Assembly (NCBI RefSeq): GCF_004005855.1
Contig: NZ_SACL01000003.1
Location: 434,001-498,000, forward strand
Length of the DNA stretch: 64,000 bases
Source: Rhodovarius crocodyli
GTDB lineage: Bacteria; Pseudomonadota; Alphaproteobacteria; Acetobacterales; Acetobacteraceae
Reading direction: 5' to 3'
In this document: positions 1 to 64,000 of the stretch, in pieces
How positions within the stretch are numbered: position 1 is the stretch's first letter
Layout: each line of letters begins with the position of its first letter
Translations under genes and position numbers: made by a program
The notes under the pieces: generated by a model
The model's database searches: none
The model's input: the letters and a program-made list of their open reading frames with translations, nothing else
What the model was told of the DNA's origin: nothing

Positions 1-2644
1 CGGCCGGGTTGATCTCGACGAACATGTCCTGCTGCAGTTCCGCCAGCCAGCGGTTGGAGCGGGTTTCCTCGCCGCCGCCCTCGTATTCGACCAGGCGGCC
101 GGAGGACAGGATGATCGGGTAGTCGCGCGCCACTTCCTTCGAGCGGTTCTGCACCGAAACACCCAGATGCGGCAGGCGGAAGCCGCGCCGGTCGGGCAGG
201 GTCGGGTACTTGTCGATCAGGTCGGTGCGCGGGGTGTAGATCGGCTCGCGGTGAACGGGCACGGGGTCCGGCAGGTTCCAGGCATTGGCGCGGGCCTTGG
301 CGTTGCCATAGGGCAGGCAGCCATGTTCCATCGCCACGCGGATGATGCCGGCCGACAGATCCGTCGCCCAGGAGACATTGCCGCCGCCGGGGCCGCCGAT
401 GCCCTCGATCACGGCCTTTTCCTGGGCCGTCAGCTCATCGTACCAGCCCAGGCGCTTCAGCACCGGCACGGTGAATTCGGGGTAGCCGTCCGTGAGTTCC
501 GAACCCTTGGAGTAGCTGCCCTCAGCCAGCAGGGTCTTGCCCTCGCGCTCCACGCCGAAGCGGGCGCGGAAGGTGCCGCCGCCTTCCTTCACGTGGAGCT
601 CGGTGTTGTAGAGCACATGGCTGCCGGGGTGGCGCATCTCGGGCGTGCCCCAGCACGGCCAGGGCAGGCCGTAAAAGTCGCCGCGGATGGCTTCCGGCGC
701 GTCGGGCTTGGCGCGCAGCGTCACCAGGTCGAACTGGTCCTGGTGCTGCATGTGCAGCTTCAGCCGCTCCGGGCTCACGCCCGAGTAGCCGGTGCTGAGC
801 GAGCCGTAGTTGATCTCGCGCAGGATGCTCTCGGCGCTGGGCTCGCCCTCGACGATCTCCATGCGCTTGAACATGTCCGCGGTGAAGCGGATGGTCATGT
901 TCCGGCGCTCGGCCGCCGTGTCCATCGCGCGGCACAGGTCGTACATCACGCGATAGTCGGTGCGGGATTCGAAGATCGGCTTCACCACCCGGCTGCCCCA
1001 CTGGATGGAGCGGTTGGAGGAGGTGCGGCTGCCGTTCGTCTCGAACTGGGTGGACATCGGCAGCAGGTAGGTGCCGTCGCGCCGGTTGCTGAGTGCCGCG
1101 AAGGTGGTCGGGTGCGGGTCGGCCACGACCAGCAGGTCCAGTGCCTCCAGGCCCTTCACCGCTTCGGGCATGCGCGTGACGGTGTTGCCGCCATGGCCGA
1201 ACACCACCATCGCCTTCAGGCGGTCACGCTGCTGGATCTGGTCCTTCGGCAGGGTGATGGCATCGAAGTAGCGGGTGGTCGGGATGCCGGGCGTGGTCAT
1301 CATGGCCGGGCTGTCGAAGCGCGAGACCATGCTCTCGTAGGAGACGTTCCACACGCGCGACCAGTGGCGCCACGCCGCCTCATCCAGGCCGTAGTAGCCG
1401 GGCAGGGAGGTGACATCGAGGCCGAAGTCGGTCGCGCCCTGCACGTTGCAGTGGCCGCGGAAGATGTTCGCACCCGTGCCCGGCTTGCCGACATTGCCGG
1501 TGGCCAGCAGCAGGATGGAGTAGGCGCGCACATTGGCGGTGCCGACCGTCTTCTGGGTGGCACCCATGCACCAGATCAGGGTGGAGGGCTTCTGGGTGGC
1601 GAAGATCTCGGCCACCTTGCGCAGCTGCGCGCCGGGCACGCCGGTCACGCGCTCCACTTCCTCGGGGTTCCACTTGGCCACCTCGGCGCGGACATCGTCC
1701 ATGCCGTAGACGCGCTGTGCGATGAACTGCTTGTCCTCCCAGTTGTTCTGGAAGATGTGCCACAGCATGCCCCAGATGATGGGGATGTCGGTGCCCGGGC
1801 GGATGCGCACGTATTCGGTGGCGTGCGCCGCGGTGCGGGTGAAGCGCGGATCGATGACGATCAGGTTCGCGCGGTTGATCTCCTTGCCGGTGAGAACGTG
1901 CTGCAACGAGACGGGGTGCGCCTCCGCCGGGTTGCCGCCCATGATGATCATGGTCTTGGCGTTGCGGATGTCGTTGTAGCTGTTCGTCATCGCGCCATAG
2001 CCCCAGGTGTTCGCGACACCTGCGACCGTGGTGGAATGGCAGATGCGCGCCTGGTGATCGACGCTGTTGGTGCCCCAGAACGCCGCGAGCTTGCGGTACA
2101 GATAGGCACCTTCGTTGCTGAACTTGGCACTGCCCAGCCAGAAGACGGAATCGGGGCCGGAAGCCTGGCGCACGGCCATCAGCTTCTCCGCGATCTCGCT
2201 CATCGCGGTGTCCCAGCTGATGCGCTGCCACTGACCGCCGACCAGCTTCATCGGGTACTTGATGCGGCGGTCGCCATGGACCAGCTCACGCACCGAGGCG
2301 CCCTTGGCGCAGTGGGTGCCGCGGTTGATCGGGCTGTCCCAGCTGGGCTCCTGGCCGACCCACACGCCGTTCTGCACCTCCGCCGTCACGGTGCAGCCGA
2401 CCGAGCAATGGGTGCAGACGTTCTTGATGCGCTGCACGGGCTGGGAATGGTCCAGCACGCCGGCGCCGGCGCCGGCCGCTTCGGCCATGCGCGGCTTGAG
2501 GCCGGAGAAGGCGGCGAGCCCGGCGCCCGCCACGCCGGCCTGCTTGAGGAAGCCGCGGCGGTCGAGCGCACCGGCCGAAAGCCCCTGATAGGCGGAAGCC
2601 AGGCGCTGCTTCGCGGCCTTGCCGTCACTGCGTTTGATGAGCAT
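1..2644 (-). CDS. Formate dehydrogenase catalytic (alpha) subunit, partial
   Basis: Partial gene; the C-terminus lies beyond the left edge (about 881 residues visible). It is a molybdopterin-dependent formate dehydrogenase that oxidises formate to CO2, probably on the periplasmic side. Residues 29-34 form a twin-arginine signal (DRRGFLK) followed by a hydrophobic stretch. Cys77, Cys80, Cys84 and Cys112 form the N-terminal 4Fe-4S motif (CTHCSVGC...GTHC). The Mo/W ligand position (RICHS, Cys202) is encoded by TGC at 2041-2039, so this is a cysteine enzyme, not a selenoprotein. The ATG start at 2644 has a GAGG Shine-Dalgarno and lies 12 bases after the stop of the small Tat protein gene upstream. 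The iron-sulfur beta and cytochrome subunits would be expected beyond the window. The family is certain; the exact subtype (FdnG/FdoG-like) is inferred. Confidence 0.95.
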   Translation of the reverse strand, partial: MLIKRSDGKAAKQRLASAYQGLSAGALDRRGFLKQAGVAGAGLAAFSGLKPRMAEAAGAGAGVLDHSQPVQRIKNVCTHCSVGCTVTAEVQNGVWVGQEPSWDSPINRGTHCAKGASVRELVHGDRRIKYPMKLVGGQWQRISWDTAMSEIAEKLMAVRQASGPDSVFWLGSAKFSNEGAYLYRKLAAFWGTNSVDHQARICHSTTVAGVANTWGYGAMTNSYNDIRNAKTMIIMGGNPAEAHPVSLQHVLTGKEINRANLIVIDPRFTRTAAHATEYVRIRPGTDIPIIWGMLWHIFQNNWEDKQFIAQRVYGMDDVRAEVAKWNPEEVERVTGVPGAQLRKVAEIFATQKPSTLIWCMGATQKTVGTANVRAYSILLLATGNVGKPGTGANIFRGHCNVQGATDFGLDVTSLPGYYGLDEAAWRHWSRVWNVSYESMVSRFDSPAMMTTPGIPTTRYFDAITLPKDQIQQRDRLKAMVVFGHGGNTVTRMPEAVKGLEALDLLVVADPHPTTFAALSNRRDGTYLLPMSTQFETNGSRTSSNRSIQWGSRVVKPIFESRTDYRVMYDLCRAMDTAAERRNMTIRFTADMFKRMEIVEGEPSAESILREINYGSLSTGYSGVSPERLKLHMQHQDQFDLVTLRAKPDAPEAIRGDFYGLPWPCWGTPEMRHPGSHVLYNTELHVKEGGGTFRARFGVEREGKTLLAEGSYSKGSELTDGYPEFTVPVLKRLGWYDELTAQEKAVIEGIGGPGGGNVSWATDLSAGIIRVAMEHGCLPYGNAKARANAWNLPDPVPVHREPIYTPRTDLIDKYPTLPDRRGFRLPHLGVSVQNRSKEVARDYPIILSSGRLVEYEGGGEETRSNRWLAELQQDMFVEINPA

Positions 2645-2656
2645 GGCGCGGGGTCC

Positions 2657-2878
2657 TCAGTAGCGGTTCGTGCGGTAGAAGGCCTGCACGTCGGCGCTGT
2701 TGGCGTTGTAGCGGGCGGCGGTCCGCTGGGCGGCGTTTTCCTTGCGGGCATCGCGCGCCGGCACGCTGTCCGCGCGCTGGGCCAGGGCGCTGTCGGCGAC
2801 GACCGCCGCCGCCGTGCCTATGCCGAGAACCTTGAGGAAGCCGCGGCGCTCGTCCTTGGGTTTTGCGTTCTCGGTCAT
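2657..2878 (-). CDS. Small Tat-signal protein of formate dehydrogenase operon
   Basis: A 73-residue protein that is almost entirely a twin-arginine signal: ERRGFLKVLG at residues 10-19, a hydrophobic alanine-rich core, then AQ and a short tail rich in Arg, Ala and Asn. It matches the small 'formate dehydrogenase region Tat target' proteins that sit just before the catalytic subunit gene in many proteobacteria. Their role is unproven; an accessory or small-subunit function in assembly or export has been presumed. ATG at 2878 is one base from the stop of the TorD-like chaperone gene, and the stop lies 12 bases before the catalytic subunit ATG, so the three are evidently co-transcribed. A longer reading from further upstream in this frame would overlap the chaperone gene and is rejected. 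Confidence 0.85.
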   Translation of the reverse strand: MTENAKPKDERRGFLKVLGIGTAAAVVADSALAQRADSVPARDARKENAAQRTAARYNANSADVQAFYRTNRY

Positions 2879-2879
2879 G

Positions 2880-3692
2880 TCAGGATGCTCCCAGCGGCAG
2901 GGCGGCTGCCGCGTTCTCGATGTCCAGCAGCGCGCGGCCGAAGCCGCCCACTGCCCGGTAGAAATCGGCTCGCTGGCTGGCCAGCAGGTCGGCGAACAGG
3001 CGGCCCGCCCAGGGGCGGATATGCCTGGCGTAGAATTCGTCGGGGCCCATGCCCGGGATCGAGGCGATCTCGCCGCGCAGCAGCCCGGCCATGGTCTCGG
3101 CCACGAAGGCGATGTGGTCCTCGGGTTCCGGCACGCCGTCCTGGCGGCGCACGCCGAGGGCCGAGAGCGTCGCGCGCAGCTCTGCCAGCGGGCGCTCATG
3201 CAGGAAACCCGTCAGGTAGTAGCTGGCATAGGGCAGGATCTCGCCCCGGCCGACGCCCACGAACAGGTCGAAATATTCGCGCTCGACGGCCTTCGGCGAG
3301 ACGCGCGCGGCGGCGGCCGACAACTCCGCGATGGCGGTGCCGATGGTGCTGTCATCCCCCGGCAGCCCGGCCACCAGGCGCAGCAGGGCCCGATCGGGCT
3401 CGATGGCCGTCAGCGCGCCCAGCAGGGCGAAGGCGCCGGCCCGATTCTCGTTCAGCAGGTCGGCTTCGGGAACGTCCTGCGCGGGCGGGGAGGGCCAGAG
3501 GTCCGGGCGCAGGATGTGGCGGGGAATGCCGGTCAGGGCCTCGATCTCGGGCGCGCGCTCGGCCGGGATTCCCTGTTGTTTCCACACGAAAACCGTGCGG
3601 CGGGACACGCCGATCTTTGCCTGGAAGGCGTCGATGCCCCCGACCGCCGCTACCGCGGCGTCGGTGCCGACCTGATACAGTTCTGTGCCCAC
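2880..3692 (-). CDS. TorD-family chaperone fused to N-terminal helix-turn-helix
   Basis: A 270-residue protein with two parts. Residues ~12-66 look like a YdaS/Cro-type helix-turn-helix (AFQAKIGVSRRTVFVWKQQG, then an IEALTGIPRHILRPDLWP-like tail typical of YdaS). Residues ~78-260 are a TorD/DmsD-like all-helical chaperone domain (EREYFDLFVGVGRGEILPYA; PEDHIAFVAETMAGLLRGE). TorD proteins bind Tat signals and help insert molybdenum cofactor; the client here is presumably the catalytic subunit two genes downstream. No ATG is available. GTG at 3692 gives a normal YdaS N-terminus and leaves an operator-like palindrome cluster outside the gene; GTG at 3758 is the alternative (292 residues). Neither has a good Shine-Dalgarno. 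Plain TorD proteins are ~200 residues, so the extra domain is real. Confidence 0.8.
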   Translation of the reverse strand: MGTELYQVGTDAAVAAVGGIDAFQAKIGVSRRTVFVWKQQGIPAERAPEIEALTGIPRHILRPDLWPSPPAQDVPEADLLNENRAGAFALLGALTAIEPDRALLRLVAGLPGDDSTIGTAIAELSAAAARVSPKAVEREYFDLFVGVGRGEILPYASYYLTGFLHERPLAELRATLSALGVRRQDGVPEPEDHIAFVAETMAGLLRGEIASIPGMGPDEFYARHIRPWAGRLFADLLASQRADFYRAVGGFGRALLDIENAAAALPLGAS

Positions 3693-3701
3693 CGGGGATG
3701 A

Positions 3702-3755
3702 GTGCAATATCTTTGCACGCAGGTCAAGAAATGGTGCAGTTTCATTGCACTGCAA
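3702..3755. promoter_or_regulatory. Cluster of TGCAA palindromes, candidate operator
   Basis: Two copies of the same 6-5-6 palindrome, GTGCAA-N5-TTGCAC (3702-3718) and GTGCAG-N5-TTGCAC (3734-3750), start 32 bases apart, about three helical turns. A further TTGCA-C-TGCAA palindrome (3745-3755) overlaps the second. The cluster lies immediately upstream of GTG 3692 of the HTH-TorD gene. The arrangement suggests binding by a dimeric helix-turn-helix protein, possibly the product of the adjacent gene itself; that assignment is inference. Confidence 0.5.
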
Positions 3756-3773
3756 CACGTCATTGACGTTAAT

Positions 3774-3788
3774 TGAGAATGATTATCA
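3774..3788. promoter_or_regulatory. Fur-box-like site
   Basis: TGAGAATGATTATCA fits the 7-1-7 Fur consensus (TGATAAT-N-ATTATCA) with one mismatch, and the symmetry continues outward to ATTGAG...CAAT (3772-3790). It is an AT-rich island in a GC-rich region, between the DUF3306 stop and the start of the HTH-TorD gene. The spacing does not fit an FNR box (TTGAT-N4-ATCAA). Iron control of an Fe-S/Mo enzyme maturation gene would be sensible but is inferred. Confidence 0.5.
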
Positions 3789-3806
3789 ATTTCAAATACT
3801 GGCGCG

Positions 3807-4478
3807 TTACTCGGGCAACGCGCCGCCGTGCCGCCGCCTGGCGGGCGCCGGCCTTTCCGCGGGCGCGGGTGGCGCGGGCGGCGGCGTTTCCACTTCGGGC
3901 ATGGAAAGCCTGATCGGCTCCAGGGGGGGCTCCTCCTCCTCGGACACCGGTTCCGGCTCGGCAATGACCGGCTCCGGTTCCGGCTCGGGCGGGGCCTCGC
4001 CGCGCTCCTTCGCCAGGGCCGCGTCGTATTCCTCCAGCTGGCCCACCGCATGGGCCAGCAGGCGCTTGGCGTCGCCGCCCAGCTCCAGCGCGAAGCCCGG
4101 CACCCCGTCGGGGGCGTTGAAATCCCAGGCATAGTCGGCAGGGCCGATGAAGTCGCGGATGGCCGGGTCCAGGCTCCAGGCGCGGCGCATGGCCAGGCGC
4201 TTCAGCGCCTCCGGCACGCCCTTCTTCAGAAAGGCCGAGAAATCGCTCTCCGCCGTCAGCGTCTCGATATCGGGCAGGGTGGCGGGGTCGAATTCCGGTT
4301 CCGGTTCCGGTTCCGGCGCGGGCACGGGCTCCGGGGCTGCCGCCACGGGTTCAGCCACCGGCTTGGGCACTGATTCCGGCACGGGCTTCGGGGTGGGTTC
4401 CGCGACCTCCAGCCCGCGCTTGCGGCGCGACCAGCGGGAAAGGAAGCCGCCTTCCTCGCTCCCTCCTTCCTTACTCAT
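3807..4478 (-). CDS. DUF3306 domain protein, formate dehydrogenase accessory
   Basis: A 223-residue cytoplasmic-looking protein. The conserved DUF3306 core is at residues ~75-150 (SDFSAFLKKGVPEALKRLAM, then RRAWSLDPAIRDFIGPADYAWDFN). It is flanked by low-complexity Pro/Glu/Val segments at ~25-65 and ~160-220, which are probably disordered. DUF3306 genes are regularly found with DUF3305 in formate dehydrogenase operons; the biochemical role is unknown. The start overlaps the end of the DUF3305 gene by 8 bases, indicating co-translation. It is followed by the only long gap in the operon (114 bases), which holds a Fur-like site and a palindrome cluster. Confidence 0.85.
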   Translation of the reverse strand: MSKEGGSEEGGFLSRWSRRKRGLEVAEPTPKPVPESVPKPVAEPVAAAPEPVPAPEPEPEPEFDPATLPDIETLTAESDFSAFLKKGVPEALKRLAMRRAWSLDPAIRDFIGPADYAWDFNAPDGVPGFALELGGDAKRLLAHAVGQLEEYDAALAKERGEAPPEPEPEPVIAEPEPVSEEEEPPLEPIRLSMPEVETPPPAPPAPAERPAPARRRHGGALPE

Positions 4479-4980
4479 CGTCGAAATCCGTCATCCGCCG
4501 GCCCAGCGCCTCCGGGTCCGCCCGGTCGCGCTTGCGCTTGAAGAACTGGCGTTCCTCATGGTGGCGCGCCACGAAGGCGCGGATGGCCTCCAGCAGCGGC
4601 GCGGGCATGGGCAGGGATTCCAGGTGGTCGTTGCCGACATCGGCGAACAGATGCGCCTCGCCGGGGTCCACCGTCACGCGCTGCAGCAGCATGCCGGGCT
4701 CGCCCTCGCCGGGGCGCAGCACCACCCAGATGCGCGGGTCCGGCGCCTCCGTGTTGTGCTTCAGGTTGTCGGTCTCGGTGCGGAACAGGTCCAGCTCCGC
4801 CGTGCCGGCGAAGAAGCGCGTGGTGCCGTCCTGCTCATGCAGCACGGTCCAGGGCGCCATGTCCGGCGGGTCCAGCAGCACGTCGGTCACGGCCCAGACA
4901 TGATCGACCCAGCGGGTCACGGCGGGGCGGCGTTCCGCCAGCACCCCCACCACGATGCTGGCCAGGGGCGGCACGCTCAT
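4471..4980 (-). CDS. DUF3305 domain protein, formate dehydrogenase accessory
   Basis: A 169-residue protein matching DUF3305: an N-terminal VVGVLAERRPAVTRWVDHVW segment, a WTVLHEQDGTTRFFAGTAEL core, and a basic C-terminus (QFFKRKRDRADPEALGRRMTDF). No signal peptide or membrane segment. It overlaps its upstream neighbour by ATGA (4977-4980) and the downstream DUF3306 gene by 8 bases. Members of this family co-occur with formate dehydrogenase genes; no reaction is established. Family assignment is from recognised sequence features; function is inferred from context only. Confidence 0.85.
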   Translation of the reverse strand: MSVPPLASIVVGVLAERRPAVTRWVDHVWAVTDVLLDPPDMAPWTVLHEQDGTTRFFAGTAELDLFRTETDNLKHNTEAPDPRIWVVLRPGEGEPGMLLQRVTVDPGEAHLFADVGNDHLESLPMPAPLLEAIRAFVARHHEERQFFKRKRDRADPEALGRRMTDFDDE

Positions 4981-5999
4981 TGCACGGATTCCAGCGGAAG
5001 GCCCGTGACCAGGTTCTGCGGCTTCATGCGGATCACCTGGGCCCGGTCCATCGCCAATGCCAGGTAGCAGGGCTTGCCGCGCTGCTTTTCCAGCACGCGG
5101 GATTCATCGGTGAAGCGCAGCACGCCCAGCCACATAATGCGCGCCAGATCGGCCTGGGGCAGCTTCTTGCCCTCCCACAGCCCGTTGGCGATGCGCGATG
5201 CCTCGGCATCCAGCCCCACATGCCAGGACCAGTGGGCGTCCTCGATCACCGCCGCCGGCTCGATGGTCACGCCGATGCCCAGCACATGGCCGATGAAGCG
5301 TTCCAGCGCGCGGGCCAGCGCCTTCTGGCCGTCACGCGTCTCAGCGATGTCCAGCGCGAAGTCATGCGCGTCGGAGCGCGCCCAGTACTGGGTGGCATTC
5401 GCCTCGGACAGCACGTCCAGCTCCACCTCGCGCGGGGTGGCGCCGGCCTCGGTCAGCAGGCGGCCCAGCGCGCCCAGGTCGCCGTCGGCGGCCTTGGCGT
5501 CCACGATCTCCTCATCGGCCAGCAGGGTGGCGCCATGGGTGATGGCCACGCGCTGGCTGCGGAAGAACAGCTCGCCGGCGCGCAGGATGTGCGTGTCCGT
5601 CACGCCGTCCAGCGCGGCCCGCGCGACCAGATGCGTCAGCATCTGCAGGAAGATGGGCGGCACGCCCGCGACACCTTCCCGGTAGAAGGCGCACCAGGCG
5701 GCCTCGATGCTGGCGTGGCGCTGCACCCGGGCACGAAAGGCCAGGAACACCTGCCAGTTCTCCCGCGCGTCGGCATCCTCCAGGGGGGAGGGATCGGCCT
5801 CGGCCAGCGGGTCCGCCATCAGCGCCGCGTGCAGGGCGCGCTCGGCGTCGCAGGCTTCCTCGGGTGGCACCAGCTCCGGCCGGGCCAGGAAGGCGCGCCA
5901 CAGATCGGGGGTGGCCACCAGCCGTCCGTCGGCGTCGCGGTCGCACAGATGGTGGCCTGAGGCGACCCAGAAGTCGCCGGGCAGCAGGGAGAGGCTCAT
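4977..5999 (-). CDS. Uncharacterised DUF6352-like protein of formate dehydrogenase operon
   Basis: A 340-residue protein beginning MSLSLLPGDFWVASGHHLCD. It has no signal peptide and no obvious cofactor motif. The central part (FLQMLTHLVARAALDG...ILRAGELFFRSQRVA) and the C-terminal part (VLGIGVTIEPAAVIEDAHWSWHVGLDAEASRIANGLWEG) look globular and conserved. I believe it belongs to the DUF6352 family, which sits beside DUF3305/DUF3306 in formate dehydrogenase clusters; the name is from memory and less certain than the context. ATG at 5999 overlaps the end of the upstream gene by ATGA (5996-5999), and its own stop overlaps the DUF3305 start by ATGA (4977-4980). The tight coupling argues for a role in making the enzyme. 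Confidence 0.7.
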   Translation of the reverse strand: MSLSLLPGDFWVASGHHLCDRDADGRLVATPDLWRAFLARPELVPPEEACDAERALHAALMADPLAEADPSPLEDADARENWQVFLAFRARVQRHASIEAAWCAFYREGVAGVPPIFLQMLTHLVARAALDGVTDTHILRAGELFFRSQRVAITHGATLLADEEIVDAKAADGDLGALGRLLTEAGATPREVELDVLSEANATQYWARSDAHDFALDIAETRDGQKALARALERFIGHVLGIGVTIEPAAVIEDAHWSWHVGLDAEASRIANGLWEGKKLPQADLARIMWLGVLRFTDESRVLEKQRGKPCYLALAMDRAQVIRMKPQNLVTGLPLESVQ

Positions 6000-6508
6000 A
6001 GCTTGGTCAGGTCCGGGCGTTCCACGGGTTCGTCCACCTCCTCGATGGCGAACACCGGCAGGCTGTTCAGTGAGGCAGGGCGACGGTGCAGGGTGCGGAA
6101 GCGTTCCCGCACCTCGCCCTTTTCCAGCGCGCGTTCCAGGGCCAGCACCGTGCCCGGCGCATGGCCCTGGCACAGGCTTTCGGCGAAGGCGATCTCCTCC
6201 TCGGCCGCGGCGCGGGCGGCGGTGGGGTCGGGCGCGCCATAGGCCGAGAGGATATGCGCGGCGAGTGCCGCCACCACCGCCTCGCGGTCCGTGGCCTCCG
6301 CCACTTCGACCAGGGTGGACCAGCCAAAGCTGGCCAGCCCCAGGAAACCGGCGCGGAAGGCCTGGCGGCGCTTGCCCTGCAGGGTTTCCTCCGTGTCGTC
6401 CCAGAAGCAGAAGCCGCCGGGCACGGCCCATTCCCCCGGCGCGGCGGCGGCCGGGAATATCACGCTGTCGGAAGGATCGAGCCTGAGGGTGCGGGGCAGA
6501 AGGGTCAC
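5996..6508 (-). CDS. Uncharacterised DUF6505-like protein of formate dehydrogenase operon
   Basis: A 170-residue protein starting at GTG 6508 (TLLPRTLRLDPSDSVIFPA), whose GTGA overlaps the stop of the upstream gene. Recognisable segments are PGEWAVPGGFCFWDD near residue 30 and an alanine/glutamate-rich helical middle. The C-terminal VFAIEEVDEPVERPDLTKL closes the protein. No signal, membrane segment or metal motif is visible. It fits the small DUF6505-type partner seen next to DUF6352 in formate dehydrogenase loci, although I hold that name with moderate confidence. Function unknown; co-translation with the ligase-like protein upstream and the DUF6352-like protein downstream is clear from the overlaps. 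Confidence 0.65.
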   Translation of the reverse strand: MTLLPRTLRLDPSDSVIFPAAAAPGEWAVPGGFCFWDDTEETLQGKRRQAFRAGFLGLASFGWSTLVEVAEATDREAVVAALAAHILSAYGAPDPTAARAAAEEEIAFAESLCQGHAPGTVLALERALEKGEVRERFRTLHRRPASLNSLPVFAIEEVDEPVERPDLTKL

Positions 6509-7179
6509 AGCGGGAAGATCTCTCGCACGCCGTCGCGTTCCAGTACCAGCCCGCCGGTGGCGGGGTCGATGCCGCGCTTTTCCCCGGCATGGTCCAGCAG
6601 GCGCGCCATCAGGTTGCGGAAGGCGCGATCCGGCCCCCGCGCCTGCCATTCGTCCAGCCCCGAGAGGAAATGCCGCGCCCAGGCATCGGTCACGGCCTCC
6701 GCGTCCACATCCTCATAGCCTTCCTCGGAAAGCGCGGTCTCGCCGGGCAGCAGGCCCGATTCATGGCCGGGCGGGAAGGCGAGGCGGCAGGTGAAGCCCA
6801 CCACCAGCCATTCGGGCACCTCATCCTCGGCCGCCGGGGCGGCGGCCAGGTGCAGCCGGCCCACGGCGCCGCTGTTCAGCACCACCGTGCCGTCCCAGCG
6901 CAGCTCCACCGGAAGCTCCGGCGGGCCCAGCACCACCAGCGCATCGGCCAGGGCGTTGGCCGCCACATGGCGGGCGATGCGCGCCTGGCGCAGCGGCATG
7001 TCGGGTTCCAGCACCACCGCGGCCTCCACACGGCCGGCGGCGCGCACGAAGCACAGCGTGCCCGCCCCGCGAGAGGGCGCGGGCGCGCCTTCCTCGGGCG
7101 CCAGCTCGACGGCGGCGCGCATCGCGTCCTGGCCCTCTCGCAAGGGCACAGGGCGGAAAAGGCTGGGAAGTTGCAGCAT
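6505..7179 (-). CDS. Biotin/lipoate-protein-ligase-like protein
   Basis: A 224-residue protein, first in the formate dehydrogenase operon. It looks like a divergent biotin/lipoate ligase (BPL/LplA fold): FRPVPLREGQDAMRAAVELA at the N-terminus, GAGTLCFVRAAGRVEAAVVLEPDMPL, VELRWDGTVVLNSGAVGRLH where BPL proteins recognise the ligand, and GFTCRLAFPP. The classical GRGRxG adenylation motif is not evident, so catalysis is uncertain. ATG at 7179 opens the operon and a divergent gene starts 61 bases away. Ligase-like proteins of this kind are known companions of DUF3305/3306-type formate dehydrogenase clusters, but no biotinyl or lipoyl carrier is encoded nearby. Confidence 0.65.
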   Translation of the reverse strand: MLQLPSLFRPVPLREGQDAMRAAVELAPEEGAPAPSRGAGTLCFVRAAGRVEAAVVLEPDMPLRQARIARHVAANALADALVVLGPPELPVELRWDGTVVLNSGAVGRLHLAAAPAAEDEVPEWLVVGFTCRLAFPPGHESGLLPGETALSEEGYEDVDAEAVTDAWARHFLSGLDEWQARGPDRAFRNLMARLLDHAGEKRGIDPATGGLVLERDGVREIFPL

Positions 7180-7240
7180 GTCTCTGTTCCCCCGGCAGGG
7201 CCGCCCCGATATAGGCACCCGGAGCACCGCTGGAAACCGC

Positions 7241-9241
7241 ATGAACCGCATCGCCTTTGTCTGCAGCTGCGAAGACACGATGGAACCCGACCTGGCGCTG
7301 ATCCGCCGGGGCTGCCCGGGCGTGGAACTGCGCGGGGCGGAACACCTGTGCCGCTCCCAGCTCGACCGGTTCCAGGCGGCGCTGGCGGAAGGGCGGCCCA
7401 TCACGGTCGCCTGCACCCAGGAGGCACCGACCTTCGAGCAGGAGGGCGAGGAAGCCGACCTCACCTTCGTCAACATCCGCGAGAATGCGGGCTGGGCGCG
7501 CCAGGGGCGCGATGCCTCGGCCAAGATGGCGGCGCTGCTGGCCATGGCGCAGGTGCCGATGCCCGCGACGCCGGTGGTGGCGATGGAAAGCCAGGGCGTG
7601 TGCCTGGTGCTGGGCCGGGACGAGGTCGCGATCGACGCCGCCCGCCGCCTGGCCGAGACGCTGGACATCACCGTGCTGCTGACCGGGCAGGAGGATGTGC
7701 AGCCCGCCTCCTCCACGCCCTTTCCCATCCTGGCGGGGCGGGTGGCCCAGGCCACCGGCTGGCTGGGCGCGTTCGAGCTGGTGGTGAACGGCTATGCGGC
7801 CCCCATCCCGTCCTCCCGCGCCGCCTATCGCTGGGGCACGCCCCGCGACGGCGCGCGCAGCCGCTGCGACATCGTGCTGGACCTGACCGGTGGTGCCCCG
7901 CTGTTCCACGAGACCCGTGACGGCTATCTGCGCGCGGACCCCGCCAACCCGGCGGCCGTGCTGGAAGTGGTGCTGCGCGCCCAGTCCCTGATCGGCGAAT
8001 TCGAGAAGCCGCGCTTCGTCACCTTCACCGACAGCCTCTGCGCCCATTCGCGCAACCGCCGCACGGGCTGCAGCCGCTGCCTGGATGTCTGCCCGACCGG
8101 CGCCATCACGCCGGGCAAGGACAGCGTGGCCATCTCGGCCGAGATCTGTGCCGGCTGCGGTTCCTGCGCCGCCGTCTGCCCCACGGGTGCCGCCCGCTAT
8201 GCCCTGCCGCCGGCCGAGGCGCTTGGCCAGCGCATCCGCGCGGGGCTGCAGGCCTATCGCCGCGCCGGCGGCGAGCACCCGGTGCTGCTGCTGCATGCCG
8301 AGAAGGGCGAGGCGATGATCGAGGCGCTGGCCCGCCACGGTGACGGCCTGCCGGCCCGCGTCATTCCCGTGCGGGTGAACGAGGCGACGCAGATCGACCT
8401 GTCGATCCTGGCCGCCGCCACCGCCTGGGGCGCGGCCGGCCTGCGCGTGCTGATGCCCGCCCGCCGCCCGGAAGGGGCCGAGGGCGTGCTGCGCAACATC
8501 GAGACGCTGAATGCCGTGACGGCCGGGCTGGGCCTGGGCGAACGCGCCGCCGCCATCGAGACGGACGACCCCTTCACCCTGGGCGACGCGCTGGCGGGCC
8601 TTAGCCTGAAGGCGGTCTGGAAGCCGGATGAGGCCCTGGCGATCGGTGCCCCGCGTGAGGTCGCGCTGCGCAGCCTGCGTGCCCTGCATGGGGCCAGCGG
8701 CAGCGCCATCCCCGCACTGCCCCTGCCCGCGCTGGCGGGTTTCGGCGCGGCGCAGGTGAAGGCCGACGGCTGCACCCTGTGCCTGGCCTGCACCATGGTC
8801 TGCCCGGTCGGCGCCTTCCGCTCCAACCCCGACGCGCCGGAGCTGTCCTTCCTGGAGGATGCCTGCGTGCAGTGCGGCCTGTGCGCCGCCACCTGCCCGG
8901 AGAAGGTCATCACCCTGGAGCCGCGCCTGAACTTCGCGCCCGAGGCGCGGGAGCCGCGCGTGGTGAAGCGCGAGGAGCCCATGCCCTGCCGCCATTGCGG
9001 CAAGCCGTTCGGCACCCGCAGCAGCGTGGAGCGCGTGAAGCAGAAGTTGGCCGCCAGCGGTCACTGGATGTTCACCGACCCGAAGCGCCTGGCCGTGCTG
9101 GAACTGTGCGAGGACTGCCGCGCCATCGAGGCGACGACCGGCGGGCTGGACCCCTATGCCGGCCCCACCAGGCCCGACACCCGCACGACGGAGGACTACC
9201 TCCGCGACGCCCAAAGAGCGAACCAGGAGACGAAGCACTGA
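7241..9241 (+). CDS. Multi-cluster 4Fe-4S ferredoxin protein
   Basis: A 666-residue iron-sulfur protein divergent from the formate dehydrogenase operon. The N-terminal ~250 residues contain scattered cysteines (C8, C10, C37). Then come two ferredoxin pairs: C277/C280/C284 (preceded by C267) with C303/C306/C309/C313, and C511/C514/C517/C521 with C542/C545/C548/C552. The C-terminus has two CxxC pairs (C583/C586 and C623/C626) that could bind zinc or iron. No signal peptide, so cytoplasmic. Similar proteins accompany DUF3305-type formate dehydrogenases, probably as electron carriers or in cluster/cofactor handling; the exact role is unknown. ATG 7241 is the first in-frame start after the divergent promoter region. 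Its stop shares a base with the next start (TGATG). Confidence 0.85.
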   Translation: MNRIAFVCSCEDTMEPDLALIRRGCPGVELRGAEHLCRSQLDRFQAALAEGRPITVACTQEAPTFEQEGEEADLTFVNIRENAGWARQGRDASAKMAALLAMAQVPMPATPVVAMESQGVCLVLGRDEVAIDAARRLAETLDITVLLTGQEDVQPASSTPFPILAGRVAQATGWLGAFELVVNGYAAPIPSSRAAYRWGTPRDGARSRCDIVLDLTGGAPLFHETRDGYLRADPANPAAVLEVVLRAQSLIGEFEKPRFVTFTDSLCAHSRNRRTGCSRCLDVCPTGAITPGKDSVAISAEICAGCGSCAAVCPTGAARYALPPAEALGQRIRAGLQAYRRAGGEHPVLLLHAEKGEAMIEALARHGDGLPARVIPVRVNEATQIDLSILAAATAWGAAGLRVLMPARRPEGAEGVLRNIETLNAVTAGLGLGERAAAIETDDPFTLGDALAGLSLKAVWKPDEALAIGAPREVALRSLRALHGASGSAIPALPLPALAGFGAAQVKADGCTLCLACTMVCPVGAFRSNPDAPELSFLEDACVQCGLCAATCPEKVITLEPRLNFAPEAREPRVVKREEPMPCRHCGKPFGTRSSVERVKQKLAASGHWMFTDPKRLAVLELCEDCRAIEATTGGLDPYAGPTRPDTRTTEDYLRDAQRANQETKH

Positions 9242-10275
9242 TGTTGCGCCGCATCGCCCTTGCAGCCCTGCTGCTGGCCAGCACACCCGTTTTCGCCCAG
9301 GACCAGCAGGCAGGCTTCCGCGTGGTGAACCGCACCGGCCAGGACGCCACCGGCCTGTTCGCCGTGCGCACCCCGCGCGGCACGGGCGGGGATTGGGGCA
9401 ATTCCCTGCTGACGCCCGGCCGGCCGCTGCCGAACAATGCGGGCTTCCGCGTCACGCCCAACGACAGCGCGGCCTGCCGCTTCGACCTGCGGCTGGTGCT
9501 GGCGGACGGGCGCGAATCGGTGCTGCGCAACCAGGACATCTGCGCCAACCGCACGCTGGAACCGCGTGAGGCCGCGGCCCCCCAGGCGCCCCCGCCGCCC
9601 CCCGCGAACGCGCGCCCGGCCGAGCCCAACCGCGGTGCCCAGCGGGTTTCCACCGGCAGCGGCTTCATGGTCGCGGCAGAGCGCGTGATGACCAACGAGC
9701 ATGTGGTGAACGGCTGCAACCGCATCATCATCCGCACGCCCGAGGGCCGCTGGCTGGCCGCCGTGCCGCCCGCCCGGGTCGATGCGCAGCTCGATCTCGC
9801 ATTGTTGAACGTGCCCGGGCTGAACGCCCCGGTGCTGCCTTTGCGCAGCGCCCCCAATGTCCGGCGGGGTGAGGGCGTGGTGGCCTACGGCTTCCCGCTG
9901 GCGGGTCTTTTGTCATCCGACCCCAAGCTGACGCGCGGGGAGGTGAACGGCCTGGCGGGGCTGGGCGACAACCCCAACCAGATCCAGATCTCGGCAGAGG
10001 TGCAGCCCGGCAATTCCGGCGGCCCGCTGCTGGATATGCACGGCAATCTGGTGGGCGTGGTGGTCGCCAAGCTGAACGCCCAGCGGGTGGCCCAGCGCAC
10101 CGGCGACATCGCCCAGAACGTGAATTTCGCGGTGCGGCTGGAGGCGGTGACGACCTTCCTGCAGCGCGCCCAGATCACGCCGCAACGGGCCGAAAGCAGG
10201 GGGGCGGAGATGAGCGCGCCCGATGTCGGGGACGTCGCCCATCGCTCCACCATGTTCATCCGGTGTGAGCGTTAG
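9241..10275 (+). CDS. Exported trypsin-like serine protease
   Basis: A 344-residue S1-type protease with a signal peptide (residues 1-20, cleavage after VFAQ). An N-terminal domain (~25-105) resembling a small beta-sandwich is joined by a Pro/Ala linker (~112-130) to the catalytic domain. The triad is visible as His154 (TNEHVV), Asp185 (QLDLALL) and Ser259 (QPGNSGGPLLD). No PDZ domain follows, so it is shorter than DegP-type HtrA proteins. The start shares one base with the stop of the 4Fe-4S gene, so the two are translationally coupled, which is an odd pairing of a cytoplasmic redox protein with a periplasmic protease. The substrate is unknown. Confidence 0.85.
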   Translation: MLRRIALAALLLASTPVFAQDQQAGFRVVNRTGQDATGLFAVRTPRGTGGDWGNSLLTPGRPLPNNAGFRVTPNDSAACRFDLRLVLADGRESVLRNQDICANRTLEPREAAAPQAPPPPPANARPAEPNRGAQRVSTGSGFMVAAERVMTNEHVVNGCNRIIIRTPEGRWLAAVPPARVDAQLDLALLNVPGLNAPVLPLRSAPNVRRGEGVVAYGFPLAGLLSSDPKLTRGEVNGLAGLGDNPNQIQISAEVQPGNSGGPLLDMHGNLVGVVVAKLNAQRVAQRTGDIAQNVNFAVRLEAVTTFLQRAQITPQRAESRGAEMSAPDVGDVAHRSTMFIRCER

Positions 10276-10285
10276 CCTTGGCCCG

Positions 10286-10344
10286 GGCCCCGCATTGACC
10301 CATGATGCCTGATCGCAGGAAAGAATGACCAGGAATGCGGGGCC
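10286..10344 (+). promoter_or_regulatory. Long-range hairpin before the WcbI-like gene
   Basis: GGCCCCGCATT (10286-10296) and AATGCGGGGCC (10334-10344) are perfect 11-base complements separated by 37 bases. The right arm ends 7 bases before the ATG at 10352 and holds the only G-rich run that could serve as ribosome-binding site. A folded transcript would therefore hide it. It could equally end transcription of the protease gene, though no U-tract follows. Confidence 0.4.
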
Positions 10345-10351
10345 GTAGACG

Positions 10352-11281
10352 ATGCTGAAGTGCCTGATCATCAACAACTGTCAGGTACAGACGACCAAGC
10401 ACGCGCTTTCGCTCCTTTGCCCCAGCATCGCCTTCGACGGTTTCGCGGTCCACACCATCCCGCATGACCGCAAGGAGGAAAGCATCCAGGCCTGCATCGA
10501 GCAGGCCCGGCAATCCGACATCGTGATGACGGTCAATCTCAGCAAGGAATTCCTGGGGCTGGAGACACCATTGCTGCGCGAGGCCACGCGCGGCACCCGC
10601 TTCGTCACCATCCACAACCTGTATTTCACGGGCTACCACCCGGATCTGACCTATCTGGGCGGGCTCTGGAGCCGGATGCGCGGGCCGCTCGGGGATTATC
10701 ACAGCCAGCTCGTGTTCTTCGCCTTCGTGGCCGGCGTGTCGGAGCAGGAATGCCTCGCGCTGTTCAACGACCGCACCTTCGCCGCGCTGAAGTATTTCGA
10801 CCAGTTCGATGCCTCGCTGCAGGAGTTCCGCCGGCGCGAGGAGGCGGTGGATGTGGTCTTCGCCGAGGAAATGGGCCGGCTGGTGCGGGAGCGCATCGGC
10901 TTCCTCAGCGTGAACCACCCCAACAACTTCCTCACCTGGGTCTATGCCAACCGCATCCTGGACCATCTGGAGAGCCTGGGCGTGCCGGTGGAGCGGTTTC
11001 CGATCGACGACGGCTATCTGTTCAACCACCTGGCCCATGCGCCGATCTGGCCGATCTATCCGGAAATCGCGCGCCATCACGGACTGCCGACGCCCGGCTT
11101 CTATGGCTTCAAGCCGCAATCCATGGGCGACACGCCCACGCCGCTGCTGAGCCTGAAGGAATTGATCGCGGGGCAGTACAAGGCGCTGGCCGAGGCCCCG
11201 CGTGAGCAGCTGCTGCGGGCGCATCAGCTGCATTTCATGCGTGAGGAATGCCGGGCTGTGTTCGGGAAGTACCTCGTCTAG
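10352..11281 (+). CDS. WcbI-like polysaccharide biosynthesis protein
   Basis: A 309-residue soluble protein. The opening MLKCLIINNCQVQTTKHALS resembles the (G/N)NCQ motif at the N-terminus of the WcbI family, which takes part in capsule polysaccharide biosynthesis and is thought to be an acyltransferase-like enzyme. Other features are FVTIHNLYFTGYHPDL and FLSVNHPNNFLTWVYANRIL, where His/Asn-rich motifs could form the active site. No transmembrane segment. It stands alone, its end overlapping the convergent hrpB stop by 4 bases. Assignment to WcbI rests on the short N-terminal motif and overall style, so confidence is moderate. Confidence 0.55.
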   Translation: MLKCLIINNCQVQTTKHALSLLCPSIAFDGFAVHTIPHDRKEESIQACIEQARQSDIVMTVNLSKEFLGLETPLLREATRGTRFVTIHNLYFTGYHPDLTYLGGLWSRMRGPLGDYHSQLVFFAFVAGVSEQECLALFNDRTFAALKYFDQFDASLQEFRRREEAVDVVFAEEMGRLVRERIGFLSVNHPNNFLTWVYANRILDHLESLGVPVERFPIDDGYLFNHLAHAPIWPIYPEIARHHGLPTPGFYGFKPQSMGDTPTPLLSLKELIAGQYKALAEAPREQLLRAHQLHFMREECRAVFGKYLV

Positions 11282-13767
11282 CGCCTGGGCTTGTCCGGCG
11301 GGGGGTGCGCCGTCGCCGGGTTTTCCGGCCAGTCGTGCTTCGGATAGCGCCCGCGCATATCCTTGCGCGCATCCAGCCAGCCGCCCGCCCAGAACCCCGC
11401 CAGATCGCCCGTGATGGCGATGGGCCGCCCGGCCGGGCTCAACAGCGAGATATGCAGCGGCACCCGCCCGCCCGCCAGAACCGGCGTGGCCGTCATGCCG
11501 TACAGGTGCTGGGCACGGGCCTCCAGGCGCGGCACTTCCTGCGTGTAGTCCAGCCCGGCGCTGCGCCCGGCCAGCAGCGGCAGGCGGGTCGGTAGTTCCT
11601 TGTCCAGCGCGCGCCGCTGTTCCTGGCTCAGCGTGCCGGCCAGCAGGCTGTGGGTATCGAGGCCCCGAAGCTCCGACAGCTTCGTCATGCCGCCGAGCCA
11701 TACCGGCAGCCATTCCCGCGCCGTGGCGATCAGGGTGGGCATGGACAGGTCGGGCCAGGCCTCGCCGTCCAGCGCGCGCATCCGGGCCACGCGGGCCTGC
11801 AGCTGCTTCGCGGCCTCGGTCCAGTCCAGGTCGCGCAATTCGCGCTCGGCGGCGGCGCGCGCCAGGGCTTCGGCCAGGGCGGCGGGGTCGGGGTTGGGGC
11901 TCTGCTGGTCCTCCAGCACCAGGGGGCCGAACAGGCGGCGGCGCCGGGCGGAGACGCTGCCGGTGCGGGCGTCCAGCATCGCCCCTTCCTCCCAGCGCAG
12001 GCGCTCGGGGAAGCGGGCTTCCAGCAAGGCGAGGTCCAGCTGTGCCGCCATGCGGATGCGGGCATCGGTGCCGGCCAGTTCCAGCTCCGCCACCGCCAGC
12101 AGGGGCGCCTTGCGCAGCGGGTCGTTGGCGAGGGTCCGCGCGCCGGGGCCGGCGGCGCCGCCATAGGCCTCCAGCCCCGCCAGCCGGAAGGCGCCTTCCA
12201 TCACGCCGCGCCGGGCGGCGATGCGGTCCGGGAAGCCCGCGGCCAGCAGCGGCCCGGCCTCGCCGCCCGGCAGGGCGCGGCTGTTCAGCCCCAGGCGGCG
12301 GCGGTGCTGCTCGGCGGAACGGCGGATGCGCTGGATCGTCGCGCGGTCCGCATTCGGGTGGTCCATGCCATGCAGCAGTTCCAGCCGCTGGGCGATCTCG
12401 GCCGGGGCCTCGCGGTCGCGGATCGGGTCCCGCTCCTCCAGCAGGGCGGCCAGGTCGGCCGCGAGCGCGCGCTCGCCTTCGTCCTTCGCGGCCAGCATCA
12501 TGCGGGCGAAGCGCGGATGGGTGCCCAGGCGCGCCATGCGGCGGCCCATATCCGTGATGCGGCCCTGCGCATCCACCGCATCAAGGGCGCGCAGCACGGC
12601 CCGCGCGGCGGCCAGCGTGCCGGCGGGGGGCTGGTCCAGCAGCGGCAGTTCGGCGGCGGTGGTGCCCCAGGCGGCGCAATCCAGCGCGAAGGAGGCGAGC
12701 TCCGCCTCCAGCATCTCGGGCTTTTCCTGCTGCAACAGCCCGCGATGCAGCGCCTCGGTCCAGAGGCGATAGGCGACGCCCGGCTCCGTGCGGCCGGCGC
12801 GGCCGGCGCGCTGTTCGGCCGCCGCGCGGCTGATGCGCTGGGTGGTCAGGCGCGAGAGGCCGGAGGCAGGGTCCAGCCGGGGCGCGCGGCGGAACCCGCC
12901 ATCCACCACGATTCGCACGCCGGGCACGGTCAGGCTGGTCTCGGCGATGGAGGTGGCGAGCACCACCTTGCGGCGGGGGCCGGGCGTGAGCGCGCGATCC
13001 TGCTCGGCGGGGGGCAATTCGCCATGCAGGGGCAGCACGTCGGCATCCAGCCCGCCCAGCCGCTCGGCGGTGCGGCGGATCTCGCCCCAGCCGGGCAGGA
13101 AGGCCAGCACGTCGCCGGGATGGGCGCGCATCGCCTCGCGGATGGTGCCGGCCATGGCCTCGGGCAGTTCGCGGTGGTCCTTGAGTTCGCGCGGGCGGTG
13201 GAAGACGTCCACAGGATAGGCGCGGCCCATGCTCTCGATGACCGGCGCGCCCAGCAGGGTGGCGAAGGCCGCGCCGTCGAGCGTGGCGGACATCGCGACC
13301 AGCCGCAGTTCAGGGCGCAGGCTGCGTTGCAGGTCCAGGCACAACGCAAGGGCCAGGTCGGTGTCCAGGTGCCGCTCATGCGCCTCGTCGAACAGCACGG
13401 CGGCGACGCCATCCAGCCCGGGGTCCGATTGCAGGCGGCGGACGAGCAGGCCCTCGGTCACCACCTCGATGCGCATGCCGGGGCCGGAGATGCGATCCAG
13501 CCGGGTCGCCAGGCCCACGCGCTCGCCCAGCTTCTCGCCCAGCAGTTCCGCGATGCGGCGTGCGGCGGCGCGGGCGGCGACGCGCCGGGGCTCCAGCACC
13601 AGGATGCGGCCGCCCGCGACCCAGGGCTGGTCCAGCAGCGCGATGGGCACCAGCGTGGTCTTGCCCGCGCCGGGCGGCGCCACCAGCACGGCCGAGGAAC
13701 CGGCATTCAGCGCGGCGAGCAGGCCGGGGATGGCCTCATGGATCGGCAGATGGGGTTCGGGAAGCAT
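11278..13767 (-). CDS. hrpB: ATP-dependent helicase HrpB
   Basis: An 829-residue DEAH-box helicase, close to the usual HrpB length of about 810-840. Walker A is PPGAGKTT at residues 31-38, the DEAH box is at 127-130 (LFDEAHERH), motif III is SATLDG, and motif VI is QRAGRAGRTEPG. Domain order is two RecA-like domains, HA2/winged-helix region, then the HrpB-specific C-terminal domain (ARAQHLYGMTATPVLAGGRVPLHISLLSPAGRPIAITGDLAGFW-type end). HrpB is a common proteobacterial RNA helicase homolog of uncertain substrate. The gene converges on the WcbI-like gene with overlapping stops and lies 18 bases downstream of a GNAT gene on the same strand. Confidence 0.95.
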   Translation of the reverse strand: MLPEPHLPIHEAIPGLLAALNAGSSAVLVAPPGAGKTTLVPIALLDQPWVAGGRILVLEPRRVAARAAARRIAELLGEKLGERVGLATRLDRISGPGMRIEVVTEGLLVRRLQSDPGLDGVAAVLFDEAHERHLDTDLALALCLDLQRSLRPELRLVAMSATLDGAAFATLLGAPVIESMGRAYPVDVFHRPRELKDHRELPEAMAGTIREAMRAHPGDVLAFLPGWGEIRRTAERLGGLDADVLPLHGELPPAEQDRALTPGPRRKVVLATSIAETSLTVPGVRIVVDGGFRRAPRLDPASGLSRLTTQRISRAAAEQRAGRAGRTEPGVAYRLWTEALHRGLLQQEKPEMLEAELASFALDCAAWGTTAAELPLLDQPPAGTLAAARAVLRALDAVDAQGRITDMGRRMARLGTHPRFARMMLAAKDEGERALAADLAALLEERDPIRDREAPAEIAQRLELLHGMDHPNADRATIQRIRRSAEQHRRRLGLNSRALPGGEAGPLLAAGFPDRIAARRGVMEGAFRLAGLEAYGGAAGPGARTLANDPLRKAPLLAVAELELAGTDARIRMAAQLDLALLEARFPERLRWEEGAMLDARTGSVSARRRRLFGPLVLEDQQSPNPDPAALAEALARAAAERELRDLDWTEAAKQLQARVARMRALDGEAWPDLSMPTLIATAREWLPVWLGGMTKLSELRGLDTHSLLAGTLSQEQRRALDKELPTRLPLLAGRSAGLDYTQEVPRLEARAQHLYGMTATPVLAGGRVPLHISLLSPAGRPIAITGDLAGFWAGGWLDARKDMRGRYPKHDWPENPATAHPPPDKPRR

Positions 13768-13785
13768 CGCGCCCCCGATATCGCG

Positions 13786-14445
13786 CTATGTCGGCCGGCG
13801 ATAGACGCGGCCCTGCATCCGGCGCGCGATGGCGAAGCCCAGCCGCTCATACACGCCGATGGCGCCGGTATTGCCGGCATAGGCGTGCAGGAAGGGGGTT
13901 TCGCCCCGCGCCTGGATCAGGGCCGCGACATGGCGCGTCAGCAGCCCTGCCAGCCCCTGGCCGCGATGGTCGGGGTGGGTGCAGACGCCGCTGACCTCGG
14001 CATGGCCGGGCAGGCGCAGGCGCTCGCCTGCCATGGCGGCGATGCGCCCGCCCAGCCGGATGCCCCAGAAGCCGCCGAGTTCCAGGCAGCGCGGCCCGAT
14101 GGGGCCGGGTTTCGTCAGATCGGCAAGCGCCACCATTTCCGCCACCTCGGCGGGGCCTAGGGGTTCGATGCGCGGGTCCGCCGGGGCCGCGACGGGACGG
14201 GTCGCGACCATCTGCACGCCCTCGGCGCGGGCTTCCTCCACCAGCCCTGCCGGGCAATCGGGCGGCGCGGTTTCGAACAGCATGATGGCCTCGCCGGGGG
14301 CGGGCAGGGCGGCCAGGGCCGCGGCGTCGCCGGCCGCGAAGGGCAGCACGGCGGGATCGAAGCGCCAGGCCCGCGCGTCGCCCTGCGCCAGATGCGCCTG
14401 CGGGCCGGTCAGCGCGGCCCAGATGGGGCGGTCGAGCATCATCAT
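13786..14445 (-). CDS. GNAT family N-acetyltransferase
   Basis: A 219-residue GNAT protein. The acetyl-CoA binding motif A is visible as VSGVCTHPDHRGQGLAGLLT (~149-168), followed by the motif B region FLHAYAGNTGAIGVYERLGF near the C-terminus. The N-terminal half is less conserved. The substrate cannot be told from sequence. The first of three tandem ATG codons (14445) overlaps the stop of the marR-family gene upstream (ATGA), so regulator and enzyme are co-translated. Confidence 0.85.
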   Translation of the reverse strand: MMMLDRPIWAALTGPQAHLAQGDARAWRFDPAVLPFAAGDAAALAALPAPGEAIMLFETAPPDCPAGLVEEARAEGVQMVATRPVAAPADPRIEPLGPAEVAEMVALADLTKPGPIGPRCLELGGFWGIRLGGRIAAMAGERLRLPGHAEVSGVCTHPDHRGQGLAGLLTRHVAALIQARGETPFLHAYAGNTGAIGVYERLGFAIARRMQGRVYRRPT

Positions 14446-14912
14446 GCGTCCCTGATGCGGGCCAGCAGCGGGCGTTCCCGCAGCCCGGCCTCGATGGCGG
14501 AAAGCCGGTGCAGCAGCGTGCCCTCACCGGCGCAGAGCGCGGCGACGGCGGCGTCGATGCGCGGCCACAGCGTTGCCTTGGCCTCATCGACCAGGGCCTG
14601 GCCCTCGGGCGTCAGGCTCAGCAGCCGCACCCGCTGGTCTGTCTGGCGCGCGACGGCCAGCAGGCCCGCCTCGACCAGCGCATTGGCGGCACGGGTGGCG
14701 CCGGGCTGGGCGATGCCCAGTGCCTCGGCCAGGGCGCCCACGGTCAGCGGCCCCAGCCGGTCGATGGCGGCCAGCGGCGGGAAATGCCCGGCCTGGATGC
14801 GGATGCCGGCCTCGGCCATCACGCGCTGGGTTTCGGCCTGCAGCAATTCGCCCAGCCGGCGCAGGCGGGTGCCGAGCGCCAGGTGGCCGAGGGAGTGAAC
14901 GACATCTTCCAT
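14442..14912 (-). CDS. MarR-family transcriptional regulator
   Basis: A 156-residue winged-helix regulator when started at ATG 14912 (MEDVVHSLGHLALGTRLRRL). The DNA-binding core is LTVGALAEALGIAQPGATRAANALVEAGLLAVARQTDQRVRLLSLT, with the recognition helix around IAQPGATRAANAL and the wing at RQTDQRVRL. An upstream in-frame start at 14981 would add 23 residues encoded by operator-like repeats and is less likely. It stands divergent from the sugE gene and upstream of a GNAT gene that it overlaps, so it may regulate either or both. Confidence 0.85.
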   Translation of the reverse strand: MEDVVHSLGHLALGTRLRRLGELLQAETQRVMAEAGIRIQAGHFPPLAAIDRLGPLTVGALAEALGIAQPGATRAANALVEAGLLAVARQTDQRVRLLSLTPEGQALVDEAKATLWPRIDAAVAALCAGEGTLLHRLSAIEAGLRERPLLARIRDA

Positions 14913-14934
14913 ATCGAGATATATATCGAGGTAT
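14911..14934. promoter_or_regulatory. Tandem ATATC/GATAT operator at marR start
   Basis: Two adjacent 12-base units, ATATCGAGATAT (14911-14922, arms ATATC/GATAT perfect) and ATATCGAGGTAT (14923-14934, one mismatch), sit on the marR start codon in an otherwise GC-rich region. Inverted ATATC-type repeats at the 5' end of a marR gene are typical autoregulatory sites. Binding here would block marR translation start or transcription and could also affect the divergent sugE promoter. Confidence 0.55.
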
Positions 14935-14960
14935 TGTTTGACCTTCAAGCCGCCGCACCC

Positions 14961-15061
14961 TATCCCGGCCCCGCGAGGCAACGTCCTCCCTGCCCGGTTT
15001 CAGGCGAAGCCGGGGCAGCTCAAGCCCGGGACGGCCCGGCCCTTTCGCAAGGAGGGCCGTC
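14961..15061 (+). promoter_or_regulatory. Structured sugE leader, possible guanidine riboswitch
   Basis: The 5' region of sugE folds extensively. CCGGG-ACGG-CCCGG (15026-15039) is a short stem with an ACGG tetraloop, the hallmark of guanidine-II (mini-ykkC) hairpins. GACGGCCC (15030-15037) is also perfectly complementary to GGGCCGTC (15054-15061), which abuts the ATG and overlaps the AAGGAGG ribosome-binding site (15049-15055). The two pairings exclude each other, which is riboswitch-like. A second stem, CTGCCCGG with CCGGGGCAG (14990-15018), lies before it. The expected second ACGR hairpin is not clearly present, so this is tentative. Confidence 0.35.
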
Positions 15062-15376
15062 ATGCCCTGGATTCTGTTGACCGTCGCCGGACTGCTCGAA
15101 GTGGTCTGGGCCTTCTCCCTCAAGCAATCCGAAGGTTTCTCCCGGCCATGGCCCAGCCTGGTCACGGTGGTGGCCATGGCCGGCAGCTTCTGGCTGCTGG
15201 CGCTGGCCATGCGCGCCCTGCCGCTGGGCACGGCCTATATGGTCTGGACCGGGATCGGGGCGGTGGGGGCCTTCGTGGTGGGCGTGCTGGTGCTGGGTGA
15301 ACCGGCCACCGCCATGCGCCTGGGGGCGGCATTGTTGATCGTGGCGGGGATAGGCCTGATGAAACTCGCGGCCTGA
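15062..15376 (+). CDS. sugE: SugE/Gdx-type small multidrug-resistance exporter
   Basis: A 104-residue four-helix SMR protein of the SugE (Gdx) subgroup, which exports guanidinium ions. The diagnostic first-helix sequence LLEVVWAFSLKQSEGFSR contains the essential Glu and the Trp/Lys pattern of Gdx rather than EmrE. PLGTAYMVWTGIGAVGAFVVG is the conserved third helix. Length and helices are normal for a dual-topology dimer. AAGGAGG (15049-15055) lies 6 bases before the ATG. It is divergent from a marR-family gene and has a strongly structured leader that may sense guanidine. Confidence 0.92.
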   Translation: MPWILLTVAGLLEVVWAFSLKQSEGFSRPWPSLVTVVAMAGSFWLLALAMRALPLGTAYMVWTGIGAVGAFVVGVLVLGEPATAMRLGAALLIVAGIGLMKLAA

Positions 15377-15397
15377 ACCGCGCATTCCGGTTACCAG

Positions 15398-15619
15398 ATG
15401 GAACCGGAACACGAAGCCCGGATCGCGGCGGACAACGCAGCCGAGGTCCGCCGCGCCGAACAGAGCCGCCCCCAGCGCCCGGGCTTCTTCGGGCGGCTGA
15501 TGGAGTGGCTGGAGGGGATCGCCGTCATCGGCGATGCCATCCAGCTGGTCGTGCTGGTGGTGCGCGGCATCTGGATCGCGCTGAAGGCCTTGTTCGCGCT
15601 GCTTCGCGTCTTTGACTGA
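15398..15619 (+). CDS. Small membrane protein, unknown
   Basis: A 73-residue hypothetical protein 21 bases after sugE. The N-terminal ~30 residues are charged (EPEHEARIAADNAAEVRRAE). Residues ~45-70 (GDAIQLVVLVVRGIWIALKALFALL) form one likely membrane helix or two short ones. No family is recognised. No clear Shine-Dalgarno precedes the ATG. It may be co-transcribed with sugE, but nothing indicates a functional link. Confidence 0.55.
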   Translation: MEPEHEARIAADNAAEVRRAEQSRPQRPGFFGRLMEWLEGIAVIGDAIQLVVLVVRGIWIALKALFALLRVFD

Positions 15620-15689
15620 CCCCCCGCAAAATTAATGATGCATCGGCAAGAGTCACGAAACGGGCGCCTGAAACCGGCGTTTGCCCGGC

Positions 15690-16397
15690 ATGCGTGCCAT
15701 CCTCGCCCTCCCCGTCCTCCTCGCCTGCGTGGCCTGCAATGAGCAGGGAACCGCGTCGCGAACCCCCCAACCCTCCGGCAGAGACGAGGCCGCGAAATCG
15801 CTCGCGGATGCCTCGCTGCAGCAGCGACTGCGAAGCCAGGGCACGCAGCAGCGCGGGGTGCAGGTGTTCCAGCAGGCCCTGCCGGGCATGGTGGCGGTGT
15901 GCGGGCGTTCGACCATGACGAGCGGCACCGGCGCGCCCTATGTGCCCTATGTCGCCGTCGTTTCCTTCGAAGGGGAGGCGCCGCGCGTCACCACCCTCTC
16001 GCTGGGCGAGACCGGCCCCGAGGCATCGCGCGTTTTCATGGAAATGACCGATCGCTGCTTCGAGGGCGGCGGCCCGGCCAATGCCCGCGCCATGGCGCGC
16101 AGCTATCCCCCCCTGCCCACCGGCGCCATGCCGCAGCGTGAGCCCGAGCAGCAGGCCGAGCCCGCCGCCGAGACGCAGGCCGAGGCACCGCGCGCCAACG
16201 GCACGGTCACCATCTCCTCCCGCAGCGGGGCCAACCTGCGCACCGCCGCCCGTGGCGGCGACGTGATCCGCACCCTTCCGGCCTCCAGCACCTATGACCT
16301 CATCACCGAGGCGCCGGGCGGCTGGGTGCAGGTGGGTGAGCGCGGGGCGCCGATCGGCTGGGTGCATAACTCCGTGCTGGAGGCGCGGGCGCGCTGA
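15690..16397 (+). CDS. SH3-domain lipoprotein
   Basis: A 235-residue secreted protein starting at ATG 15690 (MRAILALPVLLACVACNEQG) with a lipobox ending at Cys16, so probably a lipoprotein. A middle region with two cysteines (VAVCGRS and DRCFEGG) is followed by a Pro/Glu/Ala linker (~145-170). The C-terminal ~60 residues form a bacterial SH3-like domain (SSRSGANLRTAARGGDVIRT, then APGGWVQVGERGAPIGWVHN). Such domains often bind peptidoglycan or mediate protein contacts. A TTG nine bases upstream is a less likely start. The role is unknown. Confidence 0.75.
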   Translation: MRAILALPVLLACVACNEQGTASRTPQPSGRDEAAKSLADASLQQRLRSQGTQQRGVQVFQQALPGMVAVCGRSTMTSGTGAPYVPYVAVVSFEGEAPRVTTLSLGETGPEASRVFMEMTDRCFEGGGPANARAMARSYPPLPTGAMPQREPEQQAEPAAETQAEAPRANGTVTISSRSGANLRTAARGGDVIRTLPASSTYDLITEAPGGWVQVGERGAPIGWVHNSVLEARAR

Positions 16398-16440
16398 GCC
16401 TGGCTTGCCGCGCCGGGCTTTCCGGCGCGACACTCGGGCG

Positions 16441-17910
16441 ATGAGCGACGACCTGATCCGACTTTCCGCCACCGAGGCGGTGTCCCTTCTCAAGCGCGGC
16501 GAGGTTTCGCCCCTGGAACTGATCGACGCGGCAGAGGCACGCATTGCCGCCGTCGAACCCGCGCTGAACGCCATGCCCACCCTGTGCCTGGACCGCGCGC
16601 GCGACCACGCGAAGCGCCTGATGGCCGGGCAGGGACGTGAGCTTGAGGGGGCGCCGGGCTGGCTGGGCGGCCTGCCCGTCTCCATCAAGGACCTGACGGA
16701 TGTGGCGGGGGTGCGCACCACCTATGGCTCGCCCATCTTCAAGGATCATGTCCCCAAGGACTCCCACCCTGTCGTGAAGCGCATCGAGGCGCATGGCGGC
16801 ATCGTGATCGGCAAATCCAACACGCCGGAGTTCGGGGCGGGCGGGTCGACCTTCAACGAGGTGTTCGGGCGCACCCGCAACCCGTGGAATACCTCGCTGA
16901 CCTGCGGCGGCAGCACGGGCGGCGGCGCGGTCTCCCTCGCGGCCGGCGAGGCCTGGCTGGCCCAGGGCACCGATCATGGCGGCAGCCTGCGCCGGCCCGC
17001 GACCTATTGCGGGGTGGTGGGGCTGCGGCCCTCGCCCGGGCGGGTCACGCGGGGCAGCGTGAACAACATGTTCTCGCCGCTGTCCGTGCAGGGGCCGATG
17101 GCGCGCAACGTGCCTGACCTGGCGCTGTTCCTGGATGCCATGGCCGGCTGGTGCCCGCTGGACCCGCTGACCTATGACGCGCCCGCCCGTTCCTATGTGG
17201 AGGCCGTGGCGGCGGCGAAAGCCGAGCGGCCGAAGCGCATCGCCTTCACCGCCGACTTCAACGGCCAGCTTCCGATGGACCGCGAGACCCGCGAGATATG
17301 CACGAAGGCGGTGCGTGCCTTTGAGGCCGCGGGCTGCATCGTGGAGGAATTCGCCCCCGACCTGGGAGAGCTGGGCGAGGCCTTCCTGATCCTGCGCAGT
17401 CAGGCCTTCGTGGTGGACCGTGAGTTGCAGCTGCAAACCCATCGCGACCTGATCAAGCCCGACATCATCTGGAACACCGAGCGCGGGCTGAAGGCCACGC
17501 CCAGCCAGTTGGCCTGGGCCGACCGGGAGCGCGCGGCCTTCTATCGCCGCATGGCCGCGCTGTTCGCGACCTATGACGTGATCGTCACGCCGGGGGCGGC
17601 CACGCCCGCCTTCGACGTGATGCTGCGCAACCCAGAGACCATCGCCGGCGTGAAGCTGGAGAACTACATGGCCGGGTCGATGATCAACGCGGCCTTCACC
17701 ATGGCGGGCTGCCCGGCGGTGGCCGTGCCCTGCGGCTTCGACCAGTACGGCCGGCCGGTGGGCCTGCAGGTGGTGGCGCCGCCGAAGCGCGATGACCGCG
17801 CCCTTCAGGCCGCAGCCCTGTTCGAGCAGGTGAGCGGCCTGGCCAAGACCGTGCCGATCGACCCGAGGGCAGGGACCGTGCCGCCGGCCGAGGCGGCTCA
17901 GGCGATCTGA
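16441..17910 (+). CDS. Amidase-signature family hydrolase
   Basis: A 489-residue amidase-signature enzyme that hydrolyses amides (substrate unknown). The Ser-cisSer-Lys triad is complete: Lys83 (VSIKDLTD), cis-Ser158 in CGGSTGGGA, where the usual second Ser of GGSSGG is Thr, and nucleophile Ser182 (GTDHGGSLRRPA). Length matches the family. ATG 16441 is the start; translation further upstream would run into the SH3 lipoprotein gene. Its end overlaps the convergent motA stop by 13 bases. No signal peptide. It lacks GatB/GatC partners nearby, so it is not evidently the tRNA amidotransferase subunit. Confidence 0.88.
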   Translation: MSDDLIRLSATEAVSLLKRGEVSPLELIDAAEARIAAVEPALNAMPTLCLDRARDHAKRLMAGQGRELEGAPGWLGGLPVSIKDLTDVAGVRTTYGSPIFKDHVPKDSHPVVKRIEAHGGIVIGKSNTPEFGAGGSTFNEVFGRTRNPWNTSLTCGGSTGGGAVSLAAGEAWLAQGTDHGGSLRRPATYCGVVGLRPSPGRVTRGSVNNMFSPLSVQGPMARNVPDLALFLDAMAGWCPLDPLTYDAPARSYVEAVAAAKAERPKRIAFTADFNGQLPMDRETREICTKAVRAFEAAGCIVEEFAPDLGELGEAFLILRSQAFVVDRELQLQTHRDLIKPDIIWNTERGLKATPSQLAWADRERAAFYRRMAALFATYDVIVTPGAATPAFDVMLRNPETIAGVKLENYMAGSMINAAFTMAGCPAVAVPCGFDQYGRPVGLQVVAPPKRDDRALQAAALFEQVSGLAKTVPIDPRAGTVPPAEAAQAI

Positions 17911-18764
17911 AGCTCCTGCAGGCTGACTTCCAGCTCCTGGAAGCTCGGCATGGAGTGGCTGGGCGCGACCTTGCGCCCGATCTCCACGCTCACCTGCGGG
18001 GCGTTGCCCTGCAGATGCGCCACGATCACGGCGCGGATGACCTCATAATACAGGCATTCCTCCTCGATCACGGCTGTCAGCCGGGCGGCGATCGGGCCCA
18101 TCAGCCCATAGGCCAGCAGCACGCCCAGGAAGGTGCCGACGAGCGCGCCGCCGATCATGCCGCCCAGGATGGTGGGCGGCTGGTCGATGCTGCCCATGGT
18201 CTTCACCACGCCCAGCACGGCGGCCACGATGCCCAGCGCCGGCAGGGCGTCCGCGATGTTCTGGATGGCGTGGGCGGCGTGCAGCTCCTCGTGTTTGATC
18301 TTCTTCAGCTCCCGCGCCATCACGTCCTCGATCTGGTGCGGGTCGTCGGCATTCATGCCGACCATGCGCAGATAGTCGCAGATCAGCGCGGTCGCGTGAT
18401 GGTCGGTCTTGATCTTGGGGAACTTGGCGAAGGCGGCGCTTTCCTCGGGCTTCTCGATGTGCGGTTCCAGCGCCATGGCGCCCTTGGTCTGGGCCAGGCG
18501 CACGAAATAGAACATCAGCGACAGGATTTCGGTGTAGTCGTGCTTGTGGAAGCGGCAGCCCTTCAGGGTTTTGCCGAAGCCGCCCAGCGTGTGTTTCACG
18601 TCATGCATGGAATTGGCCATGATGAAGGCGCCGATGGCGGCGCCGCCGATCATCATGCCTTCCAGCGGCAGGGCGTGCAGGATCAGCCCGAAGCTGCCGC
18701 CGGAGATGGCGTAGCCGCCGAAGACGGTGGCCAGCAGGAACAGGAAGCCGCCGATCGTGTTCAT
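17898..18764 (-). CDS. motA: Flagellar motor stator protein MotA
   Basis: A 288-residue MotA with four membrane segments: residues ~3-25, ~33-52, then, after the large cytoplasmic loop with charged residues that contact FliG, ~170-190 (ADALPALGIVAAVLGVVKTMG) and ~200-222 (ILGGMIGGALVGTFLGVLLA). MotA and MotB form the proton channel that drives the flagellum. The start overlaps the motB stop by ATGA (18761-18764). The gene order motB-motA is the reverse of that in enterobacteria. Its stop overlaps the convergent amidase gene. Confidence 0.95.
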   Translation of the reverse strand: MNTIGGFLFLLATVFGGYAISGGSFGLILHALPLEGMMIGGAAIGAFIMANSMHDVKHTLGGFGKTLKGCRFHKHDYTEILSLMFYFVRLAQTKGAMALEPHIEKPEESAAFAKFPKIKTDHHATALICDYLRMVGMNADDPHQIEDVMARELKKIKHEELHAAHAIQNIADALPALGIVAAVLGVVKTMGSIDQPPTILGGMIGGALVGTFLGVLLAYGLMGPIAARLTAVIEEECLYYEVIRAVIVAHLQGNAPQVSVEIGRKVAPSHSMPSFQELEVSLQELQIA

Positions 18765-19810
18765 CGGGCGGCCCCCGCGCCACGCGGCTGGTCGCTGATG
18801 CGCAGCATGGTGATGGCCACGCGCCGGTTGCCGGCGGCCTGCGGCTGGTCAGGCAGGTGCAGCTCCCGGTCGGCGGCCCCCGTCACGGCGCGGAAACGTT
18901 GGTCGGCCACCCCGGCCTCCGCCAGCAGGCGGCGGGCGGCGTTGGCGCGTTCGGCCGACAGCTCCCAGTTGGTGCGGCCGTCACCGCGGAAGGGAACCGA
19001 ATCGGTGTGTCCCGTGATCTGGATGGGGTTGGGCAGCCGGGCTGCCGCCAGCGCCACGGCGCGGATCAGGGCGCGGGTGCGCTCGGTGGGCTGGGCATTG
19101 CCCGAGGCGAACATGGGCTGGCCGTCCGCGTCGATCAGCTGAATGCGCAGCCCCTCGGGCGTGATCTCGACCGAGACCTGCTGGGCAAGCTCCGCGGTGG
19201 CGGGGTTTTGGCGGATCTCCTCGCGCAGCTGGTCGGCCGCCTGTTCCATCGCCGCCTGTTCACGGCGGGCCAGTTCCGCCCGCAGGGCCATGTCCGTCAT
19301 GCGGCCGGCATCGGTGTCGCGCTCGGCGCCCTGGGTGCGGGCGGGCGTCTGGCGCGCGCCGCCAGGTCGGCCGGGCTGGTCGGCTGCGACGTTGCGCTGG
19401 GCCTGCTCCTCCTCACCGGGCGGGCCCTCGCGGCGGGCGGTGGGCGGCTGCTCCAGCTCGTCCGATTCGTCCTCGATGTCGAGGCGGGTGGGATTGTGCC
19501 CGCGCTCGACCCGGATGGCGCCGGCATCGCGCGCCATGGTGCCCACGCTGTTGATGGTGGTGCCGCCGAAGGGCTGGCCCATGCCGGAGGAGCCGGAAGA
19601 AAGCGCGTTGCTGGGGGAGAAGTAGTCCGCCAGGCCCCGGCGCTGTTCCTCCGTGGTGGCGTTCAGCAGCCACATCAGCAGGAAGAAGGCCATCATGGCG
19701 GTCACGAAGTCGGCATAGGCCACCTTCCATGCGCCGCCATGGTGGCCGCCGCCGCCTTCCTCGATCTTCTTGATGACGATGGTCACGCCATCGCCCTTGT
19801 TCCTGGCCAT
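18761..19810 (-). CDS. motB: Flagellar motor stator protein MotB
   Basis: A 349-residue MotB. A short cytoplasmic tail is followed by one membrane helix (WKVAYADFVTAMMAFFLLMWLL, ~28-49) carrying the proton-binding Asp34. The plug/linker region is rich in Glu, Arg and Gln. The C-terminal OmpA-like peptidoglycan-binding domain includes ITGHTDSVPFRGDGRTNWEL and SAERANAARRLLAEAGV. It anchors the stator to the cell wall. First gene of the motBA pair; the 277-base gap upstream separates it from the divergent atp operon. Confidence 0.95.
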   Translation of the reverse strand: MARNKGDGVTIVIKKIEEGGGGHHGGAWKVAYADFVTAMMAFFLLMWLLNATTEEQRRGLADYFSPSNALSSGSSGMGQPFGGTTINSVGTMARDAGAIRVERGHNPTRLDIEDESDELEQPPTARREGPPGEEEQAQRNVAADQPGRPGGARQTPARTQGAERDTDAGRMTDMALRAELARREQAAMEQAADQLREEIRQNPATAELAQQVSVEITPEGLRIQLIDADGQPMFASGNAQPTERTRALIRAVALAAARLPNPIQITGHTDSVPFRGDGRTNWELSAERANAARRLLAEAGVADQRFRAVTGAADRELHLPDQPQAAGNRRVAITMLRISDQPRGAGAAR

Positions 19811-20087
19811 GCTGCCCCTGTCCCGCTTCTGGAACCCGCGCGCGTCCCCACGGCCCCGGCATCGGGGGCGGCAAGGAGCACGAGCGCAGGATGGGGGCGG
19901 GCGGTGAACACCCTCCTAACGCGCTGTTGCTGACGCGAAACGGCGCAAGGGTTACAAAATGGCATAATTCTGCGCTGCAACGGCGCGGCGTCGGTTGCGA
20001 GTGCCGTTTGCGCATGGTAAGGCCGCCCGGCCGCCGCGACAGAGCCCTCTGCCGCGGCAACCGCACATCAGAAGCCGGGTATCGCCA

Positions 20088-22216
<2,129 letters not shown>

Positions 22217-22225
22217 GAGAGCCCC

Positions 22226-23095
22226 ATGCCGAGCCTCAAGAGCCTCAGGCTCCGGATCAACAGCGTCAAATCGACGAAGAAGATCACGGAAGCCATGAAG
22301 CTGGTGGCCGCCGCCAAGCTGCGCCGCGCGCAGCAGCAGGCCGAGGCCGCCCGCCCCTATGCCGAGCGCATGGCCCGCATGCTGGGTGCCCTGGGCGCCG
22401 CCGTCGCCGGCGAGCCCGAGGCGCCGAAGCTGCTGGTCGGCACCGGCAAGACCGACACCTACCTGCTGGTGGTGGTGTCGGCCGAGCGCGGCCTGTGCGG
22501 TCCGTTCAACACGAACGTCAGCCGCTTCGCCCGCAACCGCATCCGTGACCTGGAAGCGGCCGGCAAGACGGTGAAGATCATGTCGGTCGGCCGCAAGGGC
22601 GCCGCCTACCTGAAGCGCGAGTTCCGCGACCGCTTCGTGGGTGAGGTGTCCTTCGCCAACCAGAAGCGCATCACCTTCGACGATGCCTCCTCCGTCGCCG
22701 CGTCCATCACGACGCAGCTGGAAGATGGCGCCTTCGATGTGTGCGAGCTGATCTACAACCGCTTCGTCAGCGTGATCAGCCAGACGCCGTCCGCCCAGCA
22801 GCTGATCCCGGCCGAAGTGCCGGAATCGGGTGCCGCGACCGCGCAGTACGAGTTCGAGCCGTCGGAAGAAGAAATCCTGACCAAGCTGCTGCCGCGTAAC
22901 CTGGCCATCCAGGTCTATCGCGCGCTGCTGGAATCGGGTGCCGGCTTCTACGGCAGCCAGATGGCCGCGATGGACAGCGCCACGCGCAACGCCGGCCAGA
23001 TGATCAACAAGCTTACGCTCAATTACAACCGCACCCGCCAGGCCAACATCACCCGCGAGCTGATCGAGATCATCTCCGGTGCCGAGGCGGTTTAA
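22226..23095 (+). CDS. atpG: ATP synthase F1 subunit gamma
   Basis: A 289-residue gamma subunit, the rotating central shaft. The N-terminal helix is MPSLKSLRLRINSVKSTKKI and the C-terminal helix ends SATRNAGQMINKLTLNYNRTRQANITRELIEIISGAEAV, the conserved coiled coil that inserts into the alpha/beta ring. It lies 9 bases after atpA and 12 bases before atpD, in the usual order. Length is normal. Confidence 0.97.
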   Translation: MPSLKSLRLRINSVKSTKKITEAMKLVAAAKLRRAQQQAEAARPYAERMARMLGALGAAVAGEPEAPKLLVGTGKTDTYLLVVVSAERGLCGPFNTNVSRFARNRIRDLEAAGKTVKIMSVGRKGAAYLKREFRDRFVGEVSFANQKRITFDDASSVAASITTQLEDGAFDVCELIYNRFVSVISQTPSAQQLIPAEVPESGAATAQYEFEPSEEEILTKLLPRNLAIQVYRALLESGAGFYGSQMAAMDSATRNAGQMINKLTLNYNRTRQANITRELIEIISGAEAV

Positions 23096-24538
<1,443 letters not shown>

Positions 24539-24542
24539 TCAC

Positions 24543-24956
24543 ATGGCCGGCACCTTCCTCCTCGAACTCGTGAGCCCTGAGAAGCTCCTTCTCTCCCGCC
24601 AGGTTGAGATGGTGGTGATCCCGGCCGCGGAAGGCGAGATGGGCGTGCTGCCGGGCCACGTGCCTGCCATCGTGAGCCTGCGCGGCGGTGCCCTGCGCGT
24701 CTATGAAGGCGGCCAGGTGACGGAGACCCTCTTCGTCCCCGCCGGCTTCGCCGAGGTGACGCCTGAGCGCGTGACCGTGCTGGCCGACGAGGCCACCCCG
24801 GTTGCCGAGCTCAGCCGCGCCCAGGCCGATGCCGATGTCGCCAAGGCGGAGGCCGCCTATACGGCCGCCGCCGCCGAAAGCCCCGAGAAGCGTGAGGAGG
24901 CGATGGATCGCCTGCTCGCGATGCGGGTCAAGAAGGATCTGGCGACGGCGGCCTGA
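24543..24956 (+). CDS. atpC: ATP synthase F1 subunit epsilon
   Basis: A 137-residue epsilon subunit, which couples and regulates F1. The N-terminal beta-sandwich has the conserved LELVSPEKLLLSRQVEMVVIPAAEGEMGVLPGHVPAIVSLRGG pattern; the C-terminal ~50 residues are an alanine/glutamate-rich helical hairpin (LSRAQADADVAKAEAAYTAAAA). It lies 4 bases after atpD and is followed by a strong intrinsic terminator, so it is the last gene of the operon. Confidence 0.96.
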   Translation: MAGTFLLELVSPEKLLLSRQVEMVVIPAAEGEMGVLPGHVPAIVSLRGGALRVYEGGQVTETLFVPAGFAEVTPERVTVLADEATPVAELSRAQADADVAKAEAAYTAAAAESPEKREEAMDRLLAMRVKKDLATAA

Positions 24957-24984
24957 GCGCCCCCGATCACCTGAAACGCAAAGG

Positions 24985-25008
24985 GGCGGCCGCAAGGCCG
25001 CCTTTTTT
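24985..25008 (+). terminator. Intrinsic terminator of the atp operon
   Basis: A perfect 7-base stem GGCGGCC/GGCCGCC (24985-24991 and 24996-25002) with a GCAA tetraloop is followed directly by six T residues (25003-25008). This is a textbook rho-independent terminator, 28 bases after the atpC stop. Confidence 0.95.
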
Positions 25009-25054
25009 GTTATCCCGCTTGCATCCGGGGCGCCAAACGGGAAAAACCCCCTCC

Positions 25055-25891
25055 ATGAAGCACTGGCATCTGGATGACGTCGCCTGGGATCGATTCGACC
25101 CCAGCCTGGTCGAGCCCGACATCGTTCCCCTGGTGAAGGCCGCGGCCATGGTCGAGCGCAACGGCGACGACTACGCGGAATATCTGAAGAACGTCTTCCG
25201 CGACGACCCGGACTTCCGCGATGCCTCCGACCATTGGGCGCTGGAGGAAGTGCAGCACGGCGATGCGCTGGGCCGCTGGGCCAGCCTGGCCGACCCGACC
25301 TTCGACTATCCCACCGCCTTCGCCCGCTATCGCGCCGGCTACAAGATCGACGTGAAGGCCGGTGCCTCCATCCGCGGCTCCCGCTCGGGTGAGCTGGTGG
25401 CGCGCTGCATCGTGGAGACGGGCACCTCCAGCTACTACACCGCGCTCGCGGATGCGACGAAGGAGCCGGTGCTGCAGCAGGTCTGCCGCCTGATCGCGGC
25501 CGATGAGTACCGGCACTTCAAGCTGTTCTACGATCACCTGAAGCGCTATCTGGAACGTGAGAAGCTTTCGCATTGGCAACGGCTTAGGGTCGCCGCCGGA
25601 CGCGCCACGGAATCCGAGGATGATGAGCTGGCCTTCGCTTTCCACTGCTCGAATGAGCCGGAGGGCACGCCCTATGACCACACGCGCTGCATCACCGGCT
25701 ACATGGCGCGCGCGATGAAGTTCTATCAGTTCTCCCACCTCGACCGGGGCATGGGCATGATGTTCAAGGCGGTGGGCTTCAGCCCGCGCGGCCGGGCATC
25801 GCGGCTGGCCGCCCGTGCCGCCTATCGCCTGGTGAAGTGGCGCCAGGGCAAGTACGAGCGCGCGCTGGAATCCTACAAGGCCGCGGCGTGA
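25055..25891 (+). CDS. Ferritin-like diiron protein, acyl-ACP-desaturase-like
   Basis: A 278-residue helical protein with the six ligands of a ferritin-like diiron site. Glu34 sits in a first helix (AMVERNGDD), Glu64/Glu65 and His68 form ALEEVQHGD, Glu121 is in IVETGTSSYYTAL, and Glu151 with His154 form ADEYRHFKLFY. This ExxH pattern resembles plant/actinobacterial acyl-ACP desaturases and related diiron oxidases. The substrate is unknown. ATG 25055 follows the atp terminator; a longer frame from 25007 would begin inside that terminator and is rejected. Its stop overlaps the GTG start of the xylanase gene (GTGA). Confidence 0.75.
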   Translation: MKHWHLDDVAWDRFDPSLVEPDIVPLVKAAAMVERNGDDYAEYLKNVFRDDPDFRDASDHWALEEVQHGDALGRWASLADPTFDYPTAFARYRAGYKIDVKAGASIRGSRSGELVARCIVETGTSSYYTALADATKEPVLQQVCRLIAADEYRHFKLFYDHLKRYLEREKLSHWQRLRVAAGRATESEDDELAFAFHCSNEPEGTPYDHTRCITGYMARAMKFYQFSHLDRGMGMMFKAVGFSPRGRASRLAARAAYRLVKWRQGKYERALESYKAAA

Positions 25892-26988
25892 GGCGCCGCC
25901 ACGCGCTCGGCCTGGTGGCCTCGCTGCCGGGTTGCGCCGTGGCACAGACCCAACCCGCCCCGGCCGAGACCCTGCGCTCCATCGCGCGCGCGGCCGGGCG
26001 CGGCTTCGGGGCGGCCGTCCGGGCCGACCTGCTGGGCAGCGATGCTGCCTATGCCGCGCTGTTCGCGGCCGAGGCCGAGCTGCTGACCCCCGAATGGGAA
26101 GCCAAATGGGTGGCCCTGCAGCCCGAGGAAGGCCGCTTCGACTTTTCCCACCTGAACGCCATCATCACCTTCGCCCAGGCCAACCGGCAGCGCGTGCGCG
26201 GCCATGCCCTGCTGTGGCAGGAGGCGATCCCGGATTGGGTGAAGGCGGCCCTGGCCGAGGGGCCGGACCGCGCGCGCGGCGTGATGGAGGCGCATTTCGC
26301 CGGCGTGCTCGGCACCACCCGCCAGCACATCCGCGACTGGGATGTGGTGAATGAGCCCATCGCCAACCCGCCGGGCGCGGACGTGCCCCAGGCCGGCGAC
26401 AACCCCTTGCGTGAAACGCCGTGGTTCAAGGCGCTGGGCCCCAACTACATCGAGATGGCCTTCCGCACGGCCCGCGCGCAGGACGCGACCCTGCGGCTGA
26501 CGCTGAACGAATACGGCATCGAGGAATCGACCCCCGACGCGGAGGAGAAGCGCCGCCGGCTGCTGGCCCTGCTGCGCCGCCTGCTGGACAAGGGCTGCCC
26601 GCTGGATGCGCTGGGCATCCAGGCGCATCTGCAGATGCGCAAGCCCTTCGACCCCGCGCCCTTCGCCCGCTTCCTGGACCAGATCCGCGCCATGGGCCTG
26701 GCCATCCTGATCACGGAGCTGGACGTGCGCGAGCCGGACACGCTGGCGGAGGGCATTCCCGCCCGCGATGCCGCCGTGGCCGAACGCGTGAAGCAGTTCC
26801 TGGATGTCGCGGTCGCAGGCGGCTGCCGCACCGTCATCACCTGGGGCCTGACCGACCGCAATTCCTGGCTGGGCAATGAGCCGGGCGTGCTGCGCCGGGA
26901 CGGCGCCACCACCCGTGGCCTGCCCTTCGACGAGGAACTGCGCCGCAAGCCGATGTGGCAGGCGATCGCCGGCGCGCTGCGCGGATAA
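25888..26988 (+). CDS. Exported GH10 endo-1,4-beta-xylanase
   Basis: A 366-residue glycoside hydrolase family 10 enzyme that cleaves xylan internally. GTG 25888 gives an N-terminus with RRRH followed by a hydrophobic run and an AVAQ cleavage-like site, a probable Tat or Sec signal of about 20 residues. The acid/base Glu156 is in WDVVNEPI and the nucleophile Glu277 in ILITELDVRE. The single GH10 domain has no carbohydrate-binding module. Start codon and preceding stop share GTGA. A lone secreted xylanase suggests a plant- or soil-associated life. Confidence 0.9.
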   Translation: MRRRHALGLVASLPGCAVAQTQPAPAETLRSIARAAGRGFGAAVRADLLGSDAAYAALFAAEAELLTPEWEAKWVALQPEEGRFDFSHLNAIITFAQANRQRVRGHALLWQEAIPDWVKAALAEGPDRARGVMEAHFAGVLGTTRQHIRDWDVVNEPIANPPGADVPQAGDNPLRETPWFKALGPNYIEMAFRTARAQDATLRLTLNEYGIEESTPDAEEKRRRLLALLRRLLDKGCPLDALGIQAHLQMRKPFDPAPFARFLDQIRAMGLAILITELDVREPDTLAEGIPARDAAVAERVKQFLDVAVAGGCRTVITWGLTDRNSWLGNEPGVLRRDGATTRGLPFDEELRRKPMWQAIAGALRG

Positions 26989-27090
26989 TACGCAGAAATG
27001 CCGCCGCGCGGGGCCCCGTCGGCGTGCAGGCATCTTGGAAGCCGCGCGCGGTCGTTCCACCATGCACGCCTCAGACGGAGCCCGATCGCC

Positions 27091-28059
27091 ATGACCCTGA
27101 CGCGCCGTGCCGCCTTGGCCACGCCCCTCGCGCTGGCCGCCGCCAGCAACGCCCAGGCGCAGGCCTGGCCGGACCGTCCGTTCCGCTGGGTGGTGGGCTA
27201 TCCGCCCGGTGGCGCCTCGGATGCCTTCGCGCGGCTGATCGCGGGGCTGATGGGCCCCAGGATCGGCCAGAATGTGGTGGTCGAGAACCGCCCCGGCGGC
27301 GGCGCCGTGCTGGCCAGCGAGATCGTGGCCCGGGCACCCGCCGACGGCTACACCTGGATGCATGTCGACAACGGCATCCTGACCTACAACCCCGCTCTCT
27401 ACAGCCGGCTGCCCTATAACCCCGATACCGATTTCACGGGGGTGGGCTTCATCGGCCGCTTCCCGCTCTACATCGTGGTGAAGGCCGACTCGCCCTGGAA
27501 CAGTTTCGCGGACTACCTGGCGGCCTCGCGCCGGCAGGCCCCGAACTACGGCACGCCCGCCGTCGCCAGCCCGCATCACCTGGCCATGGAGATGGTGAAG
27601 CGCCGCACCGGGCTGGAAGCCACGCATGTGCCTTTCCGCGGTGGCCCCGCCGCCATCCAGGAACTGCTTTCGGGCAATATCGAAAGCGTGGTGATCGATT
27701 GCGCCACGGGCCTGCCCTATATCCGCGACGGCCGGGTGAAGGCGCTGTGCGTGTTCAACGAGGCCCGCAGCCCCGAGGCCCCGAACGTGCCCACCCTGCG
27801 CGAACTGGGCCATGCGGATGCCGTGGCCTATGGCTGGCAGGGCATGTGCGTGGCCAAGGCCACCCCGGCCCCGATCGTGGAGCGCCTGTCGCGTGAGATG
27901 ATGGCCGTGATCCAGGGCCCCGAGCTGACCAGCCGCTTCACCACGCTGGGCATCGAGTACCGCCCCTGGAGCCCCGCCGAATTCGCGGCCTTCGTCGAGA
28001 GCGAGAACCAGGTGTGGCGCCCGCTGATCCGCGACCTGGGCATCCGGCTGGACGGCTGA
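27091..28059 (+). CDS. Bug/TctC-family periplasmic solute-binding protein
   Basis: A 322-residue tripartite tricarboxylate transporter receptor (Bug family). Signal peptide MTLTRRAALATPLALAAASN, cleaved near AQA. The mature protein opens with the typical WPDRPFRWVVGYPPGGASD, then VVENRPGGGAVLASEIVARA and VPFRGGPAAIQELLSG. Bug proteins bind small carboxylates or similar ligands. No TctA/TctB membrane genes lie nearby, so it is an orphan receptor, as is common in Acetobacteraceae and Burkholderiales. The ligand is unknown. Confidence 0.9.
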   Translation: MTLTRRAALATPLALAAASNAQAQAWPDRPFRWVVGYPPGGASDAFARLIAGLMGPRIGQNVVVENRPGGGAVLASEIVARAPADGYTWMHVDNGILTYNPALYSRLPYNPDTDFTGVGFIGRFPLYIVVKADSPWNSFADYLAASRRQAPNYGTPAVASPHHLAMEMVKRRTGLEATHVPFRGGPAAIQELLSGNIESVVIDCATGLPYIRDGRVKALCVFNEARSPEAPNVPTLRELGHADAVAYGWQGMCVAKATPAPIVERLSREMMAVIQGPELTSRFTTLGIEYRPWSPAEFAAFVESENQVWRPLIRDLGIRLDG

Positions 28060-28119
28060 CCCGCGCGCGCGGCATGGGTGGGTGCCCCGGGGGTGCCTGG
28101 ACCCCCACCCGGCCGCCTC

Positions 28120-28143
28120 CTATCCTCGCTGCATAGAGGATAG
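28120..28143. promoter_or_regulatory. Inverted repeat before the MFS gene
   Basis: CTATCCTC (28120-28127) and GAGGATAG (28136-28143) are perfect 8-base inverted arms with an 8-base spacer, ending 14 bases before the MFS start. It could be a repressor operator or an RNA hairpin covering the ribosome-binding region. No regulator gene is adjacent. Confidence 0.35.
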
Positions 28144-28157
28144 CCAGGGATACCCGC

Positions 28158-29501
28158 ATGAGCGACGCCGCCGCCCAGGACGGCCTGCCGACAGGCCGCC
28201 GCCGCGCCGCCGTCGCCTGCCTCTGCGTGGGCCTTTCCATGACCGTGCTGGATGTCGCGATGGTGAACGTCGCGCTGCCCGGCATCGCGCGTGACCTGGA
28301 CGTCTCCGCCTCCTCAGCCACCTGGGTGGTGAATGCCTTCCAGCTGGTGCTGGTGGGGCTGCTGCTGCCGCTGGCCTCGATGGGTGAGATCCTGGGCTTC
28401 CGCCGGGTCTATCAATGGGGTGTCGCGATCTATCTGCTGGGCGCGCTGGGCGCGGCACTGGCGCCCAGCCTGCCGCTGCTGGTCGCCTGCCGCGCCTTCC
28501 AGGGCATCGGCTGCGCCGCGATGATGAGCCTGAATGCGGGCCTCATGCGGCACATCTATCCCAGCCGGCTGCTGGGCAGTGCCATCGCCGTCATCGCCAT
28601 GACGGTGGCGCTGTCATCCGCCGCGGGCCCGACGCTGGGCGCCTTCATCATCTCGTTGGGCGGGTGGCAGGCGCTGTTCCTGCTGGCGGTGCCGATCGGC
28701 GCGGGTGTGCTGCTGCTGGGCGCGCGTGCCTTGCCCGAGGTCGCGCCCCAGCCGCGCCGCTTCGACGGTTTCTCGGCGCTGCTGAACCTGCTGGGCTTCG
28801 TCAGCCTGTTCCTCGGCCTCGACATGCTGCCGCATATCATGCTGCTGGGCCTGGTGCTGATCGCCTTCGCGGCGGGCTGCCTGTTCCTGCTGGTGCACCG
28901 GCTGACGGAGGACCCGACGCCGCTGCTGCCGCTGGACCTGCTGCGCATCCGCCCGGTGCGCCTGGCGATGAGCGCCTCGGCCTGCATGTTCGCGGCCCAG
29001 GCCATGCTCTATGTCGCGCTGCCCTTCCACCTGACGGGCGCCGGCCGCACGGTGCGCGAGATCGGGCTCATGGTCTCTCCCTGGCCGCTGGCGGTGGCGA
29101 TCGCGGCCTCCATCGCGGGCCGGGTGGTGGACCGGATCAACACGGCGCTGCCCTGCATCATCGGTTCCTGCGCGGTCGCGGCGGGGATGATCACCATCGC
29201 GCTGCTGCCGCCGGGCGGCGAGAAATGGCCCTTCATGCTGGCCATGTTCTTCAGCGGCCTGGGCTTCGGCGCGTTCCAGACGCCCAACAACCGGACCATC
29301 CTGGGCCAGGCGCCGCGCCACCGGGCGGCGAGCGCCGGCGGCATGCAGTCCACCGGCCGGGTGCTGGGCCAGGCCACCGGCACCACCATCGTGGCCATGG
29401 TGTTCCATTTCGCCGGCGTGCAGGCGCAGCTGGCCCTGCTGATCGGCGCGCTGGGGGCGGCGATGGCCGCGATGTTCAACACGGTGCGCAGCCGGGCCTG
29501 A
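28158..29501 (+). CDS. MFS transporter, DHA2-like drug exporter
   Basis: A 447-residue major facilitator with about 12-14 hydrophobic segments. Residues ~55-75 contain the DHA2-like ATWVVNAFQLVLVGLLLPLA, followed by the loop GEILGFRRVYQWG (motif A position) and CRAFQGIGCAAMMSL (motif B). The first membrane helix carries LSMTVLDVAMVNVALPGIA, with the Asp typical of drug:H+ antiporters. Probably exports toxic organic compounds; substrate unknown. An inverted repeat precedes the start. Confidence 0.88.
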   Translation: MSDAAAQDGLPTGRRRAAVACLCVGLSMTVLDVAMVNVALPGIARDLDVSASSATWVVNAFQLVLVGLLLPLASMGEILGFRRVYQWGVAIYLLGALGAALAPSLPLLVACRAFQGIGCAAMMSLNAGLMRHIYPSRLLGSAIAVIAMTVALSSAAGPTLGAFIISLGGWQALFLLAVPIGAGVLLLGARALPEVAPQPRRFDGFSALLNLLGFVSLFLGLDMLPHIMLLGLVLIAFAAGCLFLLVHRLTEDPTPLLPLDLLRIRPVRLAMSASACMFAAQAMLYVALPFHLTGAGRTVREIGLMVSPWPLAVAIAASIAGRVVDRINTALPCIIGSCAVAAGMITIALLPPGGEKWPFMLAMFFSGLGFGAFQTPNNRTILGQAPRHRAASAGGMQSTGRVLGQATGTTIVAMVFHFAGVQAQLALLIGALGAAMAAMFNTVRSRA

Positions 29502-29532
29502 CGGCCACGCAACGTTCATGGCATGCTGAGGC

Positions 29533-31896
29533 ATGCGCATCGCCTATTGCACGATCTGTTCGTCCAACTACCTGGCCTATGCGCGGACGCTGCATGCCTC
29601 CCTGCGCGCGGCCGGAGAGGATGCGCCCTTCTTCCTGTTCCTCGCCGATGAGGTCTCAGGCCGCTTCGATGCCTCGTTGCTCGGCTTTCCCTGCATCGAG
29701 ACGCGCGACCTGCCGATCCCGAACCATTTCGACATGGCCATGCGCTACTCCGTCATGGAGATGAACACGGCGGTGAAGCCCTTCGCGCTCGACTGGCTGA
29801 TGGAGGAGCAGGGGTTCGACGCGGTGGTCTATCTGGACCCCGACATCCTGGTGCAGCGGCCGCTGGCGCATGTGCATGCCGCGCTGGAACAGGGTGCCGA
29901 GATGGTGCTGACGCCGCATCTGCTGGCGCCGCTCGATGACGACTTCCAGCCCGACGACATCGCGATCATGCGCTCGGGCACCTATAATCTCGGCTTCTGT
30001 GCCTTTCGCCGCACGCCGGGCGCGCGGGCGCTGCTGGGCTGGTGGGCGCGGCAGCTGGAAACCCGCTGCATCGTGGATCTGAAGGAAGGGCTGTTCGTCG
30101 ACCAGCGCTTCATGGATATGGCGCCCGGCTTCGTGGCCGGCACCGCCATCCTGCGGCACCCCGGCTACAACCTGGCCTATTGGAACCTGGCCCACCGGCC
30201 GGTGACGGAAGGGCAGGGCGGCTATCTCGCCGCCGGGGAACCGCTGCACTTCACCCATTTCAGCGGCGTGGTGCCGGGTGAGCGCGGCATCTTCTCCAAG
30301 CACCAGAACCGTTTCGGCGTGGCGGAGTTGGGCGGGCTCACCCCGATTTTCCACGCCTATCACGACGCGCTGCTGGCCCATGCGGAGCTGGGCGGGGTCG
30401 AGGTCGCGCGGCTGCCCTATGCCTATGGCGCGCTCGCCAACGGGGTGGCGGTCTCGGGCGCCATGCGGCGGGTCTATGGCGCGCTGCGCCAGGGCGGGGC
30501 CACGCCCTATGCGGCCGCCTTCGATGCCGATCTCAGCCCCTGGGTGACGCTGGCGCCCGGCATTGGGGCGCCCGGCATTGGGGCGCCCGGCATCGGGGCG
30601 CCCATCACCCGGTTGATGGCCGAGTTCCACGACAAGCGGCCGGACCTGCAGCGGGTGTTCCCGCTGACCACGCCGGAGGGCCGCGAGGGCTATGCCGCCT
30701 GGTTCGCCGAGAAGGGATTTCGCGAATCGGGCACCCCCGCCCCGCTGGTCGCGCGCCACGCGGCGCTGGCCCGGCCCCAGCCCGGCCGCGCCGAGCGCCC
30801 GCCGGGCCTCGATATCCATGGCTATCTGCGGGCCGAAAGCGGGCTGGGCGCCGCCGTGCGCCGCCAGGTGATGGCCGCCCGCGCGGCCGGCATCCCGGGC
30901 GAGGCCTTTTCCCTCCCGGCCGCCCAGTTCGACGACGCGGTGGTGCCGCCTTTTCCCATCGCCACGCAGAACCCGCGCCATGACTGCGCGCTGTTCCACA
31001 TCAACGCCGACCGCGCCGTGAACCTGCCCAGCGAGGTGGCGCCCGACCGGCTGGCGGGGCGCTACCGCATCGGTTTCTGGGCGTGGGAGCTGTCGCGCCT
31101 GCCCGATGCCTGGATGGGCGCCTTCGATCACCTGGATGAGGTCTGGGCACCTTCGGAGTTCTCGGCCCGTGCCTTCGCGCGGCGCACGGCCAAGCCCGTG
31201 CGGGTAATGCCGAATGTGGTCGAGATGCCGCCCATCCTGGAGAAGGCCCAGGCCCGCGCGGCGCTGGCCCTGCCGGCCGAGCCCCTGCTGTTCCTGACCG
31301 GCTTCGACGCGCATTCCTTCATGGCGCGCAAGAACCCCATGGGGGCGGTGCGCGCCTTCCTGGACGCCTTCCCGCCCGGGCCCGACAGCCCGCAGCTGGT
31401 GGTGAAGTGCCTTGGCCGCGGTGATATGCGCGCGCTGCAGGAGCTCGCCGCGCGCGACGCCCGCCTGCACCTGATCGAGCGCGTGCTGACCCCCGCCGAG
31501 GTGACGGCCCTTCAGGGCGCGGTGGACGGCTTCATCTCCCTGCATCGCTCCGAGGGGTTCGGCCTGTGGCTGGCCGAATGCATGGCCCAGGGCCTGCCGG
31601 TGCTGGCCACCGGCTATTCCGGCAACATGGACTACATGACCCCCGGCAACTCCATGCCCATCCCCTTCGAGCTGGTGCGGGTGGGCCCCGGCGAATACCC
31701 GGAAGGTTCCGGCCAGTGGTGGGCCGAGCCCGACCATGATGCCGCCGTGGCGGGGCTACGCGCCCTGGCGAGTGATGCCGCCTTGCGCGCCCGGCTGGGC
31801 GAGGCCGCGCGGGAAGCGATCCGCGCCCATTCCTCGGCCGAGGCGGTGGGGGCGCGGATGGCGGCGCGGCTGGCCGAGATCAGGTCCGAGGCTTGA
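29533..31896 (+). CDS. Two-domain glycosyltransferase (GT8-like plus GT4)
   Basis: A 787-residue protein with two glycosyltransferase units. The N-terminal ~300 residues resemble GT8/GT24-like enzymes: MRIAYCTICSSNYLAYARTL, the DxD motif VVYLDPDILVQ (Asp102-Asp104), and RSGTYNLGFCAFRR. The C-terminal half (from ~420) is GT-B/GT4-like, with YRIGFWAWELSRLPDAW, FDAHSFMARKNP and the E-x7-E motif HRSEGFGLWLAE (Glu674/Glu682). The two are joined by a linker containing an APGIG repeat (~341-355). Cytoplasmic, likely adding two sugars in surface glycan assembly. It stands alone with no other glycan genes adjacent. Confidence 0.85.
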   Translation: MRIAYCTICSSNYLAYARTLHASLRAAGEDAPFFLFLADEVSGRFDASLLGFPCIETRDLPIPNHFDMAMRYSVMEMNTAVKPFALDWLMEEQGFDAVVYLDPDILVQRPLAHVHAALEQGAEMVLTPHLLAPLDDDFQPDDIAIMRSGTYNLGFCAFRRTPGARALLGWWARQLETRCIVDLKEGLFVDQRFMDMAPGFVAGTAILRHPGYNLAYWNLAHRPVTEGQGGYLAAGEPLHFTHFSGVVPGERGIFSKHQNRFGVAELGGLTPIFHAYHDALLAHAELGGVEVARLPYAYGALANGVAVSGAMRRVYGALRQGGATPYAAAFDADLSPWVTLAPGIGAPGIGAPGIGAPITRLMAEFHDKRPDLQRVFPLTTPEGREGYAAWFAEKGFRESGTPAPLVARHAALARPQPGRAERPPGLDIHGYLRAESGLGAAVRRQVMAARAAGIPGEAFSLPAAQFDDAVVPPFPIATQNPRHDCALFHINADRAVNLPSEVAPDRLAGRYRIGFWAWELSRLPDAWMGAFDHLDEVWAPSEFSARAFARRTAKPVRVMPNVVEMPPILEKAQARAALALPAEPLLFLTGFDAHSFMARKNPMGAVRAFLDAFPPGPDSPQLVVKCLGRGDMRALQELAARDARLHLIERVLTPAEVTALQGAVDGFISLHRSEGFGLWLAECMAQGLPVLATGYSGNMDYMTPGNSMPIPFELVRVGPGEYPEGSGQWWAEPDHDAAVAGLRALASDAALRARLGEAAREAIRAHSSAEAVGARMAARLAEIRSEA
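30552..30603 (+). repeat. 15-bp tandem repeat inside glycosyltransferase linker
   Basis: Three head-to-tail copies of GGCGCCCGGCATTGG (30552-30566, 30567-30581, 30582-30596; the third has one T-to-C change), followed by a partial copy. They encode repeated APGIG in frame, so copy-number change would lengthen or shorten the linker without breaking the gene. Confidence 0.95.
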
Positions 31897-31946
31897 CCGG
31901 ACAGGCATCTCGGACGAAGGGTTTCTGGAGTAGGGAAGCGCCTGGC

Positions 31947-33368
31947 ATGAACGCGATCGACACCTCCATCCTCGACACCCTGACCCGTATCGTGGGCCCG
32001 TCGGGCATCCTCGGCGGGGCGGACATGACGCCGTATCTGGTGGATTGGCGGAACCTGTACAGCGACGGCCGGGCGCTGGCGGTGGTGCGGCCGGGCAGCA
32101 CCCAGGAACTGTCCGATTGCGTGAAGGCCTGTGTCGCTGCCGGCGTGCCCATGGTGCCGCAGGGGGGCAATACCTCGATGGTGGCCGGTGCCACGCCCGA
32201 TGCCTCGGGCCGCGCCGTCGTCATCTCCACCCAGCGCATGAACCGCATCCGCGAGATCGACACGCTGGACATGACCATGGTGGCCGAGGCCGGCGTGATC
32301 CTGAAGACCGCGCAGGATGTGGCGCGCGAGGCCGGGGCGCTGTTCCCGCTCTCGCTGGGTGCCGAGGGCAGCGCCACCATCGGCGGCGTGCTGTCCACGA
32401 ACGCCGGCGGCAACACCACCGTGCGCTATGGCAATGCGCGTGAGCTGATGCTGGGCCTGGAAGCCGTGATGCCGGACGGCACGATCTGGAACGGCCTGCG
32501 CCGCCTGCGCAAGGACAACACCGGCTATGCCCTGCGCCACCTGCTGGTGGGCGCCGAGGGCACGCTGGGCTTCATCACCGCCGCCGCCCTGCGCCTGTTC
32601 CCGCTGCCGCGCGAGGAAGCCGTGGCCCTCTGCGCCCTGCGTGACGAGGATGCCGCCCTCTCCCTGTTCCGCCGCTTCCGCGACCGGGACGAAAGCGCGG
32701 TGCGCGCCTTCGAATACATGTCGGCCGGCTCCATGCACCTCGTGCTGGACAATGTCCCCGGCGCCACCCTGCCGCTGGCCGAGCGTGCCGGGCACTACGT
32801 GCTGGTCGACCTCGCCTCCTCCCGCCCGCAGGCCGGCCTGCGTGAGCTGCTGGAGGAAGTGCTGGCCGAGGCGATGGAGGAGGGCGAGGTGCTCGACGCG
32901 GCACTCGCCGAATCCGGCGCCCAGCGCGCCGCCATCTGGCGCCTGCGTGAGGAACACCCGGAGGGCCAGAAGCTGGCCGGCGCCAGCGTCAAGAGCGACG
33001 TGTCGGTTCCCGTCTCCAAGGTGCCGGAGATGATCCGGCGCTCCTCCGAGGCGCTGCGCAAGCTGATCCCCGGCAGCCGCCCGGTGCCCTTCGGTCATAT
33101 CGGCGACGGCAACATCCACATGAACCTGGCCCAGCCGCCGGACATGGATGCCGCGGCCTTCCTGGCCCGCAGCCATGACATCATGGATACGGTGAACGAG
33201 GTGGTGCGCGACTATGGCGGCTCCTTCAGCGCCGAGCACGGCATCGGCCGCATCAAGACCGACATGATGGAGGATTGGCGCGGCGGGGCGGAACTGGCCG
33301 CCATGCAGGCCATCAAGGCCGCGCTGGACCCCAAGGGCCTGTTCAACCCGGGCAAGGTGCTGCCGTAA
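31947..33368 (+). CDS. FAD-binding D-2-hydroxyacid dehydrogenase (GlcD/DLD family)
   Basis: A 473-residue flavoprotein of the vanillyl-alcohol-oxidase-type FAD fold. The FAD-binding part includes VPMVPQGGNTSMVAGATP and GGVLSTNAGGNTTVRYGNAR, and the C-terminal FAD-oxidase-C domain includes PVPFGHIGDGNIHMNLAQP and SFSAEHGIGRIK, where the His residues bind metal and substrate. Such enzymes oxidise D-lactate, glycolate or D-2-hydroxyglutarate, passing electrons to quinone, cytochrome or ETF. The exact substrate is unclear. ATG 31947 is favoured over an upstream in-frame start because it gives the family's usual N-terminus. Confidence 0.88.
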   Translation: MNAIDTSILDTLTRIVGPSGILGGADMTPYLVDWRNLYSDGRALAVVRPGSTQELSDCVKACVAAGVPMVPQGGNTSMVAGATPDASGRAVVISTQRMNRIREIDTLDMTMVAEAGVILKTAQDVAREAGALFPLSLGAEGSATIGGVLSTNAGGNTTVRYGNARELMLGLEAVMPDGTIWNGLRRLRKDNTGYALRHLLVGAEGTLGFITAAALRLFPLPREEAVALCALRDEDAALSLFRRFRDRDESAVRAFEYMSAGSMHLVLDNVPGATLPLAERAGHYVLVDLASSRPQAGLRELLEEVLAEAMEEGEVLDAALAESGAQRAAIWRLREEHPEGQKLAGASVKSDVSVPVSKVPEMIRRSSEALRKLIPGSRPVPFGHIGDGNIHMNLAQPPDMDAAAFLARSHDIMDTVNEVVRDYGGSFSAEHGIGRIKTDMMEDWRGGAELAAMQAIKAALDPKGLFNPGKVLP

Positions 33369-34024
33369 TCCGCCTGGCTGCCGCCGTCCTGCTGCTGGCG
33401 GCGGGCTGCTCGCCGCTGCCCGCGGCCTGGATCGTGCCCGTCACGGCTGAATTCGGCCCTGATGTGCGCGCCCGCGCCACCGCCATCCGCCTGGCCGACG
33501 GCCGCCTGCTCTCCGCCAGCCATGTGCTGGATGAGGCCGGCATCGCCGAGGGCTTCTGCCGCCTGGGCCGTCCCGGCCCGCCCCCGCGCCTGACCGCGCT
33601 GGCGCTGGCCGATGGCCGCCCTGCCGCCCGCCTGCGCTCCGGCGAGGCGGAGATGGACAGCCGGGATTGCGAGCTGGCCTATCGCGGCGGCACCGACCTG
33701 GCGCTGCTGGCCGAGCCCGGCCCGCGCGTCGCCGGCGCGGCCCCCTGCGCCGCCGATACCACCCCCGGCCAGGCCGTGATCGTGGCCACCCGAGCCCGCA
33801 TGGCCCGCGCCCGCATGGCCGGAGAGGCACGCGAGGCCGACCCGCGCTTCGGCCGCTATGCCGTGCTGCCCATGCGGCTGGAGCCGGGCGAATCCGGCGG
33901 CGGGGTGTTCGACGCCGCCACGCGCTGCCTGGCCGGCATCGTCAGCCAGCGGGCGCTGGATGACCCGGGCGCGGCGTGGATCGTGCCGGCGAGCACGATA
34001 CGTGCGTTTCTGGAGAGGGAGTGA
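33368..34024 (+). CDS. Protease-like lipoprotein with non-standard start
   Basis: About 218 residues when begun at ATC 33368, just where the preceding gene stops (TAATC). The first residues IRLAAAVLLLAAGCSPLPAA form a lipoprotein signal with lipobox LAAGC. The rest is trypsin-like: ATAIRLADGRLLSASHVLDE (His position), TDLALLAEPG (Asp position) and LEPGESGGGVFDA (Ser in GESGG). No ATG, GTG or TTG lies within 90 bases upstream in frame; the nearest is TTG 33275, deep inside the previous gene. AAGG at 33354-33357 would serve ATC as Shine-Dalgarno. The coordinate of the start is therefore uncertain. Confidence 0.65.
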   Translation: MRLAAAVLLLAAGCSPLPAAWIVPVTAEFGPDVRARATAIRLADGRLLSASHVLDEAGIAEGFCRLGRPGPPPRLTALALADGRPAARLRSGEAEMDSRDCELAYRGGTDLALLAEPGPRVAGAAPCAADTTPGQAVIVATRARMARARMAGEAREADPRFGRYAVLPMRLEPGESGGGVFDAATRCLAGIVSQRALDDPGAAWIVPASTIRAFLERE

Positions 34025-34042
34025 GGGAAGGGGGGCAGGAAG

Positions 34043-34179
34043 TAATCTTCTTTTTCTGTAGAAAAAGAAGCAAAAAGACTTTTGATTATTTGTATGCTTG
34101 ATAATATCTGCTTCAAATTATTATCTGGAATCAAAATTATCAAAAGTTTTTTGGTTCTTTTTTACAAAAAAGAACATTA
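34043..34179. repeat. 137-bp AT-rich imperfect palindrome
   Basis: An AT-rich island in a very GC-rich genome. The left arm (34043-34106) matches the reverse complement of the right arm (34119-34179) over about 60 bases with few mismatches, around a 12-base centre. Each arm holds its own hairpin: CTTCTTTTTC-TGTA-GAAAAAGAAG (34047-34070) and GTTCTTTTTT-AC-AAAAAAGAAC (34154-34175). It lies between the end of the protease-like lipoprotein gene and lptF. The rest of the gap (to 34302) shows only a GGCGCT-ATAC-AGCGCC palindrome (34286-34301) at the lptF start. Confidence 0.9.
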
Positions 34180-34302
34180 TCCCTATGCGTCTCCACCTCC
34201 CGCCCCACTCCCGGTCGCCCCGCCCGCCCGCTCACCCTTTGTCGCAGTGAAACCCCCTACCGGGCGATACCGCCCGCTCGCATCTGGCGCTATACAGCGC
34301 CC

Positions 34303-35460
34303 GTGTTCACGCGCATCGACAGCTATGTCCTCCGGCAGCTTCTCATCTCCCTCGGGGCCGTCACCATCGGTCTCGCGGCGCTGGTGTGGCTGACCCAGTC
34401 GCTCCGCTTCATCGAGCTGGTGCTCGATCGCGGCCTGTCCTTCTGGGTGTTCCTGGAGCTGACGGGCCTGCTGCTGCCCAGCTTCTTCTCCGTCATCCTG
34501 CCCATCACGACCTTCGTGGTGGTGCTGTTCACCTATGTCCGGCTCGGCTCCGACCGGGAACTGGTGGTGATGCGCGCCGCCGGCCTGTCGCAGTGGCAGT
34601 TGGCGCGCCCGGCCATGGGGGTCGCGTTGATCGCGACGGTGGTGGGCTTCCTGCTGTCGATCTGGATCGTGCCGGCCAGCCATGCGGCCTTCCGTGACTG
34701 GCAGTTCGAGATCCGCAACCAGATGGCCGGGCTGCTGCTGCAGGAGGGCGTGTTCAGCTCGCTCGGCGGCGACCTGACCGTCTATGCCCGCACGCGTGAG
34801 GATGACGGCACCCTGCGCGGCATCATGGTGCATGACGCGCGTGAGCGCGGCGCCCCCGTGACCATCCTGGCCGAGGCCGGGCGCATCACCTCGGGCCCGC
34901 TCGGCCCCCGCGTCACGCTGCTGAACGGCCAGCGCCAGCAGCTGGAGGTCAGCGCCCATGGCCCGCGCCTCAACGTGCTCTCCTTCTCCGAGAACAGCGT
35001 GGACCTGGCGCGTGCCACCCGCGCCGAGGGCGAGCGGTTCCGCAATGCCCAGGAACGCTCGATGTACGAATTGCTGCACCCGGAGCCCGAGGTCTCACTG
35101 CGGGACCGCCGGCGCTTCAGGGCGGAAGCGCACCAGCGGCTGAGCAATCCGGTCACCGCCATCTCGCTGGCGCTGCTGGCGCTGGCGGTGGCGCTGACGG
35201 GGCAGTTCCAGCGCCATGGCGGCGGCTTGCGGCTGTTCGTCGGCTGCGCGGTGGCGGTGGGCGTGCTGGCCATCGGGCTGGTGGCGGCGAGTGCTGCCGC
35301 GCGCACCAACTCGCTGATCTTCCTGATCTGGGTGCATGCCATCCTGCCAGGGGCGATCTCGGTGTGGATCCTGGCCGAGATGCCGGGCGCGCCGGCCTTC
35401 CTCCGCGGGCGGCCGCCGGCCCCTCCCGGAACCTCCTTCACGGAGGAGGCCAAGGCATGA
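34303..35460 (+). CDS. lptF: LPS export ABC permease LptF
   Basis: A 385-residue LptF. Three N-terminal membrane helices (~15-35, ~55-80, ~100-120), a periplasmic beta-jellyroll (~135-255) and three C-terminal helices (~280-360) match the family. LptF, LptG and LptB2 extract lipopolysaccharide from the inner membrane. The GTG start at 34303 gives the expected N-terminus (FTRIDSYVLRQLL); no Shine-Dalgarno is visible and a TATACA lies only 7-12 bases upstream. The stop overlaps the lptG start. Confidence 0.95.
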   Translation: MFTRIDSYVLRQLLISLGAVTIGLAALVWLTQSLRFIELVLDRGLSFWVFLELTGLLLPSFFSVILPITTFVVVLFTYVRLGSDRELVVMRAAGLSQWQLARPAMGVALIATVVGFLLSIWIVPASHAAFRDWQFEIRNQMAGLLLQEGVFSSLGGDLTVYARTREDDGTLRGIMVHDARERGAPVTILAEAGRITSGPLGPRVTLLNGQRQQLEVSAHGPRLNVLSFSENSVDLARATRAEGERFRNAQERSMYELLHPEPEVSLRDRRRFRAEAHQRLSNPVTAISLALLALAVALTGQFQRHGGGLRLFVGCAVAVGVLAIGLVAASAAARTNSLIFLIWVHAILPGAISVWILAEMPGAPAFLRGRPPAPPGTSFTEEAKA

Positions 35461-36581
35461 TCTTCGCCCGTACACTGACCCTCTATGTGGCCCGGCGCTT
35501 CCTGGTCTCCACCTTCACCATGCTGCTGTCGCTCACGCTGCTCGTCTCCCTGTTCGACTTCATCGAGCTGCTGCGCCGCGCCGCCACCCGCCAGGATGCG
35601 GGCTTCGCGCTGGTGGTCAGCATCGCCGGGCTGCGCCTGCCCTTCATGGGCATGCAGATCCTGCCCTTCGCCATCCTGCTGGGCGGCATCGTCGCCTTCT
35701 GGCGGCTGACCCGCAGCTCCGAGCTGATCGTGGCGCGTGCGGCGGGCGTCTCGGCCTGGGGCTTCCTGATGGGGCCCGTGGTCGTGGCGCTGCTGTTCGG
35801 CGGGCTGGCCATCACCACTGTCTCGCCCATTTCCTCCGCACTGCTGTCGCGGGCGGAGCGGCTGGAAGCCACCTATCTGCGCGCCGGCGGCGGTGTCACG
35901 GCGCTGGCCGGCGGGCGGCTGTGGCTGCGCCAGGCCGATACCGGGCTGGTGCCGGGCGGGGTCGCCATCATCGCCGGCCAGCCGACGCGGCTGCTCAGCG
36001 CCGGGCGGGGCCTGGCCTTCACTCTCGAAAATGTGAGCGTGTGGCGCCTGAACGCGCAGGACCAGTTCCTGGCGCGCGTCGAGGCCCCGCGCGCCACGCT
36101 GGGCCCCGGCCATTGGGACCTGAGCGAAGCGGTGGTGTTCGGCACGGACCGCCAGGCCTCGCCCGCCGCGGCCATGACGCTGCCGAGCGAGCTGACGCCG
36201 GACCGCATCGAAAGCAGCTTCGCCTCGCCGGACACGCTCAGCTTCTGGGCGCTGCCGGGCTTCATCGCGGTGCTGGAACAGGCGGGTTTTTCGGCCCTGC
36301 GGCACCGGTTGCAGTTCCAGTCGCTGCTGGCCGTGCCGGTGCTGTCGGTCGCGATGGCGCTGGTGGCGGCGGGCTTCTCCATGCGGCCTTCGCGCATGGG
36401 CGGCGTGGCGCGGATGGTGGCGGCCGGTGTGGCGGCCGGCTTCTCGCTGTTCGTGCTGGACCGCATCACGGCCGAATTCGGCGAGTCGGGCGCGCTGCCG
36501 GTGTGGCTGGCGGCCTGGGCGCCCTCCATCGCCGGCCTGTTGCTGGCCTTGGGGCTGTTGTTGCACCTAGAGGACGGGTAA
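35457..36581 (+). CDS. lptG: LPS export ABC permease LptG
   Basis: A 374-residue LptG with the same six-helix plus periplasmic-domain plan as LptF: TLYVARRFLVSTFTMLLSLT in the first helix, RLPFMGMQILPFAILLGGIV in the second, and C-terminal helices SLLAVPVLSVAMALVAAGFS and beyond. It pairs with LptF in the LPS transporter. ATG 35457 overlaps the lptF stop (ATGA). The next gene, lptD, starts 9 bases after its stop. Confidence 0.95.
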   Translation: MIFARTLTLYVARRFLVSTFTMLLSLTLLVSLFDFIELLRRAATRQDAGFALVVSIAGLRLPFMGMQILPFAILLGGIVAFWRLTRSSELIVARAAGVSAWGFLMGPVVVALLFGGLAITTVSPISSALLSRAERLEATYLRAGGGVTALAGGRLWLRQADTGLVPGGVAIIAGQPTRLLSAGRGLAFTLENVSVWRLNAQDQFLARVEAPRATLGPGHWDLSEAVVFGTDRQASPAAAMTLPSELTPDRIESSFASPDTLSFWALPGFIAVLEQAGFSALRHRLQFQSLLAVPVLSVAMALVAAGFSMRPSRMGGVARMVAAGVAAGFSLFVLDRITAEFGESGALPVWLAAWAPSIAGLLLALGLLLHLEDG

Positions 36582-36590
36582 ACGAGCCTG

Positions 36591-39113
36591 ATGCCGCCTC
36601 CGCCCGCCCGCTCGCGACAGAACCCCGACACCCCGGTGCCCACGCCCCGGCAGGCGGAGCCAATCGAATTGCCGCGTTTCGCCAGTCGCCGTGAACGCCG
36701 CCGCGCCGCCGCCCTGCTGCGCCGGCTGGGCGGGCACGCTGCGGGCTTCCTGGGGCCGGTCTCGGCGCTGGGCATGCTGCTGGTGGTGGGTGGCCCGCTG
36801 GAGGCGCAGACCAGCCGCTCCGCCTATGACAACGGCCTGCCTTCGGGTTTCGGCGGCGACCTGAGCGGTTCCCTGGGCGGCAGCACGCTGCGCCCGCTGG
36901 CCACCACCCCGGTCCAGCCCGGCACCCCCGCCGCACCCGCCGCGGGCCCCGTCCGGCAGGACCCCAACGCCCCCGTCACCTTCACGGCCGACGAGGTCGA
37001 CTACGACCGTGAACGCACCACCGTGACCGCGCGCGGCCGTGTGGAGGCCTGGCAGAACGAGCGCGTGGTCCGCGCCGATGAGTTCACCCACAACCGGGAA
37101 ACCGGCGTCACGCGCCTGCGCGGCCATGTGCAGCTGCTGGAAGCCGACGGCCAGGTGATGTTCGCCGAGGATGCGGAGCTGGCCGCGGGCTTCCGCGAGG
37201 GCGTGTTCACCGATGTGCGCGCCCTGCTGGCCGGCGGCGGCCGCATGGCGGCCAACGGCGCCCGCCGCATCACCGTGCCCGCCGAGGAAGGCAGCGACCG
37301 CCGCGAGGACACGCTGACGGACCTCGCCCGCGTCATCTATTCCTCCTGCAAATCCTGCGAGCGGGACCCCATGCGCGCGCCGCTGTGGCAGATGCGCGCC
37401 CGCCAGGCGACGCAGGACACGGCGACGCAGCGCATCTCCTATCGCGATGCCGCGCTCGAGATCTCGGGCGTGCCGGTGCTGTATTCGCCCTTCTTCTCGC
37501 ACCCCGATCCGCAGAACCCCCGCAGCTCGGGCTTCCTGTTCCCGACCATGGGCCTCACGCGCTTCCTGGGCGGCTTCGTGCAGGTTCCCTATTTCTGGGC
37601 GATCGACGACCAGCAGGACGCGACGATCTATCCGCTGTTCTCCACCCGGCAGTCGCCCAACCTGGGCCTGGAATACCGCCGCCGCTTCAACACCGGCGAG
37701 TTCCAGCTGCAGGGCAGCGCCGGCTATTTCAACGGCACCGACACGCGCGGGCGTGAGGAGTTCTCGGGCCACCTGTATGCGCGCGGCCGCTTCAGCCTGG
37801 ATGAGAACTGGCGCACCGGCTTCGAGGTGAACCGCGCGACCAGCGAACTGTATCTGCGCACCTATCGCTTCGACTTCCGCCGCGTGCTGACCAGCCAGGC
37901 CTTCGTCGAGGGCTTCTGGGGCACCGAGGGCTATGCCCGCATCGACGCCCGCGTCTATCAGGGCCTGCGCACCGGCGACAACTACGACAACCTCCCGGTG
38001 GTCGGCCCCAACGCCATCGCGGAATACTACCCGCGCCAGCGCTATTTCGGCGGCCAGCTGTACGGCGATGTCGGCATGCTGGGCATCACCCGTTCCTCCG
38101 GCGCCTGGTCGCAGCGCGCCACCGCGCGCATCGGCTGGGACCGGCGCGAGACCGACGCGCTGGGCAGCCAGTGGACCTTCCGCGTGCAGGGCGACGCCCG
38201 CGCCTATTACGCTGACAAGCAGGGGCTGGAGCCGATCTATCTGCCGCATGCCAATGGCGGCAACGCCACCGGCAACATGCGCGTCGCGATCGACTGGCGC
38301 ATGCCGCTGGTGCGCGATGCCGGCAATTGGGGCCAGCAGACCATCGAGCCGCGCGTGCAGATCGTGACGGGCCCCAACACCGGCCGCCAGTCCAACCTGC
38401 CGAACGAGGACAGCGTCGATTTCGAGTTCACCGACGCCAACCTGTTCTCGCTGAACCGCTTCACCGGCCGTGACCGGCAGGAAGGCGGCACCCGCGTCGA
38501 TGCCGCGATCCGCGGCGCCTGGAACTTCCCCAATGGCGGGCAGCTTGAGGGCATCGTCGGCCGGTCCTTCCGCGTGCACCGCGATGCGACCTTCGCGCAG
38601 GGCACCGGCCTTGAGCGCAACTGGAGCGACTGGGTGGGCCGGGTCTCCTTCATGCCCACCAGCTGGCTGGACCTGCACGCGCGTGCGCGCGCCGACGGCG
38701 AGACGGGCCAGCACCGCTTCAGCGACTACACGGCCAATGTCACGCAGCGGAATGTCGGCCCGCTCGATACGCTCAGCTTCTATGGCGGCTATCTGTACAG
38801 CACGCCGCAGTCCTTCCTGACGCCGCTGCGCACCCGCAACGAGGTGCTGGGCGGCGTGACCGCCACACTGCGCCAGACCAACGGCGTGCAATGGCGCGTG
38901 AACGCCTCGATCCGCTACGACCTGGAGACGGGGCGGCCCGCCCTGGTGCAGGGCTCGGCCGGGTATGAGGATGAGTGCTTCATCATCGAGGGCCGCTTCG
39001 TCCGCCGCTATGCGCGGGATGCAACGACCCTGCAGAACTATGCCGGCGGCACGATGCTGCTGTTCCGCATCGGCTTCAAGACGCTGGGCGAATACGGGTT
39101 CCGCGCCCTCTGA
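36591..39113 (+). CDS. lptD: LPS-assembly protein LptD
   Basis: An 840-residue outer-membrane protein that inserts LPS into the outer leaflet. After an unusually long N-terminal leader, a signal-like hydrophobic stretch lies at ~50-66 (LGPVSALGMLLVVGGPLEAQ). An OstA/LptA-like domain (VTFTADEVDYDRERTTVTAR and TRLRGHVQLLEADGQVM) follows. The barrel domain includes YSPFFSHPDPQNPRSSGFLFP, typical of LptD, and strands to the C-terminal phenylalanine-rich end. Two cysteines at SSCKSCERDP and one near the end (ECFIIEG) may form disulfides. Last of lptFGD. Confidence 0.95.
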   Translation: MPPPPARSRQNPDTPVPTPRQAEPIELPRFASRRERRRAAALLRRLGGHAAGFLGPVSALGMLLVVGGPLEAQTSRSAYDNGLPSGFGGDLSGSLGGSTLRPLATTPVQPGTPAAPAAGPVRQDPNAPVTFTADEVDYDRERTTVTARGRVEAWQNERVVRADEFTHNRETGVTRLRGHVQLLEADGQVMFAEDAELAAGFREGVFTDVRALLAGGGRMAANGARRITVPAEEGSDRREDTLTDLARVIYSSCKSCERDPMRAPLWQMRARQATQDTATQRISYRDAALEISGVPVLYSPFFSHPDPQNPRSSGFLFPTMGLTRFLGGFVQVPYFWAIDDQQDATIYPLFSTRQSPNLGLEYRRRFNTGEFQLQGSAGYFNGTDTRGREEFSGHLYARGRFSLDENWRTGFEVNRATSELYLRTYRFDFRRVLTSQAFVEGFWGTEGYARIDARVYQGLRTGDNYDNLPVVGPNAIAEYYPRQRYFGGQLYGDVGMLGITRSSGAWSQRATARIGWDRRETDALGSQWTFRVQGDARAYYADKQGLEPIYLPHANGGNATGNMRVAIDWRMPLVRDAGNWGQQTIEPRVQIVTGPNTGRQSNLPNEDSVDFEFTDANLFSLNRFTGRDRQEGGTRVDAAIRGAWNFPNGGQLEGIVGRSFRVHRDATFAQGTGLERNWSDWVGRVSFMPTSWLDLHARARADGETGQHRFSDYTANVTQRNVGPLDTLSFYGGYLYSTPQSFLTPLRTRNEVLGGVTATLRQTNGVQWRVNASIRYDLETGRPALVQGSAGYEDECFIIEGRFVRRYARDATTLQNYAGGTMLLFRIGFKTLGEYGFRAL

Positions 39114-39158
39114 GGCGCTGAGAGGCGCCCGGCCTTGCCGCCGGGCGCCCTGTCCACC

Positions 39159-40733
39159 TTACGGGTTGCTGCCGGACAGGCCGAGCAGCTGCGCCAGGGC
39201 GGGCGCCCCCTGCGGCCCCGCCGCCTGCATCTGCTGCATCGGCACCGGCTGGGGCGGATTGGCGATCACCTCGATGGTCCGGGCTTCTCCGCGCACGAAG
39301 CGCAGCACCGCCTCGCGCAGGCTGGCCAGGCCCGGCGGCTCCGGCGTGCCCGGCGGCGCGGAGAGTGCCGCCTGGGACATCTGCAGGTGGCGCTGGCGCA
39401 TCTGGTCCGCCGTGATGCCCGCCCGCTGGGCCTGCTGGCGCAGGATGCGGTCATACATGCCGTCATCGGCCTGGCGCAGGCGGAAGCCCAGCAGGCGCAT
39501 GCGGCTGGGGTCGTGGTTGCGGGCGGCTTCCGGCGTCCAGCCGTCCAGCCGCAGGGCCAGGGCGGTCGCGCCCAGCTGCTGCACCCCGATCGCAAGGGCC
39601 GGGATGTCCACATGCCCGTCCGCCGCGCGATAGGTCGTGTCCATCGTCAGGCTGGCATCGATGCCCGGCAGGTCCAGCATGGTCAGGAAGGGGGCGGTCA
39701 GCGGATGCTGGCGCACCCTCAGCCCGCGCAGGCCGATGGAGCCGGTGCCGGACTGGTCGGCCTCGGTCGCGATCTCCACCGACAGGCGCTCCAGCCCGCC
39801 GACCGGGGCACCGGTGGCGGACAGCTCCACCCCCTCGACGTTCAGGCTGGCGCGGCCGGCCGGCAGGCCGGGCGGCGAGGCATCGCGCGCGGCGGCATTG
39901 AGCCAGGCGGCCAGGTCCAGCCCCTCGCCCGTGAAGCGGGCCATCACGAAGTCGCTGACGGGGCTCGCGGGTATGCCGGCGACGGTCAGCCCCTCAAGCA
40001 GGGTCGTGCTGCGGCGCCCGATGCCATAGTCGCGCACCGTCATGCGCGCGATGGAGACGCGGGGCGTGCCCTGCACCTCGAACCCCTCGACCAGCGCGCT
40101 GTCCAGGGTGAAGGCGTCGGGCATCGGCCTGTCGGCATGCGCCATGCCGCCCGGACGGTTGGGTGAGGGCGGGATCTGCACATTGGGGCGCGGCGCCTGC
40201 GCGCCGGGCTTGCCGGGCAGGCCGGGCTGGCCGGCCAGGGGCGCCTGGGCGCCCGGCATGCCGGGCTTGGGCGCCATGGGCGGTGAGCCGGGCGGTACCA
40301 GCTGCCCCTGCGGGCGCGTGACGGGCGGGGGCACGGGGGCCACCGGCGCGGGCGGCGGCACGGCGGGTGCCGAGGCCGGCGTCGGCGTATAGGTCAGCCC
40401 CGCCATCTGGAAGCGCGCGACGCGCACCGGCGTGCCGTCCATCGTGCCCTGGACACCCTCGGCCTCGACCCGCGCCGCGCTGTTCTCGGTCAGCCGGTCG
40501 AGCAGCAGGGAGGCCATGCTGATCGTCTCGTTGCCGCGCGTCAGCGTCACGCCCGACAGGCGGACCGCGTCGGGCGAGCCCTCGACCGGAGAGGCCGCGT
40601 GATAGTTCAGCGTGACCTGGGCGGAGAGCAAGGCCCGCAGCCGCTGTACCGCCGGGTGATCCTGCGCGTAGGCGGGCATGGCGGATACGCACAGAACGAG
40701 GGTCAGCGCGGTACGGCGCAAGGGCATCTGCAT
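39159..40733 (-). CDS. Exported hypothetical protein with Pro/Gly-rich linker
   Basis: A 524-residue protein with a Sec signal (MQMPLRRTALTLVLCVSAMPAYA). Residues ~25-125 hold beta-rich sequence (VRLSGVTLTRGNETISMASLLLDRLTENS), ~126-195 form a proline/glycine/alanine-rich linker with several PG(M/L)PG turns, and ~196-500 contain another beta/alpha region (VEGFEVQGTPRVSIARMTVRD). No family is recognised. The repeated 'gene-element' style loosely recalls AsmA-like or lipid-transfer proteins, but this is not strong enough to name. It converges on lptD and is divergent from the VWA gene. Periplasmic by signal. Confidence 0.7.
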   Translation of the reverse strand: MQMPLRRTALTLVLCVSAMPAYAQDHPAVQRLRALLSAQVTLNYHAASPVEGSPDAVRLSGVTLTRGNETISMASLLLDRLTENSAARVEAEGVQGTMDGTPVRVARFQMAGLTYTPTPASAPAVPPPAPVAPVPPPVTRPQGQLVPPGSPPMAPKPGMPGAQAPLAGQPGLPGKPGAQAPRPNVQIPPSPNRPGGMAHADRPMPDAFTLDSALVEGFEVQGTPRVSIARMTVRDYGIGRRSTTLLEGLTVAGIPASPVSDFVMARFTGEGLDLAAWLNAAARDASPPGLPAGRASLNVEGVELSATGAPVGGLERLSVEIATEADQSGTGSIGLRGLRVRQHPLTAPFLTMLDLPGIDASLTMDTTYRAADGHVDIPALAIGVQQLGATALALRLDGWTPEAARNHDPSRMRLLGFRLRQADDGMYDRILRQQAQRAGITADQMRQRHLQMSQAALSAPPGTPEPPGLASLREAVLRFVRGEARTIEVIANPPQPVPMQQMQAAGPQGAPALAQLLGLSGSNP

Positions 40734-40812
40734 CGGGGGGCGTCTCCCATGACGTGTTCTTCATCTTCCCATCTGGTTAGCCCTGGCGCATCACTCAAGC
40801 AGAGGCCATTTA

Positions 40813-41514
40813 ATGACGATGAGCGAGCTTCCGGCACGGACCGGCAACAACGCCGTCGCGGCCTTCCTGAACCAGGCAAGGGCGGTGTCGGCGCGCCCGG
40901 CGCCGATCCCCGCGGGGCGCCTGCTGTTCCTGATGGACGCGACCGCCAGCCGCCAGCCGACATGGGATACCGCGTGCTCACTGATGGCGGGCATGTTCGC
41001 GGCGGTGGGCGGTCTGGGCGGGCTGTCGGTGCAACTGGCCTATTTCCGGGGCCATGCCGAATTCGCGGCGACACCCTTCCTGGCCGATGCCGAAGAATTG
41101 ACCAGGCGCATGGGCGGGGTGCGCTGCCTGGGCGGCCACACGCAGATCCTGCGCGCGCTGACCCATGCGCTGGAGGAGACACGCCGCCTGCGGGTGCATG
41201 CCGTGGTGCTGGTGGGCGACGCGCTTGAGGAAGCGCTGGACCCGATCTGCCATCTGGCGGGCCAGCTCGGCATCGCGGGCACGCCTGTCTTTGCCTTCCA
41301 TGAGGGTGGGGAGCGCGTGAGCGCGGAGGGATTCCGCCAGATCGCGAAGCTCTCGGGCGGGGCCTTCATGCCCTTCGACAGCGGCAGCGCCGGGGCGCTG
41401 AGGGACCTGCTGAAGGCCGTGGCGATCTTCGCGGCGAAGGGCAGGGCGGGGCTCGGCGCCCTGCCGGGCGGCACGGCGCGCGGCCTGCTGGCGCAGCTGC
41501 CGGGGCCGCGCTGA
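40813..41514 (+). CDS. VWA-domain protein
   Basis: A 233-residue protein whose core (~35-200) is a von Willebrand factor A-like fold: LLFLMDATASRQPTWDTACS carries a MIDAS-like DxTxS in place of DxSxS, and VHAVVLVGDALEEAL is the following strand. The C-terminus is Ala/Gly-rich. No signal peptide. Its stop shares a base with the start of a membrane-bound J-domain protein (TGATG), so they are co-translated and likely work together. The ligand or function is unknown. Confidence 0.75.
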   Translation: MTMSELPARTGNNAVAAFLNQARAVSARPAPIPAGRLLFLMDATASRQPTWDTACSLMAGMFAAVGGLGGLSVQLAYFRGHAEFAATPFLADAEELTRRMGGVRCLGGHTQILRALTHALEETRRLRVHAVVLVGDALEEALDPICHLAGQLGIAGTPVFAFHEGGERVSAEGFRQIAKLSGGAFMPFDSGSAGALRDLLKAVAIFAAKGRAGLGALPGGTARGLLAQLPGPR

Positions 41515-42185
41515 TGCCCTGGCTGCTGGGCGGATTCGCGCTGCTCGCCCTGGGCTGGTTCGGCCTGCGTGCCTTCGTGCAGGCCAGCCCGGCCCAGCTC
41601 GGCCGCGCCCTGGTCTGGTTCCTGGCGGTGCTGGGGGCGGCCCTGCTGGGGCTGATGCTGCTGGCCGGCCGCGGCGGCACCGCCTTTTCCGCGCTGATCC
41701 TGGTGGGGCCGGCGCTGTGGCGCTGGTTCCAGGGTTGGCGGGCGCGCACCGCCTTCTCCCGCGCGGGCGGGCAGGAAACGGGTGTGGAGACGGCGACGCT
41801 GGAGATGCGGCTCGACCTCACGACCGGTGAGATGCGCGGGCGGGTGCGGCGCGGCCGTTTCGCCGGTCGTGACTTGTCGGGTTTGGATGAGGAAGGTCTG
41901 CGCGCGCTGCTGGCCGATTGCGAAACGACCGACCCGGAAAGCGTTCCATTGATCGAGGCATGGCTGGATCGAGTGCATCCGGACTGGCGCTCGGGCCCGC
42001 CGCTGGACGAGGCACAAGCTTTTGATCTGCTGAACCTTTCCCCCGGCGCGACGGAGGCCGAGATCAAGGCCGCGCACCGCCGCGCCATGCTGCGCGCCCA
42101 CCCTGACCATGGGGGGGACGAGGCCCTGGCGGCCCGGCTGAATGCGGCGCGGGACCTGCTGCTGCGTCATCGATCCGCACCGTGA
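41514..42185 (+). CDS. Membrane-anchored J-domain protein
   Basis: A 223-residue protein with two N-terminal membrane helices (~2-20 and ~30-65) and a C-terminal J domain: FDLLNLSPGATEAEIKAAHR followed by AMLRAHPDHGGD, which carries the HPD motif that stimulates Hsp70 ATPase. The layout (membrane anchor, C-terminal J domain) resembles DjlA/TIM14-like proteins; the J domain is shortened. Co-translated with the VWA-domain protein upstream. Probably recruits DnaK to the membrane; client unknown. Confidence 0.8.
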   Translation: MPWLLGGFALLALGWFGLRAFVQASPAQLGRALVWFLAVLGAALLGLMLLAGRGGTAFSALILVGPALWRWFQGWRARTAFSRAGGQETGVETATLEMRLDLTTGEMRGRVRRGRFAGRDLSGLDEEGLRALLADCETTDPESVPLIEAWLDRVHPDWRSGPPLDEAQAFDLLNLSPGATEAEIKAAHRRAMLRAHPDHGGDEALAARLNAARDLLLRHRSAP

Positions 42186-42246
42186 CAACAAGGGGTTGGC
42201 CGTGGCACACCATGGCCACGCCAAGCGCATTGGAGTTGCACGGTCC

Positions 42247-43116
42247 ATGGTGAAGCCGCTCAAGAAAGCCGTCCTGCCGGTCGCCGGTCTCGGCACCCGC
42301 TTCCTTCCCGCCACCAAGGCGCTGGCGAAGGAGATGCTGCCGGTCGTCGACCGCCCGCTGATCCAGTACGCGGTGGATGAAGCCCGCGCGGCTGGCATCG
42401 AGCAGTTCTGCTTCGTCACCGGCCGCGGCAAGACCGCGATCGTCGAGCATTTCGACGTGGCCTATGAGCTGGAAAAGACGCTCATCGAGCGCGGCAAGAA
42501 CAAGGAACTGGCCGAGCTGCATGCCCAGGCCCTGCCGCCGGGCGCCATCATCACCACCCGCCAGCAGGTGCCCATGGGCCTCGGCCATGCCATCTGGTGC
42601 GCCCGCAGCTTCATCGGCGACGACCCGTTCGCCATCCTGCTGCCGGATGACCTGATGCAGTGCGAGGTGTCCTGCACCAAGCAGCTGGCCGATGCCTATG
42701 CCGAGACCGGCGGCAACGTGGTCGCCATCGAGGAAGTGCCGATGGAGCGCGTGAACAAGTACGGCGTGCTGGACATCGAGAAGGACATGGGCCGCTTGGT
42801 TTCCGTGAAGGGCCTCGTGGAGAAGCCGCCGATCGACCAGGCGCCCTCCAACCTGACCATCATCGGCCGCTATGTGCTGATGCCCGAGGTGATCGGCCAC
42901 CTCTCCAAGATGGAGAAGGGCGCCGGCGGCGAGGTGCAGCTGACCGACAGCATGGCCAAGCTGATCGGCACCCAGCCCTTCCATGGCGTCCGCTATGAGG
43001 GCAAGCGCTTCGACTGCGGCGACAAGATGGGCTTCCTGGAGGCGCAGATCGCCTTCGCCCTGAAGCGCCCGGAACTGGCCGAGGGCATGCGCGGCATCCT
43101 GGGCAAGTACAGCTGA
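42247..43116 (+). CDS. galU: UTP-glucose-1-phosphate uridylyltransferase
   Basis: A 289-residue GalU that makes UDP-glucose for glycan synthesis. The nucleotide-binding start LPVAGLGTRFLPATKALAKE, VEKPP and the Asp in ILLPDDLM are all present. ATG 42247 fits the family; the preceding in-frame extension overlaps the J-domain gene and is rejected. It is followed by a strong hairpin and then a phosphohexomutase, so the two enzymes cover glucose-6-P to UDP-glucose. Confidence 0.95.
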   Translation: MVKPLKKAVLPVAGLGTRFLPATKALAKEMLPVVDRPLIQYAVDEARAAGIEQFCFVTGRGKTAIVEHFDVAYELEKTLIERGKNKELAELHAQALPPGAIITTRQQVPMGLGHAIWCARSFIGDDPFAILLPDDLMQCEVSCTKQLADAYAETGGNVVAIEEVPMERVNKYGVLDIEKDMGRLVSVKGLVEKPPIDQAPSNLTIIGRYVLMPEVIGHLSKMEKGAGGEVQLTDSMAKLIGTQPFHGVRYEGKRFDCGDKMGFLEAQIAFALKRPELAEGMRGILGKYS

Positions 43117-43130
43117 ACCACATCTGCGAC

Positions 43131-43153
43131 GCGGCGGGGCAGCGCCCCGCCGC
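43131..43153 (+). terminator. Hairpin between galU and phosphohexomutase
   Basis: A perfect 10-base stem GCGGCGGGGC / GCCCCGCCGC with an AGC loop, followed by ATCTTTCT. The T-run is weak, so this may be a partial terminator or attenuator rather than a full stop; the downstream gene starts 31 bases later. Confidence 0.55.
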
Positions 43154-43184
43154 ATCTTTCTGCCAGAGCATCGGGAGACCCTGA

Positions 43185-44594
43185 ATGGGCGGCTTCACCT
43201 ACAGCTTCCACCCCACCAGCCTGCGCGAATACGACATCCGCGGCATCATCGGGGAAACCCTGGGGGCTGATGACGCCTTCGCCATCGGCCGCTGCTTCGG
43301 CACGGTCGTGGCCCGGGCCGGCGGTTCCTCCGTCGCGGTCGGCTATGACGGGCGCCTGTCCTCTCCGATGCTGGAAGAGGCGCTGGTCAACGGGCTGATG
43401 GCCTGCGGGCTGAAGGTGTTCCGCATCGGCTGCGGCCCCACCCCCATGCTGTATTTCGCGGCCTATCACCTGAAGGCCGACGGCGCCGTGATGGTGACCG
43501 GCAGCCACAACCCGCCCAACTACAACGGCTTCAAGTCGATGATCGGCAAGAAGCCCTTCTTCGGCAAGGACATCCAGATGCTGGGCGCCATGGCGGCGGC
43601 CGGCGACGTGGTGCCCGAAGCCAAGGGCAGCTTCGAGAAGGTCGATGTCTCCTCCGACTACGTCGCGCGCATGCTGCAGGACTACGACGGTGAGCGCGGC
43701 CTGAAGGTCGTGTGGGATCCGGGCAATGGTTCGGGCGGCGTCATCACGGAGCGCCTGGCGGCGACGCTGCCCGGCACGCATGTGGTGATCAACGCCGAGA
43801 TCGACGGCAACTTCCCGAACCACCACCCCGACCCGACGGTGCTGAAGAACCTGGCGCAGATCATCGCCAAGGTGAAGGAAACCGGTTCCGACCTCGGCAT
43901 CGCCTTCGACGGCGACGCCGACCGCATCGGCGTGGTCGACGGCGAGGGCAACATGCTGTTCGGCGACCAGCTGCTGGTGGTGCTGGCGCGCGATGTGCTG
44001 AAGAACCATCCGGGTGCGACCATCATCGCCGACGTGAAGGCCAGCCAGGTGCTGTTCGACGAGGTGGCGAAGGCCGGCGGCACGCCGCTGATGTGGAAGA
44101 CCGGCCACAGCCTGATCAAGCAGAAGATGGCCGAGACCGGCAGCCCGCTGGCGGGCGAGATGTCGGGCCACACCTTCTTCGCCGACAAGTGGTACGGCTT
44201 CGACGACGCGCTGTATTCGGCGGTGCGCCTGCTCGGCATCCTGGGCCGCAGCAGCGAGAGCCTGGCCGACATGCGCGAGGCCCTGCCCCAGGTGCTGAAC
44301 ACGCCCGAGCTGCGCTTCGACTGCTCCGAGGACCGCAAGTTCGAGGTGGTGAAGGAAGTCGCCGCCCGCCTGGCCGCCGAGGGTGCGGAGGTGCAGGCCG
44401 TGGACGGCGTGCGCGTGCTGACCGCCGACGGCTGGTGGCTGCTGCGTGCCTCCAACACCCAGGCGGTGCTGGTGGCGCGTGCCGAGGCCCGCACCGAGGA
44501 AGGCCTGGAGCGGCTGAAGGCCAGCCTGGCCGCCCAGGTCGTGGCCTCCGGCCTCAAGGCGCCTGATTTCTCGGGTGAAAACGCCGGGCACTGA
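43185..44594 (+). CDS. Phosphomannomutase/phosphoglucomutase
   Basis: A 469-residue alpha-D-phosphohexomutase that interconverts hexose 6- and 1-phosphates. The phosphoserine is Ser107 in [15 protein letters not shown], the metal-binding loop is DGDADRIG (242-249), the sugar-binding loop GEMSGH is 324-329, and the phosphate-binding end is [15 protein letters not shown]. This bifunctional AlgC-like type feeds GDP-mannose and UDP-glucose synthesis. Directly downstream of galU, consistent with shared envelope-sugar metabolism. Confidence 0.93.
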
Positions 44595-44606
44595 ACCCTG
44601 GCCGCG

Positions 44607-44631
44607 CCCGCGCGTTCGTGAAGCGCGCGGG
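44607..44631. other. GC hairpin after phosphohexomutase gene
   Basis: CCCGCGCG (44607-44614) and CGCGCGGG (44624-44631) are perfect 8-base inverted arms with a 9-base loop, 13 bases after the phosphohexomutase stop. No T-run follows. It may protect the mRNA end or assist Rho-dependent termination. Confidence 0.4.
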
Positions 44632-44704
44632 TGCGTCAGCTTGCCCTGTGCCGCATGCTTGCCATGATCGGCTGCTGCGATCGGGACAGGCATGGAGGAA
44701 GCTC

Positions 44705-45427
44705 ATGGTTGCTCGCTGGGTGATGGGTGTGGCGCTGGGCGCGGTGGTGGCCACCGGCGCCGTCGCGCAGGGCTATAAGCCGGGGATCGGGCCTTCGCCC
44801 GGCTATCAGCAGCCTCCGGGCTATGCCCCGCCGCCGAACTCGGGCGTGGTACCCTTTCCGGGCAAGCCGCCGCCGGGCGGCGTGCCGTATGGCGGCCAGC
44901 CCGGTGGGCCGGGGCCGGAGCAGCAGGCCGGCGTCTGCACGCCGCAGGAACGCGAGCTGATCGAGAATTCCTTCCGTGAGGCGCACCGCATCACGGCCGA
45001 GTCGCTGCGCCAGCTGGAGCAGAACCCGGAACTGCCGCAGTTCCGCCGCTTCTTCGGCACTGCCCCGCATGAGCAGGTGCGCAACACCCTGCGCCTGACG
45101 GCCGATTGGCTGCGGGAGCGCCGGCCGGCCAGCATCGCCTGCAACCACCCGAACAACTGCCCGCAGGGGCGCTTCGCCTATGCCAGCACGCAGACCACGG
45201 CGATGGGCTTCTGCACCCTGTTCTTCAACGGGCAGGATACGGGCTTCGACAGCCGCGCGGGTGTGATCATCCATGAGGTGACGCATGTGGCGGCCCGCAC
45301 GCGCGACATCGTCTATTCCCCGCGCAACGCCATGGCGCTGGCCAAGTCCAACCCGGCCGACGCCGCGGTGAACGCCGACAACTACGAGTATTTCATCGAA
45401 GCCGTCCGGGATAATTGGAACCAGTGA
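44705..45427 (+). CDS. Exported M35-like zinc metallopeptidase
   Basis: A 240-residue secreted protein. Signal peptide ~1-21 (ending AVAQ), then a proline/glycine-rich segment (~25-75), then a domain matching the aspzincin (M35, deuterolysin) family: HEVTH at 190-194 with the third ligand Asp201 in RTRDIVYS, which mirrors the GTxDxxYG motif. Cysteines at 78, 146, 152 and 170 could form disulfides. Target proteins are unknown. A GGAGGA Shine-Dalgarno lies before ATG 44705. Its end overlaps the next gene's GTG (GTGA). Confidence 0.8.
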   Translation: MVARWVMGVALGAVVATGAVAQGYKPGIGPSPGYQQPPGYAPPPNSGVVPFPGKPPPGGVPYGGQPGGPGPEQQAGVCTPQERELIENSFREAHRITAESLRQLEQNPELPQFRRFFGTAPHEQVRNTLRLTADWLRERRPASIACNHPNNCPQGRFAYASTQTTAMGFCTLFFNGQDTGFDSRAGVIIHEVTHVAARTRDIVYSPRNAMALAKSNPADAAVNADNYEYFIEAVRDNWNQ

Positions 45428-45768
45428 TCTTCCTGTACGGCACGCTGCTGCGGCCCGATGTGCTGGACCGGGAATCGGGCCGTGCCGGGCTGTGGCGCGG
45501 CCTGCGCCCTGCCATGCTGCACGGCTATGCGCGGGTGTTCCTGCGCGGCACGCCCTTCCCGACGCTGATGCGCCGCAAGGGGGCTGCCGTGGGCGGAGCG
45601 CTGCTGCGGGCCGATGGCGAGACGCTGGCGCGGCTGAACGAGTATGAGGGGCCGCCCTATCGGCTGGTGCCCGTCACGGTCGAGACCGAGCGCGGCCCGG
45701 TGCGGGCCAGGGCCTGGATGGCGCCCGCATGGCGGGCCGACCGGCGCGTGTGGGTGGGAATGCCCTGA
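45424..45768 (+). CDS. Gamma-glutamylcyclotransferase-like protein
   Basis: A 114-residue AIG2/GGCT-like protein: FLYGTLLRPDVLDR at the start holds the YGTL motif, and LNEYEGPPYRLVPVTV holds the conserved acidic catalytic residue region. Small members of this family act as gamma-glutamylcyclotransferases or gamma-glutamylamine cyclotransferases; the substrate is not known. GTG 45424 overlaps the stop of the M35 peptidase (GTGA). A TTG nine bases upstream is possible. Confidence 0.8.
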   Translation: MIFLYGTLLRPDVLDRESGRAGLWRGLRPAMLHGYARVFLRGTPFPTLMRRKGAAVGGALLRADGETLARLNEYEGPPYRLVPVTVETERGPVRARAWMAPAWRADRRVWVGMP

Positions 45769-45792
45769 GGCTGTTCTTCGTTTCCTGACGAA

Positions 45793-46989
45793 TCAGCCCA
45801 GTGCCTTCGCCGCCGCCTGCCCGGACCGCACGGCGGCATCGATGGTCGCCGGCAGATCGGGCCAGCTCCAATCCCCGGCCAGCGCCAGGTTAGGCAGCGG
45901 CAGCCGCGCGGGCGCCAGCGGCTTGCCCACCAGGTGCCGCGGCGTGGCGCGGCGTTCCTTCACCACCCGGCACTCCGGCGTGCGGATCGGCCATTCGCCC
46001 GGAATGCCGAAGGCCGCCACCGCGCGCAGGATCTCTCCCCAGGCGCGCGGGGCCAGGGTGTCCACATCCTCGCGCGCCTCCGCGTCGCCGGCCGAGACGG
46101 TGACGGACACGCCCGAAGGCCGCACCAGCACCCATTGGCACATGGCGCCCAGGAAGCCGATGAAGCGGACGGGGCCGCCACCAGTACGGGCGAAATGCAG
46201 GTTCACGATCGGCGCATGGGCCTCCGGCACGTCCAGCCCCGGCAGCAGGCGCGCGGATTCCCAAGGGGGCGTGGCCAGCACGGCAGCCTCGGTCGGGATG
46301 CGCTCACCCACATCCAGCGCGACGAGCCTGCCATCCGTGATCTCCAGCCCGCGCAGGCGGGAATTGAAGCGGACCTCGCCGCCCAGCTTCCGGATGGCCG
46401 AAAGGGCAGGCTGCACCAGGTCGGGGCCCAGGCCGCGTTCGGCCACGAACAGCCGCGTGGCGCCGGGCCCGCCCAGCCGCCGCAGCACCTGGGCCAGCCG
46501 GGCGGTGGAGGCCTCGGTGGAGGGGGTGTTCAGGGTCGCGACCACCAGCGGGTCGATGAAGCCGCGATGGAAATCTGGGTGGGCGGCCATGGCCTCGGCC
46601 ACCGGGCGGTCACGGCCGAAACTCATGCCGGCCGTGGCGGCCAGCGCGCCGAGGGAAAGGCCGGGCGGGCGCCGGTCCGCCCGCAGCCAGCCGAAAGGCG
46701 AGAGCGAGATGAGCCGCGCCTGCCCGTCCGCGCAATCCAGCACGGGCAGGCCGTCCGGCTCGGGCTCCACCCAGCGTTCCCGCACGCCGAGCTTCTCCAG
46801 CAGCCCCAGCGCGGCGGTATTGGCGCCGACCAGGGCGTGGGTGCCGTTGTCGGTGCCGTCCGCCAGGGCGCGGGCGCGGCCGCCCGCGCCGGCGGTCGAT
46901 TCATGCAGCACGACCGGGCGCCCGGCTTCCAGCAGCGCCAGCGCGGCCGAGAGCCCCGCGACGCCCGCCCCGATCACATGGACGGTCAT
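45793..46989 (-). CDS. hpnE: Hydroxysqualene dehydroxylase HpnE
   Basis: A 398-residue FAD-dependent enzyme of the amino-oxidase fold. The dinucleotide-binding motif is MTVHVIGAGVAGLSAALALL, and the C-terminal FAD motif is LALAGDWSWPDLPATIDAAVRSG. HpnE reduces hydroxysqualene to squalene, the last step of the HpnCDE route. ATG 46989 overlaps the stop of the HpnCD fusion gene (ATGA), so the three activities are co-translated. It is the last gene of the six-gene pigment operon. Confidence 0.9.
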   Translation of the reverse strand: MTVHVIGAGVAGLSAALALLEAGRPVVLHESTAGAGGRARALADGTDNGTHALVGANTAALGLLEKLGVRERWVEPEPDGLPVLDCADGQARLISLSPFGWLRADRRPPGLSLGALAATAGMSFGRDRPVAEAMAAHPDFHRGFIDPLVVATLNTPSTEASTARLAQVLRRLGGPGATRLFVAERGLGPDLVQPALSAIRKLGGEVRFNSRLRGLEITDGRLVALDVGERIPTEAAVLATPPWESARLLPGLDVPEAHAPIVNLHFARTGGGPVRFIGFLGAMCQWVLVRPSGVSVTVSAGDAEAREDVDTLAPRAWGEILRAVAAFGIPGEWPIRTPECRVVKERRATPRHLVGKPLAPARLPLPNLALAGDWSWPDLPATIDAAVRSGQAAAKALG

Positions 46990-48620
46990 CGGCCCCAGCC
47001 CAGCGCCATCCGCGCCATGGTCAGCTTCTCGCGCTTGGTCAGGCGGGGGCGGGGGCGCGCGCCTTCCCAGCCGCGCGCCAGCAGCCGCTGGAACAGGCGG
47101 CCATAGCCCCACATCATGACGCGGGCGGGCAGCAGGGCCTCGGCGTCATAGCGGCCCATCTCGGCGGCGGCGGTGGCGAAGCCGGCCTCGGCATCGCGTG
47201 CAAGCCGGGCGCAGATGGCGGCGAAGCGGGGGTGGGCCACCATCTCCTTCGCGGGCCCGTCCGGGATGCCCTCGGCCGCGAGCAGGGAGAGCGGGATATA
47301 GACCCGCTCGCGCTCCGCATCCTCATCCACGTCGCGCAGGATGTTGGTCAGCTGGAAGGTGTGGCCGAGGTCCAGGCCCCAGCCCTCGGCGTTGGTGGCG
47401 CCGAAGATGCGCACGGCCATGGCGCCCACGCTGCCCGCCACGCGGCGGCAATACAGCGCCAGCTCGCCCTCATCGGCGATGCGCACGCGGTCGCCTGCAT
47501 CGGTTTCCATGCCGGCGATCATCGCCTCGCATTCCTCACGCGGGATGGCGAAGGCCTGGCAGGCGAAGGCCAGCTCACGCGACAGCACGCAGTCGGGGCG
47601 GTCCAGCTTGGCGCGCCAGTCGGCCAGGAAGCGGCGCTTCTCGGCCTCGGGCATCTCGCCATCCGCGATGTCGTCCACCGCGCGGCAGAAGGCATAGACG
47701 CCCCACAGCGCGCGGCGGCGCTCACCCGACAGCGCCTTCATGCCGCGCGCGAAGGAGGAACCGGCGCGCGCCACCCGCCCCGCGACCAGCGAGGCATCGG
47801 TGGCCGGCATGAAGGGCGCCCCCAGCAGGGCGCGGGCGAAATCCAGCTTGCCCAGCGCCACGCGCCCCAGCACGGGGTCGGCCGCGCGCAGCCTGGCCAG
47901 CAGGCGGCGCGCCAGGTCGATCGTCACCTTGGACTGCATGGCCAGCCGGCGGGAGGCGACGAGGCGCGGCAGGGCGTGGGCGCGGTCCAGCTCCTCCTCC
48001 ACCCGGTCCAGCGCCGCGTCCAGAATGGCGCGGCGCATCGGATTGGCGGGGTCGAAGAAGGCGGCCTCGCCGCCCGCGATCGCCATCCAGCTCTCGGGCA
48101 TGTAGATGCGCGAGAGGCGGTCGCGGTCGGGCACCAGGTCCTGCAGGTGGTTCAGGATCTGCAGCGCGGTGCACAGCCCGTCGGAGGCCGCGATGGCCTC
48201 GGGCGCCGTGGTGCCGTGCAGGCGCAGCAGCATGCGGCCCACCGGGCTGGCGCTGCGGGCGCAGTAATGTTCCAGCGCCGCCCAATCGGCATAGCGGGCC
48301 TGGACGGAATCCTGGCGGAAGGCCTCCAGCATCAGGGCGGCTTCCTCGGTGCCCACGCCCGCGCGGTGCATGCCCGCGGCCTCACGCAGGGTGGTCGCGG
48401 GGTCCGCGAGCGCCGCGCCCATGGCATCCAGCCGCCGCAGCTTTTCCTCGGGCGGCAGGTCGGGGCTGTCGGCGATGTCGTCGGCCACGCGGACGAAGCG
48501 GTAGAAGGCCATGACCTTCCCGCGCACCGCCGGCGCCAGCATCAGCGAGGCGGTGGGGAAGTTTTCCGTGTCATGGTCCCGGGTGGGCGTTTCTGACACC
48601 GCGAGCGAGTCTGCCGTCAT
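46986..48620 (-). CDS. HpnC-HpnD fusion, bifunctional squalene pathway synthase
   Basis: A 544-residue protein containing two complete squalene/phytoene-synthase domains in one frame. Residues 1-270 are HpnC-like (presqualene diphosphate to hydroxysqualene), with acidic motifs DDIAD (47-51) and NHLQDLVPD (157-165). Residues 271-544 are HpnD-like (two FPP to presqualene diphosphate), with DDIAD (316-320) and NILRDVDED (426-434). The second domain opens with Met271 (MPATDASLVAGRV), as if an ancestral HpnD start had been fused in frame to the end of HpnC. Each domain is ~270 residues, the normal size of a free enzyme. Start overlaps the glycosyltransferase stop, stop overlaps hpnE start (both ATGA). 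Confidence 0.9.
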   Translation of the reverse strand: MTADSLAVSETPTRDHDTENFPTASLMLAPAVRGKVMAFYRFVRVADDIADSPDLPPEEKLRRLDAMGAALADPATTLREAAGMHRAGVGTEEAALMLEAFRQDSVQARYADWAALEHYCARSASPVGRMLLRLHGTTAPEAIAASDGLCTALQILNHLQDLVPDRDRLSRIYMPESWMAIAGGEAAFFDPANPMRRAILDAALDRVEEELDRAHALPRLVASRRLAMQSKVTIDLARRLLARLRAADPVLGRVALGKLDFARALLGAPFMPATDASLVAGRVARAGSSFARGMKALSGERRRALWGVYAFCRAVDDIADGEMPEAEKRRFLADWRAKLDRPDCVLSRELAFACQAFAIPREECEAMIAGMETDAGDRVRIADEGELALYCRRVAGSVGAMAVRIFGATNAEGWGLDLGHTFQLTNILRDVDEDAERERVYIPLSLLAAEGIPDGPAKEMVAHPRFAAICARLARDAEAGFATAAAEMGRYDAEALLPARVMMWGYGRLFQRLLARGWEGARPRPRLTKREKLTMARMALGWGR

Positions 48621-49696
48621 TCCGCCGTTGTGACGGGATATTCGCGACCTTTCCAGCCCGCCCGGCGGCCCATCAGCGCACGAATCAGCGCCTGCCACTG
48701 GATCGCCAGCGCGACGAGCACGGAAAACGGGTGCAGCGCCACCGTCCAGAGCGGTTCCCGCGCCCTGGCGGCGATGGCGGCGCGGATGGCGAAGCCCAGC
48801 GCCAGCGCCGCGACGGCGCGCGGATCGGGCAGCAGCGCCCAGGGCAGCAGGTGCCCGCCGGCCAGCAGCAGGGTCCAGACCGGAAGGCCGGCCGGTGTCG
48901 CCATCCCCTCATGCGCGTTCTTGGCGAAGCCGGCCCAGGCCTCCGCGAAGCCGCGATACATGCGGCAGGAAGCCAGCGGCGCGCCGTCCACCACCTCCGT
49001 CCGATGGCCGCGCGCGCGCAGCAGCCGCGCCAGCGCCAGGCCGTCATGCAGCACGGCGCGGATGGCGCCATGGCCGCCTACGGCGCGATAGGATGCGGCA
49101 TCGAGCATCAGCAACTGCCCGCAGGCGGCCGCGAAGCCCGGCCGGCGCATCCGCCCGCGCCCGCCGAAGGGCAGGTAGCCCAGCATCAGGACATTGATGA
49201 AGGGCACGGTCAGGGCCTCACCCCAGCTGCCGATGCGCTGGCGCGGCACGCCGCTGACCAGGGCCAGGCGCCGTTCCGCCGCATGGGCCGCCAGGGTGGC
49301 GGCGGCGTCTGGCGCCAGCCGCACATCGGCATCGACGAACAGCAGCCAGTCGCCGCGCGCGGCCTCGGCCAGGCGCGCGCAGGCATGCACCTTGCCGGTC
49401 CAGCCCGCCGGCAGCGCGGGGGCGCGCAGCAGCCGTACCTGCGGATGGCGCGCCACGATCCCTGCGGTGCCGTCGGTGCTGGCGTCGTCCATCACCAGGA
49501 TCTCGATATCCACGTTCCGGCTTCCGGCGGCGGCGGCCAGGCAATCGCCGATATGGGCGGCCTCGTTGCGGGCAGGGATCAGGATGGAGACGAGCGTGCC
49601 GCGCCGCGCCGTACCACGGGCGCGGGGCTGGAACCACAGGTTGGCCGCCCCCAGCAGGGCCGGCAGCAGCGCAAGCCCCAGCGCCAGCCAGCCCAT
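48617..49696 (-). CDS. Family 2 glycosyltransferase, CrtQ-like
   Basis: A 359-residue membrane-linked GT-A glycosyltransferase. An N-terminal hydrophobic helix (~3-20) precedes the catalytic domain: VSILIPARNEAAHIG, MDDAST (Asp70/Asp71), DADVRL (122-124). Two or three C-terminal helices (~265-345) follow. In pigment operons such GT2 proteins resemble CrtQ, which glycosylates C30 carotenoid acids in staphyloxanthin-type pathways; the acceptor here is inferred from context. Its ATG shares a base with the acyltransferase stop (TGATG), and its stop overlaps the hpnCD start. Confidence 0.82.
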   Translation of the reverse strand: MGWLALGLALLPALLGAANLWFQPRARGTARRGTLVSILIPARNEAAHIGDCLAAAAGSRNVDIEILVMDDASTDGTAGIVARHPQVRLLRAPALPAGWTGKVHACARLAEAARGDWLLFVDADVRLAPDAAATLAAHAAERRLALVSGVPRQRIGSWGEALTVPFINVLMLGYLPFGGRGRMRRPGFAAACGQLLMLDAASYRAVGGHGAIRAVLHDGLALARLLRARGHRTEVVDGAPLASCRMYRGFAEAWAGFAKNAHEGMATPAGLPVWTLLLAGGHLLPWALLPDPRAVAALALGFAIRAAIAARAREPLWTVALHPFSVLVALAIQWQALIRALMGRRAGWKGREYPVTTAE

Positions 49697-50481
49697 CAGC
49701 GCCGCCCGTGGCGCGGGTCGTGCTTCTCGCCCCGCAGCAGCGCCCGCAGATACTGCCACCCGCCATAGACCCCGCCCATGCCCGCACGGCCTTGCAGCAG
49801 CGTGTCGAAGCGGGCCGGATCGCGGCTGATGGCGTCGTTCGCCAGCCGGTCCATCGTCTCGGCCAGGGCGGCGCTCATCAGCCGCGCCCGGCTGTCCCGG
49901 TCATGGGTCAGCAGGGCCGATGCCTCGATGGGCGGGCCGAAGGCCGCCAGGGCCTCGGGGTGTGCCTCGCTCCAGAACGGGTATTCCATGGCCAGCGGCA
50001 GGAACACCGCATCGGGCGCGATCTCGGCCAGGCGGATCACGCCGGGGGCGAGGGGAAGCGGCCGCTCGCGCGGGTCCGCGAAGCGGCCGGGGGCGTTGAT
50101 CCAGAGCATGTTCCAGGGATCGGCCAGGATGGTTTCCGCGGCGCGCAGGAATTGCGCGGCGCCGCGCGGGCTGTGCTGTTCCACCCCGAACACGCCGATG
50201 CGCCGCATGAAGCCGTAGCGGCCCAGCGCCGCCGCATCCATCGGCGAGAAGCAGGGCCGCCCCGGCATCAGGCGCCGGTGCAGCAGCATGAACATCACCC
50301 CGTCCCACCAGCCGGCATGGCTGGCCAGAACCACCAGGGGGCGGCCCTCGGGCACCTGCGGCATGCCCCATTGAGCCAGCCGCAGCGCCGTCATGGACTG
50401 CGTGAAGCGGCGGGTGAAGGCGATCTCGAAGAAGCGCACCATCTTCGGGGAGCGCAGCGCGAGAGGACAGCCGGGTGTCAT
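49696..50481 (-). CDS. PlsC-like acyltransferase of the pigment operon
   Basis: A 261-residue lysophospholipid-acyltransferase-like protein. The catalytic H-x4-D motif is HAGWWD (His55 to Asp60), followed by PCFSPMDAAALGRYGFMRRIG, the acceptor-binding region, and INAPGRFADPRERPLPLAPG in place of the usual EGTR motif. In a carotenoid operon with a glycosyltransferase it may esterify the sugar of a glycosylated carotenoid, as CrtO does in staphyloxanthin synthesis; ordinary phospholipid synthesis is the alternative. The start overlaps the desaturase stop (ATGA, 50478-50481). Confidence 0.75.
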   Translation of the reverse strand: MTPGCPLALRSPKMVRFFEIAFTRRFTQSMTALRLAQWGMPQVPEGRPLVVLASHAGWWDGVMFMLLHRRLMPGRPCFSPMDAAALGRYGFMRRIGVFGVEQHSPRGAAQFLRAAETILADPWNMLWINAPGRFADPRERPLPLAPGVIRLAEIAPDAVFLPLAMEYPFWSEAHPEALAAFGPPIEASALLTHDRDSRARLMSAALAETMDRLANDAISRDPARFDTLLQGRAGMGGVYGGWQYLRALLRGEKHDPRHGRR

Positions 50482-52049
50482 CCCAGCGCCGTCTCGCGGC
50501 TGCCGGCGATGCGCGCGGCCTCATCCATGCCGCGCCCGCCCAGGTCCTGGTCCAGCGCATCGGCGGCGATCCAGCCGCTCATCATCACCATCGGCATGCC
50601 GGGGCCGGGGTGGGCCGCGCCGCCGCACAGGTACAGGCCCCGGATATCGCGTGAGCGGTTGCCGGGCTTGAAGGCGCCGGTGAAGGTGCCGTGGCTGGCG
50701 AGGCCATAGATGGCACCGTTCAGCACCTTGTAGCGCTCATGGATGTCCTGCGGCGTCAGATGCGCCTCGGCGATGATGCGGTCCTCGATGTCGGTCAGCC
50801 CCGCCGTGCGCTTCAGCTTGTCCAGGATCACCTGGCGATAGGCCGGCAGCATGCGCTTCCAGTCATGGTGCGGGCGCAGCCAGGGGGTGTGGACCAGCAC
50901 ATACAGCGCCTCCGCACCCTCGGGCGCGGCGGTGGGGTCGCTGAAGCTGGTGGCGGCCAGATAGGCGGTCGGGTCCGGCGCCGGCTCGCCGCGCTTGTAG
51001 ATGGCGTCGAACTCCTCCTCCGGATCGCGGGAGAAGACGAAGTCATGGTGCGCCAGATGCTCGTACCGCTTGTTCAGCGCCAGATAGAGCACCACGCCGC
51101 TGCATGCCGCCTCGAAGCCCTTATGGGCATAGGCATCGCCCACGCGGCCGCCCACCAGCTCCGTATAGGTGCGGATCGAATCCATGTTGGAGATGACGGC
51201 ATCGCAGGCGATGCGCTCGCCATCGGCCAGCAGCACACCGCGCACCACGCCGTCACGGATGTCGAGGCCCGTGACCTCCGCATTGGTGCGCAGCTCGGCG
51301 CCCAGCTCGCCGGCCAGCTTCGCCAGCCCCTCGGCCACGGCGCGGGTGCCGCCCTTGGGGTACCAGACGCCCTCCGCCGACTGCATGTCCCCGATCGCGC
51401 ACAGCACGGCGGGCGCGGCATAGGGGTTGCTGCCGACATACTGCATGTAGTGGTCCAGCATCTGCGCCAGGTTGGCATCCGGCACATGCTTGCGGATGAC
51501 GCCCGCCGCCGACTGGCCCATGCGCAGGGCCATGACATCCTTCAGCACCTCGGGCTTGAAGTTGTCGGCCACGTTCATGGTGTCGGCGATGCCCTCGACC
51601 GGGCGCCAGAAGAAGAACTTCTCCGAGACGTCGTGCAGGTGGCGGGCCACCTTCTGGAAGCGCTGGTAGCCCTCGCCCAGCTTGCGGCCGGGGGCGACGC
51701 GCTCGATCTCGGCCAGCATGGCATCCAGCTCGCCCATCAGGTCGGCGCGGGTGCCGTCCTCGAAGAAGCAGCGCCATTGCGGCTCCAGCTTCAGGATGGG
51801 CACATGCTGGTCCAGCGCGCGGCCGGCCTCGGCGAAGATGCGGCGCAGGACGCGGGGCACCGTCAGGATGGTGGGGCCCATGTCGAAGCGGAAATTGCCC
51901 ATGGGCGTCGGCAGGTCCAGCACCGCCGCCTTGCCGCCCAGCCAGGGGTTCCTCTCCAGCAGCGTGACCCGATGGCCGCGCGCGCGCGCCACCGCCGCCG
52001 CCGACAGGCCACCCAGGCCCGAACCGATCACCACCACATGCGAGGCCAT
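50478..52049 (-). CDS. CrtI/CrtN-family carotenoid desaturase
   Basis: A 523-residue FAD-dependent desaturase. The N-terminal dinucleotide fold is VVVIGSGLGGLSAAAVARAR; the signature C-terminal motif is GLYLCGGAAHPGPGMPMVMMSG, as in bacterial phytoene desaturases. Given hpnCDE in the same operon and no crtB, the substrate is probably squalene or dehydrosqualene (a C30 route, as with CrtN). ATG 52049 is chosen to give this N-terminus; upstream in-frame sequence would run into the neighbouring desaturase gene. Confidence 0.85.
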   Translation of the reverse strand: MASHVVVIGSGLGGLSAAAVARARGHRVTLLERNPWLGGKAAVLDLPTPMGNFRFDMGPTILTVPRVLRRIFAEAGRALDQHVPILKLEPQWRCFFEDGTRADLMGELDAMLAEIERVAPGRKLGEGYQRFQKVARHLHDVSEKFFFWRPVEGIADTMNVADNFKPEVLKDVMALRMGQSAAGVIRKHVPDANLAQMLDHYMQYVGSNPYAAPAVLCAIGDMQSAEGVWYPKGGTRAVAEGLAKLAGELGAELRTNAEVTGLDIRDGVVRGVLLADGERIACDAVISNMDSIRTYTELVGGRVGDAYAHKGFEAACSGVVLYLALNKRYEHLAHHDFVFSRDPEEEFDAIYKRGEPAPDPTAYLAATSFSDPTAAPEGAEALYVLVHTPWLRPHHDWKRMLPAYRQVILDKLKRTAGLTDIEDRIIAEAHLTPQDIHERYKVLNGAIYGLASHGTFTGAFKPGNRSRDIRGLYLCGGAAHPGPGMPMVMMSGWIAADALDQDLGGRGMDEAARIAGSRETALG

Positions 52050-52069
52050 GCCTGATCCTTGGTCTAGAA

Positions 52070-53629
52070 CTAGAATGCCACCGTCAGGCCCTGCGCGGCC
52101 TCGGTGATGCCCAGATCCCGCAGCAACAGCTTGCTCGTGATCCGCGCGCCCTCGTAGATCACGGGCAGGCCGCTGCCGGGATGGGTGCCGCCGCCCACCA
52201 GATACAGCCCCTCGCAATCCTGGAAGCGGTTGCCGGGGCGGCGGTGCAGCATCTGCCCGAAATCATGCGCTAGGTTGAAGGTGGCGCCATGCCCCACGGC
52301 GAACTCATCCTGCCAATCCCGGGGCGTCACCACGCGCTCATACCGGATGCGGCGGCGCAGGTCGGGAATGCCGAGGCCCTCCAGCCGGTCCAGCACCGTC
52401 TCCCGGAAGGCGGGCAGGTCGCGCTGCCAGTCGGTGCCGCCCAGCAGGTTCGGCACCGGCGCCAGCGCATACAGCGCGCTGTGGCCGGGCGGCGCCATGC
52501 CGGGGTCGGTGGCGCCCGGGTGATGCAGGTACAGGCTGGGCGTGTCCGGTATCTCGCCGCGTTCGATCTGCGCCAGGTTCGCGGTGTATTCGCGCGACAT
52601 CAGCACATTGTGGTGCGCGAGGCCGGGGCATTCGCCCTCGATGCCCAGGTACAGCATGAAGGTGGAGCAGGAATAGCGCGCCGCCTTGATGCGGGCATCG
52701 GGCCAGCGGCGGCGCCGGGCCTCGGGCACCAGCCGCGGCATGGCATGGGCGAAATCGGCGTTCATCACCACCGCGTCGGCCGCGATGTGCCTGCCCCCCG
52801 CCACCACCCCGTCGGCGCGGCCGCCGGAGAAGCTCACGCGCTCCACAGGGCAGCCCAGATGGATGCGCGCGCCGAGCCTTTCCGCCACCCGCGCCATGGC
52901 GCGCGACACGCCGCCCAGCCCGCCCGCGACGTGGAACACCCCGTGCTCGTATTCCAGGAAGGACAGGATGGTGAACAGCGAGGGGCAGCGGAACGGGCTC
53001 ATCCCCAGGTATTTGGCCTGGAAGGAGAAGGCGAGGCGGATGCGCGGGTCGTGGAAATAGCGCCTCAGATCGGCTTCCACGCTCAGATGCGGGCGCAGAT
53101 GCGGCAGCGCCTTCAGCATCGGCAGGGCGAACAGGTCCGACGGCGAGAGGATCGCGTTTTCCAGGATGGGCCGGAAGGCCGCCAGCTTGGCGCGGTTTTC
53201 CGCCATGAACCGCGCGAAGCCCGCGGCATCCCCAGGCGCGATGCGCGCGATGGCCGCGTGCATCGCCGCCGCGTCCGGCGTCGCGTCCAGCACCTGCGGC
53301 GCGCCGTCGGTCTCGAAGATCAGCCGGTATTGCGGGTCGAGGCGGCGCATCTCCACCTCGCGGTCCAGATCCGCGCCGCATTGGGCGAAGATCTCGCGGA
53401 TGATGCGCGGATACAGGAAGAAGGTGGGGCCGAGGTCGAAGCGATAGCCGCCCGGCGCCTCCATGGTGCGGGTGCGCCCGCCCACCACCGCGTCCTTCTC
53501 ATGGACCGAGACCTTCAGCCCGCGTGCGGCCAGCAGCATCGCCGCCGCCAGCCCGCCGGGCCCTGCGCCGATGATCGCCACATGGGCGGGCGGCCGTAGC
53601 AGGGCAGGGGCGGCGAGCGGGGCGTTCAT
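52070..53629 (-). CDS. Second CrtN/CrtP-like carotenoid desaturase or oxygenase
   Basis: A 519-residue flavoprotein related to its downstream neighbour: HVAIIGAGPGGLAAAMLLAARG at the start and LYLVGGGTHPGSGLPVIYEGARI at the end. It may do a further desaturation step or oxidise a terminal methyl group like CrtP/CrtNb of C30 pathways; sequence alone does not decide. First gene of the pigment operon. ATG 53629 has a GAGGGA Shine-Dalgarno and is preceded by a palindrome. Confidence 0.83.
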   Translation of the reverse strand: MNAPLAAPALLRPPAHVAIIGAGPGGLAAAMLLAARGLKVSVHEKDAVVGGRTRTMEAPGGYRFDLGPTFFLYPRIIREIFAQCGADLDREVEMRRLDPQYRLIFETDGAPQVLDATPDAAAMHAAIARIAPGDAAGFARFMAENRAKLAAFRPILENAILSPSDLFALPMLKALPHLRPHLSVEADLRRYFHDPRIRLAFSFQAKYLGMSPFRCPSLFTILSFLEYEHGVFHVAGGLGGVSRAMARVAERLGARIHLGCPVERVSFSGGRADGVVAGGRHIAADAVVMNADFAHAMPRLVPEARRRRWPDARIKAARYSCSTFMLYLGIEGECPGLAHHNVLMSREYTANLAQIERGEIPDTPSLYLHHPGATDPGMAPPGHSALYALAPVPNLLGGTDWQRDLPAFRETVLDRLEGLGIPDLRRRIRYERVVTPRDWQDEFAVGHGATFNLAHDFGQMLHRRPGNRFQDCEGLYLVGGGTHPGSGLPVIYEGARITSKLLLRDLGITEAAQGLTVAF

Positions 53630-53650
53630 CTCGATCCCTCGAATGGACGA

Positions 53651-53667
53651 TGCGGGAGATTCCCGCA
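53651..53667. promoter_or_regulatory. Palindrome upstream of the pigment operon
   Basis: TGCGGGA (53651-53657) and TCCCGCA (53661-53667) form perfect 7-base arms with a GAT centre, 22-38 bases upstream of the first pigment gene. The A/T-rich run 53680-53697 next to it is a plausible promoter location. It is a candidate operator; no regulator gene lies in the operon. Confidence 0.45.
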
Positions 53668-53720
53668 ACGTCAGATGACATTTTGGAAAGAAAAATCCAG
53701 AGCTGAAAGGTCGGGAAAAC

Positions 53721-55298
53721 TCAGGCGGCCATCAGGGCCAGCAGCGCCTCCGTCTCCTTCAGCTGTGCCAGCGCGGCGCCGGCCCGCGGCAGCAGCCGCC
53801 GCAGATAGAATTCGCACAGCGGGGCGTAGCCTGCCTCCAGCGCGGCCGCGCGGGCCAGCATCCATCCGCCCAGCACCCAGCCCGCGGCCTCCAGATAGGC
53901 GCTGGCACCGGCGGCGGCCTCGTCCGGCGTGGCGGTCAACAGGGCGCGGGTGGCCTCGGTGAAGGGCACCAGCGCCGCGTCCAGCAGGGGGTGCGCGCCC
54001 TGGGCCGAGGCCAGCAGGGCCAGCATCGCCGCACCCTGGTCGGCCCGCAGCTTGCGGTGCACCAGGTCCAGCGCCTGGATGCCGTTCGTGCCCTCATAGA
54101 TGGGCGCGATGCGGGCATCCCGCAGCACCTGGGCGGCGCCGGCATCCTCGACGAAGCCCATGCCGCCATGCACCTGCACGCCCAGGCTCGCGACCTCCAC
54201 GCCGCGATCGGTGGACCAGGCCTTCACGATGGGCGTCAGCAGCGCCAGGCGGGTCGCATCGCCGGCCGCCGCCTCCATCGCCAGCAGCCGCATGGCCAGC
54301 GTGATGGAGCGCATCTCCGCCAGCATGCGGGCCACATCGGGGTGGCGGGCGATGGGCTGGCCGCCCTGCTCGCGCATCTGGGCATAGGCCTCCGCCAGCG
54401 CCAGCGCCTTCGCGCCCTGGCCCACCCCCTGGATGCCCACCGAGACGCGGGCGTTGTTCATCATGGCGAACATGGCCGGCAGGCCGCGATGGGGCTCGCC
54501 CACCAGCTCGGCCTCCGCGCCCTCGAACAGCATCACGCAGGTGGGGCTGGCATGGATGCCCATCTTGCGTTCCAGCCCGCCGCAGCGGACGCCGTTCATC
54601 GTGCCGTCGGGCTTCACGCGCCGGGCTGCGAACAGGGAAATCCCGCGTGAGCCCTCGGGCGCGCCGGGCAGGCGCGCCAGCACCAGGTGCAGGGAGTTCT
54701 CCGTCAGGTCCTGGTCGCCATAGGTGATGAAGATCTTCTGGCCATGCAGCGCGTACAGCCCCTCGCCCAGCGGCTCCGCGCGGGTGCGGATGGTGGACAG
54801 GTCGCTGCCCGATTGCGGCTCGGTCAGGCACATGGTGCCGGTCCATTCGCCGCTGGTCAGGTGTGGCAGCCAGGCGTCCTTCTGGGCATGGGTGGCGTGC
54901 TTCTCGATGGCCTCGATGGCGCCGGCGGTCAGCACCGGGCACAGGCCGAAGGCCATGTCGGCGGCGCTCACCATCTCCACGATCGCGCACCACAGCACGA
55001 AGGGCAGGCCCTGGCCGCCATGTTCCTCGGGCGCGGGCAGGGACTGCCAGCCGCCGTCGCGCCAGGCCTGATAGGCCGCGTGATAGGGCTCGGCACAGCG
55101 CACCTTGCCGTTTTCCAGCCGCGCGCCCTCATGGTCGGCCTTCTGGGCGTTGGGGGCCAGCACCTCGGCGCAGAGCGTCTCGCATTCGGTCAGGATGGCG
55201 GCGATGCTGTCCGCGTCCAGCGCGCCGCCGCTGCGGGCCGGCAGGTCCACCAGCCGGTTGAGCGCGAAGATCAGATCCTGGGCCTGGGTGGTGGTCAT
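53721..55298 (-). CDS. Acyl-CoA dehydrogenase
   Basis: A 525-residue acyl-CoA dehydrogenase, longer than the ~380-residue core because of a C-terminal extension (from ~400), as in the DmdC/AidB-like subgroup. FAD/substrate motifs include MCLTEPQSGSDLSTIRTRAE and KIFITYGDQDLTENSLHLVL; the catalytic-base region is QVHGGMGFVEDAGAAQVLRDARIAPIYEGTNGIQALDLV. It introduces a double bond into an acyl-CoA thioester, passing electrons to ETF. The natural acyl chain is unknown. ATG 55298 is 11 bases from the stop of the FAD oxidase upstream, so they form a two-gene unit. Confidence 0.9.
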   Translation of the reverse strand: MTTTQAQDLIFALNRLVDLPARSGGALDADSIAAILTECETLCAEVLAPNAQKADHEGARLENGKVRCAEPYHAAYQAWRDGGWQSLPAPEEHGGQGLPFVLWCAIVEMVSAADMAFGLCPVLTAGAIEAIEKHATHAQKDAWLPHLTSGEWTGTMCLTEPQSGSDLSTIRTRAEPLGEGLYALHGQKIFITYGDQDLTENSLHLVLARLPGAPEGSRGISLFAARRVKPDGTMNGVRCGGLERKMGIHASPTCVMLFEGAEAELVGEPHRGLPAMFAMMNNARVSVGIQGVGQGAKALALAEAYAQMREQGGQPIARHPDVARMLAEMRSITLAMRLLAMEAAAGDATRLALLTPIVKAWSTDRGVEVASLGVQVHGGMGFVEDAGAAQVLRDARIAPIYEGTNGIQALDLVHRKLRADQGAAMLALLASAQGAHPLLDAALVPFTEATRALLTATPDEAAAGASAYLEAAGWVLGGWMLARAAALEAGYAPLCEFYLRRLLPRAGAALAQLKETEALLALMAA

Positions 55299-55309
55299 GT
55301 GTGTCTCCC

Positions 55310-56446
55310 TCAGTCGGCGCGAAGCAGTCCCGGCGCGGCGCTCTCTCGGCCCGCTGCCCATCCGGGCAGATAGGGCATCAGCGCCGTGTCGCCCAGCGCA
55401 TTCGCCACCGCCTCACCCAGCACCGGGCCGAACTTGAAGCCGTGGCCGGAGAAGCCCGAGAGCACCAGCGTGCCGGGGGCCACGGTCTCGGCCAGGAATT
55501 CCTCGGCGGGTTCCACATCGTAGTAGCAGGCCCGCGCGCCGAGGCGGCGGTAGCGGTCCAGCCCCGGAATGCGCCGGGCGGCGAGTGCCAGGATCGTCTC
55601 CGCCTCCTGCGAGGACGCGTTGCGGTCGTCCTCGGCATCCCCGGTCAGGGAGAAGCTGTGGTCGCCCACCTTGATGGGCGTGCCGCGCACGGGCGGCACC
55701 ATGTAGAAGCCGCCCTCATGCGCGAGGTCGAGCAGCATGGGCGCGCGGGCCCAGGCCTCGGCCAGCTCGGCGGGCGCTTCCAGCCGCACGATGATCTGGC
55801 GGGAGGCGGTGACGCGCCCCTTCAGCCCCGGCAGCAGCCGCGGCGCCCAGGGGCCGGCGCAGACGATCACCTTGTCGGCCGTCAGCGCCGTGCCGTCGGC
55901 CAGCGTCAGGCGGCGCTCACGCACATCGGTCACGGTGGCGCGGATGAACTCCACGCCCCGGCGGGCCAGGTGATCCGCCAGCCCGGCCACGATGGGTTCC
56001 GCCAGCAGCACCCCGCCGCGCGGCGCGAAGAAGGCCTCGGCCACGCCCTGGCCGGTGAAGAAGGGGAAGCGCCCGGCCACCTGGTCCGGGGTCAGCTCAT
56101 CCATCGCCAGGCCATGGCCGCGCATGGCCTCGCGGCTGGCGGGCAGCCAGGCGCCGCCGCCCTCGTCGAGGGCCAGCACACCGGTTTCCTCGTAATGCGC
56201 CTCACCCAGATCGGCCCAGACGCGGTCCCAGGCGGCATAGGCGTCGTCCACCATCCGCATGTAGCCCTGCTGGGCGCCATAGGCGTGGCGGATCAGCCGG
56301 TGATGGTCCACCGAGGCGCCGGCCGGGTTGGGGGGTGTCGCCTGGTCCACCACGCGCACCGTCCAGCCGCGCCGCTGCAGCGCCCAGGCGGTGGAAAGGC
56401 CGATGATGCCGGCGCCGAGCACCAGCGCGTAACCGCGTTGTTCCAT
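55310..56446 (-). CDS. DadA/sarcosine-oxidase-like FAD oxidoreductase
   Basis: A 378-residue FAD amine oxidase of the DAO family. The N-terminus is GYALVLGAGIIGLSTAWALQRRGW; a C-terminal GFSGHGFKFGPVLGEAVANAL matches the conserved FAD-contact motif of sarcosine/N-methyl-amino-acid oxidases (MSOX/MTOX type). It probably oxidises an N-methyl or cyclic amino acid. ATG 56446 gives the normal start. It is divergent from a racemase-family gene (starts 64 bases apart), which may share its substrate chemistry. Confidence 0.85.
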   Translation of the reverse strand: MEQRGYALVLGAGIIGLSTAWALQRRGWTVRVVDQATPPNPAGASVDHHRLIRHAYGAQQGYMRMVDDAYAAWDRVWADLGEAHYEETGVLALDEGGGAWLPASREAMRGHGLAMDELTPDQVAGRFPFFTGQGVAEAFFAPRGGVLLAEPIVAGLADHLARRGVEFIRATVTDVRERRLTLADGTALTADKVIVCAGPWAPRLLPGLKGRVTASRQIIVRLEAPAELAEAWARAPMLLDLAHEGGFYMVPPVRGTPIKVGDHSFSLTGDAEDDRNASSQEAETILALAARRIPGLDRYRRLGARACYYDVEPAEEFLAETVAPGTLVLSGFSGHGFKFGPVLGEAVANALGDTALMPYLPGWAAGRESAAPGLLRAD

Positions 56447-56509
56447 GCTCCCATACTGCACCCGCACAAGCCCCTGGCGGAAGGGCGGTGGGCTGGGCAC
56501 GATGCGCGG

Positions 56510-57238
56510 ATGCTGATGCACGAAAGCCCGGTGGCGATCGCCACCATCACCCCCTCCGGCAACACGGTGGTGGAGCGCACGACGATCGCGATGCTGCGCG
56601 ACCTGCCTGGGGTGGCGCCGCTGTTCAGCCGCCTGCCGGTGCACGGCACGACGGACCTGTTCCCGGACAGCTATGACGAGGCGGGGATGGGCGACGCCGC
56701 GCGCCTGCTGTCCCATGCCAAGCCCGCCGCGATCATCTGGAACGGCAGCAAGGGCGGCGCCATCGGCCTGCATCATGACGAGGCGCTGGCGATCAGCCTG
56801 CGGCTGGGCACCGGCATCCCGGCCGATACCTCGGGGCTGATGCTGCGGCGGATGATGCAGAAGCACGGCTTTCGCCGCATCGGGCTCGTCACGCCCTATA
56901 CGGCCGCCTATCAGGCGCGGCTGCATGCCGGCTTCGCGGCCGAGGGCTGGGAAGTGGCGGGCGAGAGCATGCTGGGCATGACCGACAACCTCTCCTACGC
57001 CTCGGTGCCCTTCGCGCGCATCGCGGAACAGGCGCGGGAGGTGGCGGCGGGCAAGCCCGACCTGCTGCTGGCCTGGTGCACCAATTACGCCGCGGCCCCG
57101 GTGGCGGCGCAGATCGAGGCCGAGACCGGCATCCCGTTCTGGGATGCGACGGCGCTGGGCGTGCTGGCGGGGTTGGAGGCAGCTGGCGTGGCGGAGCGCC
57201 CGGGGGCCGCCTGGGGCAGCCTGATGGCCGGCATCTGA
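56510..57238 (+). CDS. Asp/Glu racemase-family protein (maleate isomerase/AMDase-like)
   Basis: A 242-residue member of the Asp/Glu racemase superfamily, nearest in style to maleate isomerase and arylmalonate decarboxylase: VAIATITPSGNTVVERTTIA at the start, GFRRIGLVTPYTAAYQARLH in the middle, and LLLAWCTNYAAAPVAAQIEAETG with catalytic Cys190. The second catalytic cysteine expected near residue 78 (usual CTS motif) is replaced (IIWNGSKGG), so this is a one-cysteine variant like arylmalonate decarboxylases. The substrate is unknown. It is divergent from the FAD oxidase gene. Confidence 0.75.
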   Translation: MLMHESPVAIATITPSGNTVVERTTIAMLRDLPGVAPLFSRLPVHGTTDLFPDSYDEAGMGDAARLLSHAKPAAIIWNGSKGGAIGLHHDEALAISLRLGTGIPADTSGLMLRRMMQKHGFRRIGLVTPYTAAYQARLHAGFAAEGWEVAGESMLGMTDNLSYASVPFARIAEQAREVAAGKPDLLLAWCTNYAAAPVAAQIEAETGIPFWDATALGVLAGLEAAGVAERPGAAWGSLMAGI

Positions 57239-57278
57239 GGCGCCGGTCCCCCCTGCTGCGGCGCGGTGCGAATCCGTG

Positions 57279-57314
57279 ATACCGTATACTTGAACGCTAT
57301 ATCTATACGGGTAT
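57279..57314. promoter_or_regulatory. Inverted repeat upstream of gntR-family gene
   Basis: ATACCGTATA (57279-57288) and TATACGG-GTAT (57304-57314) are inverted, apart from one inserted G, separated by 15 bases. The left arm contains GTATAC (57284-57289), the palindromic core often bound by FCD-type GntR proteins. It lies 40-75 bases before the gntR start, so autoregulation is plausible. Confidence 0.45.
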
Positions 57315-57353
57315 AACGCACCGCACGCCCCACCGGATCTGAAAGCGCCCCCG

Positions 57354-58022
57354 ATGTCCCTGCCGCTGAACCTTCCCACGATCCGCGGCAGCGACAACCT
57401 CCCGGACCAGCTCTACGCGATCCTGTCGCGTGCGATCATCGAGGGGCGTTTCCGCCCTGGCGACCGCATCCAGCCCGACGAGATCGCGGCGCATTTCGAG
57501 GTAAGCAAGATCCCGGTGCGTGAGGCGCTGCGCTCGCTGGAGGCGAATGGCTGGATCAACATCCGCCCGCGCCGGGGGGTGTATGTGCAGGAGCACACGG
57601 CCGAGGAGCTGAGCAACCTGTACGAGACGCGCTTCATCATGGAACCGCGCCTGGCGCGGCTGGCGGCGGAGCGCCGGACGCCGGCGCATCTGGCCAAGAT
57701 CCGTGCCAGCATGAAGCAGAGCCTGGAGGCGCTGAAGCGCGAGAGCTCGATGGATCTGGCGGCGAGCAACCAGGCGTTCCACGCGGCCTGCGCGGAGGCC
57801 GCGGGCAATGCCTATGCGGCCAAGATCATCGGTGACATCGAGGTGCGGCTGCAGTGGTACTACTCGCATGTGCCGATGGAGCGCACGCGGCAGACGCTGA
57901 AGGAACACGAGATGATCCTGCAGGCCATCGAGGCGGGCGACGGCCAGGCGGCCGAGGAAGCCACCGTGCTGCACCTGGAGGCCACGCGGAAAACCGCCTT
58001 GTCCAGGCTCAGCAACGGCTGA
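57354..58022 (+). CDS. GntR-family transcriptional regulator, FCD subgroup
   Basis: A 222-residue GntR regulator. Winged helix at ~15-80 (QLYAILSRAIIEGRFRPGDR, then EIAAHFEVSKIPVREALRSL); FCD ligand domain at ~85-215 with metal-binding residues in YETRFIMEPRLARLAAE, SNQAFHAACAEAAGN and LKEHEMILQAIEAGD (Asp/His pattern). FCD regulators respond to small organic acids. The preceding racemase-family gene or the convergent family-5 binding-protein gene are candidate targets. Confidence 0.88.
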   Translation: MSLPLNLPTIRGSDNLPDQLYAILSRAIIEGRFRPGDRIQPDEIAAHFEVSKIPVREALRSLEANGWINIRPRRGVYVQEHTAEELSNLYETRFIMEPRLARLAAERRTPAHLAKIRASMKQSLEALKRESSMDLAASNQAFHAACAEAAGNAYAAKIIGDIEVRLQWYYSHVPMERTRQTLKEHEMILQAIEAGDGQAAEEATVLHLEATRKTALSRLSNG

Positions 58023-58044
58023 GGCAAGGGGCGCGCCCCTTGCC
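58023..58044. terminator. 22-bp perfect palindrome between convergent genes
   Basis: GGCAAGGGGCG followed directly by its exact reverse complement forms a 22-base palindrome beginning one base after the gntR stop and ending 14 bases before the stop of the convergent binding-protein gene. It has no T-run; it probably acts as a bidirectional mRNA end or is a REP-like element. Confidence 0.5.
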
Positions 58045-58058
58045 CCTGTCCTGGCGTG

Positions 58059-59642
58059 TTACGCCGGGCGCACGCCCCAGAACTTGCTGAAGCCCGGCTG
58101 CACGTCGCGCAGGCCGCGCCAGGCCGAGGCCTGCTTGTACTGGCCGAGCGGGTAATAGGTGCACTCGTCCATGCAGGCCAGCTGGATGTCGCGGCAGATC
58201 GCCTGGCGCGTCGGCAGGTCCGGCGCGTCCATCCAGGCATTGTACAGCTCCTCAAGCCGCGGGTTGTTGTTCCAGCCGGGATACCCGGCCTCACCCCGCC
58301 CGCGGATGCTGATATGCACGGCCGGGCTCACCCAGTCCGTGCCGGTCCAGGTGGTGATGAAGCAGCTCCAGCCGCCGCGATCCACCGGGCCGCGGTTGGT
58401 GCGCCGCTGCAGCATGCTGCCCCAGTCGGTCACCAGGTAATCCACGTTCATGCCGATGCGCTTCAGCGAATCGGCCACCACATCGCCCTGCAGCTTCATG
58501 GTCAGGTAGTCGGAGGCGACCATCATCACCACGCGCTCACCCTTGTAGCCGGCGGCGATCAGCTCCTGCTTCAGCGCCTCGTAGTCGCGCGGGCCCTTCA
58601 GCGGCTCCAGCCCCACCTCGGTCGCCATGGGCGTGCCGGGGCAGAAGAAGCCCAGCGGCGTGTGGTACATGCTGCGGTCGTCGCCCACGATGGCCTGCAT
58701 GCAGGCGGTCTGGTCGATGGCCTTCATCACCACCTTGCGGATGGCGGGGTTGTCGAAGGGCGGCTGCAGGAAGTTGGGGCGCAGCATGCCGAGCGTGCCC
58801 ACCTCATCCTGCACGCGCATCGTGATGCCACGCGCGCGGCGCACCATGGGCGACAGGTCGTGGGAGACATATTCCCACCAGTCCTGCTCGTTGTTGATCA
58901 ACGCGCCGGCGGCGGTCGAGGCATCGGGGATGGTGGACCACACCACGCGGTCGAAATGCACCACCTTGGGCCCGGCGGTGCCGATGGCGGGGCCATCGGC
59001 GCGCGGCACATAGCGGTCGAATTTCTGGTAGACGTTGCGCGCGCCCTGCAGCCGCTCATTCGCGATGTAGCGGAAGGGGCCGCTGCCGATGATCTCGGTG
59101 ACCTGGGTGTTGGGGTCGGTATTGGCCAGGCGCTCCGGCATGATGGCGGGCATCATGGCGACGAACTTGCCCAGCGCATCCGGCAGCAGGGGGAAGGGGC
59201 GCTTCATCTTGAAGCGGATGGTGCGGTCGTCCACCGCGCTCAGCTCATCCGTGCTGCGCATCAGCGCGCCGCCGAAGGCATCGCGCACCGCCCATCGCTT
59301 GAGGCTGGCCACGCAATCCTTCGCGCGCACCGGCTCGCCGTCATGGAACCACAGGTTCTCGCGCAGCTTCAGGTCCCACTGCTTGCCGTCGCTGCTGGTA
59401 GTGAAGCCTTCCAGCATCTGGGGCTTCGCGTTGTAGTTCTCGTCCAGCCCGAACAGCGTGTCGTAGACCATGTAGGCATGGTTGCGGCTGATATTGGCCG
59501 TGGAGAAATGCGGATCGAGGAAGGTCAGGTCGATCTGGGCGATGAAGCGCAGGGTGCGGTTGCCCTGGGCCAGGGCGGGTGCGGCGGCGGCGCTGCCCAG
59601 TGCCGCGGCACCGGTGGCCTTGAACATGCTGCGGCGATCCAT
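58059..59642 (-). CDS. Family-5 ABC transporter solute-binding protein (peptide type)
   Basis: A 527-residue periplasmic binding protein of the DppA/OppA class. A Tat-like signal (MDRRSMFKATGAAALGSAAA) precedes the mature start; FIAQIDLTFLDPHFSTANIS, LRENLWFHDGEPVRAKDCVASLKRW and KRPFPLLPDALGKF are characteristic. It binds oligopeptides or other large solutes for an ABC importer whose permease and ATPase genes are not in the window. ATG 59642 gives a normal signal. Upstream 113 bases hold no recognisable feature. Confidence 0.9.
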   Translation of the reverse strand: MDRRSMFKATGAAALGSAAAAPALAQGNRTLRFIAQIDLTFLDPHFSTANISRNHAYMVYDTLFGLDENYNAKPQMLEGFTTSSDGKQWDLKLRENLWFHDGEPVRAKDCVASLKRWAVRDAFGGALMRSTDELSAVDDRTIRFKMKRPFPLLPDALGKFVAMMPAIMPERLANTDPNTQVTEIIGSGPFRYIANERLQGARNVYQKFDRYVPRADGPAIGTAGPKVVHFDRVVWSTIPDASTAAGALINNEQDWWEYVSHDLSPMVRRARGITMRVQDEVGTLGMLRPNFLQPPFDNPAIRKVVMKAIDQTACMQAIVGDDRSMYHTPLGFFCPGTPMATEVGLEPLKGPRDYEALKQELIAAGYKGERVVMMVASDYLTMKLQGDVVADSLKRIGMNVDYLVTDWGSMLQRRTNRGPVDRGGWSCFITTWTGTDWVSPAVHISIRGRGEAGYPGWNNNPRLEELYNAWMDAPDLPTRQAICRDIQLACMDECTYYPLGQYKQASAWRGLRDVQPGFSKFWGVRPA

Positions 59643-59755
59643 GTCGCTGCTCCTCATTCCGTGACCGGGGCAGGATGACACGCAGGTAAGGTGGCCGCGA
59701 GGCGAGAAATCTCACCCAGTCTCGCGATGCAGCATGGAATTGCCCGCCTTCTGGG

Positions 59756-60253
59756 CTAACGCAGCTGCGGGTTGTCGAAGCGCGGGTCGCGATAGCGCCC
59801 GAGCGCCGCATTCAGCGCCTCGGCCAGGTCGCGCTTGTCCTCCCCGCCCAGGAAGCGGCCGATCTCGAGCCGGCGGCGGCGTTCCTGGATGAACAGCCGC
59901 GGGCTCGGCCCGGCCTCCAGCCGCACCCGGGCCCAATAGGGGGCGAAGGCTGCCTCCGTCACGCGGCCATGGGCATCGGTGTGCCGCACGCACAGGCTGG
60001 CCTCGGTCAGGGCGATGCGTTCCTGGGCGCGGGCGGCGTGGCGGCGGTGCAGGGCGAACAGCATCACCACCAGCCCCGCCTCCATCCCCATGAAGCCGAT
60101 GACCGGCCAGGCACCGATGATGGTGAACAGCAGCGTCGAGATGCCGATGCCCGCGCCGAGCAGCCCCAGCACCAGCCGCTGGCCCTGTCGGTTCAGGCTC
60201 TGCGGCGGCGAGGTGACGGCTTCAAACAGCAGGGATGGCGCGCTATCGGACAT
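59756..60253 (-). CDS. DUF2244 membrane protein
   Basis: A 165-residue protein of the DUF2244 family: two adjacent membrane helices (~28-70), then an LCVRHTDAHGRVTEAAFAPYWARVRLE motif and RLEIGRFLGGEDKRDLAEALNAAL. Members occur widely in alphaproteobacteria, often near nth or cytochrome oxidase genes; function unknown. It is divergent from nth, with only 13 bases between the two start codons, so the promoters must overlap the opposite genes or the nth start is further in. Confidence 0.85.
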   Translation of the reverse strand: MSDSAPSLLFEAVTSPPQSLNRQGQRLVLGLLGAGIGISTLLFTIIGAWPVIGFMGMEAGLVVMLFALHRRHAARAQERIALTEASLCVRHTDAHGRVTEAAFAPYWARVRLEAGPSPRLFIQERRRRLEIGRFLGGEDKRDLAEALNAALGRYRDPRFDNPQLR

Positions 60254-60266
60254 CGTTCCCTGAAAG

Positions 60267-60995
60267 ATGCGTCACAGAATGCCGCGCGCAACCCCGAAAA
60301 AGCCGCCCCTGCACGGCACCGCCGAAGCGCCCCGCCGGGCACGCGCCATGAGCCGCGAACAGGTGGGCCATTTCGTCCGCGCGCTGGCCCAGGCCAACCC
60401 GGCGCCCGAGACCGAGCTGCTCTATACCGACAGTTTCTCGCTGCTCGTCGCGGTGGTGATGTCGGCGCAGACCACGGATGCGGCGGTGAACAAGGTGACG
60501 CCCGGCCTGTTCCGGGCCGCGCCCACGCCCGCCGCCATGGCCGCGCTGGGTGCGGAGGGCATCGGGAAGTACATCCGCACCATCGGGCTGTGGCAGGCCA
60601 AGGCGAAGAACGTGGCGGCCCTGGCCGCCCAGCTGGTCGAGAAGCACGACAGCCAGGTGCCCGAGGACCGCGAGGCGCTGGAAGCCCTGCCGGGCGTGGG
60701 CCGCAAGACCGCGAACGTGGTGCTGAACGTGGCCTTCGGGCAGTCCACCATGGCGGTGGACACGCACATCTTCCGCATCGGCAACCGCACGGGGCTGGCA
60801 CCGGGCAAGAACGTGCGGGAAGTGGAGGACGGGCTGATCCGCCGCATCCCGCCTGAACTGCTGCGGGATGCGCATCATTGGCTGATCCTGCACGGGCGAT
60901 ACGTGTGCAAGGCGCGCCGCCCGGAATGCTGGCGCTGCACCGCGAATACCTGGTGCAACTACAAGGACAAGGAAGCCCTACCTCACCAGATGTAG
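60267..60995 (+). CDS. nth: Endonuclease III
   Basis: A 242-residue DNA glycosylase/AP lyase that removes oxidised pyrimidines. The helix-hairpin-helix ends in catalytic Lys147 (LPGVGRKTANVV) with Asp165 (VDTHIFR). The 4Fe-4S cluster ligands are Cys214, Cys221, Cys224 and Cys230 (spacing 6-2-5). ATG 60267 is used here; ATG 60348 (MSREQVGHFVRALA) would also give a full domain and would leave more room for the divergent promoters. The last 13 bases overlap the convergent lipoprotein gene. Confidence 0.95.
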   Translation: MRHRMPRATPKKPPLHGTAEAPRRARAMSREQVGHFVRALAQANPAPETELLYTDSFSLLVAVVMSAQTTDAAVNKVTPGLFRAAPTPAAMAALGAEGIGKYIRTIGLWQAKAKNVAALAAQLVEKHDSQVPEDREALEALPGVGRKTANVVLNVAFGQSTMAVDTHIFRIGNRTGLAPGKNVREVEDGLIRRIPPELLRDAHHWLILHGRYVCKARRPECWRCTANTWCNYKDKEALPHQM

Positions 60996-61414
60996 CGCGG
61001 GCCGAAGCCCACCCCGACACCCCACCAGCCGCCATAGACGGGCGCCGGCTGCACCACCACGGGCGGCGCGTAGCCATAGCCGTAGCCATAGGCGGTGGGC
61101 CGCTGCTGGATCTGGTGGCCGGCCGCCGTCATGCACTGGGCATAGGCGATGTCGTAGTTGCGCTGCATGGCATAGGGGCTCTGCGCCGGGGGCGGCGCCA
61201 CCGGGTTGATCTGCGTGCCGGGCGCGGGCGCCGAGGCCGAGATCGCGGCCGAGGCGGTGCCCCGGCAGCCGATGTCCTCACGCTGGAAGCGTGCGAGGTC
61301 GCTGCCTGACTGGGGCAGGGCGACGATGCTGGGCCCGCTTGGCGGCGGCGGAGCGGCACAGGCTGCGGGAAGGAGCACGGCAGCGACTGCCGCGAGACGG
61401 GTGACGGGCCTCAT
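60983..61414 (-). CDS. Small lipoprotein with Gly/Tyr-rich C-terminus
   Basis: A 143-residue protein with a lipoprotein signal (MRPVTRLAAVAAVLLPAACA, lipobox Cys19). Two further cysteines (DIGCRG and AQCMTAAG) may pair. The C-terminal third is rich in Tyr, Gly and Pro (YGYGYGYAPPVVV, then GGWWGVGVGFGPRYIW), a pattern seen in many small alphaproteobacterial envelope proteins. Unknown function. GGAGGA Shine-Dalgarno before ATG 61414. A divergent Bug-family gene begins 136 bases away. Confidence 0.75.
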   Translation of the reverse strand: MRPVTRLAAVAAVLLPAACAAPPPPSGPSIVALPQSGSDLARFQREDIGCRGTASAAISASAPAPGTQINPVAPPPAQSPYAMQRNYDIAYAQCMTAAGHQIQQRPTAYGYGYGYAPPVVVQPAPVYGGWWGVGVGFGPRYIW

Positions 61415-61549
61415 GAGTAATCCTCCTGACATCCCAGGATACGCCAGTGGTGAACGCTGCGCATCGCACAAAGCTGCGCCTTTACGTGATGACATGGAGG
61501 CGCAACACTTCCTCACGATAAGGGCCGCCAAGGTCCGTTCGGAGGAAAC

Positions 61550-62530
61550 ATGATCACGAGACGCGCCGCGCTGGCCGTGCCGCTGGCGGCTACCCCCTTC
61601 ATTTCCCGCCCCTCGATCGCCCGGGCCGACACTTGGCCGCAGCGCCCCGTGAACCTGCTGGTGGGCTTCGCGCCCGGCGGCGGCACCGACATCATCGCCC
61701 GCGCCCTGCAACCCGCCCTGCAGGAGGATCTGGGCCAGCCCATCGCGATCGAGAACCGGCCCGGTGCGAGCGGCACGCTGGCCGCCGCCGCCTGCGCCCG
61801 CGCCCGGCCCGATGGCTATACCATGCTGATGACCACCGTCAGCGCCAGCGCGGTGGTGCCGCCGCACATGAACCCGCCGCCCTTCGACATCATCCGCGAC
61901 CAGAAGCCGGTGGTGCTGTGCGGCACGGTGCCGCTGGTGGCGGTGGTGCCCAATTCCTCCCCCGCCAATACCTTCCAGGAGTTCCTGGCGCACGCGAAGG
62001 CGAACCCCGGCAAGCTGAACTATTCCTCCTCGGGCGTCGCCAGCCAGCAGCATCTGGCGGCGGAGATCCTCTCGGCCCAGGCCGGGCTGCAGATGACGCA
62101 TGTGCCCTTCCGCGGCACCGGCCAGGCGGTGAACGAGCTTCTGGGCGGGCGTATCGACATCGCCTTCGACACGCTGCCCACCTATCTGCCGCATATCCGC
62201 GGCGGGCGGCTGCGGGCGCTGGCCACCACCATGCCCCAGCGCGTGGAATGGCTGCCGGACCTGCCGACCGTGGCCGAGAGCGGCTTTCCGGGCTTCAACT
62301 GCAATGTCTGGTACATGTGGATCGCGCCGCCGGGCACGCCCGATGCCGTGACGGCACGCATGAACCAGGCGGTGAACCGCGCCCTGGGCGACCCCGGCCT
62401 GCGGGCCCGGGTGGCAGCGGCGGGCTTCATTCCCGGCGGCGGCAGCGAGGCCGATGCGGCCAAGCTGCTGCGCGACGATGCCGCGCGCTATGCCGAAGCG
62501 ATCCGGGTGGCAAGCATCAGGCTGGATTGA
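61550..62530 (+). CDS. Bug/TctC-family periplasmic solute-binding protein
   Basis: A 326-residue orphan Bug receptor. Tat-like signal MITRRAALAVPLAATPFISR; then WPQRPVNLLVGFAPGGGTDI, IENRPGASGTLAAAACARAR, VPFRGTGQAVNELLGGRIDI and ADLPTVAESG-like ligand motifs. GGAGGA Shine-Dalgarno just before ATG. No transporter genes nearby; the ligand is unknown. Confidence 0.9.
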   Translation: MITRRAALAVPLAATPFISRPSIARADTWPQRPVNLLVGFAPGGGTDIIARALQPALQEDLGQPIAIENRPGASGTLAAAACARARPDGYTMLMTTVSASAVVPPHMNPPPFDIIRDQKPVVLCGTVPLVAVVPNSSPANTFQEFLAHAKANPGKLNYSSSGVASQQHLAAEILSAQAGLQMTHVPFRGTGQAVNELLGGRIDIAFDTLPTYLPHIRGGRLRALATTMPQRVEWLPDLPTVAESGFPGFNCNVWYMWIAPPGTPDAVTARMNQAVNRALGDPGLRARVAAAGFIPGGGSEADAAKLLRDDAARYAEAIRVASIRLD

Positions 62531-62568
62531 TCCTTGCGCCGGGCGGTTTTCCGGCGCTATCCACCCGT

Positions 62569-62919
62569 ATGCGTCGTATGGCCGTGCTGATGATCGCGCT
62601 GGGGTTGTGCTGGCAGCCGGCCTTCGCCCAGACGCGCGTGGTGGTGCCGGAAGGCAGCCGGGTGGTCGTGCCCTCTCGCGGGGCGGGGCAGATGCCGCGC
62701 GCGACCGCCCGCCGCGCGCCCAGCGCCGCCCAAGGTGAACCCTGGGGGCGCGGCACAAGCCGCAGCGCCGGACGCTTCAGCGAGGATGAAGGGTTTTCGC
62801 TGGGCGGCACCGGCCTGGCCGTGCCGTTGGCCATTCTGCCGTTGGCCGCCGCAGCGGCATTGGGGGCCACGCTGCCAGGCGGCGGCGGCGGGACCTCGGC
62901 GCCGGCCAGGACGCGGTGA
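62569..62919 (+). CDS. Small exported protein, unknown
   Basis: A 116-residue protein with a signal peptide (MRRMAVLMIALGLCWQPAFA), an Arg/Val/Ser-rich middle, a C-terminal hydrophobic stretch (LAVPLAILPLAAAAALG) and a glycine/alanine tail ending in Arg. No family recognised. ATG 62578 is an alternative start. It lies 38 bases after the Bug gene and may share its transcript. Confidence 0.6.
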   Translation: MRRMAVLMIALGLCWQPAFAQTRVVVPEGSRVVVPSRGAGQMPRATARRAPSAAQGEPWGRGTSRSAGRFSEDEGFSLGGTGLAVPLAILPLAAAAALGATLPGGGGGTSAPARTR

Positions 62920-62929
62920 GATAGTCAGG

Positions 62930-63150
62930 GGCGTTGCCCCCGACACCCCGGGCCAGGGGCTCTGCCCCCGGCACCCCCGCCAGGAGATAATATCTCCTGG
63001 ACCTGATATCAGTTTGGCGCCCGACCATCGCAGGTGGGGCGTCATTTTTATAATATTATTCAACGTTGTCAGGGTCTGGAGCCAACTCCCCGGGGTCCAG
63101 GGCCGCTACGGTCCTGGCGGGGGTCCAGGGGGCAGAGCCCCCTGGTGGGG
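62930..63150. repeat. REP-like inverted repeat cluster (REPIN-like)
   Basis: A 245-base intergenic stretch made almost wholly of palindromes. A ~33-base unit (62953-62984, CCAGGGGCTCTGCCCCC then CACCCCCGCCAGG) recurs inverted at 63113-63145 (CCTGGCGGGGGTCCAGGG then GGCAGAGCCCCCTGG). In the centre is a near-perfect 21-base palindrome with arms CCAGGAGATA and TATCTCCTGG (62980-63000), and an AT-rich tract (63041-63060). Paired inverted REP units are typical of REPINs. The dispersal across the genome cannot be tested here. Confidence 0.7.
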
Positions 63151-63164
63151 GGCGGCCCCCGCAC

Positions 63165-64000
63165 TCACCCCGCCAACCCGGCCAGCAGCGGCCGCCACTT
63201 CGCGACTTCCGTGGCGATCATCCCCTCCAGTGCCGCCGCGTCGCCCCCCAGCGCGAAGGTGCCCTGCTGCGCCAGTCGCTGCCGCAGCGTGGCGCTGGCC
63301 AGCGCCGTCCCGAAGGCCTCGCGCAGCTTGTCGCGCACGGGCTGGGGCGTCGCGCGCGGCACCAGCAGCGCGGAAAGCGAGCCGTTCTCAAGCTCGGCCA
63401 TCCCCGCTTCCTTGCTGCTCGGCACGTTGGGCAGCAGATCCAGGCGTTCGGGCGCGGCAGCCACCAGCCCCACCAGCGTGCCCGCGCGGATGTGCTCGAC
63501 CACCACGGCCGTGGCCTCGGCCGTCACGTCCACCTCGCCGCTCAGCACCGCCTGCACGCCGGCCGCGCCCGAGCGATAGTGCACGGGCGTGAAGCGCGCG
63601 CCGGACAGGGACTGCAGCAGCACCATGGTCTGGTGAGGGGAGGTGCCGACCCCCGCCGTGCTCCAGGTCATCTCGCCATTGCGCTGACGGGCGCGGGCCA
63701 CGAAGCCCGCAAGGTCCGTCACGCCCAGCTGCGGGCGGACCACCAGCACATGCGGGGTGGAGGCGAGCGGCAGCACCGGCGCCAGTTCCTTCGCCGTGTC
63801 GGCGACGGAACCGCCCATCATCACCGCGTTGATGGCGAACAGCGACGGGCCGCCGAACAGCAGGGTGTAGCCGTCGGGCGTGGCGCGGGCGGCGGCCTCG
63901 GCGGCGATGGTGCCGCCGGCGCCCGTGCGGTTCTCCACGATGATGGACTGGCCGATGGCCTGGCCGGCGGCCTCCGCCACCAGGCGGGCCACCAGGTCAC
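63165..64000 (-). CDS. Bug/TctC-family solute-binding protein, partial
   Basis: C-terminal ~278 residues of a third Bug receptor; the N-terminus and signal lie beyond the right edge. Visible: DLVARLVAEAAGQAIGQSII, VENRTGAGGTIAAEAAARAT, PVHYRSGAAGVQAVLSGEVD and LLPNVPSSKEAGM. A GTG at 63992 is an in-frame codon inside the family's conserved first domain, so it is not the start. Orphan, ligand unknown. Confidence 0.9.
   Translation of the reverse strand, partial: DLVARLVAEAAGQAIGQSIIVENRTGAGGTIAAEAAARATPDGYTLLFGGPSLFAINAVMMGGSVADTAKELAPVLPLASTPHVLVVRPQLGVTDLAGFVARARQRNGEMTWSTAGVGTSPHQTMVLLQSLSGARFTPVHYRSGAAGVQAVLSGEVDVTAEATAVVVEHIRAGTLVGLVAAAPERLDLLPNVPSSKEAGMAELENGSLSALLVPRATPQPVRDKLREAFGTALASATLRQRLAQQGTFALGGDAAALEGMIATEVAKWRPLLAGLAG

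Follow-up and report, generated by a model that had tools for sequence, protein, structure and literature searches.

Single-chain fusions of the squalene enzymes HpnC and HpnD are already known. The part of PMC5462960 available to us, published in 2017, reports a fused hpnCD in most genomes of Acidobacteria subdivision 2 and notes it in some Actinobacteria and in Rhodospirillum centenum. In these proteins HpnC comes first and the chain is about twice the size of either enzyme; in Acidobacteria subdivision 2 the gene lies within the hopanoid gene cluster. A route from squalene made by HpnC, HpnD and HpnE to CrtN-type enzymes, an acyltransferase and a glycosyltransferase is described, in the accessible text of each source, for Methylobacterium extorquens (PMC10448405) and Azospirillum brasilense (PMC13274349). 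The former has separate hpnC and hpnD genes beside hpnE and shc; the latter has them, also separate, in an hpnCDE locus apart from crtNPOQ. Azospirillum lost its carotenoids when hpnCDE was deleted and accumulated squalene when crtNPOQ was deleted (PMC13274349, the same excerpt). For the acidophilic Acetobacteraceae, the consulted portion of PMC8776678 describes hopanoid genes that are unclustered, with typically one or more missing.

The window, by which we mean the whole 64,000-nucleotide stretch of the Rhodovarius crocodyli genome that was analysed, contains an hpnCD gene of the published kind, with HpnC and then HpnD in one chain of about twice either enzyme's size, but in a different setting. 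Whereas the fusion of Acidobacteria subdivision 2 is part of a hopanoid gene cluster, this one belongs to a carotenoid operon, and shc lies elsewhere (Table 1). As in M. extorquens and Azospirillum, the enzymes accompany CrtN-type enzymes, an acyltransferase and a glycosyltransferase, but here the crt operon itself contains them, in fused form. The split hpnC-hpnD-hpnE loci of Acetobacteraceae, for example that of Roseomonas marmotae (L029), have the same enzyme families in the same gene order; there, the two genes lie between an hpnB-like gene and shc, a place from which they are absent in the window's genome. Judged from the sequence and its surroundings, hpnCD is very probably one bifunctional synthase, converting farnesyl diphosphate (FPP) to hydroxysqualene, that sits in a pigment operon and serves both the carotenoid and the hopanoid pathways. 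The initial annotation had taken separate proteins as the norm and the fusion as unusual in kind. Since fused genes were already in print (PMC5462960, in the portion cited), the architecture itself has to be regarded as known. We found no earlier account, in the one literature collection searched, of a fused hpnCD in a carotenoid operon combined with a hopanoid operon that lacks hpnC, hpnD and hpnE. That genomic setting is the additional finding here, well supported but modest. The initial annotation made no mention of the carotenoid operon, and the gap in the hopanoid operon, being on another contig, was outside its view.

Table 1. Features of the carotenoid operon containing hpnCD; coordinates are positions in the window.
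Feature	Coordinates	Strand	Remarks
hpnE-like FAD enzyme (hydroxysqualene to squalene, predicted)	45793..46989	minus	TIGR03467; start chosen by inference
hpnCD	46986..48620	minus	single ORF; HpnC match aa 15-267, HpnD match aa 283-536; stop included in end coordinate
HpnD half, predicted first step (2 FPP to presqualene diphosphate)	46989..47810	minus	motifs D316DIAD320, D430VDED434
HpnC half, predicted second step (presqualene diphosphate to hydroxysqualene)	47811..48620	minus	motifs D47DIAD51, D161LVPD165
Family 2 glycosyltransferase, carotenoid operon	48617..49696	minus	PF00535 and others; start chosen by inference
Acyltransferase, carotenoid operon	49696..50481	minus	PF01553; conserved neighbour in relatives
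CrtI/CrtN-family desaturase	50478..52049	minus	TIGR02734 378 bits, over cut-off; start chosen by inference
Second CrtI/CrtN-family desaturase or oxidase	52070..53668	minus	TIGR02734 500 bits, over cut-off

Translation of hpnCD gives 544 codons and a stop, with no internal stops. By hmmscan against the NCBIfam models, the whole protein reaches 328.1 bits for HpnC (TIGR03464, curated cut-off 250.45) and 314.6 bits for HpnD (TIGR03465, curated cut-off 278.6), each sum including a cross-match to the sister half. Scanned alone, the N-terminal half has 222.8 bits to HpnC against 91.5 to HpnD, and the C-terminal half has 235 bits to HpnD against 112.2 to HpnC. Since both of these are below the curated cut-offs, each half is assigned by its margin over the other families. 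The Pfam family SQS_PSY (PF00494) matches two stretches of the protein at 323.8 bits (gathering cut-off 26), and the two halves are 34% identical to each other over 167 residues. In an alignment of 51 fused proteins, every named Asp of the HpnC half (D47-D48-x-x-D51 and D161-x3-D165) is invariant. The same is true of the HpnD half (D316-D317-x-x-D320 and D430-x3-D434), except that D317 is nearly invariant. Thus the translation, the profile matches and the alignment bear out the original proposal of an HpnC–HpnD fusion in one open frame with both acidic motifs in each half. The accompanying idea that Met271 is a relic of the HpnD start did not survive. The column has Met in only one of the 51 rows and Ala in Rhodovarius lipocyclicus, and the HpnD domain match begins downstream of it.

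The fusion is real, and neither chance nor an indel produced it. The initial annotation had suggested searching related genomes for single-chain proteins and had entertained that close relatives might always be split by a stop. The search found the gene fused in every one of the nine genus members sampled, own included, eight with a complete open frame and one truncated at a contig end. The copy in R. lipocyclicus (L030) is 93% identical with no internal indels, and 99 of its 145 base differences are in third positions. Fifteen genomes in a set of 60 (own included) match over the full span without interruption, and in a sixteenth a contig end splits the gene; the nine of the genus are among these 16. 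Among the matches listed for a family sample of 249 genomes (own included), 54 have one stop-free full-span match, and contig boundaries interrupt the gene in two others; the 54 comprise 51 of the window's type plus G009, G061 and G147. In a class sample of 240 genomes, the match at E <= 1e-60 covers the full span without interruption in eight, own included, and has one internal stop in three others. That a sequencing or assembly error deleted the stop between two genes is scarcely conceivable, as the same open frame recurs in further members of the genus and of the family, and an indel artefact was rejected on the genus count, the listed family matches and the indel-free R. lipocyclicus copy.

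The operon runs crtN-crtN-acyltransferase-glycosyltransferase-hpnCD-hpnE, all on the minus strand. The glycosyltransferase stop and the hpnCD start overlap by four bases (ATGA), and so do the hpnCD stop and the hpnE ATG. By profile matches, the CrtN-type desaturases, acyltransferase and glycosyltransferase fit a C30 carotenoid operon; the operon appears from its sequence to be of that type and would make a pigment accordingly named. The hpnE-like protein matches TIGR03467 at 240.4 bits, below the cut-off of 283.05 yet 200 bits above the next family. An aldH-like gene, located 3' of hpnE in many relatives, was not found within the window. That gap, together with the scores of HpnE and of each half below their family cut-offs, counts against the bifunctional reading.

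We surveyed 133 loci with an HpnC–HpnD pair by their neighbours, locating the CrtN-type genes of relatives with a crtN2 query. Beside carotenoid genes, 71 pairs were fused and none split; beside hopanoid genes, 10 were fused and 32 split; and with neither, 11 were fused and nine split. Removal of three exact repeats left 130 loci with corresponding counts of 69 and 0, 10 and 32, and 10 and 9. These counts are no census, because the loci were mostly gathered by likeness to the fused protein, one collection being the best 80 of at least 565 relatives. At two of them (L092 and L151), the carotenoid context consists of a CrtN-like neighbour alone, and in one genome (G049) the carotenoid cluster is located elsewhere than the fused gene. 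No hpnE match was found near the fused gene in five 21-kb loci (L066, L067, L070, L071 and L099), nor in L038 and L088, which are shorter and cut by contig ends.

Because most loci had been found by likeness to the fused protein, a search based on the acyltransferase was run as a second sample. It gave matches at E <= 1e-25 in seven of 385 class genomes, own included. The other six have crtN-crtN-acyltransferase-glycosyltransferase, and hpnC/D was not found in the stretch read (19.5 kb; 7.9 kb for one). Their hpnC/D is elsewhere, as two separate matches in five genomes and fused in one. These six crt clusters suggest that, in the older state, the carotenoid cluster probably had no squalene genes of its own. 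A fused hpnCD-hpnE module then probably joined behind an existing crtN-crtN-acyltransferase-glycosyltransferase cluster in the window's clade.

The hopanoid side of the argument depends on whether these genomes have any other source of HpnC and HpnD. Own genome contains three SQS_PSY stretches. Two are in hpnCD, and the third is a protein without a DDxxD motif when its sequence is read by eye; at 76.9 bits to HpnD, against the cut-off of 278.6, it was rejected as a second HpnC/HpnD. In 54 of 57 genomes with a carotenoid-type fusion, the HpnC model gives a single match above 200 bits, and it is the fused copy. In the remaining three (G182, G146 and G151), the fused copy itself matched the HpnC model only in part. 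A second HpnC was not found in any of the 57; matches elsewhere reach at most 149.8 bits, against 275 for a true split HpnC, and the three of these weaker matches that were checked fit phytoene synthase best, scoring 395-410 bits where the cut-off of that model is 500. HpnE is present at E <= 1e-30 in 55 of the 57, never more than once among the 24 top candidates scored in each genome: 50 adjoin hpnCD, three adjoin shc and two are partial on other contigs.

Squalene-hopene cyclase (Shc) is over its cut-off in 43 of the 57 and was not found in the other 14. A DxDD motif is the mark of this enzyme, and the own-genome copy is over cut-off with DVDD. It is encoded with hpnA and an hpnB-like gene on another contig than hpnCD, which is therefore not in the hopanoid gene cluster. 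Most split loci in a hopanoid context have hpnC-D-E between the hpnB-like gene and shc. All seven carotenoid-type genomes chosen by hand, own included, have a hopanoid operon of hpnA-hpnB-shc without hpnC, hpnD or hpnE. Since no other HpnC/HpnD was found and Shc is kept in an hpnA-hpnB-shc operon, hpnCD most likely supplies the hopanoids too. The absence of hpnC-D-E from these seven operons, with a fused hpnCD in the carotenoid operon, may explain some of the missing hopanoid genes mentioned in the excerpt of PMC8776678. If this is true, hopanoid supply is tied to pigment control.

Three mixed genomes (G231, G192 and G234) qualify the picture. Their hopanoid operon holds hpnD and hpnE without hpnC, and the sole HpnE found is there; in G231, the carotenoid operon has the fused hpnCD without hpnE. 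With such gene sets, the pigment operon should be the source of HpnC and the hopanoid operon that of HpnE. Considering these three and the 14 genomes where Shc was not found, sole supply by hpnCD is not universal. The mixed genomes support sharing between the pathways.

In the proposed mechanism, the C-terminal HpnD half would convert two farnesyl diphosphates to presqualene diphosphate, the N-terminal HpnC half would take this to hydroxysqualene, and the product of the next gene, hpnE, would reduce hydroxysqualene to squalene. The two CrtN-type enzymes, the acyltransferase and the glycosyltransferase would then turn squalene into pigment, and Shc would draw on the same squalene for hopanoid synthesis. 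Could the protein instead resemble CrtM and make dehydrosqualene (4,4'-diapophytoene) directly, as the first C30 carotenoid step? The carotenoid-type operon would suit this, and a sequence comparison of the HpnD half with solved structures places one named CrtM nearest (8is6, E 1.1e-23). A residue is said, in the available text of PMC7839719, to tell CrtM and HpnD apart. The CrtM chains with solved structures have one domain each, however, whereas hpnCD matches both the HpnC and the HpnD families. Moreover, hpnE is directly downstream; Shc, which needs squalene, occurs in 43 of the 57 genomes of this type; and Azospirillum, a near relative, uses squalene (PMC13274349, in the excerpt cited above). 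On this evidence, direct dehydrosqualene synthesis is very unlikely. We regard it as slightly less likely still that one half is inactive and serves as a mere partner or scaffold. The sub-cut-off scores of both halves and the extra HpnD in three genomes would be in keeping with that, but the acidic motif columns are kept in both halves across 51 fused proteins, and no other HpnC was found in 57 genomes.

The bifunctional synthase leaves the question of why the fusion has been kept. The halves may form a fixed pseudo-heterodimer, with presqualene diphosphate passed from HpnD to HpnC. An AlphaFold2 model of the whole chain, built with 51 fused sequences, has a mean pLDDT of 94.5 and a pTM of 0.92, and the junction (aa 251-300, in 10-residue blocks) has a pLDDT of 88-95. 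This suggests halves packed in a fixed arrangement, as expected of domains in a defined packing. The seven changes of the fused/split label on the tree described below also favor channelling. A Foldseek search of the PDB yielded relatives with a single domain, such as CrtM and HpnC 4hd1, and the TM-score over the query was at most 0.43 in the best 50 of 54 matches with E <= 0.001. On the other side, the linker varies from 4 to 56 residues across 92 fused loci, as measured between local matches. The mixed genomes, with a free HpnD, no free HpnC and the sole HpnE in the other operon, support the view that intermediates are able to leave and speak against a sealed channel. Equal dosage alone could also preserve a fusion. 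Channelling as the reason for the fusion is possible but rather unlikely. A broader scenario is slightly more doubtful: that the fused synthase entered the pigment operon, displaced the hopanoid-operon hpnC-D-E across much of the family and works as a pseudo-heterodimer passing presqualene diphosphate, with pigment regulation setting the hopanoid supply. The protein offers a way to ask whether HpnC associates with HpnD in a complex and, as a naturally occurring single-chain candidate for the committed steps between FPP and hydroxysqualene, would be useful in squalene engineering.

To place the fusion among its relatives, a tree was made from joined HpnC and HpnD columns for 88 of the 133 loci, thinned by hand, along with separate HpnC and HpnD trees of the 82 rows left after six long-branched ones had been dropped. 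All were short searches with SH-aLRT support. The window and 40 other fused rows make up one side of a branch with support of 100 in the joined tree, 98 for HpnC and 99 for HpnD. This clade consists mostly of carotenoid-operon types, with a few rows of neither context and the hopanoid-context fused rows of Inquilinus and a Rhodospirillales MAG. On the tree, seven changes of the fused/split label are needed, and an AU test with the 82-row set rejects a single origin of all sampled fusions (p about 1e-48). It follows that fusion arose, or was undone, several times.

The initial annotation had pictured an in-frame joining of an overlapping gene pair, which now looks doubtful. A 4-base overlap of hpnC and hpnD is present in 16 of 41 split loci. 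With that overlap the two genes are in different reading frames, and joining them would also require a frame change. The split relatives near the fused clade in the tree are Azospirillum and Kiloniellales. Their genes do not overlap, and hpnD lies in frame with hpnC, 12-51 bases downstream, in loci chosen partly for being in frame. From such a pair, the loss of one stop codon would suffice, and we take this route to the fusion as suggestive only. The arrangement with the fused gene recurs in Roseococcus, Belnapia, Siccirubricoccus, some Neoroseomonas and others, and also in Microvirga, where it occurs once on a 977-kb plasmid.

The HpnE of the window's carotenoid operon is, to judge by its sequence, diverged. 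Its profile score is 240 bits versus a family cut-off of 283; in three relatives, the HpnE encoded in the hopanoid operon reaches 397-405 bits.

Three genomes with the carotenoid-type hpnCD fusion (G231, G192 and G234) carry hopanoid operons (L162, L163 and L164, respectively) in the order hpnA-hpnB-hpnD-hpnE-shc, from which hpnC is the sole gene absent. Among the best 24 candidates scored per genome, a single HpnE was detected in each of the three, and it is the hopanoid-operon copy. The carotenoid operon of G231 (L165) contains the fused hpnCD and is without hpnE. In the hopanoid regions of G016 and G030 (L147 and L148), hpnC and hpnD are split and lie more than 4 kb apart.

The fusion in Acetobacter sacchari looks like an independent event, since it groups in the tree with split hpnC and hpnD genes. 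The Microvirga ossetica cluster also holds a methyltransferase and ispH.

Coordinates of the HpnE and fusion-bearing features
Feature	Source	Coordinates	Remarks
HpnE	Window	45793-46989 (-)	Carotenoid operon
Carotenoid cluster with fused hpnCD	Microvirga ossetica (L027)	2679-12901	On 977-kb plasmid
HpnC-HpnD fusion	Acetobacter sacchari (L102)	9869-11749	627 residues, long linker; hopanoid operon
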